Shown piece after piece: positions 1 through 44,574 of a DNA stretch of 44,574 nucleotides. A program made the position numbers and the translations under genes. A model generated the notes under the pieces. The model was not told where the DNA came from and did no database searches. It was given only the letters and a program-made list of their open reading frames with translations. Position 1 is the stretch's first letter, and each line of letters starts with the position of its first letter. Origin of the DNA: a virus; IMG/VR virus record IMGVR_UViG_3300008448_000175, positions 1 through 44,574 of that record; one strand, written 5' to 3'.

Positions 1-2
1 TA

Positions 3-812
3 GGCAGTCCGCAGAGCAAAAGTCCTGTGCAACTTCCGGCCAGTAGACTTGGAGGTACTACCCTAGTAATGGATGACGGTGATGATCGTTTTATTAGAAA
101 AAAGCCTGCAGGCGAAGGTCCAGTCGAATATGCAGAAGTTGAAAAAAAAGAAAAAGGCAACGTAGATATTCCCTTTAATGAATATTTTAGAGTGCGTACT
201 CGTACCGGTCATCAAATACTTTTGCACAATAGCGAAGACTTAATTTACATAGGAAATGCACGTGGTACCGCATGGATTGAATTAACCAGCAATGGAAAAA
301 TTGACATCTATGCTGAAGACAGTATTAGTATACACACTGAGAATGATTTAAATTTTCGTGCCGATCGAGACATAAATTTTGAAGCTGGCCGCAATGTGAA
401 TATAAAAGCAGCTGGCGGAAAAATGCAATTAGAATCAGTTGGCAGCGTGAATATAATTGCTGCTGCAGATGGCAAGATCACTGTGGGAGCAGGATTTGAT
501 CTTGTATCGGGATCAGGTACGAAATTGTCTTCAGGCGGAGCGACTAACATTAAATCATCAGATACCAATATTGACGGTGGCAACATTAATTTAAATTCTG
601 GACTGGCAGTAGCAGCAACTCCTGCTTCGCCGTTGAGTACTCATACTAATCCTAAAACTAGTTCTAGCAGTGAATGGGTTAACAAAAAGAGATATCAGAA
701 TGGTACTATGACAAGCATAATGAAACGAATTCCAATGCACGAACCTTGGCTGCTGCATGAAAATCAAGCGCCAACACTGCTAACACCAACAAGTACTGAT
801 AGAGATACATAA
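3..812 (+). CDS. 5: Baseplate hub/central spike protein gp5-like, C-terminal part (5' truncated)
   Basis: The frame is open from the first full codon, so the GTG at 27 is not a real start and the gene begins upstream of the window. What remains is about 269 residues. A middle stretch (from VRTRTGHQI) is followed by regular short repeats such as IDIYAEDSI, LNFRADRDI and VNIKAAGGK, typical of the triple-stranded beta-helix of T4 gp5 and VgrG spikes. The tail is Ser/Thr rich and ends with a basic MKRIPMHEPW segment that I recall from cyanophage gp5 proteins. No lysozyme domain is visible; it would lie upstream if present. The protein should trimerise as the membrane-piercing spike under the baseplate. 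It stands directly before gp25 and gp6, which fits a baseplate operon. Confidence 0.82.
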   Translation, partial: GSPQSKSPVQLPASRLGGTTLVMDDGDDRFIRKKPAGEGPVEYAEVEKKEKGNVDIPFNEYFRVRTRTGHQILLHNSEDLIYIGNARGTAWIELTSNGKIDIYAEDSISIHTENDLNFRADRDINFEAGRNVNIKAAGGKMQLESVGSVNIIAAADGKITVGAGFDLVSGSGTKLSSGGATNIKSSDTNIDGGNINLNSGLAVAATPASPLSTHTNPKTSSSSEWVNKKRYQNGTMTSIMKRIPMHEPWLLHENQAPTLLTPTSTDRDT

Positions 813-813
813 A

Positions 814-1251
814 ATGGCAAAAATATATAACAAAAAATCAGTGGCTGCATTTACCGCCAGTACTGGTAATAACAGCACAGCAGCATTTACCTACAAGGGT
901 TTCAGTTCTCAAGAAACTAAATCTAATTTCAAGTCGTATGATATTGATCTTGTCAAACAGGATATCATAAATCATTTTTACATTCGCAAAGGTGAGAAAT
1001 TAATGAATCCCGATTTTGGTACTGTGATATGGGATCTGTTGTTTGAACAATTTACCGAAGAAGTCAAAAAACTTATAACAGAAGATGTTGAACAGATCAT
1101 TAACTATGATCCCCGTATAGCAATTAACGGAGTAATTATAGACAGCACAGATATGGGCATACGAATAGAAGCAGATATCACCTATATTCCATTTAATATC
1201 AATGAACGAATGACTTTTGATTTTGATCGAGAAAATAATATTATAAAGTAA
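814..1251 (+). CDS. 25: Baseplate wedge subunit gp25-like
   Basis: This 145-residue protein matches the gp25/GPW family: a central MNPDFGTVIWDLLFEQ block followed by acidic helices and a C-terminal beta region (GIRIEADITYIP). In T4, gp25 forms the wedge core with gp6 and gp53 and links the baseplate to the sheath. Family members are usually about 100-135 residues; here a Ser/Thr-rich N-terminal extension of roughly 35 residues precedes the core. The ATG lies one base after the gp5 stop, with only a weak ribosome site, so translation is probably coupled. The gp5-gp25-gp6 order is common in marine T4-like phages. Confidence 0.9.
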   Translation: MAKIYNKKSVAAFTASTGNNSTAAFTYKGFSSQETKSNFKSYDIDLVKQDIINHFYIRKGEKLMNPDFGTVIWDLLFEQFTEEVKKLITEDVEQIINYDPRIAINGVIIDSTDMGIRIEADITYIPFNINERMTFDFDRENNIIK

Positions 1252-1267
1252 GCAGTTAATTTTATTA

Positions 1268-1275
1268 GTTAAATA
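1268..1275 (+). promoter_or_regulatory. Late-promoter-like motif upstream of gp6
   Basis: GTTAAATA lies 17 bases before the gp6 ATG, in the only sizeable gap between baseplate genes. It differs by one base from the T4-type late consensus NATAAATA read by the gp55 sigma factor. An AGGAT ribosome site follows at about 1282-1286. The identical octamer precedes the gene at 23047. Confidence 0.4.
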
Positions 1276-1292
1276 CATGATAGGATAGCAAA

Positions 1293-4200
1293 ATGACCAC
1301 AACGTCTAGACAAAACAACTTGATATTGAACGAAGACTGGACTAGAATCTACCAGACTTTTCAAAATGCCGATTTCAAAAGCTACGATTTTGAAAATCTT
1401 CGCAGAGTCATCATTGCCTATTTCAGAGAAAACTATCCAGAAGATTTCAACGATTACATTGAAAGTTCAGAATATCTTGCCTTAATTGATGCCATTGCTT
1501 TTCTAGGACAAAGCCTATCTTTTAGAATAGATCTAGCTAGCCGAGAAAATTTTATCGAGTTGGCAGAACGTAAAGAAAGTGTTTTACGTCTTGCAAAAAT
1601 GTTGAGTTATAATGCCAAGCGCAATCTACCGTCAGTTGGGCTGTTGAAATTTGACACCATAAGCACCACTGAAAGTGTGTTGGACAACAACGGTAAGAAT
1701 CTAGCGCAACAGACCATTGTATGGAATGATCCCACTAATTCTAACTGGGTAGAACAATTTGTCACGGTGTTAAATGCTGCGATGACAGATAACACAGCAT
1801 TTGGTCGCAGCCAAGGGTCTGCAACAATTGACGGAATACCCACAGAACAATATCGATTTAGAACATCGTCGAGCGACGTGCCTATTTTTACCTACAGCAA
1901 AATAGTAGCAGGTCGACAAATGACATTCGAATTAGTCAGTACCAGTTTCAAAGGCAAAGAAGAAATCTACGAAGAATCTCCAGTCCCCGGTAATCAATTA
2001 GGATTTGTGTATAGAAATGATGGTAAAGGTGGAACCAGTGCTAATACTGGATTTTACCTAATGTTCAAACAAGGTAGTCTGCAGCTGGCAGATTTTTCAA
2101 TTGATATTCCTGCAACGAATGAATTAATTGCTGTGGACAGCAATAATATCAACAACAACGATGTATGGTTATTTGCATTGAATTCGGCAGGCGTACAATT
2201 AAACGAATGGACCAAAGTATCCGCTCTCATAGGTAATAACATATCATACAACAGTATTAATAATAATATTAGAAATATCTATTCAGTGATCACAAAAGAA
2301 AATGATAGAATTGATCTAGCGTTTGCAGACGGAGTATATGGTAATCTGCCTCAAGGATCGTTTAGAGTCTATTATAGAACCAGTAATGGTCTCAGCTATC
2401 AAATAGCACCAAACGAAATGCGCGGTATTAGTATTGCTGTGCCCTATGTCAGCAAATCAGGAGTCCGTCATACACTAACATTGACCATGAGTCTCAAATC
2501 TACCGTGAGTTCATCTTCTCCAAGTGAGTCCCTAGCTTCAATTAGAACAAATGCTCCTGCGCAATACTACACACAGAATAGAATGATAACCGGAGAAGAC
2601 TACAATCTCGCCCCATTATCTACTTCACAGAACATTCTCAAAGTAAAAGCAATCAATAGAGTATCAAGTGGAATCAGTAGAAACTATGACTTAATTGATG
2701 CCAGTGGAAAATATTCCAGCATAAATGTATTTGCTGCCGATGGACTCATTTATAAACAAAACGTTGAGAAATCCTTAGCATTTAAATTCACAAATAGAAT
2801 TGATATCATTAATTTTATACGCAACAGTATCGAACCTATTTTCACTTCTGCAGATACTTACAATTTTTATCTCACTAAATTTGACAAGATCTTGTTTAGT
2901 GATACAAATTATCGCTGGAAACAGATAACCACAGATGTGAATAATTCTACCGGATATTTTTACAATTTTATTGATAATATAATTTTAAAAGTTGGATCAT
3001 ATACCACTAGCACACTGCAATACATCACTCCAGGTACACTGGTTAAATTTACAGCACCAGCAGGTAAGTCTTTTAGACGCGGTAAATTGGTTACCACCGA
3101 TGCCAACGATCCTGAACAGAAAGATCGATTGTGGACCAAAGTGATTAAAATTACTGGCGACGGCACCAATGCAGGTGTGGGAATTCTATCTTCCGGACTG
3201 GGAGCAGTTCAGTTTAGCGACGTTATCCCATCAGAAGCCATTGCTACAAGGATAGTGGCTAAATTTGTGAATAATCTTCCTAACGGAATAGAAAATGAAA
3301 TGATCAACCTAATGTTGGCCAATCTCAATTTTGGCCTGCGTTTCTCTGTAAGTGATTCAACTTGGAAATTAGTGGCCACTGCCGATTTAAATCTTCTTAA
3401 TGATTTCAGCCTTGGTAAAAGTGGTGACACAACCAGTCAAAATTTAGATTCGTCATGGATTATTGCATTTGTCAAACAGGCAGATGAATATTTTGTTAGA
3501 ATACGTGGTTTAGAGTATGTGTTCGGCAGCCTAGAAGAAAATAGATTTTACTATGATAGCTCACAAAAAACCTATAACGGTAAAACCGGTGATGTGGTCA
3601 AAGATCAAATTAAGATTTTAGGAATTAATCCGGACAGTAACCTTTTGAATCCTCTGAAGCAAGATATAACTTTTGCTATTAGTGATGCTATTACCTTTGA
3701 CGACGGATATCAAAGTACAGAAGAAATCAAAATTGAATTTTATGATTCTGATAGCGATGGAGTAATTGACAATCCCGAAGCATTTGAACAGGTAGCGGGA
3801 CTAGATTTTGATTTGAAATTTTTATTCTTTCAAGAATCTGTAGACGTGGCAGGTAATAAAATTAGACAATATGTTGATAATAGTGATAACGCTATTATTG
3901 TGATCCAGAAAGAAAGTCTGATTAATGTTAATGACTATGCCGACGGTCAATTGATCTACTTCTATGATAGCAATGAAAATGTGATCAAGCGAGTTGATCG
4001 AAACACAAATACTTTGGTATTAGAAAGTTCATACACTGCAAATTACGGCAGAGCAGGACTTAAATTCCAATACATTCACAATGCTAATGTTGATCGCAGA
4101 ATTGATCCTAGCTCTAGCAATATTGTTGATGTGTATCTTTTGACACGAAGCTATAACACTGCATTTAGAAATTATCTTGCAGGCGCAGCCAAGAAACCAG

Positions 4201-4694
4201 ATGAACCAAACAGTGATAGTCTACGAATTGCATTTGGTTCAAATTTAGATCTAATCAAATCTATATCCGATGAAATAATATATCATCCTGTGGCCTACAA
4301 GGTGTTGTTTGGATCAACTGCCGACGTGCAGTTCCAAGCAAAATTTAAAATAGTTAAAAATTCAAATAGACTAATCAACGACAACGATCTAAAAGTTAAA
4401 ATTATAAATGCTATCAACGAATTTTTTGATATCAATAATTGGGATTTTGGTGATAGATTTTACGTCAGTGAATTGGTCACATATGTGATTAACACAGCAG
4501 CTCCAGACATCAGCAACATGATAATTCTGCCAAGACAGATTACACAGTCATTTGGTAGTTTGTTTGAGATACAAAGCAGAGTTGATGAAATTTTTGTCAG
4601 CGGCGCTACAGTAGATGACATAGAAATTGTAACTGCAATTTCTGCTTCGGAACTTAGAATATCCGTTGATTCAGTTATATCGAGTACAAATTAA
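1293..4694 (+). CDS. 6: Baseplate wedge subunit gp6-like, enlarged, with an EF-hand-like loop
   Basis: The N-terminus (NEDWTRIYQTFQNADFKSYD, then FRENYPEDFNDYIESSEY) and the C-terminus (NWDFGDRFYVSELVTYVI, then MIILPRQ) are typical of T4-like gp6, which dimerises to form the ring of baseplate wedges. At 1133 residues it is far longer than T4 gp6 (about 660). The extra length lies in the middle, roughly residues 500-950, and is rich in predicted beta structure. Residues 818-829 read DSDSDGVIDNPE, a textbook Dx-Dx-DG-x-I-D-xx-E calcium-binding loop of EF-hand or dockerin type. It follows gp25 with a promoter-like motif and ribosome site between them, and the giant structural gene starts two bases after its stop. 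Confidence 0.9.
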   Translation: MTTTSRQNNLILNEDWTRIYQTFQNADFKSYDFENLRRVIIAYFRENYPEDFNDYIESSEYLALIDAIAFLGQSLSFRIDLASRENFIELAERKESVLRLAKMLSYNAKRNLPSVGLLKFDTISTTESVLDNNGKNLAQQTIVWNDPTNSNWVEQFVTVLNAAMTDNTAFGRSQGSATIDGIPTEQYRFRTSSSDVPIFTYSKIVAGRQMTFELVSTSFKGKEEIYEESPVPGNQLGFVYRNDGKGGTSANTGFYLMFKQGSLQLADFSIDIPATNELIAVDSNNINNNDVWLFALNSAGVQLNEWTKVSALIGNNISYNSINNNIRNIYSVITKENDRIDLAFADGVYGNLPQGSFRVYYRTSNGLSYQIAPNEMRGISIAVPYVSKSGVRHTLTLTMSLKSTVSSSSPSESLASIRTNAPAQYYTQNRMITGEDYNLAPLSTSQNILKVKAINRVSSGISRNYDLIDASGKYSSINVFAADGLIYKQNVEKSLAFKFTNRIDIINFIRNSIEPIFTSADTYNFYLTKFDKILFSDTNYRWKQITTDVNNSTGYFYNFIDNIILKVGSYTTSTLQYITPGTLVKFTAPAGKSFRRGKLVTTDANDPEQKDRLWTKVIKITGDGTNAGVGILSSGLGAVQFSDVIPSEAIATRIVAKFVNNLPNGIENEMINLMLANLNFGLRFSVSDSTWKLVATADLNLLNDFSLGKSGDTTSQNLDSSWIIAFVKQADEYFVRIRGLEYVFGSLEENRFYYDSSQKTYNGKTGDVVKDQIKILGINPDSNLLNPLKQDITFAISDAITFDDGYQSTEEIKIEFYDSDSDGVIDNPEAFEQVAGLDFDLKFLFFQESVDVAGNKIRQYVDNSDNAIIVIQKESLINVNDYADGQLIYFYDSNENVIKRVDRNTNTLVLESSYTANYGRAGLKFQYIHNANVDRRIDPSSSNIVDVYLLTRSYNTAFRNYLAGAAKKPDEPNSDSLRIAFGSNLDLIKSISDEIIYHPVAYKVLFGSTADVQFQAKFKIVKNSNRLINDNDLKVKIINAINEFFDINNWDFGDRFYVSELVTYVINTAAPDISNMIILPRQITQSFGSLFEIQSRVDEIFVSGATVDDIEIVTAISASELRISVDSVISSTN

Positions 4695-4696
4695 AA

Positions 4697-7600
4697 ATGG
4701 CAGATAAAATATTTCCCAACAGCGGTCTACCTATTAGAAAAACTTCTGAACTACTCCCACAGATTTTTCAAACGGAAGCAAATCAAAAATTTCTAGCAGC
4801 GACTCTGGACCCTCTGACTCAACCAGGTGTACTTGAAAAGAAAGTGGGATATATAGGCAGAAGATACGGCAAAACATTTAATACCAAAGACATATATCTT
4901 GACAGTGACGAAACACTAAGAAGTAGATATCAGCTAGAACCAGCAGTTGTGGTTGAAAAAGATCAAAAGGTTACTGACTTTTGGGACTATATAGATTTTA
5001 AAAATCAAATAAAGTTTTTTAACAACAACGAAGAAAGAGACGACTTAATAGTATCGCAGGATCACTATACTTGGAATCCTCCTATAGAATGGGACAAGAT
5101 GGTCAATTATCGTGAGTACTATTGGGTGCCTGAAGGTCCACCGCCAATTAAAATTCTTGGCCAAGCGCAGAACATCACTAGCACCTATCGTGTGAGATCT
5201 GGTGTGGGTAGCGTTTTTATATTCACACCAGATGGCTTGACCAACAATCCTGCAATCACCTTGTATAGAGGGCAGACTTACAAATTCCAAGTTGCAACAC
5301 CAGGCAATCCATTTATCATTAGAACCAATGTTGATACAGGTACATTGCAATACAATCCTGTATTCCCCTATGTCCAAGGCCAGCTCACTGTGTTTGATGG
5401 TAAGATATGGAAGGCCAAAAAAAATATCAATCCTGCAGACGGCAGCACCATAGATGAAAACAGTGATGATTGGGAGTTTGTTGATGCAGCCAACGAGACT
5501 ACTTCGTTTGACTATACCAAAGGATTGACCAATAACGGAACTGAAAATGGCACCATAACTTTCACTGTGCCTCTAGATGCACCCGATGTGCTATTCTATC
5601 AAAGCTTCACAGATCCCAATAGATTTGGTCGTTTCATAATTGCTAATATTGAAAGCAATACTAAAATTGATATTGAAAAAGAGATTCTTGGTAAAACCAC
5701 ATATACCAGCAGCAATGGTATAACTTTCAGTAACGGCATGATAGTTTATTTTACTGGCACAGTATCACCGGCAAAATACAGTAATCAATCTATGAACAAC
5801 AAATGGGTAGTAGAAGGTGTAGGAGAAAAGATTTCATTGATCAATGTTGCTGATCTTGTGGTATCTGCTACATTTTCAAATTCTTCGCCAGAAATCTTAT
5901 TTGATAATGGTGGATTTGATACTCAACCCTTTGATGATGCTGCTGCATTTCCTAGCAACAAAGATTATATCACAATTAACAGAGCCAGTGCGGATTCTAA
6001 TCCATGGTCAAGATACAACAGATGGTATCACAGGGCAGTCCTAGATTATGCTCATGGCCTAAATCAATCTAGTTTTTCAGCAGATGAAACTGCTAGAGCA
6101 AAACGTCCTATAATAGAATTCAAATCAAATTTAAAATTATACAATCACGGATCACTGGCAATGCCTGCAGTGGATTATGTAGACGATTTTACCACAGATG
6201 TATTTTCAGTTATAGAAGGCAGTAGCGGATATATCATCGATGGCGAAAGTCTTTTTGATGGTGCTAGAATTTTGATAACCAACGACACTGACAAGTTGGC
6301 AAATAATCAAATATACACAGTGAAATTTATTAGGCATGTCAACTCAAGACAAATCAGTCTGATAAGAAGTTCAGAATTAGATCCCACAGTGGGAGAGTGT
6401 GTGTTAATTAGACTGGGCCTTGCAAATCGTGGATTCATGTATCACTTCAACGGCACCAACTGGATCAAGAGCCAGACAAAAACAAGTGTCAATCAAGCCC
6501 CATTATTTGATATGTTTGATGCTGATGCTGTAAGTTTTGGTGATAGTGAATCATATCCCGTGAGCTCGTTTGTGGGCAGTCCGATTATCAGCTACAAACA
6601 AGGCATAGGTGTTGTTGACAACGAGCTAGGCTTTGCTATCAGTTATCTTAATATAGATAATGTTGGAGATATACAGTTTGCTTGGAATCTAGACAGTGAT
6701 GTTTTTAACTACACCATCGATAAAAAACTGTATTATAAAAATCTAGCCACAGGATTTTACAAATTTAACACAGATGAACAGTATGACAATGGTTGGTTAA
6801 AACTAGATCCTGATTTTGTGCAACCTATAATAGATACAATTACTGTAAATTCTATTACTAATGAACTTGTCACATCAGTAGTAGATTGGACCACACTTGC
6901 AGATGACAAGATAGCAAAGATTTTATTTTATCTCAACGGTGTACAACTACGTGACACCTATACAAGAAACATCAACACCTTCACTTTCACAACAAATTTT
7001 GCTGTTGGCGATGTTATCACAATTAAATTATTTGCAGACACTGTGCCTGACCTAGGATATTATGAAATACCAATGGGTCTGGAAAAAAATCCTCTAAATG
7101 AAAGAATAAACACATTTACTCTCGGACAGGCATCTGACCATATTTCTAGCGGACTAGAAATGCTAGATAATTTTGTTGGGCGATATCCTGGCAGTAATAA
7201 TCTACGTGATATCAGTGGATTTCAAAATCTTACTAGACGATTTCTAAAACATTCTAGTCCCGCCCCACTGTCGATAGCATTGTTATGTGATAAAGAAATC
7301 AATATCATCAAGTCTATACAGTATGCCAAAAAAACCTATACAGATTTTAAAAACAGTTTCATCACACTAGCCAATGAACTGTACTATGATCAAACTCCAA
7401 AAGATTTTGTAGATTCTATACTAGAAGAAATCAGCAGATCACAAAATTCTACCAGACCCTTTGCCGGATCGGACATGATCGGTAGTGGAGCATATTCTAC
7501 AATAGACTACACAGTAGAAGACACCGGGATCAAAACATTTGCACTGTCTGAAAAATTTGATCTTGCTACACTTAGTTCTCGAGCAGTCTATGTGTATTAT

Positions 7601-10600
7601 AATAATCAACAGCTTTTACATGCTAAAGACTATGAGTTTAATTCAACTTTTGGTTTTGTAAATTTAAAAATACAGCTTGCTGAAAACGATAAAATTCAAA
7701 TTAGAGAATACGTATCGACGGCTGTGAATTTTATTCCACCAACTCCTACCAAGCTAGGATTATATAAAAAATATCTACCTAAAAAATTCTTAGACGACAC
7801 CTATGTCGAACCAAAAGAAGTAATTCAAGGACACGACGGAAGTATCACTGTTGCCTATGGTGATTTTAGAGATGATGTTTTACTTGAACTTGAATACAGA
7901 ATCTACAACAATATCAAACAAGAATATAAAGAAAATGTGTTTGATATTGATCTTGTGCTAGGCGGTTATTACGGAAACTCGCAGTATAACAAACTCCAAG
8001 TTGACAGTATTGTAACTGCTGAATTTTTGAAATGGATTCAAGGCACTAGCATTGACTACGTAAAAAACAGTTATTTCGATTCTCAAAATTCTTTCACTTA
8101 TACCTACAGCAACATGACTGATCCTACGGGCACAGTGAATCTTCCAGGGTATTGGAGAGGAGTTTATCAATGGTTTTATGACACAACAAGACCGCACCAA
8201 TCGCCTTGGGAAATGTTGGGATTCTCTGAAAAACCCACATGGTGGGAAAGTGAATACGGTCCAGCACCCTATACTTCAAATAATTTAATTCTGTGGGAAG
8301 ATCTTAGAGATGGCATAATTCGTCAAGGTGATCGTGCCGGCACATACGACAGGTATAAGCGTCCTTCAATCATGCAACACATCCCCGTAGACGGAGATGG
8401 CCAATTGTTGAGTCCTTTAGATTCTGGTCTTGCTGGCAATTTTTCATTGGTCAATAATCAAGGAGCTTTTCAACTTGGAGATCTAGCTCCTGTAGAATTT
8501 GCATGGAGGTCCAGTAGTGAATGGCCATTTGCTGTCATGTCAGTATTGTCATTGTTGAAACCTATGGAATTTATTGCAGACGGTTTCAATCGAAGCGCAG
8601 TAACCACAAATATTCTTGGACAAACAGTTAATACAAATACACAGATGTTTCTGACCATGGATGATTTAGCATATGAATCCACTGTAGATCAGCCAGTGTC
8701 AGGATTGGTAATTTATATTGTAAATTATTTAAAAAGCACAGCCACTACCCCTACCAATCTAGAAGACAAATTGTCAAATATTAATGTTAAATTATCCAAT
8801 CGATTAGCAGGGTTTGTAGACCAGGCACAACAAAAATATGTATTAGACAGCAAGAATCCAAAATCGACTTCTAGCAGTATTTTTATCCCTCCAGAGAATT
8901 ATGACATAATTTTTAATGTTAGCGCACCAATTGCAAATCTTGTGTACAGCGGAGTAATCGTAGAAAAAACTAACAGAGGATATAAGATCAATGGTTACGA
9001 TACTTCCAATGCCTTTTTCAATTACTATACCGCTATACAATCTCAGCGTGACCCTGTCATCCAGGTAGGGGGAGTCAGCGAAAATTTCTTTGACTGGGAA
9101 AGTGAAAAATTCTATGGTAATGGGGTAGTAATTAGACATCTAAATCAATTTTATCGCAGTATACGCAGCCATACCAGTGGCACCGCATTTGAAGAAACTC
9201 CTAATGGCATAGCAACATGGAGGAAATTAGCAGGAGCACCTATTACTGGTGGCATCACTGCTTTTAGAAGAAGAAATTTCAACAAACTTAAAATAAGAAA
9301 ATTATTCTATGGCGAGGTAGTAACTGATATTCAACAGGTGATAGATTTTATTCTAGGCTATCAAGAATATCTCAAAAGCGTAGGATTTGTTTTTGATTTT
9401 TACGATTCACAGTATCAAACAGCTAGAGATTGGTTTACTTCTGCTAAAGAATTCATGTTCTGGAGTCAGCATAATTGGTCTGAAGGATCGCTGTTAACAC
9501 TTAGTCCAGCAGCATCGTTGTTGAAAATTAACTTCGCAGTTGGAGTAGCAGACAACGTATTAGATAGTTTTTATGATTATCAGGTGTTAAAGGATGATGG
9601 TACCCCGCTGTCACCTCAAAATATCAATGTCAACAGAGATTTTCAAACTATAAGTTTATCAACTATCAATACAAATCAAGGAATTTATTTCTTAAAATTA
9701 AACTATGTTCTCAAAGAACATGTGGTTGTGTTTGATGATCGAACAGTTTTCAATGATGTTATCTATGATAAACCTACAGGATATCGTCAGGAACGAATCA
9801 AGAGCCGTGGGTTCCGTACAGTAGATTGGGATGGTGATTATACCAGTCCTGGATTCTTGTTTGACAATGTCAACATACAGATTTGGCAACCTTTCACAGA
9901 CTATAAACTTGGTGATATTGTTGCTTATAAATCGTATAATTGGACCAGCAGGTATAGCCAACTAGGCTCTGCAGAATTTCAAGATGCTGGTTGGACAAAA
10001 CTTGATTCCACTCCAACTAAATCGTTAATTCCAAATTTTGACTATAGAATAAATCAATTTGAAGACTACTATGAAGTAAACACCGACGGTGTCGGATCCA
10101 GCCAACGAAATCTTGCAAGACATGCCATAGGATATCAGCCTAGAGAATATCTGGAAAATTTAGCCGAAGACGAAATTACGCAGTTTAGAATTTATCAAGG
10201 ATTTATCAGAGAAAAAGGTACAGCCAATGCTATTGTCAAGGTGTTTGATAAAATCAGTCGAACAGATGACGACAGTGTGGTACTAACAGAAGAGTGGGCA
10301 TTTAAAATAGCGCAATACGGTGGCACAGATCAAACCAAAGAATTCGAATTTGAAATAAAAAAAGATGCTTTCCTTATCAATCCTCAACCTATATTAATAA
10401 CCTATAGTGAAGATACGGGGATTGTTTTAGATCAATATCTAAGAATAAAATCTTCTAACTTTACCCTAGCCGATACTCCTTTTACTACAAATCTCAACCC
10501 ATTAATTGACTATGATGGGGTTACTAGATCTGCAGGTTATGTTAATAAAAAACATGTGGATTTTATTTTCAAAAACAAAGATGACATTCTTGATCTAGAT

Positions 10601-13600
10601 ATTAGAACAGTGTTTGACAACACACACTTTTGGATCACGTTTGATAAGTCTTCGTGGACAGTGTTGCGTTACAACGAAGAATTGGCGTTGAGAATCAGCA
10701 GAGTTGAAAAATTATCCGAAACTCAAATAGAACTGACATTTGAAAGACCGCATAATTTTGCAGTTGACGATATTGTAGGCGTCACATACGTATTGAATCT
10801 CAATGGATTCTTTAAGATTACATCAGTCACACGCAATGCCATTATTGTGGCACCATCGTCTACTGATGTGCCAGAAATAGAAGATAGTACCTCCGCAGTG
10901 GTAGGAATTTTCACCACAGTGAGATTTGCAACTTATGCAGAATTAGATGATCAAAAAACTGCACTGCTTGGCCTTGGATCAAAACTCTGGGTGGATAACA
11001 ACGGCGACAACAAATGGGAAGTTGTAGAAAAAACCAAACAATATTCAACTTTTGAATTTACAGAATACGGGATTACCGCTCCTCTTGGCACGGGCACCGC
11101 TGTAGTGTATCTAGACAGTCTCAAACAAATTGCTACCAGCATTCCAGACTCGGGTTACGTGATGATTTATACAACACAGACTGCTGGATCACAATTGATA
11201 TTGAAACAGATAGTGCCCCCACCCAACGATTTTGATACAGCAGTATTAGGATCATTTGGTAAGGTATTAGCAGTGAGTCCTGATCATAGATGGTTGGCAG
11301 TTGGCTCACCAAATGCCAGCGGTGTAAAAAGTGGCTATCTAGGCGAGCTAAATCAGTCTGTCAGTTATCTCGTAGGCGAAACTGTGTTATATCAGGGAAA
11401 ACTTTGGGAAGCTGTGAATAACATCAGTGTAGGGGACGGCAGTTCTATTAATTTCAACAGTGAAGATTGGAAACCAGCCACTATAATCAATGCCAATCCT
11501 GCAGCCAGAGGAAATGGATTTACAGATCAGGGCATGATCTCTCTGTATAGGTATTTTCAGGGACAATGGGAAATTGCTCATAATTTTGTGAGTCCCCGCC
11601 AAGCAGCATTTGAACAATTTGGCAGTGCTATCTCAATTGGTGTATCCGGCAACACCTATTACATGGCAGTGTCGGCAGTGGGCTCGCTGTGCGACCCGGC
11701 ACTAGGAGCCAATACAGGTCGAGGCCGCGTATATCTATATTTCTACAACGGTACAGAATGGCAGCATTTAGAAAACACCAAATACCTAGGATTATATCAG
11801 ACATCGTCTCTAATATTCTATCCGGCCGGATCGATAGTATGGTATCAGGGAGATTTGTATGAATCGGTGATTGACAATCAAGGTGGCGCAATATTACCCA
11901 CGGTGCTGACTAATTGGAGAAAATTAGATCCTGTGTCCACGCAATGCTCATTGCCAACAAATGTGGCCATGGATGATGACGGATCAACACTTGCAGAAGG
12001 CCTATTGAGTACAAGCCAGTTGGCAGAACTAGTCAAGGACGGAGACCAATTTGGTATAAGTTTGACCATGAGTCGAGATGGCTCAGTGTTAGTTATAGGC
12101 GCCCCTAATTCAGACGGACAGTATTTTTCTAACTACAAAGGCAATTGGAATCTGTACCAGGAATACACAGAAGGCGATGTGGTCAAATGGCAGGGCGGAT
12201 ATCACAGGTTGATAGATGCAACTACATCATCTATAACCAGTCTAGCAGATTATCCAGATAACGGATTGCCTTGGTCAAATATAGGCGACAGTGCGTCACC
12301 TTCCACCGGCAAGATTTTTATATATGAAAGAGATGCCAATAACAGATATTCCCTGCTACAGACCATAACTGCAGATTCACTGTCAGATATCAATGACACC
12401 GGAAACGGTGGAATTATAGCGTCCGGAGATCAATTTGGATTTGCCATAGACATAGATGCCGCCGCTACTACCATTGTGGCCAGTAGTCCGTTGGCAGATA
12501 TTACCAAACAGAATCAAGGTGCTGCCTATGTGTTTAAATTTGACAGCGATTCTTCTGTGCGTCAATTTAGATTGAAACAAAAATTACAGAGTTTTGAATA
12601 TTTCACCAATGAATATTTTGGTTCCAGCATATCTATAAGTCCATCTACAGAAAAGATCGTAGTGGCTGCCAAGAATGCAGGATACTCTATTACCACGCAA
12701 TTTAATTTTACAACCTTTGACAAACGTAGAACTACATTTTCCGATCCTAGGGGTTTCCCAGGACAGGTCTATGTCTATCAACGAAAAGACACTGGTTATT
12801 TCTTGGTAGAAAAACTAGAAGCAGAGTTTCAGTCAGGTGAATCGTTTGGATACTCTATCGACACCACCAGCTCAATCATTGTGGTGGGTTCACCTACTTA
12901 TCAAGTTGACGGCGCTCCAGCAGGACGAGTAAGACTGTTTAAGACATCTACTGATACAGATAGTTTTAAAACTATCGGTCAACAAAACAAACTTATAGAT
13001 GTTGATCTACTGCAAAACATTGAATTATTTGACAATGTTAACAACATAAAAATCACTGATCTGGATATTGTAGATGGATATAAACTAAAAATACTAGGAA
13101 TAGCCGAACAAGAAATTAGCTTTAAAACTGTGTATGATCCTGCAATCTATATCACAGCCACTGAAGAACAGGTTATAGATGAAACTCAGGCATGGTTCGA
13201 AAAACCTGTGGGACAGATATGGTGGGACCTTAGCACGGTAAAATATTTGAATTATGAACAAGATGATTTTGCCTACAGAATTGGCAATTGGAATTCGCAG
13301 GTAGTCGGGTCTTCTATAGATATCTATGAATGGGTAGCAAGTCCGTTACTACCATCAGAATGGAGCATCTTGGCAGATACCGTAGAAGGTCTTGCAGAGG
13401 GCATATCTGGTCAGCCAAAATTCATAGATGATACTGTGTACAATACCAAAGTATTTTTTAACCCCAATACCGGGCTGGCCACAAGCACACTACATTACTA
13501 TTGGGTAAAATCTAAAACTACCTTGCCGTCATTGGCTCAGCGAAAAATTTCCGCCAGCGCCATACAGTCGGCCATTGCTAACCCCATAGGCACAGGTGCT

Positions 13601-16600
13601 GCATTTATGGCAGTGATCGGTGAGGACAAATTCTTAGCTTATAATTTGCCCACTGTGATCAACACTGATACTGCGTTAATTAATTTTGAATACATCAAAA
13701 ATCGCAAGCAGTTGAACGCAGTTCACAGAGAATATCAATTGTTGACCAACGGTGTTGCTGACAGCTTGCCTACGGCTACACTTGAAGAAAAATGGTTAGA
13801 TAGTCTTGTGGGTGAAGATCGTGCTGGTAACGCAGTTCCAGATCCAAAACTTCCCGCAAAGAAAAAATATGGACTCGGTGTAAGACCCCGTCAAAGCATG
13901 TTTGTGAATAGAGACAAAGCATTGAAAATTGCCATAGACAATATCAATGATATCTTATTGACTAGACCGTTTGCAGATACTATTAACTTTGAAAATCTCA
14001 ATAAATTAGATCCTATTCCCGGACAGCTATTAAATCAGTACGATGTTATCGTTGATTCTAATATTGATCTCGAACAAGTGGGTACTGTAAAAATTCGCCA
14101 AGCAGAGTTTTTTGCAAATATTATCAATGGTGAAATTGATACCATTGATATTGTAGATCCAGGATTTGGATATAGAACTGTGCCATATGTAGAAATCCAA
14201 GGAGATGGATTTGGAGCCACAGCAGTGATTACACTTAACAATCAGGGCAAGGTCAACTCCATAACACTTACATCAAAAGGAAAAAAATACTCCACAGCCA
14301 TAGTGAAAATCAGACCATTTTCGGTGTTATTAGTCAGTGACAGCACAGCCAATGGATTTTGGAGTATCTATGGATGGGACCAACAACGCAGAATTTTTTA
14401 CCGTAGCAAATCTCAAGGCTATGATACCACTGTCTATTGGGAACTTATAGATTGGTGGGATCAAGGATATTCTCCGAGCTCAAGAATAATTAAAGAAATT
14501 GACAATATCTATCAAGAACCTTCTATAGAAACCCAAGTGGGAGATCTAATTAGAATAAAAGAATATTCTAATGGCGGATGGGCAGTATTGGCGAGAACTG
14601 AAGAGGATCAAGGAACCCTGTTGGACAACTACAATCTTGTGGGTAAACAGCGTGGCACAATAAGAATCAAAGATATATTGTACAATAGACTGGTCAACAG
14701 CTTGGGTTATGACAATGTGGGATCCTATGATGCTGCCTTGTACGATCTTCAACCAACCAAAGAACTGAGATTTATCCTTAAGGCCGCCAAAGAAAATATT
14801 TTTGTTGATGATCTCACAGTGGAATGGAACAAGTTGTTCTTCTCATCTATCAAGTATGCTTTCTCAGAACAGACCTACATTGACTGGGCATTCAAGACCA
14901 GTTTCTTAAACGCCACACATAACGTTGGTGCATTAGATCAACCTAAAAATTACAAAAATGACAATCTACAAAGTTTTCAACAATATATAGAAGAAGTAAA
15001 ACCCTATAGAACCAGCATTAGAGAATATACCAGCAGATACACCAATCTTGATATCAATGGTGCTGCAACTTCTGACTTTGATCTGCCACCAGCCTATTCA
15101 GTTAGAGATGGAAAGATACTGCCTGTAAATCAATACTACAATAGACTTGATGAATACCCTTGGAAGTCTTGGCAAGAAAATAACGGCTACTCAATCACTG
15201 CTATTTCTGTATCCTATGGTGGTAGTGACTACACATCACCTCCTACGGTATTAATTCAAGGCAATGGATCAGGTGCCACAGCACAGGCATTTGTTTCCAA
15301 CGGCAGAGTATCAGGCATACAGGTCATCACTCAAGGATCTGGGTATACGGGTATTCCTGTAATCAGTCTAGTTGGCGGTAATGGAGCATCAGTGAACATT
15401 GCAAAAGCAGCAGCAGTGCTGGGCAGCAGCAAGGTAAGATCTTTTGATATCACTATGAGATTTGACAGAACCAACAAAATAGGAACTTATAGTCAGTTGT
15501 CAAATACTCAGTCGTTTACAGCCACCGGATCAAGTGCAATCTTTGATTTAATCTATGCACCTACTAGAGATAAAACCAAGATTTCAGTGATAAAAAACAA
15601 TCAAACAGTGTTGAATACAGAATATGAAATAGATCTCTATACATCCAGTACAGACACCTATGGGTTGTTAAAAGGAAAAATAAAATTCTATATATCACCC
15701 TTGGCTGGAGATGTAATTGTTGTTACCTATGAAAAGAATGATCTATTATTAGACAGTGTGGATAGAATTAACAAATATTACGCTCCAACAAGTGGTATGA
15801 AAGGACAAGAATTAGACCAGCTAATGACCGGTATAGATTTTGGAGGTGTGCAAGTGCAGGGCACAACCTTTGAAGTTACCGGAGGCTGGGATGCTCTTCC
15901 TTGGTTTACAGACAGTTGGGACAGTGTAGAATCCAGCAATGATTTTTATTATGTTGCAGACGGCAGTACCACATTTGTGTCCTTGCCTTACACTCCAGAA
16001 AACAATCAGCCAATATCAATCTATATTCAACGATCAGGAACTAATCGACCTATCAGAATCGACGACCCGTTGTACGATCCCAGTTTAGATTCCAGTGTGC
16101 GCACAAATGCTAATGCAGAAATGCCAACATTTATCGGAGATGGTTCTACAAAAATTATAGAAATACACAGATACCTAAGTACTCAGCCTGGTGATACACT
16201 AATCTTCAGAAAATTAGATAGTGACGGATCTGTAACAATCAGTGATGTAAATCTTCTAGACACTAGGATCAGTGGCGGTACATTAGCCAATATAGGCGGC
16301 GCCTATGTTTCAGCATCTGGAATGACTCCAGAAGAAATAGTCATAGACGGTGAAAAATTTGTCAGTCCGGATCAAGTACCAGCACCTGAGGAAAATGTTC
16401 CAGGACAAATTCTAGACAGTGTAAGTATAAAAGTTTTCAACAAAACTGATCCAGGAGCTGCTCCTTTACAACATCGTGGATACATAGGGGATGGATCTAC
16501 TCGTAGATTCAAGATTGGACTTACCATAGTAGAATCTAAAGCAGTCACAGTATATGTGAATAAAATCAAACAGGAATACATTGGAGATAGCACTATTAAT

Positions 16601-18427
16601 TTCAGTATTGATTTTGTGGAAAATGAAATTGAATTTAATCTTGCCCCTGCAATCAGCGATATAATAGAAATTGTATCTATAGGCATAGGCGGTATTGGAA
16701 TAATCGACTACCAAGAATTTGTAGCCGACGGCACAACAAACTTGTTTTTAACCAATGCTCAGTATGCACAGACTTCAGCAGTGTTGGTCACACTAGATGG
16801 TGAAGAAATAGATACCGGATTTGTAAACAGCTCTGATTTTATCAGCGTTGAAAACAAAACCATGGTTCAATTTGGAGTAGCACCAGGATTTAGGCAAGTG
16901 ATAAAAATAATATGTTTTGAATCCAGTGAATATTCTAATTCTAATAATCTCAGTTTTGTTAGAATAAATCAACAGACTGTGCCGTTTGACGGCAGCACTC
17001 GCAGTATTCCTGTAGATCAATTTGTTAATCTACAAAGATCGTCTGAAATATCTTCGGTGCTAGTCAATGTCAATGGAACTTTCTTACAGGGAATCGATAC
17101 CACTTATCTTGTATATGACGGTACAAACAATAATATCACCTTGGGAGTAGATCCTGCAGAGTCTATTGGAACTATTACGTCGGGTGGTATAAAGGTCTAT
17201 ATCAACGAAGTGTTACAACAGTTTGTGATTAATTTTACCTATAACGGAAACGAAAATTTAATCAACATTCCCGCAGAAAATCTCACACTAGGTGATGTTA
17301 TAAGAATAGAAACTAATGTAAGAGCTGAATATTCTATAGTTGGAAATAATCTTGTGATTCCTGCCACTGTGGATCTGTCTCTCAATGATGATATACAGAT
17401 AATCTGTTTCAGTGAATATCCAACACTGAATATGATTACCGACGAATATACCGGAGGTCGTATACAGTTTCAACTGCCAAGACAACCTATAGATGAGAAT
17501 TTTATTTGGGTGTATAAAAATGGTCAACGATTGACCAAAGATGCAGACTACAGATTAGATGCTCCAAGATCAGTGATATATCTCACAGAAGATTCAACAG
17601 TGAATGATCTTATAAAAATAGTGCAGTTTGGCAATATCATATACAAACCAAATCGTGCATTTGAAATTTTCAAAGACATGCTCAACAACTATCATTACAA
17701 ACGGCATTCAATATCAAAAACTATTAGACTGGCCAAAGCACTAAACTACTATGACACTGAAATTGAAGTCACTAACAGCAGTGAATTATCTAATCCTATA
17801 CCGAGTAGACGAATTCCCGGAGTGGTTATCATTAACAATGAGCGTATTGACTATTTTGAAAAGAATGGCAATATTTTGTCACAGATACGTCGTGGCTGTT
17901 TTGGCACAGGAATTGCAGAAATCCATGCCGCAGGCAGTTATGTTATAAATGCAGGTGCCAATGATACTCTGCCCTATACAGAGAATCAAGAAAAATTTAA
18001 TTTTATTAGTGACGGTAGTACATTACTGATTGGTCCTCTAGATTTTACACCAACTCAAGCAGTTCGAACTAGCTGGTACAGAAATTCTATTCCTTCTAGC
18101 TACGGTGCCTGCGATCAAGTGGAAGTGTTTGTGTTGGGCAGACGATTGCGTAAAAATCCTTTAGATGTATATGTGGAATCTAATGGAGCCAGCAGTCCAT
18201 CGGCAGACGAGATTGTAGAAGCTGAATTTTCAGTGAGTGGAACTACTCCCTACATCAGGCTGACTGAACCTGTGGCTGCGGGGGCTAAAATTACAATTAT
18301 AAGGAAATTGGGAAGAATATGGTATGAGAGAAGTGAGTTTTCTGCCAGCAAGGGTGTGACACTGTTGTCTAATCACACTCCTATTGCAGAATTCATTGCT
18401 GCCAAGACCTCTGAATTGCCCGAATAA
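4697..18427 (+). CDS. Giant multidomain baseplate/adhesin structural protein (gp7 position)
   Basis: This 4576-residue protein sits where T4 has gp7 (about 1030 residues). Its N-terminus (GLPIRKTSELLPQIF, later WDKMVNYREYYWVPEG) matches large structural proteins I recall from marine T4-like phages. Visible parts: Trp-rich sugar-binding-like modules near residues 222-263, 1465-1515, 1727-1770, 2216-2262, 2365-2413 and 2478-2531; FG-GAP-like propeller blades near 2180-2755; a conserved core near 3260-3480 (EEVKPYRTSIREYTSRY); two Gly-rich GYxxxPxV units near 3151-3208 and 3503-3570; and a C-terminal series of DGST beta modules from about 3750 to the end. I infer a baseplate wedge component that also carries adhesin domains. 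The gp7 name is positional, not proven. No frameshift was seen over 13.7 kb, and the ATG follows the gp6 stop closely. Confidence 0.8.
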   Translation: MADKIFPNSGLPIRKTSELLPQIFQTEANQKFLAATLDPLTQPGVLEKKVGYIGRRYGKTFNTKDIYLDSDETLRSRYQLEPAVVVEKDQKVTDFWDYIDFKNQIKFFNNNEERDDLIVSQDHYTWNPPIEWDKMVNYREYYWVPEGPPPIKILGQAQNITSTYRVRSGVGSVFIFTPDGLTNNPAITLYRGQTYKFQVATPGNPFIIRTNVDTGTLQYNPVFPYVQGQLTVFDGKIWKAKKNINPADGSTIDENSDDWEFVDAANETTSFDYTKGLTNNGTENGTITFTVPLDAPDVLFYQSFTDPNRFGRFIIANIESNTKIDIEKEILGKTTYTSSNGITFSNGMIVYFTGTVSPAKYSNQSMNNKWVVEGVGEKISLINVADLVVSATFSNSSPEILFDNGGFDTQPFDDAAAFPSNKDYITINRASADSNPWSRYNRWYHRAVLDYAHGLNQSSFSADETARAKRPIIEFKSNLKLYNHGSLAMPAVDYVDDFTTDVFSVIEGSSGYIIDGESLFDGARILITNDTDKLANNQIYTVKFIRHVNSRQISLIRSSELDPTVGECVLIRLGLANRGFMYHFNGTNWIKSQTKTSVNQAPLFDMFDADAVSFGDSESYPVSSFVGSPIISYKQGIGVVDNELGFAISYLNIDNVGDIQFAWNLDSDVFNYTIDKKLYYKNLATGFYKFNTDEQYDNGWLKLDPDFVQPIIDTITVNSITNELVTSVVDWTTLADDKIAKILFYLNGVQLRDTYTRNINTFTFTTNFAVGDVITIKLFADTVPDLGYYEIPMGLEKNPLNERINTFTLGQASDHISSGLEMLDNFVGRYPGSNNLRDISGFQNLTRRFLKHSSPAPLSIALLCDKEINIIKSIQYAKKTYTDFKNSFITLANELYYDQTPKDFVDSILEEISRSQNSTRPFAGSDMIGSGAYSTIDYTVEDTGIKTFALSEKFDLATLSSRAVYVYYNNQQLLHAKDYEFNSTFGFVNLKIQLAENDKIQIREYVSTAVNFIPPTPTKLGLYKKYLPKKFLDDTYVEPKEVIQGHDGSITVAYGDFRDDVLLELEYRIYNNIKQEYKENVFDIDLVLGGYYGNSQYNKLQVDSIVTAEFLKWIQGTSIDYVKNSYFDSQNSFTYTYSNMTDPTGTVNLPGYWRGVYQWFYDTTRPHQSPWEMLGFSEKPTWWESEYGPAPYTSNNLILWEDLRDGIIRQGDRAGTYDRYKRPSIMQHIPVDGDGQLLSPLDSGLAGNFSLVNNQGAFQLGDLAPVEFAWRSSSEWPFAVMSVLSLLKPMEFIADGFNRSAVTTNILGQTVNTNTQMFLTMDDLAYESTVDQPVSGLVIYIVNYLKSTATTPTNLEDKLSNINVKLSNRLAGFVDQAQQKYVLDSKNPKSTSSSIFIPPENYDIIFNVSAPIANLVYSGVIVEKTNRGYKINGYDTSNAFFNYYTAIQSQRDPVIQVGGVSENFFDWESEKFYGNGVVIRHLNQFYRSIRSHTSGTAFEETPNGIATWRKLAGAPITGGITAFRRRNFNKLKIRKLFYGEVVTDIQQVIDFILGYQEYLKSVGFVFDFYDSQYQTARDWFTSAKEFMFWSQHNWSEGSLLTLSPAASLLKINFAVGVADNVLDSFYDYQVLKDDGTPLSPQNINVNRDFQTISLSTINTNQGIYFLKLNYVLKEHVVVFDDRTVFNDVIYDKPTGYRQERIKSRGFRTVDWDGDYTSPGFLFDNVNIQIWQPFTDYKLGDIVAYKSYNWTSRYSQLGSAEFQDAGWTKLDSTPTKSLIPNFDYRINQFEDYYEVNTDGVGSSQRNLARHAIGYQPREYLENLAEDEITQFRIYQGFIREKGTANAIVKVFDKISRTDDDSVVLTEEWAFKIAQYGGTDQTKEFEFEIKKDAFLINPQPILITYSEDTGIVLDQYLRIKSSNFTLADTPFTTNLNPLIDYDGVTRSAGYVNKKHVDFIFKNKDDILDLDIRTVFDNTHFWITFDKSSWTVLRYNEELALRISRVEKLSETQIELTFERPHNFAVDDIVGVTYVLNLNGFFKITSVTRNAIIVAPSSTDVPEIEDSTSAVVGIFTTVRFATYAELDDQKTALLGLGSKLWVDNNGDNKWEVVEKTKQYSTFEFTEYGITAPLGTGTAVVYLDSLKQIATSIPDSGYVMIYTTQTAGSQLILKQIVPPPNDFDTAVLGSFGKVLAVSPDHRWLAVGSPNASGVKSGYLGELNQSVSYLVGETVLYQGKLWEAVNNISVGDGSSINFNSEDWKPATIINANPAARGNGFTDQGMISLYRYFQGQWEIAHNFVSPRQAAFEQFGSAISIGVSGNTYYMAVSAVGSLCDPALGANTGRGRVYLYFYNGTEWQHLENTKYLGLYQTSSLIFYPAGSIVWYQGDLYESVIDNQGGAILPTVLTNWRKLDPVSTQCSLPTNVAMDDDGSTLAEGLLSTSQLAELVKDGDQFGISLTMSRDGSVLVIGAPNSDGQYFSNYKGNWNLYQEYTEGDVVKWQGGYHRLIDATTSSITSLADYPDNGLPWSNIGDSASPSTGKIFIYERDANNRYSLLQTITADSLSDINDTGNGGIIASGDQFGFAIDIDAAATTIVASSPLADITKQNQGAAYVFKFDSDSSVRQFRLKQKLQSFEYFTNEYFGSSISISPSTEKIVVAAKNAGYSITTQFNFTTFDKRRTTFSDPRGFPGQVYVYQRKDTGYFLVEKLEAEFQSGESFGYSIDTTSSIIVVGSPTYQVDGAPAGRVRLFKTSTDTDSFKTIGQQNKLIDVDLLQNIELFDNVNNIKITDLDIVDGYKLKILGIAEQEISFKTVYDPAIYITATEEQVIDETQAWFEKPVGQIWWDLSTVKYLNYEQDDFAYRIGNWNSQVVGSSIDIYEWVASPLLPSEWSILADTVEGLAEGISGQPKFIDDTVYNTKVFFNPNTGLATSTLHYYWVKSKTTLPSLAQRKISASAIQSAIANPIGTGAAFMAVIGEDKFLAYNLPTVINTDTALINFEYIKNRKQLNAVHREYQLLTNGVADSLPTATLEEKWLDSLVGEDRAGNAVPDPKLPAKKKYGLGVRPRQSMFVNRDKALKIAIDNINDILLTRPFADTINFENLNKLDPIPGQLLNQYDVIVDSNIDLEQVGTVKIRQAEFFANIINGEIDTIDIVDPGFGYRTVPYVEIQGDGFGATAVITLNNQGKVNSITLTSKGKKYSTAIVKIRPFSVLLVSDSTANGFWSIYGWDQQRRIFYRSKSQGYDTTVYWELIDWWDQGYSPSSRIIKEIDNIYQEPSIETQVGDLIRIKEYSNGGWAVLARTEEDQGTLLDNYNLVGKQRGTIRIKDILYNRLVNSLGYDNVGSYDAALYDLQPTKELRFILKAAKENIFVDDLTVEWNKLFFSSIKYAFSEQTYIDWAFKTSFLNATHNVGALDQPKNYKNDNLQSFQQYIEEVKPYRTSIREYTSRYTNLDINGAATSDFDLPPAYSVRDGKILPVNQYYNRLDEYPWKSWQENNGYSITAISVSYGGSDYTSPPTVLIQGNGSGATAQAFVSNGRVSGIQVITQGSGYTGIPVISLVGGNGASVNIAKAAAVLGSSKVRSFDITMRFDRTNKIGTYSQLSNTQSFTATGSSAIFDLIYAPTRDKTKISVIKNNQTVLNTEYEIDLYTSSTDTYGLLKGKIKFYISPLAGDVIVVTYEKNDLLLDSVDRINKYYAPTSGMKGQELDQLMTGIDFGGVQVQGTTFEVTGGWDALPWFTDSWDSVESSNDFYYVADGSTTFVSLPYTPENNQPISIYIQRSGTNRPIRIDDPLYDPSLDSSVRTNANAEMPTFIGDGSTKIIEIHRYLSTQPGDTLIFRKLDSDGSVTISDVNLLDTRISGGTLANIGGAYVSASGMTPEEIVIDGEKFVSPDQVPAPEENVPGQILDSVSIKVFNKTDPGAAPLQHRGYIGDGSTRRFKIGLTIVESKAVTVYVNKIKQEYIGDSTINFSIDFVENEIEFNLAPAISDIIEIVSIGIGGIGIIDYQEFVADGTTNLFLTNAQYAQTSAVLVTLDGEEIDTGFVNSSDFISVENKTMVQFGVAPGFRQVIKIICFESSEYSNSNNLSFVRINQQTVPFDGSTRSIPVDQFVNLQRSSEISSVLVNVNGTFLQGIDTTYLVYDGTNNNITLGVDPAESIGTITSGGIKVYINEVLQQFVINFTYNGNENLINIPAENLTLGDVIRIETNVRAEYSIVGNNLVIPATVDLSLNDDIQIICFSEYPTLNMITDEYTGGRIQFQLPRQPIDENFIWVYKNGQRLTKDADYRLDAPRSVIYLTEDSTVNDLIKIVQFGNIIYKPNRAFEIFKDMLNNYHYKRHSISKTIRLAKALNYYDTEIEVTNSSELSNPIPSRRIPGVVIINNERIDYFEKNGNILSQIRRGCFGTGIAEIHAAGSYVINAGANDTLPYTENQEKFNFISDGSTLLIGPLDFTPTQAVRTSWYRNSIPSSYGACDQVEVFVLGRRLRKNPLDVYVESNGASSPSADEIVEAEFSVSGTTPYIRLTEPVAAGAKITIIRKLGRIWYERSEFSASKGVTLLSNHTPIAEFIAAKTSELPE
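11240..12960 (+). other. FG-GAP-like propeller segment with interleaved carbohydrate-binding-like modules
   Basis: Within the giant protein, residues about 2180-2755 contain repeated blade signatures: FGKVLAVSPDHRWLAVGSP, FGSAISIGVSG, FGISLTMSRDGSVLVIGAP, FGFAIDIDAA, FGSSISISPST and FGYSIDTTSSIIVVGSP. This is the FG...VGAP pattern of integrin-type beta-propellers. Three modules with a Gly-[DES]-x-V-x-[YW]-Gln-Gly-x-[LY] pattern ending in a Trp (VGETVLYQGKLWEA, AGSIVWYQGDLYES, EGDVVKWQGGYHRL) sit between blades. They resemble the small chitin-binding CBM5/12 fold. Both assignments rest on pattern reading, not on a profile search. Confidence 0.6.
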
Positions 18428-18430
18428 ATA
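18423..18430 (+). promoter_or_regulatory. Late promoter motif AATAAATA
   Basis: AATAAATA fits NATAAATA exactly and continues as CTACT, close to the extended T4 late consensus. It overlaps the stop codon of the giant gene and ends only five bases before the next ATG at 18436. Initiation at the usual T4 distance would therefore fall about on that start codon. Confidence 0.5.
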
Positions 18431-18435
18431 CTACT

Positions 18436-19095
18436 ATGAATAACCAACACGAAAACATCATGCCAAACAACAGCGAAAAACCTGAAAAACTGCCCAATGA
18501 AACCGGCGGATTTCATTTTGAAGGTCACATAAAGATATTTGATCCAACTACCGGCGAAGTTTTAATCGACAAAAGAAATGCAATTCATTATGAAAACATG
18601 AGTGTAGCCATGGTTAACAGCCTTAGCAATCAAGGTCAAGGCACGCTATATCAAATGGTGTTTGGCAACGGCGGTACCAATGTTGATCCCACAGGTCTTA
18701 TTACCTATTTAACACCCAATACAGTGGGCATAAACACCAGCCTATATAATCAAACATTCCAAAAAGTCATAGATCAAAACGCTATAGAAAACGTTGACCC
18801 CATAAGAAATAAAATGCAGATCCGTCACATTAGCGGAGCCACCTATAGTGATATCATCATCAGTTGCATATTAGACTATGGTGAGCCAGATGGCCAGGAA
18901 GCCTTTGACAACAGTGTGGATATGAGTGGTAATTTTGTGTTTGATGAATTGGGATTGATATCCTTTAACCCATCAGGAACCGGAAAGTTGTTGACACATG
19001 TGATATTCCATCCTGTGCAAAAGTCATTGAATAGACTGTTACAAATTGACTACACGATACGTATTCAAAGTTTAACCAGTTTCACTGAGGTCTAA
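18436..19095 (+). CDS. Conserved virion structural protein, marine T4-like phage type
   Basis: The protein has 219 residues with no membrane segment. After a polar N-terminus it reads GGFHFEGHIKIFDPTTGEVL and NAIHYENMS, then MVFGNGGTNVDPTGLITYL, a pattern I recall from structural proteins of cyanophages and pelagiphages. It lies between the giant baseplate protein and the tail-fibre paralogs, about where T4 has gp8, but I see no gp8 similarity and do not use that name. Two starts are possible: ATG 18436, or ATG 18460 (MPNNSEKPE). Neither has a clear ribosome site, and the late promoter motif ends five bases before the first. A baseplate or fibre-attachment role is inferred from position. Confidence 0.7.
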   Translation: MNNQHENIMPNNSEKPEKLPNETGGFHFEGHIKIFDPTTGEVLIDKRNAIHYENMSVAMVNSLSNQGQGTLYQMVFGNGGTNVDPTGLITYLTPNTVGINTSLYNQTFQKVIDQNAIENVDPIRNKMQIRHISGATYSDIIISCILDYGEPDGQEAFDNSVDMSGNFVFDELGLISFNPSGTGKLLTHVIFHPVQKSLNRLLQIDYTIRIQSLTSFTEV

Positions 19096-19097
19096 AA

Positions 19098-21170
19098 ATG
19101 CCATATATTGTTAATTTTACAGACAAAGACAACAAGTTACCAATCACGGTATACGATAATACTTCCAGCACAGATACCAGTTTGACATTTCCTGGTAGAA
19201 ATGTCACAGGCTACGGTCAGACAATAGCTGAAAATTTCCTAGCACTGTTAGAAAATTTTGCCAAAGAAACACAGCCGGTGAACCCTGTTGAGGGTCAGTT
19301 GTGGTATAATACCACTGACGGTGTTCTTCAGTTATGGGACAGTACCGCCTGGAAAGCAGCCAGCAACATTCAAAAAGGTGGAGTTGAACCTTCTACCGAA
19401 CAGTCAAAAGTTGGAGAACTATGGGTAGACACAACTAATCAACAACTGTATGTTTACAGTGGCACACGCTGGATTCTAGTAGGACCTAACTTTTCAACAG
19501 GATTACGAAGCGGCCCCATAGTGGAATCTATTACAGATTCTGATAACGTATCTAGAGTGGTACTGATATTTTACATCGAAGATATCCCGGTAATTATATT
19601 CAGCAAGGATAGTTTTACTCCGAAATTATCTCTTTCAGGATTTATTACCATTAAGTCCGGTCTAAACATCACAGAAAATAATATTGGTCTTGGTGGATTT
19701 GATACCAAAATATATGGAGCTGCGACGTCTGCCGAATCGTTGATTGTTTCAGATGTTGAAATTCCCGCAGCTAAATTCCTGCGTTCTGATATCGTCAATA
19801 CTACTGAATTTGGCATCAATGTTAGAAATAATCAAGGCATCACTATTGGAGTCAACGGCACATTCAGTCTTACCACATCTGATGTGGCCTCTAGAATTTA
19901 TGATTCAACTCCAGGTGGCAGTATTGATTTACAGATAAACAATGATGGTATTCCATCTACAGTACTACGAGTAATTGGTAACACAGTGGGCATCAATGTG
20001 TTATCGCCAGATGAAGCCTTACATGTTGATGGCAACATTAAAACTAATGGATCGTTAATACTTACAGGCACTACAGCAAGTTCTAATTTCAACAACGGTA
20101 CATTTAGAACAGCTGGCGGTGCTGCAATTACAAAAAACTTGCTGGTAGGTGACGGTCTTAAAGTTATCGGAGTCAGCGAATTTGATAATACGCAGCCGGC
20201 TGCTACTGATTTTTATGACAGTGGTACAGTGTTGAAACGTTGGAAAAATGTCAGAACTAAAAATTTAATTGCTGAAACCATCGAAGGAGTACTGACCGGA
20301 AACATTGTTGGCAATGCATCTACAGCAACAAACTTAAAATTTACATCAACATTTAAAATGGAAGGAGATGTAACAGCTCCGTCTTTTATATTTGATGGCC
20401 AGGTGGGAGGAAATACCAAAACATTTACCACCACCTTGACTTCGGCATTGATTAGTAGCAAGGATGAACCTTTTCCTTTAATATCGACTCCGCTAGATAC
20501 CGTATTAGTTTTTCGACCCAGTCTTGGTCTGATCAAAGAAACACGAAACACTTTTGTTGCTGATTTAGCTGTGCCGATTGGCGCCATATTGCCTTATGCC
20601 GGAGCAGAAGCTCCATATGGATATGTATTGTGCGACGGCAGCGAACTTGAACAGACAAAATATTCCGACCTATATGATGTTATTGGCGTAACCTACAATG
20701 GAGTAACAGCTCTTAACGGTATCAATACGTTTAGGGTACCGGATCTTAGAGGTAGATTCCCGCTCGGAAAAGACAACATGGATAATGCCTTTACTGTGCC
20801 TAATAGCACAGGTGGCTTTATTGATGCAGGAGGTGGAAATGTAGATAGAGTATCTGGTACCGCTCCCGACAATCTTGGTGACAACGGTGGACAAAGTGCC
20901 AACACGCTTACTGTGTTGAATCTACCAGATCATGAACACAACATGAAAGGATCAACTGGACAGCAATATTTTGCGACTAGAGTAGATAGTGCTATTCCTA
21001 GTGATGTGGGATCTTTCTCAGAAAAAGGCCCAACTACTGTGGGACAAAGTCAATATATCCCCAGCTCGGGTGGTATTAAAACATCCGGCACACTGGGGCA
21101 AGAATTTTCAGTTATAAATCCGTTTTTGACATTGAATTATATTATTCATTCTGGTCCGCCAGCATTCTAA
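19098..21170 (+). CDS. Tail fibre protein with phage collar domain and HxH motif (paralog 1 of 4)
   Basis: This 690-residue protein starts with the N-terminal domain shared by the next three genes (GYGQTIAENFLALLENFA, then GQLWYN, LWVDTTNQQLYVYSG and a VGP turn; residues 1-140). The middle is beta-rich fibre sequence. Near residue 492 begins a phage tail collar domain (PIGAILPYAG, YGYVLCDGS, then VPDLRGRFPLGKD), followed by a Gly-rich region and LPDHEHN with H612 and H614. HxH pairs bind metal in the trimer axis of T4 gp12 and gp37 fibre tips. It ends in FLTLNYIIHSG, as collar proteins do. A short-tail-fibre or receptor-binding role is likely. A GAGG ribosome site precedes the ATG at 19098. 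Confidence 0.82.
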   Translation: MPYIVNFTDKDNKLPITVYDNTSSTDTSLTFPGRNVTGYGQTIAENFLALLENFAKETQPVNPVEGQLWYNTTDGVLQLWDSTAWKAASNIQKGGVEPSTEQSKVGELWVDTTNQQLYVYSGTRWILVGPNFSTGLRSGPIVESITDSDNVSRVVLIFYIEDIPVIIFSKDSFTPKLSLSGFITIKSGLNITENNIGLGGFDTKIYGAATSAESLIVSDVEIPAAKFLRSDIVNTTEFGINVRNNQGITIGVNGTFSLTTSDVASRIYDSTPGGSIDLQINNDGIPSTVLRVIGNTVGINVLSPDEALHVDGNIKTNGSLILTGTTASSNFNNGTFRTAGGAAITKNLLVGDGLKVIGVSEFDNTQPAATDFYDSGTVLKRWKNVRTKNLIAETIEGVLTGNIVGNASTATNLKFTSTFKMEGDVTAPSFIFDGQVGGNTKTFTTTLTSALISSKDEPFPLISTPLDTVLVFRPSLGLIKETRNTFVADLAVPIGAILPYAGAEAPYGYVLCDGSELEQTKYSDLYDVIGVTYNGVTALNGINTFRVPDLRGRFPLGKDNMDNAFTVPNSTGGFIDAGGGNVDRVSGTAPDNLGDNGGQSANTLTVLNLPDHEHNMKGSTGQQYFATRVDSAIPSDVGSFSEKGPTTVGQSQYIPSSGGIKTSGTLGQEFSVINPFLTLNYIIHSGPPAF

Positions 21171-21181
21171 GGTAAAAACAA

Positions 21182-23020
21182 ATGGCATATACAATTAACA
21201 AAACTGACGGAACAATTTTAGCCACAGTGGCAGACGGTCAGATAGATGAGTTATCAACAGATCTTACACTCATAGGAAAAAACTACAGCGGCTTTGGTGA
21301 ATCAATTAATGAAAATTTTGTCAAACTGCTGGAAAATTTTTCCAGCTCTAGCCAACCTACAAGTCCTATCAGAGGACAAATTTGGTTTGATGTAAGCGAA
21401 TTAAAATTAAAAGTCTACAGTGGAACAGGTTTTGTGCCAGTGAGCTCTGCCACAATATCCAGTCAACAACCTTTGAATCTAGGTGTAGGAGATCTATGGT
21501 TCAATGATTTGGCAAAACAGTTGTATTTCTTTGACGGTTCAAACACTATATTATTAGGACCAGATTATTCTGTGCTTCAAGGTATTAGTGGACTAAAGGT
21601 AGTGAATATTTTAGACTCATTAAATCAAAATCGAGTAGTGGTATACCTCTATACCAACGGCATATTGCTAGGTATTTTTTCCAAAGATGCATTCACTCCC
21701 AAATTGCCTATCGACGGATTTAGTGGTAGTATCATACCTGGATTCAGCGCAGGAACATTGGCTGGTTTAAAGTTTAATGTTACTGTGACAAACAGTGAAA
21801 AACTTGGAGGTCAGACTGCGAGCCTATATGTTAGAAACGATACAAGTAATATTGTTAACGGCCAGATTATTATTTCATCAAACTTAGGGTTGATTATTGG
21901 AGATGCAAACCAAGGACAGTTTCAAGTTCAAGATGGTAATTTAATAATTGCTAACATCGCTTCAAACAAACAGATGACTTTCAACGTTAGACGAGATGTT
22001 ATCGCAGAAGCAGCAATCAATATAGAAGCTGATGCTCGTCGAATTGATTTATATGATGGATTTCCTACCAGTGAAGTACAAATAGGTGGAAGTCTCACAG
22101 TGCAGGGAGACCTTACTGTGAACGGAAACGTGGTCACAGTGAATACCAGCACAGTAACCATTGAAGATAAGAACATAGTGTTGGCCAAACAAACTGGTAT
22201 TGTACCCACAGATACAAATGCAGCTGGCGGAGGTGTAGTACTACAAGGAGCCGCCAGCCATGTATTTTTATGGCACGATGTAGGTCAAGCAGCACAGGCC
22301 ACTAGCGGGACTGCAACTGCTGAAGGCTACAATGATGCTATTCCTGCATTAGCCAGTGCTGCGTGGACCAGTTCAGAACACATAAATCTAGCCACAGGTA
22401 AAGAATTTAAAATTGACGGAGTAACTGTGTTGTCGGGTACATCACTTGGTCCAGGTATAACTAGTATTCCGGGTGTAACCAGCTTCGGTGTGCAAACACA
22501 ACTATCTGTAGATAGCCTATATCTCAATGATGCCGCTATACAGGTAACAACATCAAACACCGATTTATCGTTGCTTATCAACGGCACAGGCGGTCTTAAT
22601 TTAGGCAGCAAAAAGATCAAATCAGTAGCAGACCCAACTTCTGCACAAGATGCTGCCACAAAAAATTATGTTGATAATACCATCAAAGCTAGAAGTATTG
22701 TACTCAGCCTGGATATATCTGACGGTATTTCTAATGCAGGTATTGCTACATTATTAGAGCAGATTGCACCGGTAGCAGAGTACAACAACGGTACCATTGC
22801 TAGAGTGTTGTGTTCACTGTTGATCAACAGCACCACTAATCTTGACATCAATCCATTGCTGTCAACCTCTTCAACAGAATTTGTGACTCCAACAGGTACA
22901 GCGTTTGGATTGAATAACATTAGTTTCACTACCGCCACAGTGGCAGCGCCTGGGCTGATTGTTTCAAGGATAGTCAAAACATTCCAGATTATTTCTGGCG
23001 CATGGGTATTTGTATCTTAA
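21182..23020 (+). CDS. Tail fibre/structural protein (paralog 2 of 4)
   Basis: The 612-residue product carries the shared N-terminal domain (GFGESINENFVKLLENF, GQIWFD, GDLWFNDLAKQLYFFDG, LLGPDYS), aligning with the first 140-180 residues of its neighbours. The middle has fibre-like strands (GDLTVNGNVVTVN, IEDKNIVLAK) and near residues 479-500 a PTSAQDAATKNYVD motif that is very common in phage tail fibres just before the shaft ends. The last 110 residues form a separate domain unlike the collar of paralog 1 or the C-termini of paralogs 3 and 4. The ATG has an AAGG ribosome site 12 bases after the previous stop. The C-terminal domain probably gives target specificity. Confidence 0.75.
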   Translation: MAYTINKTDGTILATVADGQIDELSTDLTLIGKNYSGFGESINENFVKLLENFSSSSQPTSPIRGQIWFDVSELKLKVYSGTGFVPVSSATISSQQPLNLGVGDLWFNDLAKQLYFFDGSNTILLGPDYSVLQGISGLKVVNILDSLNQNRVVVYLYTNGILLGIFSKDAFTPKLPIDGFSGSIIPGFSAGTLAGLKFNVTVTNSEKLGGQTASLYVRNDTSNIVNGQIIISSNLGLIIGDANQGQFQVQDGNLIIANIASNKQMTFNVRRDVIAEAAINIEADARRIDLYDGFPTSEVQIGGSLTVQGDLTVNGNVVTVNTSTVTIEDKNIVLAKQTGIVPTDTNAAGGGVVLQGAASHVFLWHDVGQAAQATSGTATAEGYNDAIPALASAAWTSSEHINLATGKEFKIDGVTVLSGTSLGPGITSIPGVTSFGVQTQLSVDSLYLNDAAIQVTTSNTDLSLLINGTGGLNLGSKKIKSVADPTSAQDAATKNYVDNTIKARSIVLSLDISDGISNAGIATLLEQIAPVAEYNNGTIARVLCSLLINSTTNLDINPLLSTSSTEFVTPTGTAFGLNNISFTTATVAAPGLIVSRIVKTFQIISGAWVFVS

Positions 23021-23022
23021 TG

Positions 23023-23030
23023 GTTAAATA
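23023..23030 (+). promoter_or_regulatory. Late-promoter-like motif GTTAAATA
   Basis: GTTAAATA lies in the 26-base gap before the gene at 23047 and is identical to the motif ahead of gp6. It is followed by an ACGGAG ribosome site at 23035-23040. It is one base from the NATAAATA consensus. Confidence 0.4.
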
Positions 23031-23046
23031 TGTAACGGAGCGATAA

Positions 23047-24864
23047 ATGGCATATATCATAAACAGATTTAGCGGTCAGCAATTAGTAGTGCTAGAAGAT
23101 GGCACACTAGATACCTCAACCAGTCTAGGATTGCTTGGCAGAAACTATACTGGCTATGGTGAAACACAAAATGAGAATTTTTTGTTTCTGCTTGAAAATT
23201 TTGCCAATGACAATCCACCGTCTAGACCAATCACAGGACAAACATGGTATAACACCGATATTGGCGCACTGAATGTTTATAATGGTACAGCCTGGACTCC
23301 TGTAGGATCTGCTGTTATCAGTGACACTGAGCCAGAAGGATTCGACGGCGGCATTTGGTACAAAGATATCACAGATCAACTGTTTGTATATGATTCTGGA
23401 TTATGGAAATTAATAGGACCCGAAGCCATTGAAGGCTTTGGTATGACTAAAGTTCTAGCTGAAAAAATTAGGGATAGTAATGGCACTGAACATGCGGCCC
23501 TCAAGGTAGTAGTAGATGGCACAGTGTTGGCAGTGTGTGTTGATGATGCGTTTACTATAGATGATGCCAACGCAATACCTGGATTTTCAATCTTACAGGC
23601 AGGAACCAATATTTCAACCGCCAGGCCAGTCATTGGGTCACTGGTGGGAAATGCAGAATCTGCTAGTAAATTGAATCCTGGTAGAACTATAAATGGTGTG
23701 TATTTCGATGGTCAAACAGACATCGCAATTACATCAAACACAACTAATACATTAACAAGAGGCACCTATCTAACTGGTGCAAACTTTAATGGCTCAACAG
23801 CCACTACTTGGAGTGTAGATGCCAGTCCCAATAATGTTATAGGCAAAATTGTGGCTAGAGACAGTGCCGGAGATTTTTCCGCAGGCACAATCACTGCTAA
23901 TTTGCTCGGTAATGTCTCTGGAAATGTAACCACTGCTAGCGGAACCAGTACTTTCAACATAGTATCAGCCAACGAATTCATAGGAGCCACGCTATCTGGC
24001 AACGCATTTACAGCCACAAAATTACAAACAGCAAGAACAATCAACACGGTACTGTTTGATGGCAGTGCAAATATCACAGTACCTGCAGACGGTAACACAT
24101 TGACGGGCACACAATTGGCAGTCAACATAGTAGATTCTCATCTTACTAATGTGGGAACACTATCTTCTCTAGACGTAGCTGGCGCAACCGGTATCACACT
24201 CGGAGGACCTAGCACCAGTGTGGCGCCTTTGAGAATATACTTAGACGCATCTACAATACCAACATTACATTCACGTAATTCTGGAATACGTTTCACAATT
24301 CTTGATCCAACACAACCGTCAAGTACGGCTGCAATCTCTATGGTAAATGCAGCCACGGCGTTAGCGTTAGGAGGGCTCAATGCTCCAGCTATGATCCCAG
24401 TGAATACTGCTACTACTGATCTAGGAATATCCACTGCAAAATGGAACAACGTGCATGCCAACTTTTTTGTAGGCACAGCCACTGCTGCACAATACGCAGA
24501 TCTTGCTGAAAAATACGTAGCAGATCAAGAATATGAGCCTGGTACAGTACTTGAATTCGGCGGTGAATTTGAAGTAACTCTAGCAGAAGACGGATCAAAT
24601 AGATTGGCTGGTATTGTATCAACAGCGCCTGCATATCTAATGAACAGCGAATGTGTAGGTACATATGTAGTTGCCCTTGCATTACAGGGTAGAGCACCTT
24701 GCAAAGTTAGAGGAAAAATATCCAAAGGCGATATGCTGATGAGTGCAGGTGACGGATATGCTAGAAAAGCAATCAGTCCTCAAATAGGTACAATTATAGG
24801 CAAAGCACTAGCAGATTTTGATGGTGTAAATGGTGTTATAGAAGTAGCAGTAGGCAGAGTTTAA
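23047..24864 (+). CDS. Tail fibre/structural protein (paralog 3 of 4)
   Basis: This 605-residue protein opens with the shared N-terminal domain (GYGETQNENFLFLLENFA, GQTWYN, GIWYKDITDQLFVYDSG, LIGPEAI). The middle shows repeated short fibre elements (ASKLNPGRTINGVYFDG, ATKLQTARTINTVLFDG, and LLGNVSGNVT-type stretches), consistent with a trimeric shaft. From about residue 477 it has a C-terminal domain starting TATAAQYADLAEKY that continues through VLEFGGEFEVT to the end and is shared with paralog 4. I recall this ending from many marine phage fibres; a link to a peptidase G2 or chaperone-type domain is possible but untested. The ATG is preceded by ACGGAG. Confidence 0.75.
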   Translation: MAYIINRFSGQQLVVLEDGTLDTSTSLGLLGRNYTGYGETQNENFLFLLENFANDNPPSRPITGQTWYNTDIGALNVYNGTAWTPVGSAVISDTEPEGFDGGIWYKDITDQLFVYDSGLWKLIGPEAIEGFGMTKVLAEKIRDSNGTEHAALKVVVDGTVLAVCVDDAFTIDDANAIPGFSILQAGTNISTARPVIGSLVGNAESASKLNPGRTINGVYFDGQTDIAITSNTTNTLTRGTYLTGANFNGSTATTWSVDASPNNVIGKIVARDSAGDFSAGTITANLLGNVSGNVTTASGTSTFNIVSANEFIGATLSGNAFTATKLQTARTINTVLFDGSANITVPADGNTLTGTQLAVNIVDSHLTNVGTLSSLDVAGATGITLGGPSTSVAPLRIYLDASTIPTLHSRNSGIRFTILDPTQPSSTAAISMVNAATALALGGLNAPAMIPVNTATTDLGISTAKWNNVHANFFVGTATAAQYADLAEKYVADQEYEPGTVLEFGGEFEVTLAEDGSNRLAGIVSTAPAYLMNSECVGTYVVALALQGRAPCKVRGKISKGDMLMSAGDGYARKAISPQIGTIIGKALADFDGVNGVIEVAVGRV

Positions 24865-24878
24865 ATGGGTGTATTTAC

Positions 24879-24886
24879 GATAAATA
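24879..24886 (+). promoter_or_regulatory. Late promoter motif GATAAATA
   Basis: GATAAATA is an exact NATAAATA match in the 44-base gap between paralogs 3 and 4. A weak ACGGAG ribosome site follows at 24896-24901, eight bases before the ATG at 24909. The placement gives an ordinary leader of about 17 bases. Confidence 0.6.
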
Positions 24887-24908
24887 ATAGTTACAACGGA
24901 GTTGATCA

Positions 24909-26666
24909 ATGGCATATCAAGTAGACAAATTTAATGGAACGTTCTTAGTCTCTGTCGACGACGGTACCATTGATACCACCACTGATTTGCGTTTTGTAGG
25001 TAAAAATTACGCTGGCTACGGCGAAGTACAGAACGAGAATTTCTTACATTTGCTGGAAAACTTTGCCAATACATCGGCCCCTCCAAAAAGAATAACTGGT
25101 CAAATTTGGTATGACAGCGGCCTAAAAAAACTTCGGTTCTACGACGGCACAAAGTTTAGAACAGCCAGCGGCGCAGAGATAGGTCCTACCCCTCCCAGCG
25201 GATTGCAGGCCGGTGATTTTTGGTTTGATACCGGAGCCGAACAACTGTATGCCTATACTGGCACTGAATTTGTATTAATTGGCCCTGAAACCCTGCCTGA
25301 TCTAGGCGCATCGGCAGTACAGGCGCAGGTAGTCAAAGACACCCTTAACAACAATCATACCATAGTAAAATTTCAATCTGGCGGTGATGTAATATCAATC
25401 GTCAGCAAAGATGCATTCACCCTAAATAGCGTTTTAAATCCTATAACAGGATTCTCAGTGATCAAGAAAGGTGTCAATCTAGTCAACACCAACGGCACTA
25501 CCGGAGTAACAACTACAGATCACTATTTTTGGGGATCAGCAAGCAATGCATTGAGATTAGGCGGTTATGCTGCCAGCGAATATATTAGAATAGGTGAGGT
25601 ATCCTTTACTAATGCAATTGCTTTCGCCGATGCTGGCCTTACAGTAGGTGATCAAAATGATTTAAGAATCCGTGTTGAAAACGGTGATGAACCCATTATT
25701 GAAAACAGATTAGGCAATACTATAACCTTGAGAATACGAGTATCGGACAGTGATCTTCGTAATGTTGGTATTGTAACTGCAAATGGCATGATTCCAGGCA
25801 CAGACAATTTCTTTACTCTTGGTTCTGCTGTTTCTAAGTGGGCTAACGTGCATTCAACCACATTCACAGGGGCATTAACTGGTAATGTAACCGGAAATAC
25901 CACAGGCGTACACAAAGGTAATATACTTGCTGACGACAATTCTGTGGCCTATACCGCGGTTACAAAAATATTTTCAGGCAATTTCTCGGGAACACTCACA
26001 GGCAATGTGATAGGTTCAGTTACAGGTACAGCCACTAACGCTTTGTCTTTGAACAGTCTAGTTGGAGAACTTGGTGCAGTAGCAACTTCTGTGGCTCTGC
26101 GAGATAGCAGTGGTAACATCACTGCTACTAGATTTATCGGAGTCGTAGATAAATCAGATAGAACTAGAATAAATGACGCAGCAGTAGACACAGACCCTAA
26201 TTACAGATCTGCTAAAACCACAAAAACAGCTAACACAATTGCAGCTAGAGACGGTTCAGGAAATCTATTGGCCAATACCTTTGACGGTACAGCAACCGCA
26301 GCGCAATATGCAGATCTTGCTGAAAAATATCTAGCAGATAAAGAATATGAAGTGGGCACAGTAGTATGTATTGGTGGTGTAAAAGAAATTACAGCAGCCA
26401 CATATGGTAATAGAGCTATCGGTATTGTGTCAGGTAAGCCAGGTTTCATAATGAATTCGCAATTAGATGGTGGCACATTGGTTGCACTAAAAGGTCGTGT
26501 GCCTGTAAAAGTACAAGGTACAGTTAAGAAAGGGGACAAGTTGGTCCCTGCTCAAAATATGTTTGGCGCAGCATCGGCTGCAGACAAATCTGATACAGAT
26601 TATTTTGCTATAGCTCTTCAAGACCACCAGTCTGGTTCAGGTGTTATAGAAGCATTGGTATTATAA
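24909..26666 (+). CDS. Tail fibre/structural protein (paralog 4 of 4)
   Basis: The 585-residue product has the shared N-terminal domain (GYGEVQNENFLHLLENFA, GQIWYDSG, GDFWFDTGAEQLYAYTG, LIGPETL). It is followed by fibre repeats (FTGALTGNVTGNTTG, FSGTLTGNVIGSVTG) and, from about residue 460, the TATAAQYADLAEKY C-terminal domain shared with paralog 3. In that C-terminal region a run of 20 bases (GCAGATCTTGCTGAAAAATA) at 26310 is identical to one at 24496, so the two genes could recombine there. It has its own late promoter motif. Its role is inferred as another fibre or fibre-attachment subunit of the baseplate. Confidence 0.75.
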   Translation: MAYQVDKFNGTFLVSVDDGTIDTTTDLRFVGKNYAGYGEVQNENFLHLLENFANTSAPPKRITGQIWYDSGLKKLRFYDGTKFRTASGAEIGPTPPSGLQAGDFWFDTGAEQLYAYTGTEFVLIGPETLPDLGASAVQAQVVKDTLNNNHTIVKFQSGGDVISIVSKDAFTLNSVLNPITGFSVIKKGVNLVNTNGTTGVTTTDHYFWGSASNALRLGGYAASEYIRIGEVSFTNAIAFADAGLTVGDQNDLRIRVENGDEPIIENRLGNTITLRIRVSDSDLRNVGIVTANGMIPGTDNFFTLGSAVSKWANVHSTTFTGALTGNVTGNTTGVHKGNILADDNSVAYTAVTKIFSGNFSGTLTGNVIGSVTGTATNALSLNSLVGELGAVATSVALRDSSGNITATRFIGVVDKSDRTRINDAAVDTDPNYRSAKTTKTANTIAARDGSGNLLANTFDGTATAAQYADLAEKYLADKEYEVGTVVCIGGVKEITAATYGNRAIGIVSGKPGFIMNSQLDGGTLVALKGRVPVKVQGTVKKGDKLVPAQNMFGAASAADKSDTDYFAIALQDHQSGSGVIEALVL

Positions 26667-26675
26667 GGAAAATTT

Positions 26676-27578
26676 ATGGCAATCGGTGATTTTATTACTG
26701 CAACTGATTATAACACAATCAGAACAAAAATATTCAATGTAATGTCCACAGGAGCTGGTAATTTTGGTTACGGCCAAACCGTATTTAGTTCTTTGGTAGC
26801 AGCTGGGAATTCAGTAACAAAGACTCAATGGGATGCCTTGAGATATGACATCTATAATGCGTTATTACATCAAACAGGATCGGGCGCAGTATTGACCACA
26901 GTGGCTGTAGGCGACGTAGTAAGATATGGTGCCAGCCAACCTAATTTTCAATATGACACCTTTGCTGATCAAGCAACTACAAATAGATTTGATCTAGGTA
27001 CAGGACAATTTGTCACAGAGGCCATTGACAACAAAACATTCACATCTTCCTGGGTAAATTCTTTAACTGCCACTGTTACTGTTACATTTTCTACAGCTGA
27101 GGAGGCTAGATTCTTTTTTAATGCCGGTGGAAAAATTCGATTCGCCAGCTCAAGAACAGGCGGATCAGCCGAAGCACAAAACACATCTTGGAGCAATCTG
27201 CTCAGCAGCGCAGGTACACAGACATTTGTCGGCGGCCCAGCAGGCATAAATTTCTTTTCACTTACGAACTCTTATCAAACATTTTATACTGCAAGCGGTA
27301 GTTCGGCCTATGCTGCCAATCAGTGGAAACTAGAAGCGTTATGCAACGTCAGTAGCAATACTACAGGAACTGCCAATGTTATCACTTTCCGAGTGAGTTG
27401 GTTAGACAATTACTTTGATCCCGGTCCAAATCCAAATCCGCCCCCAGGCGACCTAGTAGACGGTACTCTTACGCTTACAGTTGATCAAGTTCGCCCTGCT
27501 GGATTTCTACAGCCCAGCGGTACCTTTACTATTATCGCACCAAGCTCTTCAGTAGTCAGCGCAATCAGCGGCTCATAA
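26676..27578 (+). CDS. Virion structural protein with Pro-rich linker and C-terminal beta domain
   Basis: This 300-residue protein begins MAIGDFITATDYNTIRTKIF, a start I recall from structural proteins of marine T4-like phages. Residues 1-70 are helical, about 90-250 are beta-rich (NRFDLGTGQFVTEA, SFTNSYQTFY-like strands), then a DPGPNPNPPPGD linker leads to a final 40-residue segment ending in ISGS. There are no cysteine clusters or membrane segments; one Cys lies in ALCNVSS. An AAGGA ribosome site supports the ATG. It closes the structural run, 23 bases before a late promoter. A tail-tip or fibre-associated role is inferred from position only. Confidence 0.65.
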   Translation: MAIGDFITATDYNTIRTKIFNVMSTGAGNFGYGQTVFSSLVAAGNSVTKTQWDALRYDIYNALLHQTGSGAVLTTVAVGDVVRYGASQPNFQYDTFADQATTNRFDLGTGQFVTEAIDNKTFTSSWVNSLTATVTVTFSTAEEARFFFNAGGKIRFASSRTGGSAEAQNTSWSNLLSSAGTQTFVGGPAGINFFSLTNSYQTFYTASGSSAYAANQWKLEALCNVSSNTTGTANVITFRVSWLDNYFDPGPNPNPPPGDLVDGTLTLTVDQVRPAGFLQPSGTFTIIAPSSSVVSAISGS

Positions 27579-27600
27579 TTTTACCTCTCGAAACACAGTA

Positions 27601-27608
27601 CATAAATA
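27601..27608 (+). promoter_or_regulatory. Late promoter motif CATAAATA opening the glycosyltransferase/radical SAM operon
   Basis: CATAAATA matches NATAAATA exactly and lies in the 55-base gap after the structural genes. No other late-promoter match was noticed in the short gene junctions before 36868, where genes overlap or abut, so this motif probably drives the whole ten-gene run. Confidence 0.65.
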
Positions 27609-27623
27609 ATGTGCGTGTTTTAT

Positions 27624-27630
27624 AGGAGGT
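27624..27630 (+). promoter_or_regulatory. Strong ribosome binding site AGGAGGT
   Basis: AGGAGGT is the fullest ribosome-site match noted in the window and ends three bases before the ATG at 27634. It fixes that start and suggests high translation of the first gene of the operon, with coupling into the next gene. Confidence 0.75.
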
Positions 27631-27633
27631 AAC

Positions 27634-27984
27634 ATGGACGGTCGTTTAAAAGCAGCCTTAGATTTTTCAAACTACAGGCAAACACTCACAATCCAGCGTA
27701 AGCAGCTCAAAGAAAAAATTGATGCAAAGATGACCTACGGTCATAATGGCGGAATATTCAAGATAGATCGCTCTCTAATCAATTTTGTTCAGCTGCTAAT
27801 TGATAGCGAAAGAATTGAAGAAGTTCCTTTGCTAGACTCAAACGATACTCCAATTTTGATTAAAAATATGAATGAGTTTAAAGAAGAAATATTAGATAGA
27901 TATTTTACTGCTGTTTACGAATATTATGAACAACATGAAACTTTAAAAAAATCTCGCTCCGTTGAAAAATTGTTAGATCTATGA
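27634..27984 (+). CDS. Conserved small phage protein of unknown function
   Basis: The product is 116 residues, mostly helical and charged, with no signal peptide or membrane segment. The N-terminus MDGRLKAALDFSNYRQTL and the block MTYGHNGGIFKIDRSLINFV recall a hypothetical protein found in many cyanophage genomes. It is the first gene of the late operon and has the best ribosome site in the window, so it may be made in quantity. Its stop overlaps the next start as ATGA. I assign no function; a structural or assembly role is possible given its strong late expression signals. Confidence 0.65.
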   Translation: MDGRLKAALDFSNYRQTLTIQRKQLKEKIDAKMTYGHNGGIFKIDRSLINFVQLLIDSERIEEVPLLDSNDTPILIKNMNEFKEEILDRYFTAVYEYYEQHETLKKSRSVEKLLDL

Positions 27985-28841
27985 AAAAAGGATGTCTAAT
28001 ATTTGCACACAATAACAGACAAATTGATTACAGTCTGTTGGCTTTAATATCCGGCGGGCTTGCTAAAAAAAATTTAAAAGTTCCAATATCTTTAGTAACA
28101 GACAAATCAACGGTTGATTGGATGCATGAGTTTGGCTCTTTACCAAAAGCCAAAGAAATATTTGAAAACATAATTATTGTAGACAGACCAGTGACAAATA
28201 ATACAAGAAAATTAAGTGACGGCATGGAATCGTCAACAGTACCGTTTATTAATTCAAATAGACATTCTGTTTGGGAATTAACTCCTTATGATCGAACACT
28301 GTTGCTAGACAGCGATTTTTTAATATTTTCTGACAATTTAGGTCAGTATTGGGATGTTGATGAATCTTTATTAATTTCACATTCCATGAACGATATAAAA
28401 GGAGACAGGGTAGGTGAATTAGACAAAAATGTTTCAGAAACTGGTATCCATATGTATTGGGCCACTACAGTAATGTTTACAAAAAATTCAGAAACAAAAT
28501 TATTTTTTGATTTGGTTGACCACATAAAAATCAATTACAAATACTACTCAGATCTTTATAGATTCAATCCCTTGCAGTTTAGAAACGATATTGCATTTTC
28601 AGTAGCTAAACACATTCTAAATGGTTACAGAGAAACAGATAACATATGTTTGCCGCCAATTAATACTGTAATAGATAAAGATATTTTGTGCGACGTAAGT
28701 AATGATAAATTAACTTTTTTAATTAACGATTTATTAAATCAAGAAAAATATATAGCAGCAGCTTCAAAGAATAGAGATATTCATATTATGAATAAACAAA
28801 GCATTATTAGAAACAGCAAAAAACTTTTGGAGTTACTATGA
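27981..28841 (+). CDS. GT-A-type glycosyltransferase-like protein (DSD motif)
   Basis: The 286-residue protein starts with a Rossmann-like strand (GCLIFAHNN) followed by a donor-binding style region (VPISLVTDKSTVDWM). The sequence DRTLLLDSDFLIF places a DxD motif at D110 and D112, the divalent metal and nucleotide-sugar site of GT-A enzymes. The layout resembles family GT8-like proteins of marine phages. The C-terminal half is helical with many Asn and Lys. It overlaps both neighbours as ATGA, so translation is coupled. Donor and acceptor cannot be read from the sequence. Confidence 0.65.
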   Translation: MKKGCLIFAHNNRQIDYSLLALISGGLAKKNLKVPISLVTDKSTVDWMHEFGSLPKAKEIFENIIIVDRPVTNNTRKLSDGMESSTVPFINSNRHSVWELTPYDRTLLLDSDFLIFSDNLGQYWDVDESLLISHSMNDIKGDRVGELDKNVSETGIHMYWATTVMFTKNSETKLFFDLVDHIKINYKYYSDLYRFNPLQFRNDIAFSVAKHILNGYRETDNICLPPINTVIDKDILCDVSNDKLTFLINDLLNQEKYIAAASKNRDIHIMNKQSIIRNSKKLLELL

Positions 28842-29677
28842 ACTTTGGTTATCTAATAATAGTATCTTCAAACAACAATATAGACTATTTAAAATTAGCG
28901 TATGCATTGGCTCTCAGCATTAAAAATACTCAAAGAGATGGATATGGCCATGTTGCATTAATAATTGACGACACAAAAAAAATTAAAGATTTAAAAAGCC
29001 CATGGGTTTTTGATCATGTAATTGAATGGAATAAAGAAACGTTTTGGGACGGAAGATCGTGGATGAACAAATTATCTCCCTTTGAATATACAGTTTGTCT
29101 AGATGCGGATATGTTGTTCACTAGAGATTACAGTCATTGGATAGATTATTTTATAGAAAATTCTGAGCTATACATTGCTCCTAACGCATATACATATCGA
29201 GGAGAACTAATTACTAACGATTTTTATAGAAGAGCGTTTACAGATAATTCGTTACCAAATTTATATAGTTTTTACACTTTTTTTAAACAAGATTCAAAAT
29301 TAGTTGAAGAGTTTTTTTCTTTAGGTAGGTGGATCATAAAAAATCCTACAGAGTTTTCTAATCTTTACCTGTCGAACAGAAAACCAAAAGTTGTTGGCAC
29401 CGACGAAGCATTCGCTCTCAGTGCTAAACTGTTAGGCATTGAAAATGAAATTAGTTATAATTTAGAATTCCCCAAAGTAGTTCATATGAAACCAATGGTG
29501 CAAAATTGGCCCTGGCCCGCCAATGAGTGGACTGATCACATAGGATTCTATCTCAACGTCGACGGACACATAAAATTAGGAAATTATCAACAGACAGACA
29601 TTATTCATTATGTTAATAAAGAACTAATAACTGACGAGGTTATTAGTATATTAGAGGAAATAGCATGGAAGAATTAA
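28838..29677 (+). CDS. GT-A-type glycosyltransferase-like protein (DAD motif)
   Basis: This 279-residue protein has the same plan as its upstream neighbour: an N-terminal strand (FGYLIIVSSNN), a YALALSIKNTQ helix, and FEYTVCLDADMLFTRD with the DxD motif at D89 and D91. Similarity outside these elements is low, so the two are diverged homologs, not a recent duplication. A conserved-looking VVHMKPMVQNWPWP segment near residue 210 may form the acceptor side. There is no transmembrane segment, so it should be cytoplasmic. It overlaps the upstream gene as ATGA and the next gene by 13 bases. Confidence 0.65.
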   Translation: MNFGYLIIVSSNNNIDYLKLAYALALSIKNTQRDGYGHVALIIDDTKKIKDLKSPWVFDHVIEWNKETFWDGRSWMNKLSPFEYTVCLDADMLFTRDYSHWIDYFIENSELYIAPNAYTYRGELITNDFYRRAFTDNSLPNLYSFYTFFKQDSKLVEEFFSLGRWIIKNPTEFSNLYLSNRKPKVVGTDEAFALSAKLLGIENEISYNLEFPKVVHMKPMVQNWPWPANEWTDHIGFYLNVDGHIKLGNYQQTDIIHYVNKELITDEVISILEEIAWKN

Positions 29678-30255
29678 TGGATTTTGACGAATGGATCAAA
29701 ATCGCCAACGCTACCAAAATACAATACTGGGCAAAATATGATCCCGACAACGGAAAAGTTCTTGGAATATATCCAGGATCATCTGCAGATACAATAAAAA
29801 ATAAGATAGAAATTGATCAAGAGACTGCAGAATCAATAAATGACGGAACAACTTCTATTTTTAATTGCCACGTAGATTTAGAATCCGGCAATTTAGAAAT
29901 TATAGAAATTAAATCATTGACAAGTATTGACGATGTACTACACAGAGTGGTAGATTCGAAATGGTCTGACACTACTGATGCAGATATCTACATAACACAT
30001 AATAACAGTACTATTTCTATAATTTTAAATGAAAAGTATAGAAAAGGAAAACGCATTTTTTGGAACGGAGAAACTGAAATGAATTTTTTTATTACAGATT
30101 ACAATGATCCAAATGTTTTGCATAACATGTTTACAGTAAAACTCAGTAAATTAATTGAAGAAAATTTTTCAATAAAAATTGATTCCCCAAAAAAATTTAG
30201 TGTTTATTCTAGACGACTTTTTAAAAAATATATTTTTATAAATGAAAACAATTGA
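29665..30255 (+). CDS. Unknown protein within the glycosyltransferase operon
   Basis: The 196-residue protein is not one I recognise. The N-terminal half is acidic (FDEWIKIANATKIQYWAKYD, then DPDNGKVLGIYPG) and may be a small beta domain of fibre-associated type; the C-terminal half is basic and Phe/Asn rich. The ATG at 29665 has a GAGGAA ribosome site at good spacing and lies inside the end of the previous gene; the in-frame ATG at 29677 would give a TAATG junction but has a poorer site. The 14-base overlap with the next gene supports a single transcript. No catalytic motif is visible. Confidence 0.6.
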   Translation: MEELMDFDEWIKIANATKIQYWAKYDPDNGKVLGIYPGSSADTIKNKIEIDQETAESINDGTTSIFNCHVDLESGNLEIIEIKSLTSIDDVLHRVVDSKWSDTTDADIYITHNNSTISIILNEKYRKGKRIFWNGETEMNFFITDYNDPNVLHNMFTVKLSKLIEENFSIKIDSPKKFSVYSRRLFKKYIFINENN

Positions 30256-31144
30256 ACTTGACATAGTTTTTTTAAGCTACGACGAACCCAATGCAGATCT
30301 TCACTATGCAGATCTATGTTCTAAGGTGCCTTGGGCCAAACGTGTACACGGCGTAAAAGGATCGGACGCAGCACATAAACAGGCCGCAGAACTGTCGGAA
30401 ACAGATTGGGTGGTTACTGTGGATGCTGACAACATTGTAGATTCTAAATTTTTTAACGTTGAGATAGATACCATTGATCCAAAAATTCAGGTATACAGCT
30501 GGCTAGGAAGAAACAGATTAAATGGTTTGCTCTATGGTAACGGTGGATTAAAAATTTGGCGGAAAGATTTCATTCTCAACATGAAAACTCACGAAGCCAG
30601 CGACAGTGAACGAGCCCAGGTTGATTTTTGTTGGGAAGATGGATATCGTCAATTTAAAGAATGCTATAGTGAAACTGTAATTACAGGATCACCGTTCCAG
30701 GCATGGCGAGCAGGATTTCGTGAGGGCGTGAAAATGACTTTACTAGATGGAATAAAAGTTCCTCCTATGGAAATCAAGGAACGTGTGTGGTGGCATAATA
30801 TACATAGACTGCGCATGTGGTCAACTGTGGGAGCACATGAAGAAAATGGTATATATGCCGTATACGGTGCTAGACTCGGCACTTGGTTGGCAAATTGCAC
30901 TCAATGGAATTATATTGATGTTAGAGATTTTGAAATATTAAAAGATATATATCATGATTATGCAAAGCCTTATGAAGATGATAACAATCAAGGTCTAATT
31001 GAAGAAATAAAATCTTTAGGTGACAAAATAAGTACGCAATTAGGATTACATTGGCCTTGGCTAGATGCTGATCAAAGCAAATATACGTTGGATCTTTATA
31101 TAGAAACAATGAATTTATCTAATACCTATTTAAAAAATGTATGA
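30242..31144 (+). CDS. Glycosyltransferase-like protein of the marine-phage GVKG...AH family
   Basis: The 300-residue protein begins LDIVFLSYDEPNADLHYADL and then VHGVKGSDAAHKQAA and WVVTVDADNIVDS, with a DxD-like motif at D61 and D63. This is a family 2-like GT-A layout that I recall as common in marine phages. Later blocks (RNRLNGLLYGNGGLKIW, PFQAWRAGFREGVKM) are shared with the following gene, so the two are paralogs. There is no signal or membrane segment. It starts inside the end of the previous gene without an obvious ribosome site and overlaps the next gene by eight bases. Confidence 0.65.
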   Translation: MKTIELDIVFLSYDEPNADLHYADLCSKVPWAKRVHGVKGSDAAHKQAAELSETDWVVTVDADNIVDSKFFNVEIDTIDPKIQVYSWLGRNRLNGLLYGNGGLKIWRKDFILNMKTHEASDSERAQVDFCWEDGYRQFKECYSETVITGSPFQAWRAGFREGVKMTLLDGIKVPPMEIKERVWWHNIHRLRMWSTVGAHEENGIYAVYGARLGTWLANCTQWNYIDVRDFEILKDIYHDYAKPYEDDNNQGLIEEIKSLGDKISTQLGLHWPWLDADQSKYTLDLYIETMNLSNTYLKNV

Positions 31145-32495
31145 TATTTTTCTTGTAAGCAAATCTGTAGTATGCAACAACCAATGGCAAACTTTTAAAA
31201 AAAGATATCCACGATCACAAAAAATAGATAATGTAACATCTTTTGATCAAATAAAATCAAAAGCATTTACCAAGTTTTTTTGGATAATTTGGGAAGATTT
31301 ATTAGTTGATGAATCTTTTGATTTTTCTTATAAAGTGCCTGAATGGGATAACGATTACATTCACGTATTTAAAAACGGTGAATTCTTTGACGGAGTTTGT
31401 TTAATTTCTAAAACAGCTAATATTAGCCAACGAGAATTTGAAAACAGATTTGTTGTTAACGGAAAAAAAGAAATAGATATTGTAGCATCGCATCCTAAAC
31501 CATATGATATATTTTATATAGACACGTATGATGAATATTTAAATGCTATAGAAACTGCAACAACTGATATGTTTTGGGTTGTCTGGAAAGAAGTTGTTGT
31601 AAATTCTAAATTTAAATTTGATTTTAAAGTTCCTAAGTATGAACAGCATATTCCTCACGTATTTAAAAACGGAAAGTTCTTTGACGGTATCTGTATTTTT
31701 CCAAGAACAGTCAAGGTCACACAACGAGAATTTGAAAATAGATTCTATGTAGAAAAAAAAGAAATAGATATAGTTGCGTCAATTCCTCGAATATTTGATA
31801 TATTTTTTATTTCTTATAATGAATCCAATGCAGATGAAAATTATAAAACATTGTTAACAAGAGTTTCGTCTGCTAAAAGAATACACGGTGTAAAAGGAAT
31901 ACATCAGGCACATTTACAAGCGGCCAAGGAATCTACATCAGAAATGTTTTGGATAGTCGATGGAGATGCACAAGTATTAGAAAATTTCGAATTTACAATG
32001 CCGCAAATTCCCTATTACAATCTGCAAGAAAGAAATCACTTTAACGAAACTGTACATGTATGGAAAAGTCAAAATCCTATTAACGGATTAACTTATGGGT
32101 ACGGTGGTGTAAAGCTATTTCCTAAAAAACTAACACTGAACATGGATCTAACAACACCAGACATGACAACTTCTATAAGTAACAACTTTAAAGTTATACC
32201 TACGGTTAGTAATATCACACAGTTTAATACAGATCCTTTTACTACGTGGAGAAGTGCATTTAGAGAATGCGTAAAATTATCTAGCAATGTAATTGATAGA
32301 TATTATGATAAGGAAACTGATCATAGATTACAAATTTGGTGCACAGAAGGAATAGAAAACAAATACGGTGAGTATGCCATAGACGGTGCAATAGAAGGGA
32401 AAAAATACGGAGAAAACAATATAGGAAATTTACAGGCATTGGCTAAAATTAACGATTTTGATTGGCTTAAGGATAAATTTGAAAATGGCAGATAA
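31137..32495 (+). CDS. Glycosyltransferase-like protein with two degenerate N-terminal units
   Basis: The 452-residue protein has three units, each opening with [YF]DIF[LYF]I: residues 2, 123 and 220. Unit 3 is intact: YNESNADENYKTL, IHGVKGIHQAHLQAAK, WIVDGDAQV (DxD at D275 and D277), PINGLTYGYGGVKLF and FTTWRSAFRECVKLSS, matching the upstream paralog. Units 1 and 2 lack the DxD; the equivalent stretches read WIIWEDLLVD and WVVWKEVVVN. Both then share HVFKNGxFFDG and QREFENRF. They look like duplicated, non-catalytic copies that could bind a glycan or another subunit. It overlaps both neighbours. Confidence 0.65.
   Translation: MYDIFLVSKSVVCNNQWQTFKKRYPRSQKIDNVTSFDQIKSKAFTKFFWIIWEDLLVDESFDFSYKVPEWDNDYIHVFKNGEFFDGVCLISKTANISQREFENRFVVNGKKEIDIVASHPKPYDIFYIDTYDEYLNAIETATTDMFWVVWKEVVVNSKFKFDFKVPKYEQHIPHVFKNGKFFDGICIFPRTVKVTQREFENRFYVEKKEIDIVASIPRIFDIFFISYNESNADENYKTLLTRVSSAKRIHGVKGIHQAHLQAAKESTSEMFWIVDGDAQVLENFEFTMPQIPYYNLQERNHFNETVHVWKSQNPINGLTYGYGGVKLFPKKLTLNMDLTTPDMTTSISNNFKVIPTVSNITQFNTDPFTTWRSAFRECVKLSSNVIDRYYDKETDHRLQIWCTEGIENKYGEYAIDGAIEGKKYGENNIGNLQALAKINDFDWLKDKFENGR
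31278..31780 (+). repeat. Tandem duplication encoding two degenerate units
   Basis: Two copies of a roughly 294-base unit lie in tandem inside the gene at 31137. The best conserved parts are CACGTATTTAAAAACGG at 31362 and again at 31656, followed in each by TTCTTTGACGG. The proteins from each copy share FWxxW, HVFKNG, FFDG, QREFENRF and EIDIVAS. Conservation at DNA level over these parts suggests a fairly recent duplication. Confidence 0.65.
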
Positions 32496-33900
32496 TAATA
32501 TCAAAGGCGACGAAGTAAAAATTATAAATGGAAAATTTGAATCTGTCTATATGCACAAATCAGAACACATGTTGTCTGAATTAAACAAAGTTAGTCCAAG
32601 TTTTTGTCTAGCCAAATGGTATAATGTAAGCATACACATTCCTACAGGTCAAACTCATAGTTGTTATCATCCAAAAAGCCACCACGTTCCTATAGAAGAA
32701 ATCAAAATTGACGTAGGTGCATTACACAATACAAAATATAAAAAAGAACAGCGCAAAAAAATGCTAGAAGGTACTAGGCCTTCAGAATGCAATTTTTGTT
32801 GGGAAATAGAAGATAGCGGAAATAATCTCAGTGATAGGCCCTACCGCAGTTTAGATAGCTGGCGTCCAGGATTAATTAGAGAAGCAATAGCACTTGGGCA
32901 TCAAGGAAATCCTAAACCTAGGTATGTTGAAGTCAATTTTAATCAAGCCTGTAATTTTAGATGTACTTATTGTAGTCCTCATCTTAGTACAGCTTGGCAA
33001 CAAGATATTGAAAGAAATGGTCCGTATAAATTAACAGACAGAACTCACAATGATTTGACGTGGATGAAAGATAAATCCATGCCAAATAACAGTCCTGATA
33101 ATCCTTACTTACTGGCGTTTTGGAAATGGTTGCCTACAATTTATCCAACATTACAAACATTCCGTATGACAGGCGGAGAACCGTTAATGGACAAGAACAC
33201 GTTTCACATGTTTGATTATGTTAAGAATAATCCTAAAAAAGATTTGCATCTAAGCATAACCAGTAATTGTTGTCCGCCCGGAGATCAATGGAATAAGTTT
33301 ATAAATGAATTAGATGGTGTTTCTTCTGCTATTGACCATTTCATGTTATTCTGTAGTTTAGACAGCTGGGGTCCTCAAGCAGAATATATTAGAGACGGAT
33401 TACACTTTGAAACTCTTAATAAAAACATTAGAGAATATTTAATCAAGGGAAAAAAGCACAGTTTGACATTTATTGTAACATTTAATGTTTTAAGTTTTTC
33501 AGGCTGGTTAGAGTATGTAAAAAATATCCACGCACTAAGAAACGAGTTCAATGTAGATAGACAATTAATATGGTTTGATATTCCACAGTTATCAAGTCCT
33601 AATTGGATGGATCCTAGGATGGCCAAAGACATGATCACTGTGCTTGAAGACTCTATTTGGTTCATGCAACAGAATAAAGAAACTGAAAGCAATAGATTTA
33701 AAGGTTTCAAAGATTACGAAATTAGTAAAGTACAACGGTTAATTGATTGGATTACGCTAACTCCGTTTGATGACAAAATAGCTATTAAAAACTTTTATCT
33801 TTATTTTTTAGAACACGATCGAAGAAGAGGAACTGATTTTCAAAAAACTTTTCCTGAATTAAATAATCTGTGGATTCAAAGCAAGGGACAAAATGAATAG
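32485..33900 (+). CDS. Radical SAM enzyme with N-terminal four-Cys (twitch-like) domain, copy 1
   Basis: From ATG 32485 the protein has 471 residues. The radical SAM motif CNFRCTYC gives C156, C160 and C163 for the catalytic 4Fe-4S cluster, followed by RMTGGEPLMD (the GGEP SAM-binding strand). Ahead of the core is a second cysteine set, C41, C60, C102 and C105 (SFCLAKW, HSCYHP, ECNFCW), which probably binds an auxiliary Fe-S cluster. This matches radical SAM proteins with an N-terminal, not C-terminal, twitch domain. A TTG at 32458 would add nine residues, but AAGGA sits about ten bases before the ATG. The substrate is unknown; peptide or sugar modification are options. It overlaps the glycosyltransferase by 11 bases. 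Confidence 0.8.
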   Translation: MADNNIKGDEVKIINGKFESVYMHKSEHMLSELNKVSPSFCLAKWYNVSIHIPTGQTHSCYHPKSHHVPIEEIKIDVGALHNTKYKKEQRKKMLEGTRPSECNFCWEIEDSGNNLSDRPYRSLDSWRPGLIREAIALGHQGNPKPRYVEVNFNQACNFRCTYCSPHLSTAWQQDIERNGPYKLTDRTHNDLTWMKDKSMPNNSPDNPYLLAFWKWLPTIYPTLQTFRMTGGEPLMDKNTFHMFDYVKNNPKKDLHLSITSNCCPPGDQWNKFINELDGVSSAIDHFMLFCSLDSWGPQAEYIRDGLHFETLNKNIREYLIKGKKHSLTFIVTFNVLSFSGWLEYVKNIHALRNEFNVDRQLIWFDIPQLSSPNWMDPRMAKDMITVLEDSIWFMQQNKETESNRFKGFKDYEISKVQRLIDWITLTPFDDKIAIKNFYLYFLEHDRRRGTDFQKTFPELNNLWIQSKGQNE

Positions 33901-35257
33901 AATACAATTTGTAAAAGATGTTAGAGATAGATTAAATGCAGTGAGTCCTAGCTTTTGTACAATGAAGTGGTTACACCAAACGCTTTATCTTCATACGGGA
34001 GATAACCACAGTTGCTATCATCCTCGTCCACATCACATTGGTCTAGATGAAATCGCAGTAGATGTGTCGGCATTACACAATACCAAGTGGAAAAAAGAAC
34101 AACGTAAAAAAATGTTAGAGGGTGAGCGTCCTCAGGAATGTTACTACTGTTGGAATATTGAAGATCTAGACGGCGATCATATCAGTGACAGAATGTTACA
34201 TAGTTCAAGTACATTTAGCGAACCTATAATTGAAAAAATAGCAGAACTTCCTTGGGACGCTCCAATCAATCCTAGATATCTCGAAATTAGTTTTGGTAAT
34301 GGTTGCAATTATCGTTGCGGATATTGTGGCCCCCAAGCCAGTTCGATGTGGATGGAAGAAATTAAAAAGCACGGAAATTATGATTTAACCTATAATCAAT
34401 ACGGTATTGAGTTTCTAAAAACAGGAACATACTATGCACCTAAGGAAGAAAATCCTTATATTGAAGCGTTTTGGAAATGGTGGCCTAGTTTAAAAAATGA
34501 TTTGCATACTTTAAGAATTACTGGCGGAGAACCTCTAATGAATCCAGGAGCTATGCAGTTTTTTAAACTATTAGAAAATGAACCGGCACCTAACCTAGAA
34601 GTAAGTATTAACAGTAACTTAGGTGTAACATTTGAAAAAGTCGATAGTTTGTACACTAGAGTTAACAGCTTGATAACTCAAAAAAAGATTAAATCTTTTA
34701 GTTTGTTTACCAGTATAGATTCGTGGGGACCACAAGCAGAGTACATGCGTACAGGGTTACGGTGCGATCACTGGGAAAGAAACATGACGCAGGCCATCGA
34801 ACAGCTAGGAATATCAGTTAATTTCATGATTACATTTAATGTACTATGCGTAACTAATTTCCGATCTCTCTTAGAGAAATGCATTGAGTGGCGAAAGAAA
34901 TATGGAAAACAAGCAATCAGTTTAGACATGCCATATTTGAAAGAACCGCCTCACTGGATGATTAACATATTAACAGATGATTTCTTGCAGTGCATGGATT
35001 CTAATCTTGAATTTATTAAAGATAATCAAGATTACTTTACAGGAATTGAATACGAAAAGTTTAAAAGAGTTACGGATTACATGCGAGAGAATCCGGTAAG
35101 CAAAGAAAAGATTCGTCAAGGCCGCCGAGATTTTTATTCGTTTTTTACAGAAAATGATCGTAGATTAGGAACTAATCTCTTAGAAGTGTTTCCCGAATAT
35201 ACTGATTTTTATAATTTGTGTAAAACTATATATGATGAAACAAAAATTAATAATTGA
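33893..35257 (+). CDS. Radical SAM enzyme with N-terminal four-Cys (twitch-like) domain, copy 2
   Basis: This 454-residue paralog of the upstream enzyme keeps every key element: C22, C41, C83 and C86 with exactly the same spacing (x18, x41, x2), the core CNYRCGYC at C138, C142 and C145, RITGGEPLMN, and SIDSWGPQAEYMRTGL. Conserved HNTKxKKEQRKKMLEG links the auxiliary cysteines in both copies. Divergence between copies is large in the C-terminal third, which suggests two different substrates or two steps on one substrate. The ATG overlaps the upstream stop (ATGAATAG) with an AAGGGA ribosome site. The product should be cytoplasmic and oxygen-sensitive. Confidence 0.8.
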   Translation: MNRIQFVKDVRDRLNAVSPSFCTMKWLHQTLYLHTGDNHSCYHPRPHHIGLDEIAVDVSALHNTKWKKEQRKKMLEGERPQECYYCWNIEDLDGDHISDRMLHSSSTFSEPIIEKIAELPWDAPINPRYLEISFGNGCNYRCGYCGPQASSMWMEEIKKHGNYDLTYNQYGIEFLKTGTYYAPKEENPYIEAFWKWWPSLKNDLHTLRITGGEPLMNPGAMQFFKLLENEPAPNLEVSINSNLGVTFEKVDSLYTRVNSLITQKKIKSFSLFTSIDSWGPQAEYMRTGLRCDHWERNMTQAIEQLGISVNFMITFNVLCVTNFRSLLEKCIEWRKKYGKQAISLDMPYLKEPPHWMINILTDDFLQCMDSNLEFIKDNQDYFTGIEYEKFKRVTDYMRENPVSKEKIRQGRRDFYSFFTENDRRLGTNLLEVFPEYTDFYNLCKTIYDETKINN

Positions 35258-36053
35258 ATTTGATAATTCTATTCAATTAGAATGGAATATAAAACGTCAA
35301 CCTCTTGCACAAAAATGGGCAGCACTGGTACAGGAAATGATTACCAAAGAATTACCCACCAAGGTAATGAATTTCCATTTTATGTCAAACCCCAAACAGT
35401 ACTATTATGAGTTAACCAGAGATTCTATAAATTTATTAAAAGAAAAAATAAATTTAATTCCTAATTTTCCTACAATAGACTCTATAAATTTACAGGATTT
35501 AAACAGCCTACATGATTGGTTTGCAAATGCACAAGATATAACCCATGTTTTGCATACTTTACATATGTCATTACACAGCTTAGAATCGGAAATATCGAAT
35601 CAACATGTACAAAAATTTCCTAACACTCATGTTGCATGGAATACTTCTTACGGTAAAACATTTGAAGACAGAGAACATCTTTTGTTCGACAAAAGTAGAA
35701 ATTTTGGCGATATATTTCTAACCTATCATCATATAGGAAAAGATCCATATGCTATATGGAGTAGCAACGATATTTTATCTGACGACGTATTTGTTGAGTA
35801 TACGCAATATTCTGCAGATTTTGTAATATGGTTTGGTAAAAACACTAGATCTGAACCTTCAGAAGAATTTTGGAGCTGGTTTGATAGCAATTATGAATGG
35901 TTTAAACAAAGAACAAATTGGAAAAAAAGAGATATCAGGGCCGGAAATTCTAGATACATCGCGGCAACATTAAATACCACAGATTTATCTCCAACAAAAA
36001 TTAAAAACATTTTAAAAACAGAATCTAAAATTACAAATATACATATTGAATAA
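35232..36053 (+). CDS. Unknown protein coupled to the radical SAM pair
   Basis: The 273-residue protein is not in a family I can name. It is rich in aromatic residues and His (QKWAALVQEM, LHTLHMSLHSLESE, FGDIFLTYHHIGKDP, EEFWSWFDSNYEWF) and contains no cysteine. It has no membrane segment or signal. It starts 26 bases inside the second radical SAM gene and ends in a TAATG junction with the SGNH gene, so it is tightly bound to that pathway. It could be a partner or substrate-recognition protein for the radical SAM enzymes; that is inference from position only. Confidence 0.6.
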   Translation: MMKQKLIIEFDNSIQLEWNIKRQPLAQKWAALVQEMITKELPTKVMNFHFMSNPKQYYYELTRDSINLLKEKINLIPNFPTIDSINLQDLNSLHDWFANAQDITHVLHTLHMSLHSLESEISNQHVQKFPNTHVAWNTSYGKTFEDREHLLFDKSRNFGDIFLTYHHIGKDPYAIWSSNDILSDDVFVEYTQYSADFVIWFGKNTRSEPSEEFWSWFDSNYEWFKQRTNWKKRDIRAGNSRYIAATLNTTDLSPTKIKNILKTESKITNIHIE

Positions 36054-36868
36054 TGACAAAGTCTAAATTAATCATTTGTGCAGGCGATAGTTATACAGCA
36101 GGAGATGAACTTGCAGGAGATCTTTTCGTAGAAGGGTATACCAGTACATTATATCCTAATAACCAAGAAATGACGGATGAGCGTAAAAAAATAATTGAAA
36201 AATTACAAAAAAAAACTTTACCGTTATGGCAAGATAAAATTAAGAAAAATTTTTACGAATCGGAATGTAAGAAAAAGGCATGGCCTGCTCATTTAGAACA
36301 ACTGCTATCTGGTACCGATGTAATAAATTGTTCAGCACCTGGAATATCTAATGAAGAAATTGTTCACAGAGCAATAGATACTTTTTGTAATTTGAAAAAT
36401 GATTATAAAGCTAATAATATATCAATTATAATTATGGTCACTTCTTATAATAGAATGGGATATCCCATGTATGATGTTAATTATAAAAATGAATATAATT
36501 ATGCTAGCTGGACTTCTGGGCACTTTGAAAATAAAATATCTCCATCTTTTATGGAAAATGATGTTTTCAATTTTTTCTTTAAAATGAAAGATTATGATCG
36601 ATTAGTAAAATCTATCTCTGTATTGTCTCTTGCAAAATTGTTTTTTGAAACTAACGGATGTAGTATACATTTTGTTGATTCGTGTATTTGGAACAATGGA
36701 TTAACGAAATTTAATTTTGAATATAAAGAAAAACTACAGTTTTACAAAAAAATTATTCCAATTGTTTTAAAAATGGCTGATCTTAACCCAGAATATGTAT
36801 TACCTAATCATCACTTTACAGAACAAACACATAAAGAATTCGCAGAACAAATTAGTAAATTAATCTAG
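36053..36868 (+). CDS. SGNH/GDSL-type hydrolase-like protein, copy 1
   Basis: The 271-residue protein starts with ICAGDSYTAGDEL, the block I motif of SGNH esterases with nucleophile S13. Block II is recognisable as NCSAPGISNEEI (Gly oxyanion residue) and block III as MVTSYNRMG. The C-terminal block V reads PNHHFTEQTHKEFAEQI, with H254 as the likely base; the usual Asp three residues earlier is replaced by Pro. Such enzymes remove or transfer acyl groups on sugars. It ends the late operon and overlaps the convergent gene by nine bases. In this operon a role in glycan O-acyl change is plausible. Confidence 0.65.
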   Translation: MTKSKLIICAGDSYTAGDELAGDLFVEGYTSTLYPNNQEMTDERKKIIEKLQKKTLPLWQDKIKKNFYESECKKKAWPAHLEQLLSGTDVINCSAPGISNEEIVHRAIDTFCNLKNDYKANNISIIIMVTSYNRMGYPMYDVNYKNEYNYASWTSGHFENKISPSFMENDVFNFFFKMKDYDRLVKSISVLSLAKLFFETNGCSIHFVDSCIWNNGLTKFNFEYKEKLQFYKKIIPIVLKMADLNPEYVLPNHHFTEQTHKEFAEQISKLI

Positions 36869-37168
36869 TATTCGTTTTGTTTCTTGTCCTATATCTGCCT
36901 TTAATTTATCTACATTTACTTTGAAATCTATCTTTTTGATTTCATCTTTGTATTCAGCAAATGTTTCTACCAATCTATTGGCAACTATATCGCTGTGACT
37001 GTTAGACAGCTGTTCAGCAATATTGATCTCCCATATCCTACCATTGCCAAATTCCAACCTAATTGATTCTAGGTAGTGAACCGGCATGGTATTCATATAA
37101 AGATCTTCAAAGACTTCCGGCCATTCCTGAACAAGATGTTTGGGCGGTTTGAACAGAGGTTTAGGCAC
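36860..37168 (-). CDS. Conserved small phage protein
   Basis: The 102-residue protein (KPPKHLVQEWPEVFEDLYMN, then VHYLESIRLEFGNGRIWEIN) resembles a hypothetical protein I recall from cyanophages. It is mixed alpha/beta, without membrane segments or cysteines. The start is GTG at 37168, eight bases inside the end of the upstream gene, and no ATG offers a better choice before residue 26. Its stop overlaps the end of the SGNH gene on the other strand. Function unknown. Confidence 0.6.
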   Translation of the reverse strand: MPKPLFKPPKHLVQEWPEVFEDLYMNTMPVHYLESIRLEFGNGRIWEINIAEQLSNSHSDIVANRLVETFAEYKDEIKKIDFKVNVDKLKADIGQETKRILD

Positions 37169-37802
37169 TGTTAATTTCTTTGGCCTTTGCCGTTTTCTTT
37201 ACCGGTGGATCCAAGTCGTCTGCTTCTTTACGTAGTCTTGCAGCTTCTTTGTACATTGAATCAGCTTGACTGCGGTAGCTTTTAGCAATATCTTTATCAG
37301 ATAAAACTTCATTAGCGGCCGCCTTAAGAGGTACTACTGCAGGTGTTGATGGAGGAGCAAGGTCTTTGACCTTTACAAGTTCTTGAACTTCGGGGGTATT
37401 TTTCTTAGAACCCGAAACAAACGTGCATAAGTCATCCACTGCACAGTTTTTCTGTTCCGCAATCAATGTATTAAGTTGATGCAGGGCAATTTCACTGCCA
37501 GGCGACGGCATCATCAAAACATCGTCTGTAGGAACCTTGGCCATTCTGTTATCAGCCTTTAGCGCCTGCAACATTGGACGGCCGTCGGAAAATGATCTTG
37601 TAAATAATACTTCACCAAATTCAAATGCAGATTGTGCTTCGGTAGTCTCAACCAACTTCATGATATCGTCATGGTAGTTGTCTGACAGACTGGATACTGG
37701 AATAACCAATGCCTGATTGGATTCGCCGGGTAATGTTCTAAAAGCTACTAGAACCTTAGAGCCTGCCTTTTTCATTTTTCCTACATGTTTTAATGATTTC
37801 AT
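37161..37802 (-). CDS. Conserved phage protein with Lys/Ala-rich C-terminus
   Basis: With the ATG at 37802 the protein has 213 residues. Residues 1-125 form a folded-looking part (VLVAFRTLPGESNQALVIPV, LHQLNTLIAEQKN); a Pro/Ala linker then leads to a helical, Arg/Lys-rich end (SYRSQADSMYKEAARLRKEA) that may form a coiled coil. The GTG three bases earlier is less likely because AAGGA lies six bases before the ATG and only three before the GTG. The upstream stop forms a TGATG junction. It may be a scaffold or DNA-associated protein, but this is a guess from composition. Confidence 0.6.
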   Translation of the reverse strand: MKSLKHVGKMKKAGSKVLVAFRTLPGESNQALVIPVSSLSDNYHDDIMKLVETTEAQSAFEFGEVLFTRSFSDGRPMLQALKADNRMAKVPTDDVLMMPSPGSEIALHQLNTLIAEQKNCAVDDLCTFVSGSKKNTPEVQELVKVKDLAPPSTPAVVPLKAAANEVLSDKDIAKSYRSQADSMYKEAARLRKEADDLDPPVKKTAKAKEINSA

Positions 37803-38020
37803 CACTGTTCCTTTTTCGTGACAGCTTCTAAGAATGCATTTAGTTTATTATAAGTCTTACCAACTGCTTCTAATTCGGCTGCTTTAAACGCTCCTCGTTG
37901 GCTGGCCACATCTAATATGCTTCTTAGTGCGGACAAGTCGTTGATATTTAAATCCGGTGCTGCCGGCTGCGGTGCTTCTGCGGCTGGCTGTGCTTCTGGT
38001 GTTTTTACTTCTTCGTTCAT
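37802..38020 (-). CDS. Small conserved phage protein with Ala/Pro-rich N-terminus
   Basis: The product starts at ATG 38020 (MNEEVKTPEAQ), giving 72 residues. An in-frame upstream start at 38044 exists, but a consensus AAGGAGA ribosome site at 38026-38032 lies exactly between the two and supports the shorter form. The N-terminal 25 residues are disordered (Ala, Pro, Glu), followed by two helices (DLSALRSILDVASQRGAF and LEAVGKTYNKLNAFLEAV). It forms an ATGA overlap with the upstream gene and a TGATG junction with the next. Function unknown. Confidence 0.65.
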   Translation of the reverse strand: MNEEVKTPEAQPAAEAPQPAAPDLNINDLSALRSILDVASQRGAFKAAELEAVGKTYNKLNAFLEAVTKKEQ

Positions 38021-38292
38021 GTGTTTCTCCTTATATGTGGACATGCTAGCATAAAATAAGTCAGCTCTTTGTGATCTTCAAATCCCACATATGTGGCAGT
38101 CTTGAGTTTTCCATCTTGTGAAATACCAGGCTGCCTTTTTATGTAGAATCTTCCCACCAATTTGGATCTGATCCAAGTTTCAACATCTGATCCAAATAGG
38201 TCTACATCGGCCAGTTTTATTTTGGCAAAATGCGGAGCCACTGAATCAACCTGTCTATGATTTAAGATGTCAAGAGCGTTTAGTTTTAACAT
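38017..38292 (-). CDS. Small conserved phage protein
   Basis: The 91-residue protein (LNALDILNHRQVDSVAPHFA, then LVGRFYIKRQPGISQDGKLK, YVGFEDHKELTYFML) is compact alpha/beta with no known motif. It has two aromatic-rich C-terminal strands and no membrane segment. The ATG at 38292 has no ribosome site; an ATTAAATA motif ends five bases upstream, so a very short or absent leader is possible. It is followed by an ATGA overlap with the next gene and preceded by a 24-base gap. Function unknown. Confidence 0.55.
   Translation of the reverse strand: MLKLNALDILNHRQVDSVAPHFAKIKLADVDLFGSDVETWIRSKLVGRFYIKRQPGISQDGKLKTATYVGFEDHKELTYFMLACPHIRRNT
38026..38032 (-). promoter_or_regulatory. Ribosome binding site AAGGAGA that fixes the start at 38020
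   Basis: On the minus strand AAGGAGA ends five bases before the ATG at 38020. It lies inside the 3' end of the upstream gene and decides between two in-frame starts. Confidence 0.7.
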
Positions 38293-38316
38293 AGTGATAT
38301 TTAATTCAACGATAAT

Positions 38317-38715
38317 TTATTGAGACGATTCTTGGCTTAGTCTTTTATTCAACGCCTTAGCAGCACCCATTTTTCTAACATCGCCGGCAAACAGATACAG
38401 TTCAAAGGCTGCTTTTTCTGATAATACTTTAATGTATCGTTTTTGTAAATGGAAGGGCGAATCTAGATATTGATCCATCCAAACTAGAACTTGCGGTCCT
38501 ATTGTAAGATCTTTTGGAAGTTCTATTTTGTAAGTTTTAATTTCTGATTTGGTTTCTACAAATTCTAGACATTGGTCAGTCATACGTAGGCCACCAACAT
38601 CTTTGCCTCGAGTACTTAACCACCAAACAGCACGAAATTTTTTAACATATTCGGCATCATGTGGCTGTCCAGCAGCTTTGAGGAATACCGAAGTATAGGT
38701 ATCCTTGCGGTCCAT
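38317..38715 (-). CDS. Conserved phage protein of unknown function
   Basis: The 132-residue protein has an N-terminal helix (DAEYVKKFRAVWWLSTRG), a beta middle (LRMTDQCLEFVETKSEIKTY) and a C-terminal helical half (AAFELYLFAGDVRKMGAAKALNKRL). It resembles a hypothetical protein that I recall in cyanophages. No catalytic motif or membrane segment is visible. The ATG at 38715 follows the previous stop by three bases with a weak GAG-type ribosome site, so it is part of the same transcript as the gene at 38719. Confidence 0.6.
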   Translation of the reverse strand: MDRKDTYTSVFLKAAGQPHDAEYVKKFRAVWWLSTRGKDVGGLRMTDQCLEFVETKSEIKTYKIELPKDLTIGPQVLVWMDQYLDSPFHLQKRYIKVLSEKAAFELYLFAGDVRKMGAAKALNKRLSQESSQ

Positions 38716-38718
38716 ATA

Positions 38719-39003
38719 TTACTCTATCTTTTCGCCTTGACTGAGTTTATAAACTGCAAAGTCTTGAGTCTTGAAAAGTCGATTAAGTTTTTTTGCAAGA
38801 TTGTGCGCATGACCGGGATTACTAAATGAAACTTTCTTGTATTTAGGACCGGGGTAACTAGCCACCAGACTACCACTCTTTAGATTGAATGGCTCACCTT
38901 TATAAAACACAGCCCAGATGGCATCGCTTTCAAGAATTTGTTCAATCTTAAAAGTGTCCTTATTGGCATGTTCAAGTATAACTTTGGGTTTTGGTCTGCT
39001 CAT
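38719..39003 (-). CDS. Small conserved phage protein with its own late promoter motif
   Basis: The 94-residue basic protein (DAIWAVFYKGEPFNLKSGSL, SNPGHAHNLAKKLNRLFKTQ, DFAVYKL) looks like a small alpha/beta fold that could bind nucleic acid, judged only from charge. It starts at ATG 39003 after a 30-base leader that follows a GATAAATA motif and carries an AGGAAA ribosome site. Homologs are familiar to me as hypothetical proteins of marine T4-like phages. Function unknown. Confidence 0.6.
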   Translation of the reverse strand: MSRPKPKVILEHANKDTFKIEQILESDAIWAVFYKGEPFNLKSGSLVASYPGPKYKKVSFSNPGHAHNLAKKLNRLFKTQDFAVYKLSQGEKIE

Positions 39004-39033
39004 TAATACGTGTTTCCTAATTAACCACGTATA

Positions 39034-39041
39034 TATTTATC
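39034..39041 (-). promoter_or_regulatory. Late promoter motif GATAAATA (minus strand)
   Basis: Read on the minus strand this is GATAAATA, an exact NATAAATA match in the 36-base gap upstream of the gene ending at 39003. It is the same octamer as at 24879 on the plus strand and shows that part of the minus-strand cluster is probably transcribed late. Confidence 0.55.
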
Positions 39042-39294
39042 AAGAACCGAACCCACCTCCATCGAACTTAACGTCAATTTTGGTAGTTGATTCACGTATT
39101 TCCGCTAACATAGCGTGTATTTCTTGAACGGTGCGACCTAATTTAGATGTTAATACTGCTAATTCAGCAGTTAGGTCTTTGGCTTCTTGTATTGATATCC
39201 TAATATCTTTTTGTTGGCTGCGTTCAGCAGCAGCTACTCTGGCCAGCAATCGTTCAACACCAGGTAGATTTGTGGGTAAGTTATTTTGCAACAT
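39040..39294 (-). CDS. Small coiled-coil phage protein
   Basis: The 84-residue product has a long helix with heptad spacing (ERLLARVAAAERSQQKDIRI through VQEIHAMLAEIRE), followed by a short Gly-rich tail ending FGS. This suggests a coiled-coil oligomer. There are no cysteines. Its ATG lies 14 bases inside the end of the upstream gene. Similar short proteins occur in marine T4-like phages as hypothetical proteins; a chaperone or scaffold role is possible but unproven. Confidence 0.6.
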   Translation of the reverse strand: MLQNNLPTNLPGVERLLARVAAAERSQQKDIRISIQEAKDLTAELAVLTSKLGRTVQEIHAMLAEIRESTTKIDVKFDGGGFGS

Positions 39295-39757
39295 TTGCCA
39301 GCACCTGCCGCATTTCTAGTTCAGTTCTAAAGGGACCTTGATAGGTGTATCTTTGCAAGGTAATCAACTTAGGACAAAAACTCTTGACCCACCCTTTGTC
39401 AAACTTAATTACATAATAACCTGCACAATACAAACTTTTTGAATCGCTGCTTTTTGTAAATAATGGTAGTTTACGTTTGATGTCAAACATAGCATTGTGT
39501 GGTTCGGTACTTGTCGAGTAGCCGTGAACTTCATTCGGCAAGGCATTGTCTGCTTCTTTGACAATCTTAGCAACAAAGAAATCTTTACCAAATTGTCGAG
39601 TTAGACTTTCTTTAGTGTCATAAATTTTAATGCCTAGTTCGTTGCTGAGAATAAAACGATTGTCTTCGTTCTTTCTCAGTGTGGCAAACTTTGCGCCATC
39701 TTTTTCAACAATCCAGAATTTGTTTTCGATAATTGGTTTAGCATGTAAATCGGTCAT
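39281..39757 (-). CDS. Conserved phage protein of unknown function
   Basis: The 158-residue protein opens with KFWIVEKDGAKFATLRKNED, then EVHGYSTSTEPHNAMFDIKR, CAGYYVIKFDKGWVKSFCPK and a final TYQGPFRTELEMRQVLANV. The mixed beta pattern and two separated cysteines show no motif I can identify. I recall similar proteins beside the RNase H gene in cyanophages. The ATG overlaps the nuclease stop as ATGA, so translation is coupled to it. Confidence 0.6.
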   Translation of the reverse strand: MTDLHAKPIIENKFWIVEKDGAKFATLRKNEDNRFILSNELGIKIYDTKESLTRQFGKDFFVAKIVKEADNALPNEVHGYSTSTEPHNAMFDIKRKLPLFTKSSDSKSLYCAGYYVIKFDKGWVKSFCPKLITLQRYTYQGPFRTELEMRQVLANVAK

Positions 39758-40740
39758 AGTGTATACCTCGCATTAAGTGGCTCAGCATAAGCCTGTGCCT
39801 GATCTGCAATCTTCTTAAGATCATACAGATTGCAAAATTTCATTAATCTAATTCCTACCTGGCTGACATTTTTATTTGCCTGTGTTGCTGTTGCAATAGT
39901 TTCAGACATGATCTGTCTAATGTCATTAGGTTGTGCTGTAAGATCAATCAGCTGTCGATTGCGTTCATAGTCTTCGAGCACACGATGTTCTTCGCCGTTG
40001 TGGTCGGACCAACGCTGAAGCATGAGATTGTTCCACGAGTAGCCTTTTGTGTCTCGGTCACCGTAGGCCTCACGGAGACCAACCTTATTCTTTGTGCCTT
40101 TTTCACGTACTCCCGGATATGCACTGAATACGTTGTCTGAGGTATCACCTCGCATACACTTTTCAAAAAGTAGCCATTGTGGGTCCGGAGCCGCTTTGAC
40201 TTCTTGAGTTTTTTTATCAATGATGGGCTTATTCTTTTTATCAAAGTAGCCTTCGTGCGTGATAGTGATTTCGGTGACGCCATTGTATTGTTTCACGTTT
40301 GGTGCAATTAGTTGTACAAAATCTGTGTCTGTCGAAATGATTACATGATTATCGTCAGGATGACTCTGAATCCAGCCTGCAATCAAATCATCGGCTTCTA
40401 GTCTAGGATGTTGCAATACTGAACAGTTTGTTTTTTCAGTTACAAAATCTTTAAATGTATCGAACGCTTCCCAAAACACACGTTCTTCTTCTGCTTCTCG
40501 CTCTGTATGTGCCGCACGAGCAGCAGTACGTTGGGCTTTATACGGCTTATAAAAATCTTTACGCCAGCTTCTACCTTCTAAGAAGAATACCACGTGTGTG
40601 CCGCCGAAGTCTTGCCATGCTTTTTTAATGCTATTAAGAGTAATATGAAATGCCATGCCTAACTTAATGTCAGCATCACCGTTGATAACGTGCCTTGCAC
40701 GAAAGAAAGTGTTTGCAGTATCAACTAAAATATATGTCAT
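39754..40740 (-). CDS. rnh: FEN-type 5'-3' exonuclease / T4 RNase H-like protein
   Basis: The 328-residue protein carries the acidic residues of FEN nucleases in order: YILVDTANTFFRAR (first metal Asp), PRLEADDLIAGW (EADD), IISTDTDFVQL (DxD) and RGDTSDNV (GDxxDN), then a helix-hairpin-like region. T4 RNase H (305 residues) has the same order; it removes RNA primers and flaps on the lagging strand. Lys/Arg-rich SWRKDFYKPYKAQR precedes the metal sites, as in the family's helical arch. It overlaps both neighbours as ATGA. I assign it to replication. Confidence 0.88.
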   Translation of the reverse strand: MTYILVDTANTFFRARHVINGDADIKLGMAFHITLNSIKKAWQDFGGTHVVFFLEGRSWRKDFYKPYKAQRTAARAAHTEREAEEERVFWEAFDTFKDFVTEKTNCSVLQHPRLEADDLIAGWIQSHPDDNHVIISTDTDFVQLIAPNVKQYNGVTEITITHEGYFDKKNKPIIDKKTQEVKAAPDPQWLLFEKCMRGDTSDNVFSAYPGVREKGTKNKVGLREAYGDRDTKGYSWNNLMLQRWSDHNGEEHRVLEDYERNRQLIDLTAQPNDIRQIMSETIATATQANKNVSQVGIRLMKFCNLYDLKKIADQAQAYAEPLNARYTL

Positions 40741-41177
40741 AGATTGTTTTTTCTAACAGAATTAATATCAATAACGCCAGTGTTAACAGCACCTCCAAAA
40801 TCTCCGTCAACTACTACATTAGCGCAGAGTTCACGGAACCAACGATCTACAATTTCTTCATCTTTGTCGCCATCAAATCCGTATCCTTCTTGCTTTAATT
40901 TTAACACAAATTGCTCGTTCCAGTCAAGTTCAAAAAAGCCATTACGAATGTTGTCTTTGTTAACGTGCGTGTTAAGCACACCTACCCAGGGTTCTTTTAA
41001 TTTAGTGGCGCGATCTTTTGGACTTAGTTTGGCAGTTTCTTCTGCTTCTTTGGCACGTTCTGCAGACGCAACTGCATCTTTAGCGATCTTTGTGGATTCT
41101 TCTGCCAGCTTTACTGCGGCTTCAGTTTCTGCTTTGAGTTTATCAATGCCAAATAATTTTTCTATAAATCGTTTCAT
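40737..41177 (-). CDS. Conserved phage protein with N-terminal coiled coil
   Basis: From ATG 41177 the product has 146 residues. A basic amphipathic start (MKRFIEKLFG) leads to an Ala/Lys/Glu coiled coil (residues about 12-55), then a conserved-looking folded part (EPWVGVLNTHVNKDNIRNGF, FELDWNEQFVLKLKQEGYGF, VDRWFRELC). I recall the C-terminal part from cyanophage hypothetical proteins, often next to the nuclease. The GTG four codons earlier is possible, but the ATG makes a TAATG junction with the queE stop. It may associate with membrane or DNA; function unknown. Confidence 0.62.
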   Translation of the reverse strand: MKRFIEKLFGIDKLKAETEAAVKLAEESTKIAKDAVASAERAKEAEETAKLSPKDRATKLKEPWVGVLNTHVNKDNIRNGFFELDWNEQFVLKLKQEGYGFDGDKDEEIVDRWFRELCANVVVDGDFGGAVNTGVIDINSVRKNNL

Positions 41178-42031
41178 TAAGTACCCCACTCATTTTTAAA
41201 CAACGGCACCTGCAATCTATCACTGTAGCGTAGACCATTCTTCATTGCTAATAATGCTACATTTTTATTGTTTAGTGCGTAAACGCTTTCTACCCCTCCC
41301 ACTGGCATTAGATAAACGTGTCCTTTAAATCCTGCTTTACGATAAGCGGCAATAGCGCACTCTGCGTCGGCAAAGTCTTGTTCTGTAGCAATAACAAATT
41401 TTAAGTATGCTGTGCCAACTTGTTCGTATTCACAAACTACTTCTGGTAGAATTGCTTCTTCCCACTTCTCACCACTGCATGGAAGTTTAGCACTTACACT
41501 AAATGTAACTTCTCTAGCAAAATCCATATTAGGCATTTGCCATTCTACTAGATATTCTTTAAACTCTTCTGTTAGCTTTTGAGTACCGTTTGTTTCAAAT
41601 GTAATTTCTTTTAGGCCTGCCATTTTAGGATGACGTAGCAAGTCTGGATAAGCACGTTGCCACCCTAGCAAAGGTTCACCGCCTGTGATAACAAGATGTT
41701 CATCCTTCCATTTGTTGTGGGGCAGTATCTCTTCAATACGTTCTGCAATAGCATCGCTAGTAAGCATTGGACTAAGATCCTTAAAGCGTGGGTCCCATGA
41801 TGCATAACTATCACAACCAGTACTAACTAACGGAAGTTCTTCATAGACTTTAAATTCAGTGATGCGTTCAGAGATAGATTCAACTTCTTTGCTTAGTTCG
41901 CCGCGAGGCATACCAAATCCTGCACATTTAAAGTTACATCCAAATGTACGTAGAAACACACTAGGTACCCCCATGTACCTGCCTTCACCTTGTATGCTGT
42001 AAAACAGCTCTGCGATTTTAATTTTACTCAT
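41177..42031 (-). CDS. queE: QueE-like 7-carboxy-7-deazaguanine synthase (radical SAM)
   Basis: The 284-residue protein has the QueE start FYSIQGEGRYMGVPSVFLRT, the core cysteines GCNFKC (C32, C36), the SAM strand LVITGGEPLL and FETNGT. In usual QueE the third cysteine follows two residues later, just before Asp-Thr/Ser. Here CDSYASW appears only at C73, after a 36-residue stretch (AGFGMPRGELSKE onward), so the cluster loop is enlarged. QueE makes CDG from CPH4 in the preQ0 pathway, which phages use for 7-deazaguanine DNA modification against restriction. The partners folE, queD, queC and a transglycosylase are not in this window. A sigma70-like promoter abuts the ATG. Confidence 0.85.
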   Translation of the reverse strand: MSKIKIAELFYSIQGEGRYMGVPSVFLRTFGCNFKCAGFGMPRGELSKEVESISERITEFKVYEELPLVSTGCDSYASWDPRFKDLSPMLTSDAIAERIEEILPHNKWKDEHLVITGGEPLLGWQRAYPDLLRHPKMAGLKEITFETNGTQKLTEEFKEYLVEWQMPNMDFAREVTFSVSAKLPCSGEKWEEAILPEVVCEYEQVGTAYLKFVIATEQDFADAECAIAAYRKAGFKGHVYLMPVGGVESVYALNNKNVALLAMKNGLRYSDRLQVPLFKNEWGT

Positions 42032-42036
42032 AATAT

Positions 42037-42066
42037 ATTATACACTATTTTCCACAGGTGCGTCAA
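42037..42066 (-). promoter_or_regulatory. Sigma70-like promoter upstream of queE
   Basis: On the minus strand TTGACG (42066-42061) and TATAAT (42042-42037) are separated by 18 bases. This is a five-of-six -35 box and a perfect -10 box, at the end of the AbrB-like gene. Initiation at normal distance would fall close to the queE ATG at 42031, leaving almost no leader. Host polymerase could read this promoter early in infection. Confidence 0.5.
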
Positions 42067-42223
42067 CCTTTTTCAAAAGCCAACTACCGTCTTTTTGATC
42101 TATCCATTTCAATGTGTCTCCTTCTTTCCAACCTGCCTGTTCTAGCAGTTCCGGTGGAAAAGTTAATATGGCATCCCCACTACCATCGTCAGTTTCTTCT
42201 AGGTTAAGTGTCCAACTTTTCAA
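42038..42223 (-). CDS. AbrB/SpoVT-like small protein with TTG start
   Basis: The core reads GDAILTFPPELLEQAGWKEGDTLKW, the swapped-hairpin AbrB/MazE pattern (a Pro-Pro-x-Leu-Leu turn, then a Gly-Trp-x-x-Gly-Asp motif), followed by a C-terminal strand and tail. Such proteins bind DNA as dimers or act as antitoxins; small phage versions of unknown role are common. There is no ATG: a TAG lies upstream in frame. AGGAG sits six bases before the TTG at 42223 and none before the TTG at 42229, so a 61-residue product from 42223 is best. No toxin gene is adjacent. Confidence 0.6.
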   Translation of the reverse strand: MKSWTLNLEETDDGSGDAILTFPPELLEQAGWKEGDTLKWIDQKDGSWLLKKVDAPVENSV

Positions 42224-42236
42224 TTTCAACTCCTAA

Positions 42237-42434
42237 TTAAATTGTGTTCTCATTTTGCTTCTTCCAGTCTTGATGTCTACGTCGACGACATTCTTCTTTG
42301 ACATCAATAGGAATATCAGGATGCCATTCAGATAGACTACAATCATATATTTTGTACTCCGGCATACTGATTTGAGACAATACCAAAATCCAAATCACAC
42401 AAGCAACAATAAATCCGATGACGTATTTGATCAT
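42237..42434 (-). CDS. Small single-pass membrane protein
   Basis: The 65-residue product has one hydrophobic helix at residues 4-22 (YVIGFIVACVIWILVLS), then a soluble part with two cysteines (YDCSLSEWHPD and EECRRRR) and a polar, basic end. With a Lys before the helix and the charged end after it, either orientation is possible. I recall similar proteins from cyanophages. It overlaps the upstream gene as ATGA. It could act at the host membrane, but no function is established. Confidence 0.62.
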   Translation of the reverse strand: MIKYVIGFIVACVIWILVLSQISMPEYKIYDCSLSEWHPDIPIDVKEECRRRRHQDWKKQNENTI

Positions 42435-42628
42435 ATTCTATCGCTCAACAATATTTTACACATCATTGCATCGTGTTCGTTATGAAATCGAAATGTCATC
42501 TGATCAGTTTCTGGATGACTAGTGTATCGATCGCCCGGCAAGCCAAAGTGTTCTAACACCATAGCACAGGTTTCATTCCACCAAAAACCAGTTTGTTCTT
42601 GTTTCCAAGGAACTAGAATTTCATTCAC
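42431..42628 (-). CDS. Small unknown phage protein with GTG start
   Basis: The 65-residue protein (LVPWKQEQTGFWWNETCAMV, then DRYTSHPETDQMTFRFHNEH) is rich in Trp, His and Met and contains two cysteines. It starts at GTG 42628, eight bases after a GAGGA ribosome site; the ATG at 42624 is in another frame and ends at once. It overlaps the SGNH gene upstream and the membrane protein downstream. Its aromatic, His-rich make-up suggests a compact fold, but I recognise no family. Confidence 0.55.
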   Translation of the reverse strand: MNEILVPWKQEQTGFWWNETCAMVLEHFGLPGDRYTSHPETDQMTFRFHNEHDAMMCKILLSDRI

Positions 42629-43196
42629 TGATCATGTCCTCTAATGTTTTAAATATTTTAGAATTACCTTCAATGGTATAATGATTTATACTTCCTCTTT
42701 CTTTAGACCAAAGCCTACTAAAATCAATATGATTAGTTTCTATTGCAAGTTGTTTGGCGATATCAACATGACTCATGCTGATATAAGGCACAGTGATCAA
42801 TAGTTTAATCTGTTTTCTAATTAAATTATAAATGTCTATTTGATATTGATCATCGTAATGATATTTAAAATATTCTTGTGCAGCTTTGAGACTGGGATTT
42901 CTAAATGAAGATCTATCAAGCAGATCATTTAAAATCAAGTCACAATCTTTGTGCAGTCCTTGTTTATGTATAGGATGTTGCGGGGTATGCAGTCGACTGG
43001 GACTGGTATGACTCACAATTACTAGGTCAAAATTCATAACTTGCTGAGATTCAATTTGTTTTAGGATCTTGTATTCGCCTATACCTGCCTGTGCTAGATT
43101 AACCACACTATATTTTGCAGCCAGAAGTGTAGGCCATCCTAACTGGGCATTTGGCCATACTGTAGCAAAACTGTCTCCGGCAATCAATATTTTCAT
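42621..43196 (-). CDS. SGNH/GDSL-type hydrolase-like protein, copy 2
   Basis: The 191-residue protein begins MKILIAGDSFATVW, block I with nucleophile S9. Block II is NLAQAGIGEY, block III VSHTSPSR (the usual Asn is not obvious), and the C-terminal INHYTIEGNSKIF gives H172 as the likely base; the Asp usually three residues before it is Ser. At 191 residues it is about the minimal size for the fold. There is no signal peptide, so action would be cytoplasmic or after lysis. Its start overlaps the stop of the third SGNH gene (ATGA), and a GATAAATA motif lies 21 bases upstream. Confidence 0.62.
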   Translation of the reverse strand: MKILIAGDSFATVWPNAQLGWPTLLAAKYSVVNLAQAGIGEYKILKQIESQQVMNFDLVIVSHTSPSRLHTPQHPIHKQGLHKDCDLILNDLLDRSSFRNPSLKAAQEYFKYHYDDQYQIDIYNLIRKQIKLLITVPYISMSHVDIAKQLAIETNHIDFSRLWSKERGSINHYTIEGNSKIFKTLEDMISE

Positions 43197-44011
43197 TGTG
43201 ATTTTAACCAGGGCAGATATTTATCTGAGATATACCTGTGATATTCACGATTATAATGTTCGTTGTCTTCTAGATAGAATTTTGTATGATCTATCAGTTT
43301 GTCAGCAAGATAGGCTTCAACAGTTTTAGAAGCAATCACAGTATTGTTTAATTTTCCATAATATTCAAAATTACTAGGAAATTTTAATCGTTCTGTAAAA
43401 TTAAAAAGATAGAGTTTAGCGCCGTGTTCTGCACACATACGATCCCATACATAGACATCTAGTAAAAAATCACGTTTTTCTAGAAATGTGTTAAGTTCAA
43501 AAAATAACTTCACTTCCATATAGGTGTTTTTACGAAGATTTGGTGTGCGCAGTCCTTTGCGCATGTCAATGTCTATTCCAGGGAAATTACCATAGTCGTT
43601 ATCGAGTGACTTCTGAAATAATTGTATTTTTTCATTTTGTATAGTTTGATCACAGTACCTATCAATGGCACCGTTATCAGCACTCATCTTTTCGGTAAAA
43701 TAGTCAATGGGTATAACTTCGTCGGACAGCTCACCGTCAAAGGCCAGCCTAAACCTATTAAATGGGGCTAGACATATAAACACTTCGTCAATGTCATCAT
43801 ACTTTTCAAACATAGCAGATAGCCAATCTGTGTAGACTCGATTGCAAACACCTGCCATTGCATATATTGCTACAGATTTGTTGTTATCTTCTCCGTAGAT
43901 TTCTGCATAGTTGTTGTCGTTCCAGTAGGTGTAACTACCTGGACCTACTTTAGTCGGATGACTCCAATAGCCACAGGTTTGACTATCTCCTATAAACAAT
44001 GCTCTACTCAT
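43193..44011 (-). CDS. SGNH/GDSL-type hydrolase-like protein, copy 3
   Basis: The 272-residue protein starts MSRALFIGDSQTCGYW (nucleophile S10). It has AIYAMAGVCN as block II, LAPFNRFR as block III with the expected Asn, and DNEHYNREYHRYISDKY at the end, where D249 and H252 form the DxxH pair. All four SGNH blocks are thus present, making it the most intact of the three copies here. It contains a long acidic middle (SLDNDYGNFPGIDIDMRKG). The substrate is unknown; polysaccharide or glycan O-acyl esters are the usual class. It overlaps the HIT gene as ATGA. Confidence 0.68.
   Translation of the reverse strand: MSRALFIGDSQTCGYWSHPTKVGPGSYTYWNDNNYAEIYGEDNNKSVAIYAMAGVCNRVYTDWLSAMFEKYDDIDEVFICLAPFNRFRLAFDGELSDEVIPIDYFTEKMSADNGAIDRYCDQTIQNEKIQLFQKSLDNDYGNFPGIDIDMRKGLRTPNLRKNTYMEVKLFFELNTFLEKRDFLLDVYVWDRMCAEHGAKLYLFNFTERLKFPSNFEYYGKLNNTVIASKTVEAYLADKLIDHTKFYLEDNEHYNREYHRYISDKYLPWLKSQ
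43218..43225 (-). promoter_or_regulatory. Late promoter motif GATAAATA (minus strand)
   Basis: On the minus strand GATAAATA ends 21 bases before the ATG at 43196, inside the 3' end of the neighbouring SGNH gene. It matches NATAAATA exactly and could give late expression of the 42621-43196 gene and those after it. Being inside a coding region, it may be chance. Confidence 0.4.
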
Positions 44012-44388
44012 TTTTTGTAATTGCCTTTTTCTGGGATAACATGTCTCACTCCACCACGTGGATCTTTCATGTCTCCTTTGCGTCTTGGAATTAGATGTAT
44101 ATGCGGGTACATGACTGTTTGTCCTGCTGCCTCACCCCAATTGATACCAATATTAAAACCGTCCCACTCACCTTTTTCTACCATGTCTTTGCCATGAGTG
44201 AGCGCATCACTGAAGCAGTCAACAATCACTCCATCGGCTGCATACTGCGGAACAAATAGCAAATGCCCTTCGGTTACAGGGTACTTATCTTTAAATACCT
44301 TGACATGAAAGTCTTCCCGGACCAGGTCCTTCCACGGTGCAATACCTTCCTTCTCTGCATCTTCCAGTATGTAATCTTCTTTTCTCAT
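44008..44388 (-). CDS. HIT family protein with altered histidine triad
   Basis: The 126-residue protein has the HIT layout: FHVKVFKDKYPVTEGHLLFV, FNIGINWGEAAGQTV, then MYPHIHLIPRRKGDMKDPRG and VRHVIPEKGNY. In the usual triad HxHxH the middle His is the nucleophile. Here the first His is Tyr (Y-P-H-I-H), while the middle and last are kept. Homologs act on nucleotide-phosphate bonds such as dinucleoside polyphosphates. The ATG at 44388 overlaps the upstream stop (ATGA); GTG codons further up at 44400 are not needed. It lies ahead of the SGNH genes in one coupled transcript. Confidence 0.8.
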   Translation of the reverse strand: MRKEDYILEDAEKEGIAPWKDLVREDFHVKVFKDKYPVTEGHLLFVPQYAADGVIVDCFSDALTHGKDMVEKGEWDGFNIGINWGEAAGQTVMYPHIHLIPRRKGDMKDPRGGVRHVIPEKGNYKK

Positions 44389-44574
44389 TTTGTCCACCAC
44401 TCTTCAAAGGGGAATTCAATCCATAAAGGATTTTCTGCTTTGTTAATTTCTTCGCCAACATAGTCCATTTTGACTTTAGACTTGCTGGCAAGGTTATCAA
44501 ATATGGTGGCAAACTTTACATTTTGATTCCATATTTGATCAAGCCATCTTTCGTCATCAGGCAAGCAGCCACTC
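44385..44574 (-). CDS. Partial unknown gene cut by the right window edge
   Basis: The reading frame is open from base 44573 down to a TGA at 44387-44385, giving the last 62 residues of a protein (DDERWLDQIWNQNVKFATIF ... FEEWWTK). The end is acidic and Trp-rich; I do not recognise a family. The stop forms an ATGA overlap with the HIT gene, the same coupling seen through this cluster, which supports it as real. An overlapping minus-strand frame at 44291-44512 is a weaker alternative. Confidence 0.55.
   Translation of the reverse strand, partial: SGCLPDDERWLDQIWNQNVKFATIFDNLASKSKVKMDYVGEEINKAENPLWIEFPFEEWWTK

Follow-up and report, generated by a model that had tools for sequence, protein, structure and literature searches.

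What would a phage build, and on which molecule, with glycosyltransferase-like proteins, radical SAM (rSAM) enzymes and a putative SGNH hydrolase encoded as one late operon directly behind its tail-fiber genes? The question is raised by the DNA analyzed here (the window: the whole stretch of 44,574 nucleotides, positions 1 to 44,574 of IMG/VR virus record IMGVR_UViG_3300008448_000175), which comes from an uncultured, T4-like phage with a baseplate closest to those of jumbo phages (36% to Atu_ph07). The original prediction placed ten genes on the + strand of this region, and all ten are present in the ORF listing of the window, overlapping, at 27634-36868 (+ strand). Genes, gene order, promoter, hairpin and the glycosyltransferase and rSAM assignments in the following list are computed.

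24909..26666, + strand: tail-fiber-type virion gene of the left flank (PHROG tail fiber matches; family TF in relatives)
26676..27578, + strand: T4x, virion-type gene immediately upstream of the cassette (relatives in PA5oct-like phages)
27584..27629, + strand: predicted RNA hairpin hiding the g1 ribosome site, with the promoter inside (from folding z and relatives)
27601..27608, + strand: T4-type late promoter core CATAAATA (from comparison across relatives)
27625..27629, + strand: Shine-Dalgarno (SD) GGAGG of g1, pairing with CCUCU at 27584-27588
27634..27984, + strand: g1, conserved core protein of 116 aa, first core gene in loci with enough DNA
27981..28841, + strand: g2 (family GA), GT8-like glycosyltransferase
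28838..29677, + strand: g3 (GA), GT8-like glycosyltransferase of the same family as g2
29665..30255, + strand: g4, conserved core protein, less conserved than its neighbors
30242..31144, + strand: g5 (GB1), GT2/GT-A-like glycosyltransferase with D-A-D
31137..32495, + strand: g6 (GB2), two degenerate GT-like repeats and one GT-A domain (predicted)
32485..33900, + strand: g7, N_Twi_rSAM class 0 (ORF opens at TTG 32458)
33893..35257, + strand: g8, N_Twi_rSAM class 1
35232..36053, + strand: g9, rare protein (family n=10)
36053..36868, + strand: g10, SGNH-like hydrolase or acyltransferase (motif basis)
36860..37168, - strand: x20, first gene of a convergent block at which the cassette ends in many relatives

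As listed, neighboring ORFs overlap by 4, 4, 13, 14, 8, 38, 8, 26 and 1 bases; the originally reported range of 1 to 26 bases is obtained once g7 starts at ATG 32485 instead of TTG 32458, which shortens the g6/g7 overlap from 38 to 11 bases. In a hydropathy scan, the membrane threshold (1.6) was reached by none of the ten cassette genes of the window (g8 comes closest, 1.52) and by 23 of 1,471 genes of relatives, the count running from g1 as far as the right border or the end of the locus. Rfam gave no match over 27000-37200, and there were no tRNAs in the window or in the four relative loci scanned. No PHROG match was found for T4x, relatives of which are present in 11 PA5oct-like Pseudomonas phage records; the relative in PA5oct itself is gp360, the record of which carries an ESI-MS/MS remark, and PA5oct represents an empty site, with convergent genes directly after gp360. 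A search for S74 motifs in the phage fiber families was set aside (0/197 TF and 1/193 T4x proteins). A QueE-like gene is located in the window at 41177-42031.

The cassette appears to have its own switch. Taken by itself, CATAAATA was rejected as evidence (1 copy in the window vs. 4.7 expected), and it was kept only after comparison: in 28 of the 43 distinct sequences upstream of g1, an ATAAATA begins 27-34 nt ahead of the gene start, and with the same spacing before inner genes in 0/113 (GA), 0/48 (g4), 0/107 (GB) and 1/187 (rSAM) cases, so that the promoter called originally is real by this comparison of g1 vs. inner-gene upstream regions. At loci L070 and L082, sigma70-like TTGACA/TATAAT elements are seen by eye where the late promoter sits elsewhere; a scan of 26000-38500 for generic sigma70 promoters was discarded (57 sites vs. 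52.8 ± 8.0 by chance). The surrounding RNA is predicted to fold into a hairpin with z values of -5.3 in the window and -9.0 and -8.4 in two relatives, and z falls below -2 in 35 of 49 unselected g1 upstream regions vs. 2-5 of 43-60 in controls. A looser and weaker test, pairing of the SD with the 5' arm, was positive in 31/49 regions, vs. 340/980 after arm shuffling and 1/43 to 11/54 in controls. Covariation was found on sets A8 (24 upstream regions, out of 51 distinct ones) and A9 (12), whose members were selected by visual inspection for promoter and hairpin, a choice that favors structure, and two of the five measures were not clear of shuffles there (both-sided pair changes, 31/500 and 90/500 shuffles; further pair types, 247/500 and 351/500). 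The 51-row upstream alignment A10 mixes registers and was left out of the counts.

With the promoter inside, the SD in the 3' arm and conservation across relatives, this element is, as judged from folding and comparison, a predicted T4-type late-only hairpin. It hides the g1 ribosome site, and therefore read-through from the fiber genes should be silent; for transcripts that lack the 5' arm, folding predicts an unpaired SD. The original prediction took the gene overlaps to imply joint expression with the virion genes; the cassette's own promoter, together with a hairpin predicted to block read-through translation, speaks against this, and what cassette and virion genes share in expression should be the timing only. 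The late-only hairpin yields a precise prediction for 5'-end mapping.

On comparison with IMG/VR relatives, the ten genes belong to a recurrent cassette found in many other uncultured phages. The core g1-GA-GA-X-GB was colinear in 61/61, 69/69 and, in a thinned set, 27/27 loci with enough DNA, and it followed fiber-type genes in 58/60, 60/63 and 24/27 (thinned) loci; loci recovered by the same search are related to each other and some lie on the same contigs, so that the counts are not independent. The thinned set comprised 31 loci of GB proteins (270-320 aa) reduced at 90% identity; L001 and L002, being pieces of the window, were dropped from the counts; family counts rest on longest-ORF calls with unrefined start codons. 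Scattering of the genes in relatives, which had been named as a refutation, was thus looked for, and colinearity was found instead; the idea of one late operon is supported, together with conserved co-occurrence and order. Queries with g1, g3, g5 and g8 gave no match among 50,697 deposited phage records, and g1 had no match in INPHARED.

What follows the core is a variable rSAM/SGNH "cargo" of differing composition, and the ten genes do not hold together as the single unit first proposed: g9 is rare (its family comprises 10 of 2,994 proteins), SGNH genes are exchanged (of the 14 thinned loci that have a right border, only 4 contain SGNH-type families), and rSAM arrays also occur without the glycosyltransferase core. 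In the g8 search, of which the best 80 of 186 viral relatives were kept, GB1 (defined as 270-320 aa, + strand) was absent from 11 of the 80 loci. Six contigs have rSAM arrays and no GB1 at the locus, and in 4 of them both GA and GB are missing from the entire record (these records are fragments). Behind the rSAM genes, a sugar C-methyltransferase is encoded in some relatives together with an NAD epimerase and a carbamoyltransferase, and in some a DegT aminotransferase with another epimerase, in agreement with the glycan-type chemistry suggested originally. T4x-g1-GA-GA and rSAM genes are present on contigs L233 and L236, which are catalogued under Pelagibacter and Rickettsiales MAGs.

Of the four GT-A-like proteins foreseen originally, g2 and g3 are GT8-like and g6 has a last domain with a predicted GT-A fold; the GT2 matches of g5 and g6 are weak or absent. 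The g2 protein scores 21.4 of the 24.3 bits of the curated Pfam GT8 cut-off (E 2e-4), g3 gives no hit, and 2 of 26 GA members match at 0.01; the GA family profile matches glycogenin (5.2e-8). Residues D112, D203 and H268 of g2 are invariant and D110 (D-x-D) is nearly so, and D89, D91, D189 and H257 of g3 are conserved. On profile similarity and the D-x-D, and with the curated Pfam score missed, we refer to both as GT8-like. Against Pfam GT2, g5 reaches 14.8 of 27.5 bits, under the curated cut-off, g6 has no hit, and the GB1 family matches weakly (2/25 members, best 4e-4); the best sequence match of the g5 family in PDB was only 0.12. The C-terminal domain of g6 is 32% identical to g5, and the g6 model (pLDDT 91) places a predicted GT-A fold at residues 217-363. 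Foldseek gave 106 chains with E values of 0.001 or below (TM <=0.25 when normalized by the 452-residue model), and among the 50 matches listed most are titled as glycosyltransferases. The last domain aligns with B4GALNT1 (Z 11.2, 2.7 Å over 135 residues), and the nucleotidyltransferases IspD and MobA score alike, so that fold alone does not fix function; we describe this domain as a predicted GT-A fold and do not claim GT2 membership (the g6-type alignment A7 holds 29 of 30 non-redundant rows, with L076 left out).

The two rSAM enzymes foreseen in the original prediction are far above threshold: by score, g7 and g8 belong to the N_Twi_rSAM family (NF033640; E 4e-90 and 5e-92, 302.6 and 309.1 bits vs. 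a curated cut-off of 170). The g8 cysteines comprise C138, C142 and C145 (CxxxCxxC, the motif for the SAM cluster) and C22, C41, C83 and C86 (twitch). In the rSAM set (509 proteins reduced to 152 by dropping those outside 370-560 aa and thinning the rest at 90% identity), CxxxCxxC occurs in 152/152 and the four twitch cysteines in 122/122 N-twitch class proteins; the twitch segment of the alignment matches residues 185-258 of BtrN (4m7t, 1.5e-6), an aminocyclitol dehydrogenase. With proteins <250 aa dropped, class 0 directly precedes class 1 in 84/84 cases and class 1 precedes classes 2/4 in 81/81, the 84 pairs being spread over 12 distinct class orders in related, not independent, loci. An assembly-line reading of this order was dropped as not needed, because shared ancestry of the locus accounts for it. 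By eye, the C-termini of the fourth-position rSAM classes look SPASM-like. In the cellular collection, 55 of 78 loci with g7/g8 relatives are titled as Bdellovibrio-type bacteria; a PqqD family occurs in 15 of the cellular rSAM loci and a small S74-chaperone family in 15 (one member of each was profile-tested). PMC5332604 counts 12 radical SAM genes in one T4-like genome; we found no stated role for phage radical SAM arrays.

For g10, the anticipated SGNH hydrolase is supported by conserved motifs (GDS, GxSN and H in 7/7 sequences of alignment A5, window included; the blocks GDS, GxN and H near the C-terminus in 19/19 by loose motif), with nothing over cut-off in the profile search (DUF6071, 0.036 only) and 0.57 for the family profile against PDB. 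The g4 model (pLDDT 81) has no clear PDB relative, and its matches among viral models are only unnamed or uncharacterized phage proteins; naming it from a PDB match was rejected as too weak (a segment only, Z up to 5.5).

Our best reading, held tentatively and at somewhat less than an even chance, is a late virus-encoded cassette for glycan assembly and tailoring in the tail-fiber locus. On read-through messages from the fiber genes, the g1 ribosome site would be folded into the hairpin, and messages starting at the late promoter, having no 5' arm, would be translated. The GT8-type g2 and g3 and GT2-type g5 and g6 would then assemble a short cytosolic sugar chain, the twitch-type g7 and g8 would remodel its sugars (e.g., by oxidation, epimerisation or deoxygenation), and g10 would attach or strip an acyl group. 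The likeliest acceptor would be a fiber or T4x protein, assembled in the same cytosol. Sugar substrates, step order, acceptor and benefit, as well as any purpose on tail fibers or the host surface, are what we infer. The lack of clear membrane segments in cassette proteins fits a product with a cytosolic use; LPS-core GT8 enzymes likewise lack such segments, and the missing membrane proteins therefore do not single out virion proteins. Several observations count against the best reading: (i) the rSAM arrays without GA/GB (four contigs, fragments) suggest that rSAM cargo can exist without the glycosyltransferase core; (ii) PqqD beside cellular rSAM relatives points to peptide substrates, not sugars; (iii) the modeled g6 domain resembles nucleotidyltransferases too; (iv) few of the thinned, right-bordered loci (4/14) have SGNH-type families.

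Among the alternatives, the one closest to hand, which we regard as possible yet rather unlikely, is that the cassette alters the LPS core or O-chain of the host during infection, for superinfection exclusion or for release of progeny from receptors. GA is GT8-like, and PMC7029224 describes GT8-rich content with rSAM cassettes in a tail-fiber island and favors O-chain modification there. However, late-only gating would leave little time for surface remodeling, no clear membrane protein was found in the cassette by the hydropathy scan, and the apparent ABC polysaccharide exporter of Bdellovibrionota rSAM clusters (c3, c4; by eye) was not seen in the window cassette. We consider unlikely a RiPP-like chemistry in which a peptide or fiber protein is the rSAM substrate and the glycosyltransferases add sugars to the same protein. 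PqqD and the small S74-chaperone family in cellular loci, the SPASM-like C-termini at the fourth position, and the rSAM/SPASM operons that two isolated phages carry after their fiber genes, with a protein ending CHxSCHASCHxSRSRR, all argue for such a substrate; a scan of the phage loci for cysteine-rich tails, however, returned only the rSAM proteins themselves, no PqqD was named among the profile-tested phage cargo families, and the Atu_ph07 enzymes match the cassette rSAM profile weakly (5e-9 to 5e-5).

Variation of the cargo among relatives and the rSAM arrays found away from the core would also fit a hypervariable island of unrelated host-interaction genes at an insertion-tolerant site behind the fiber genes, an explanation made improbable by the unbroken core order in the testable loci and by the single order kept by the rSAM classes. 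Least probable by far is the synthesis or glycosylation of a hypermodified nucleotide in phage DNA: phages do use glycosyltransferases and rSAM enzymes for DNA modification, and the QueE-like gene fits such a role, but GT8/GT2-like enzymes differ from the known DNA glycosyltransferases, and late gating and the position in the tail locus argue against it.

Returning to the preferred glycan cassette, a bolder extension, which we consider doubtful, is that these phages put a radical-tailored glycan or glycopeptide on their own fibers by a two-cluster rSAM chemistry, the cellular relatives of which occur mainly in Bdellovibrio-type predatory bacteria, in loci with S74-type (fiber chaperone) proteins. 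If true, this would represent an undescribed modification of adhesive fibers common to phages and predatory bacteria. As rSAM arrays are now tied to one glycosyltransferase core, one site behind fiber genes and one expression switch, the question becomes testable, and the rSAM class order and cellular relatives give a hint of where to look for the substrate.

The closest known system is the host recognition cluster of pelagimyophages, likewise a tail-fiber-linked island of T4-like phages with GT8s and rSAM cassettes according to PMC7029224, and the present cassette falls under that description of a tail-fiber-linked variable island with glycosyltransferases and rSAM genes. That cluster is described there as hypervariable, whereas the core and the rSAM class order are fixed here (the likeness is one of description); the same paper reports freshwater pelagimyophages without LPS and rSAM genes. 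Unlike the phages of that cluster, those studied here have baseplates nearest to jumbo phages (36% to Atu_ph07). The name of NF033640 states no reaction, and here the family occurs as ordered paralogue arrays. Bdellovibrionota loci have the rSAM family and, in common with some phage contigs, the carbamoyltransferase and DegT families, and differ from the cassette in their GT4 enzymes, PqqD, S74 protein and (by eye) ABC exporter. The isolated jumbo phages Atu_ph07 and Phosso also encode several rSAM enzymes after fiber genes, but these are SPASM-type and accompanied by a cysteine/histidine-tailed protein, and Atu_ph07 gave no GA match and at best 0.004 for GB. Finally, for T4 genes e, soc and I-TevI (PMC3014915, PMC2988022), a late promoter is embedded in a hairpin that sequesters the downstream ribosome site, as is predicted here; in T4 the hairpin guards a lysis or homing gene, and in the present locus it would guard a ten-gene biosynthetic operon.

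The ten cassette genes (g1–g10, 27634–36868, + strand), checked on the window sequence, match the original prediction, and the overlaps of 1–26 bases that it described hold if g7 starts at the ATG at 32485; from the upstream TTG, the g6/g7 overlap would be 38 bases. The 44,574-base window is one entire IMG/VR virus record with T4-type baseplate and tail-fibre genes upstream of the cassette, and its baseplate wedge protein most resembles those of jumbo phages, Agrobacterium phage Atu_ph07 among them (36%). A 4,576-aa ORF (4697–18427) follows the wedge gene; Atu_ph07 and PA5oct likewise have large virion protein genes ahead of fibre genes. A QueE-like radical SAM (rSAM) gene lies on the minus strand at 41177–42031 (PHROG, 2e-50).

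The anticipated co-occurrence and order of genes were confirmed in relatives for the core, composed of g1, two GA genes (g2, g3), X (g4) and GB1 (g5). In viral_contigs, relatives were found at 186 places for g8, 453 for g5 and six for g10 (94–100% identical), and loci were counted for the best 80 of the 186 g8 and the best 80 of the 453 g5 relatives. The g1-GA-GA-X block lies directly upstream of GB1 in 69/69 g5-anchored loci with enough DNA, in 61/61 g8-anchored loci and in 27/27 of a thinned set (31 loci, GB proteins reduced at 90%), with rSAM genes at most six genes downstream (44/44, 61/61 and 19/19, respectively). GB1 has another GB gene behind it in 80/80, 55/69 and 21/31 loci, 11 of the 80 g8-anchored loci having no GB1 in the locus DNA examined. 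The gene before g1 is a fibre-type gene or T4x, a virion-type gene (60/63, 58/60 and 24/27), and the right border in many loci is a convergent block with x20/x21. Searching 50,697 deposited phage records by tblastn gave no match to g8 or g5 (1e-5), g1 (0.01) or g3 (0.001), nor to an rSAM (1e-5), a GB (1e-5) or a GA (0.001) protein of contig L236.

By profile comparison, GA proteins are GT8-like. Repeat comparison and predicted structure resolve g6 into a GT-A domain and a pair of degenerate repeats; in the repeats shown, the D-x-D found in the complete domain is, by eye, lost. A small repeat profile gave a rough count of 0 to 8 repeats in 138 GB proteins above 330 aa. Two loci (L029 and L030), whose flanks are 97.7% (10.8 kb downstream) and 92.4% (5.7 kb upstream) identical, encode g6-type proteins of 880 vs. 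1,084 aa, a 204-aa gap close to two 107-aa degenerate repeats. CxxxCxxC is conserved throughout the 152 non-redundant rSAM proteins, and all four twitch cysteines are kept in 122/122 members of the N-twitch classes; the N-terminal domain is absent from 30, in three classes whose printed examples have, by eye, SPASM-like C-termini. Positions 7–77 of a profile of 28 N-twitch rSAMs align with BtrN's twitch domain, which is C-terminal there; in these enzymes the auxiliary domain is at the front. The paralogue classes follow one order: class 0 (g7) immediately precedes class 1 (g8) in 84/84, class 1 precedes 3/6 in 74/74, and 3/6 precede 2/4 in 72/72. Compared with window 33893–36053, an otherwise near-identical record (L006, L087) lacks the end of g8, and its g8 and g9 form one 694-aa ORF, either a true fusion or an assembly error.

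Cargo between core and right border differs among relatives, comprising up to five consecutive rSAM genes, several SGNH-like families assigned by motif (lying downstream of GB1 and before the border in 32/42 and 16/28 loci of the two anchored sets, but only 4/14 thinned), a B12-binding rSAM, methyltransferase, carbamoyltransferase, sugar C-methyltransferase and epimerase. GDS, GxSN and H are kept in g10-type proteins; these loose motifs are less regular in the remaining families, for which the SGNH name is thus weaker. In a 281-kb record (G002), 13 of the 18 rSAM matches, some being pieces of one gene, lie in a second cluster at 230–258 kb; this rSAM-rich region (L244, L245; 224–262 kb) also encodes epimerase, 2OG oxygenase, arginine-deiminase-like and QueC-like proteins. 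Six contigs, all fragments, carry rSAM arrays in loci that lack GB1; GA and GB are both absent from the whole record in four of them, and the other two each contain a single GB-type match.

ATAAATA stands 27–34 nt ahead of g1 in 28/43 distinct upstream regions, as well as ahead of fibre genes (29/61) and T4x (8/68), and almost never ahead of inner genes. It sits within a hairpin with the g1 ribosome site as its 3' arm; in the window, GGAGG (27625–27629) is predicted to pair with CCUCU (27584–27588; z -5.3). Values of z < -2 occur in 35/49 g1 upstream regions (median -3.8) vs. just 2–5 of 43–60 regions in each of six control gene classes. Covariation in 24 chosen sequences exceeded that of shuffled ones in paired co-changes (43 cells vs. 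23 ± 4.3) and score (0.271 vs. 0.177 ± 0.016; slid versions ≤0.139), less clearly in pairs changed on both sides (12 vs. 9.1 ± 1.6), and not in the number of pair types; 12 chosen sequences gave 7 cells vs. 2.8 ± 1.3 and a score of 0.260 vs. 0.214 ± 0.015. T4 late transcripts begin a few bases past TATAAATA. A corresponding start, at ~27613 in the window, would yield late messages devoid of the hairpin 5' arm, and in RNA from 27612 onward the g1 ribosome site is predicted to be unpaired. Thus, of the proposed joint expression with virion genes, shared timing stands, whereas a single translated message does not, given the separate late promoter and predicted ribosome-site hairpin. In L070 and L082, a sigma70-like TTGACA/TATAAT pair replaces, by eye, the late promoter at the same place upstream of g1, and folding still predicts a hairpin (z -6.2 for L070).

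Relatives of g7/g8 occupy 78 loci in the genome collection (best 80 of 83 stretches), 55 titled as Bdellovibrio- or Bacteriovorax-type groups (one as Oligoflexia) and 23 otherwise; among the latter, five have T4x-g1-GA-GA and four more phage-type cargo. Contigs filed as Pelagibacter, Rickettsiales, Rhodobacteraceae and Neomarinimicrobiota MAGs (L233, L236, L242, L190) carry T4x-g1-GA-GA with rSAM genes following in all four, a GB being called in all except L233, and thus look like phage DNA. Together with L192, which also has T4x-g1-GA-GA, and L166, L202, L237 and L243, with phage-type rSAM and cargo, these nine bacterial-MAG contigs look mis-binned, judging by gene content. Families among the 78 loci include PqqD (15), a small S74 protein (15), GT4 enzymes (24), carbamoyltransferase (17, called with the profile of the phage family), an S24/S26-like peptidase (14, with a profile score short of the cut-off) and two resembling, by eye, an ABC exporter (28 and 21); one member per named family was profile-tested. 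In a FastTree tree, whose deep nodes include several with weak support, rSAM classes of phages are intermingled with those of cells, which speaks for several exchanges. Fifteen mostly Bdellovibrionota-titled loci (L199, L203, L207–L210, L213, L215, L217, L219, L222–L224, L231, L235) combine N_Twi_rSAM with a 140–170-aa protein in which a conserved FGGIxEFNLxxIExEVLN.SxYLDVFAGSD segment precedes the S74 domain, 12 of them with a PqqD-family protein. Bdellovibrio S74 and non-S74 fibre proteins (MAT) are known from parts of PMC10769870, in whose main text the word "radical" is absent; any connection of the cellular rSAM family with fibres is thus no more than a lead.

Glycosyltransferases, sugar-type cargo and the absence of clear membrane proteins from the cassette favour a glycan that would be assembled and used in the cytosol, and the tail-locus position and late timing make virion proteins the likelier acceptor. 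LPS is a serious alternative target, in view of the GT8 enzymes of the LPS core, and O-chain modification is preferred by the pelagimyophage authors in the relevant portions of PMC7029224. The rSAM enzymes may also act on peptides: PqqD adjoins cellular rSAM relatives, and peptide-tail proteins occur in Atu_ph07 and Phosso, isolated jumbo phages with rSAM/SPASM operons after the fibre genes:

L255, Atu_ph07 NC_042013.1, 116908–123646, rSAM/SPASM operon after fibre genes
L256, Phosso PV764938.1, 184865–193014, rSAM/SPASM operon after fibre genes

These operons include a ~300-aa protein with C-terminus FCHSSCHASCHNSRSRR or YCHTSCHASCHSSRSRR, an ending that resembles a RiPP core.

Sections of PMC7029224 and PMC5332604 refer to rSAM genes of environmental T4-like phages, and those of PMC10783043 and PMC11002830 consulted have no bearing on this operon. 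The conserved core, the rSAM class order, the degenerate GT repeats and the hairpin at this operon are undescribed in the portions of the literature searched (supplements and most subscription papers excluded). The arrangement before g1, a late promoter within a hairpin hiding the ribosome site of the next gene, is the one that excerpts of PMC3014915 and PMC2988022 give for T4 e, soc and I-TevI.
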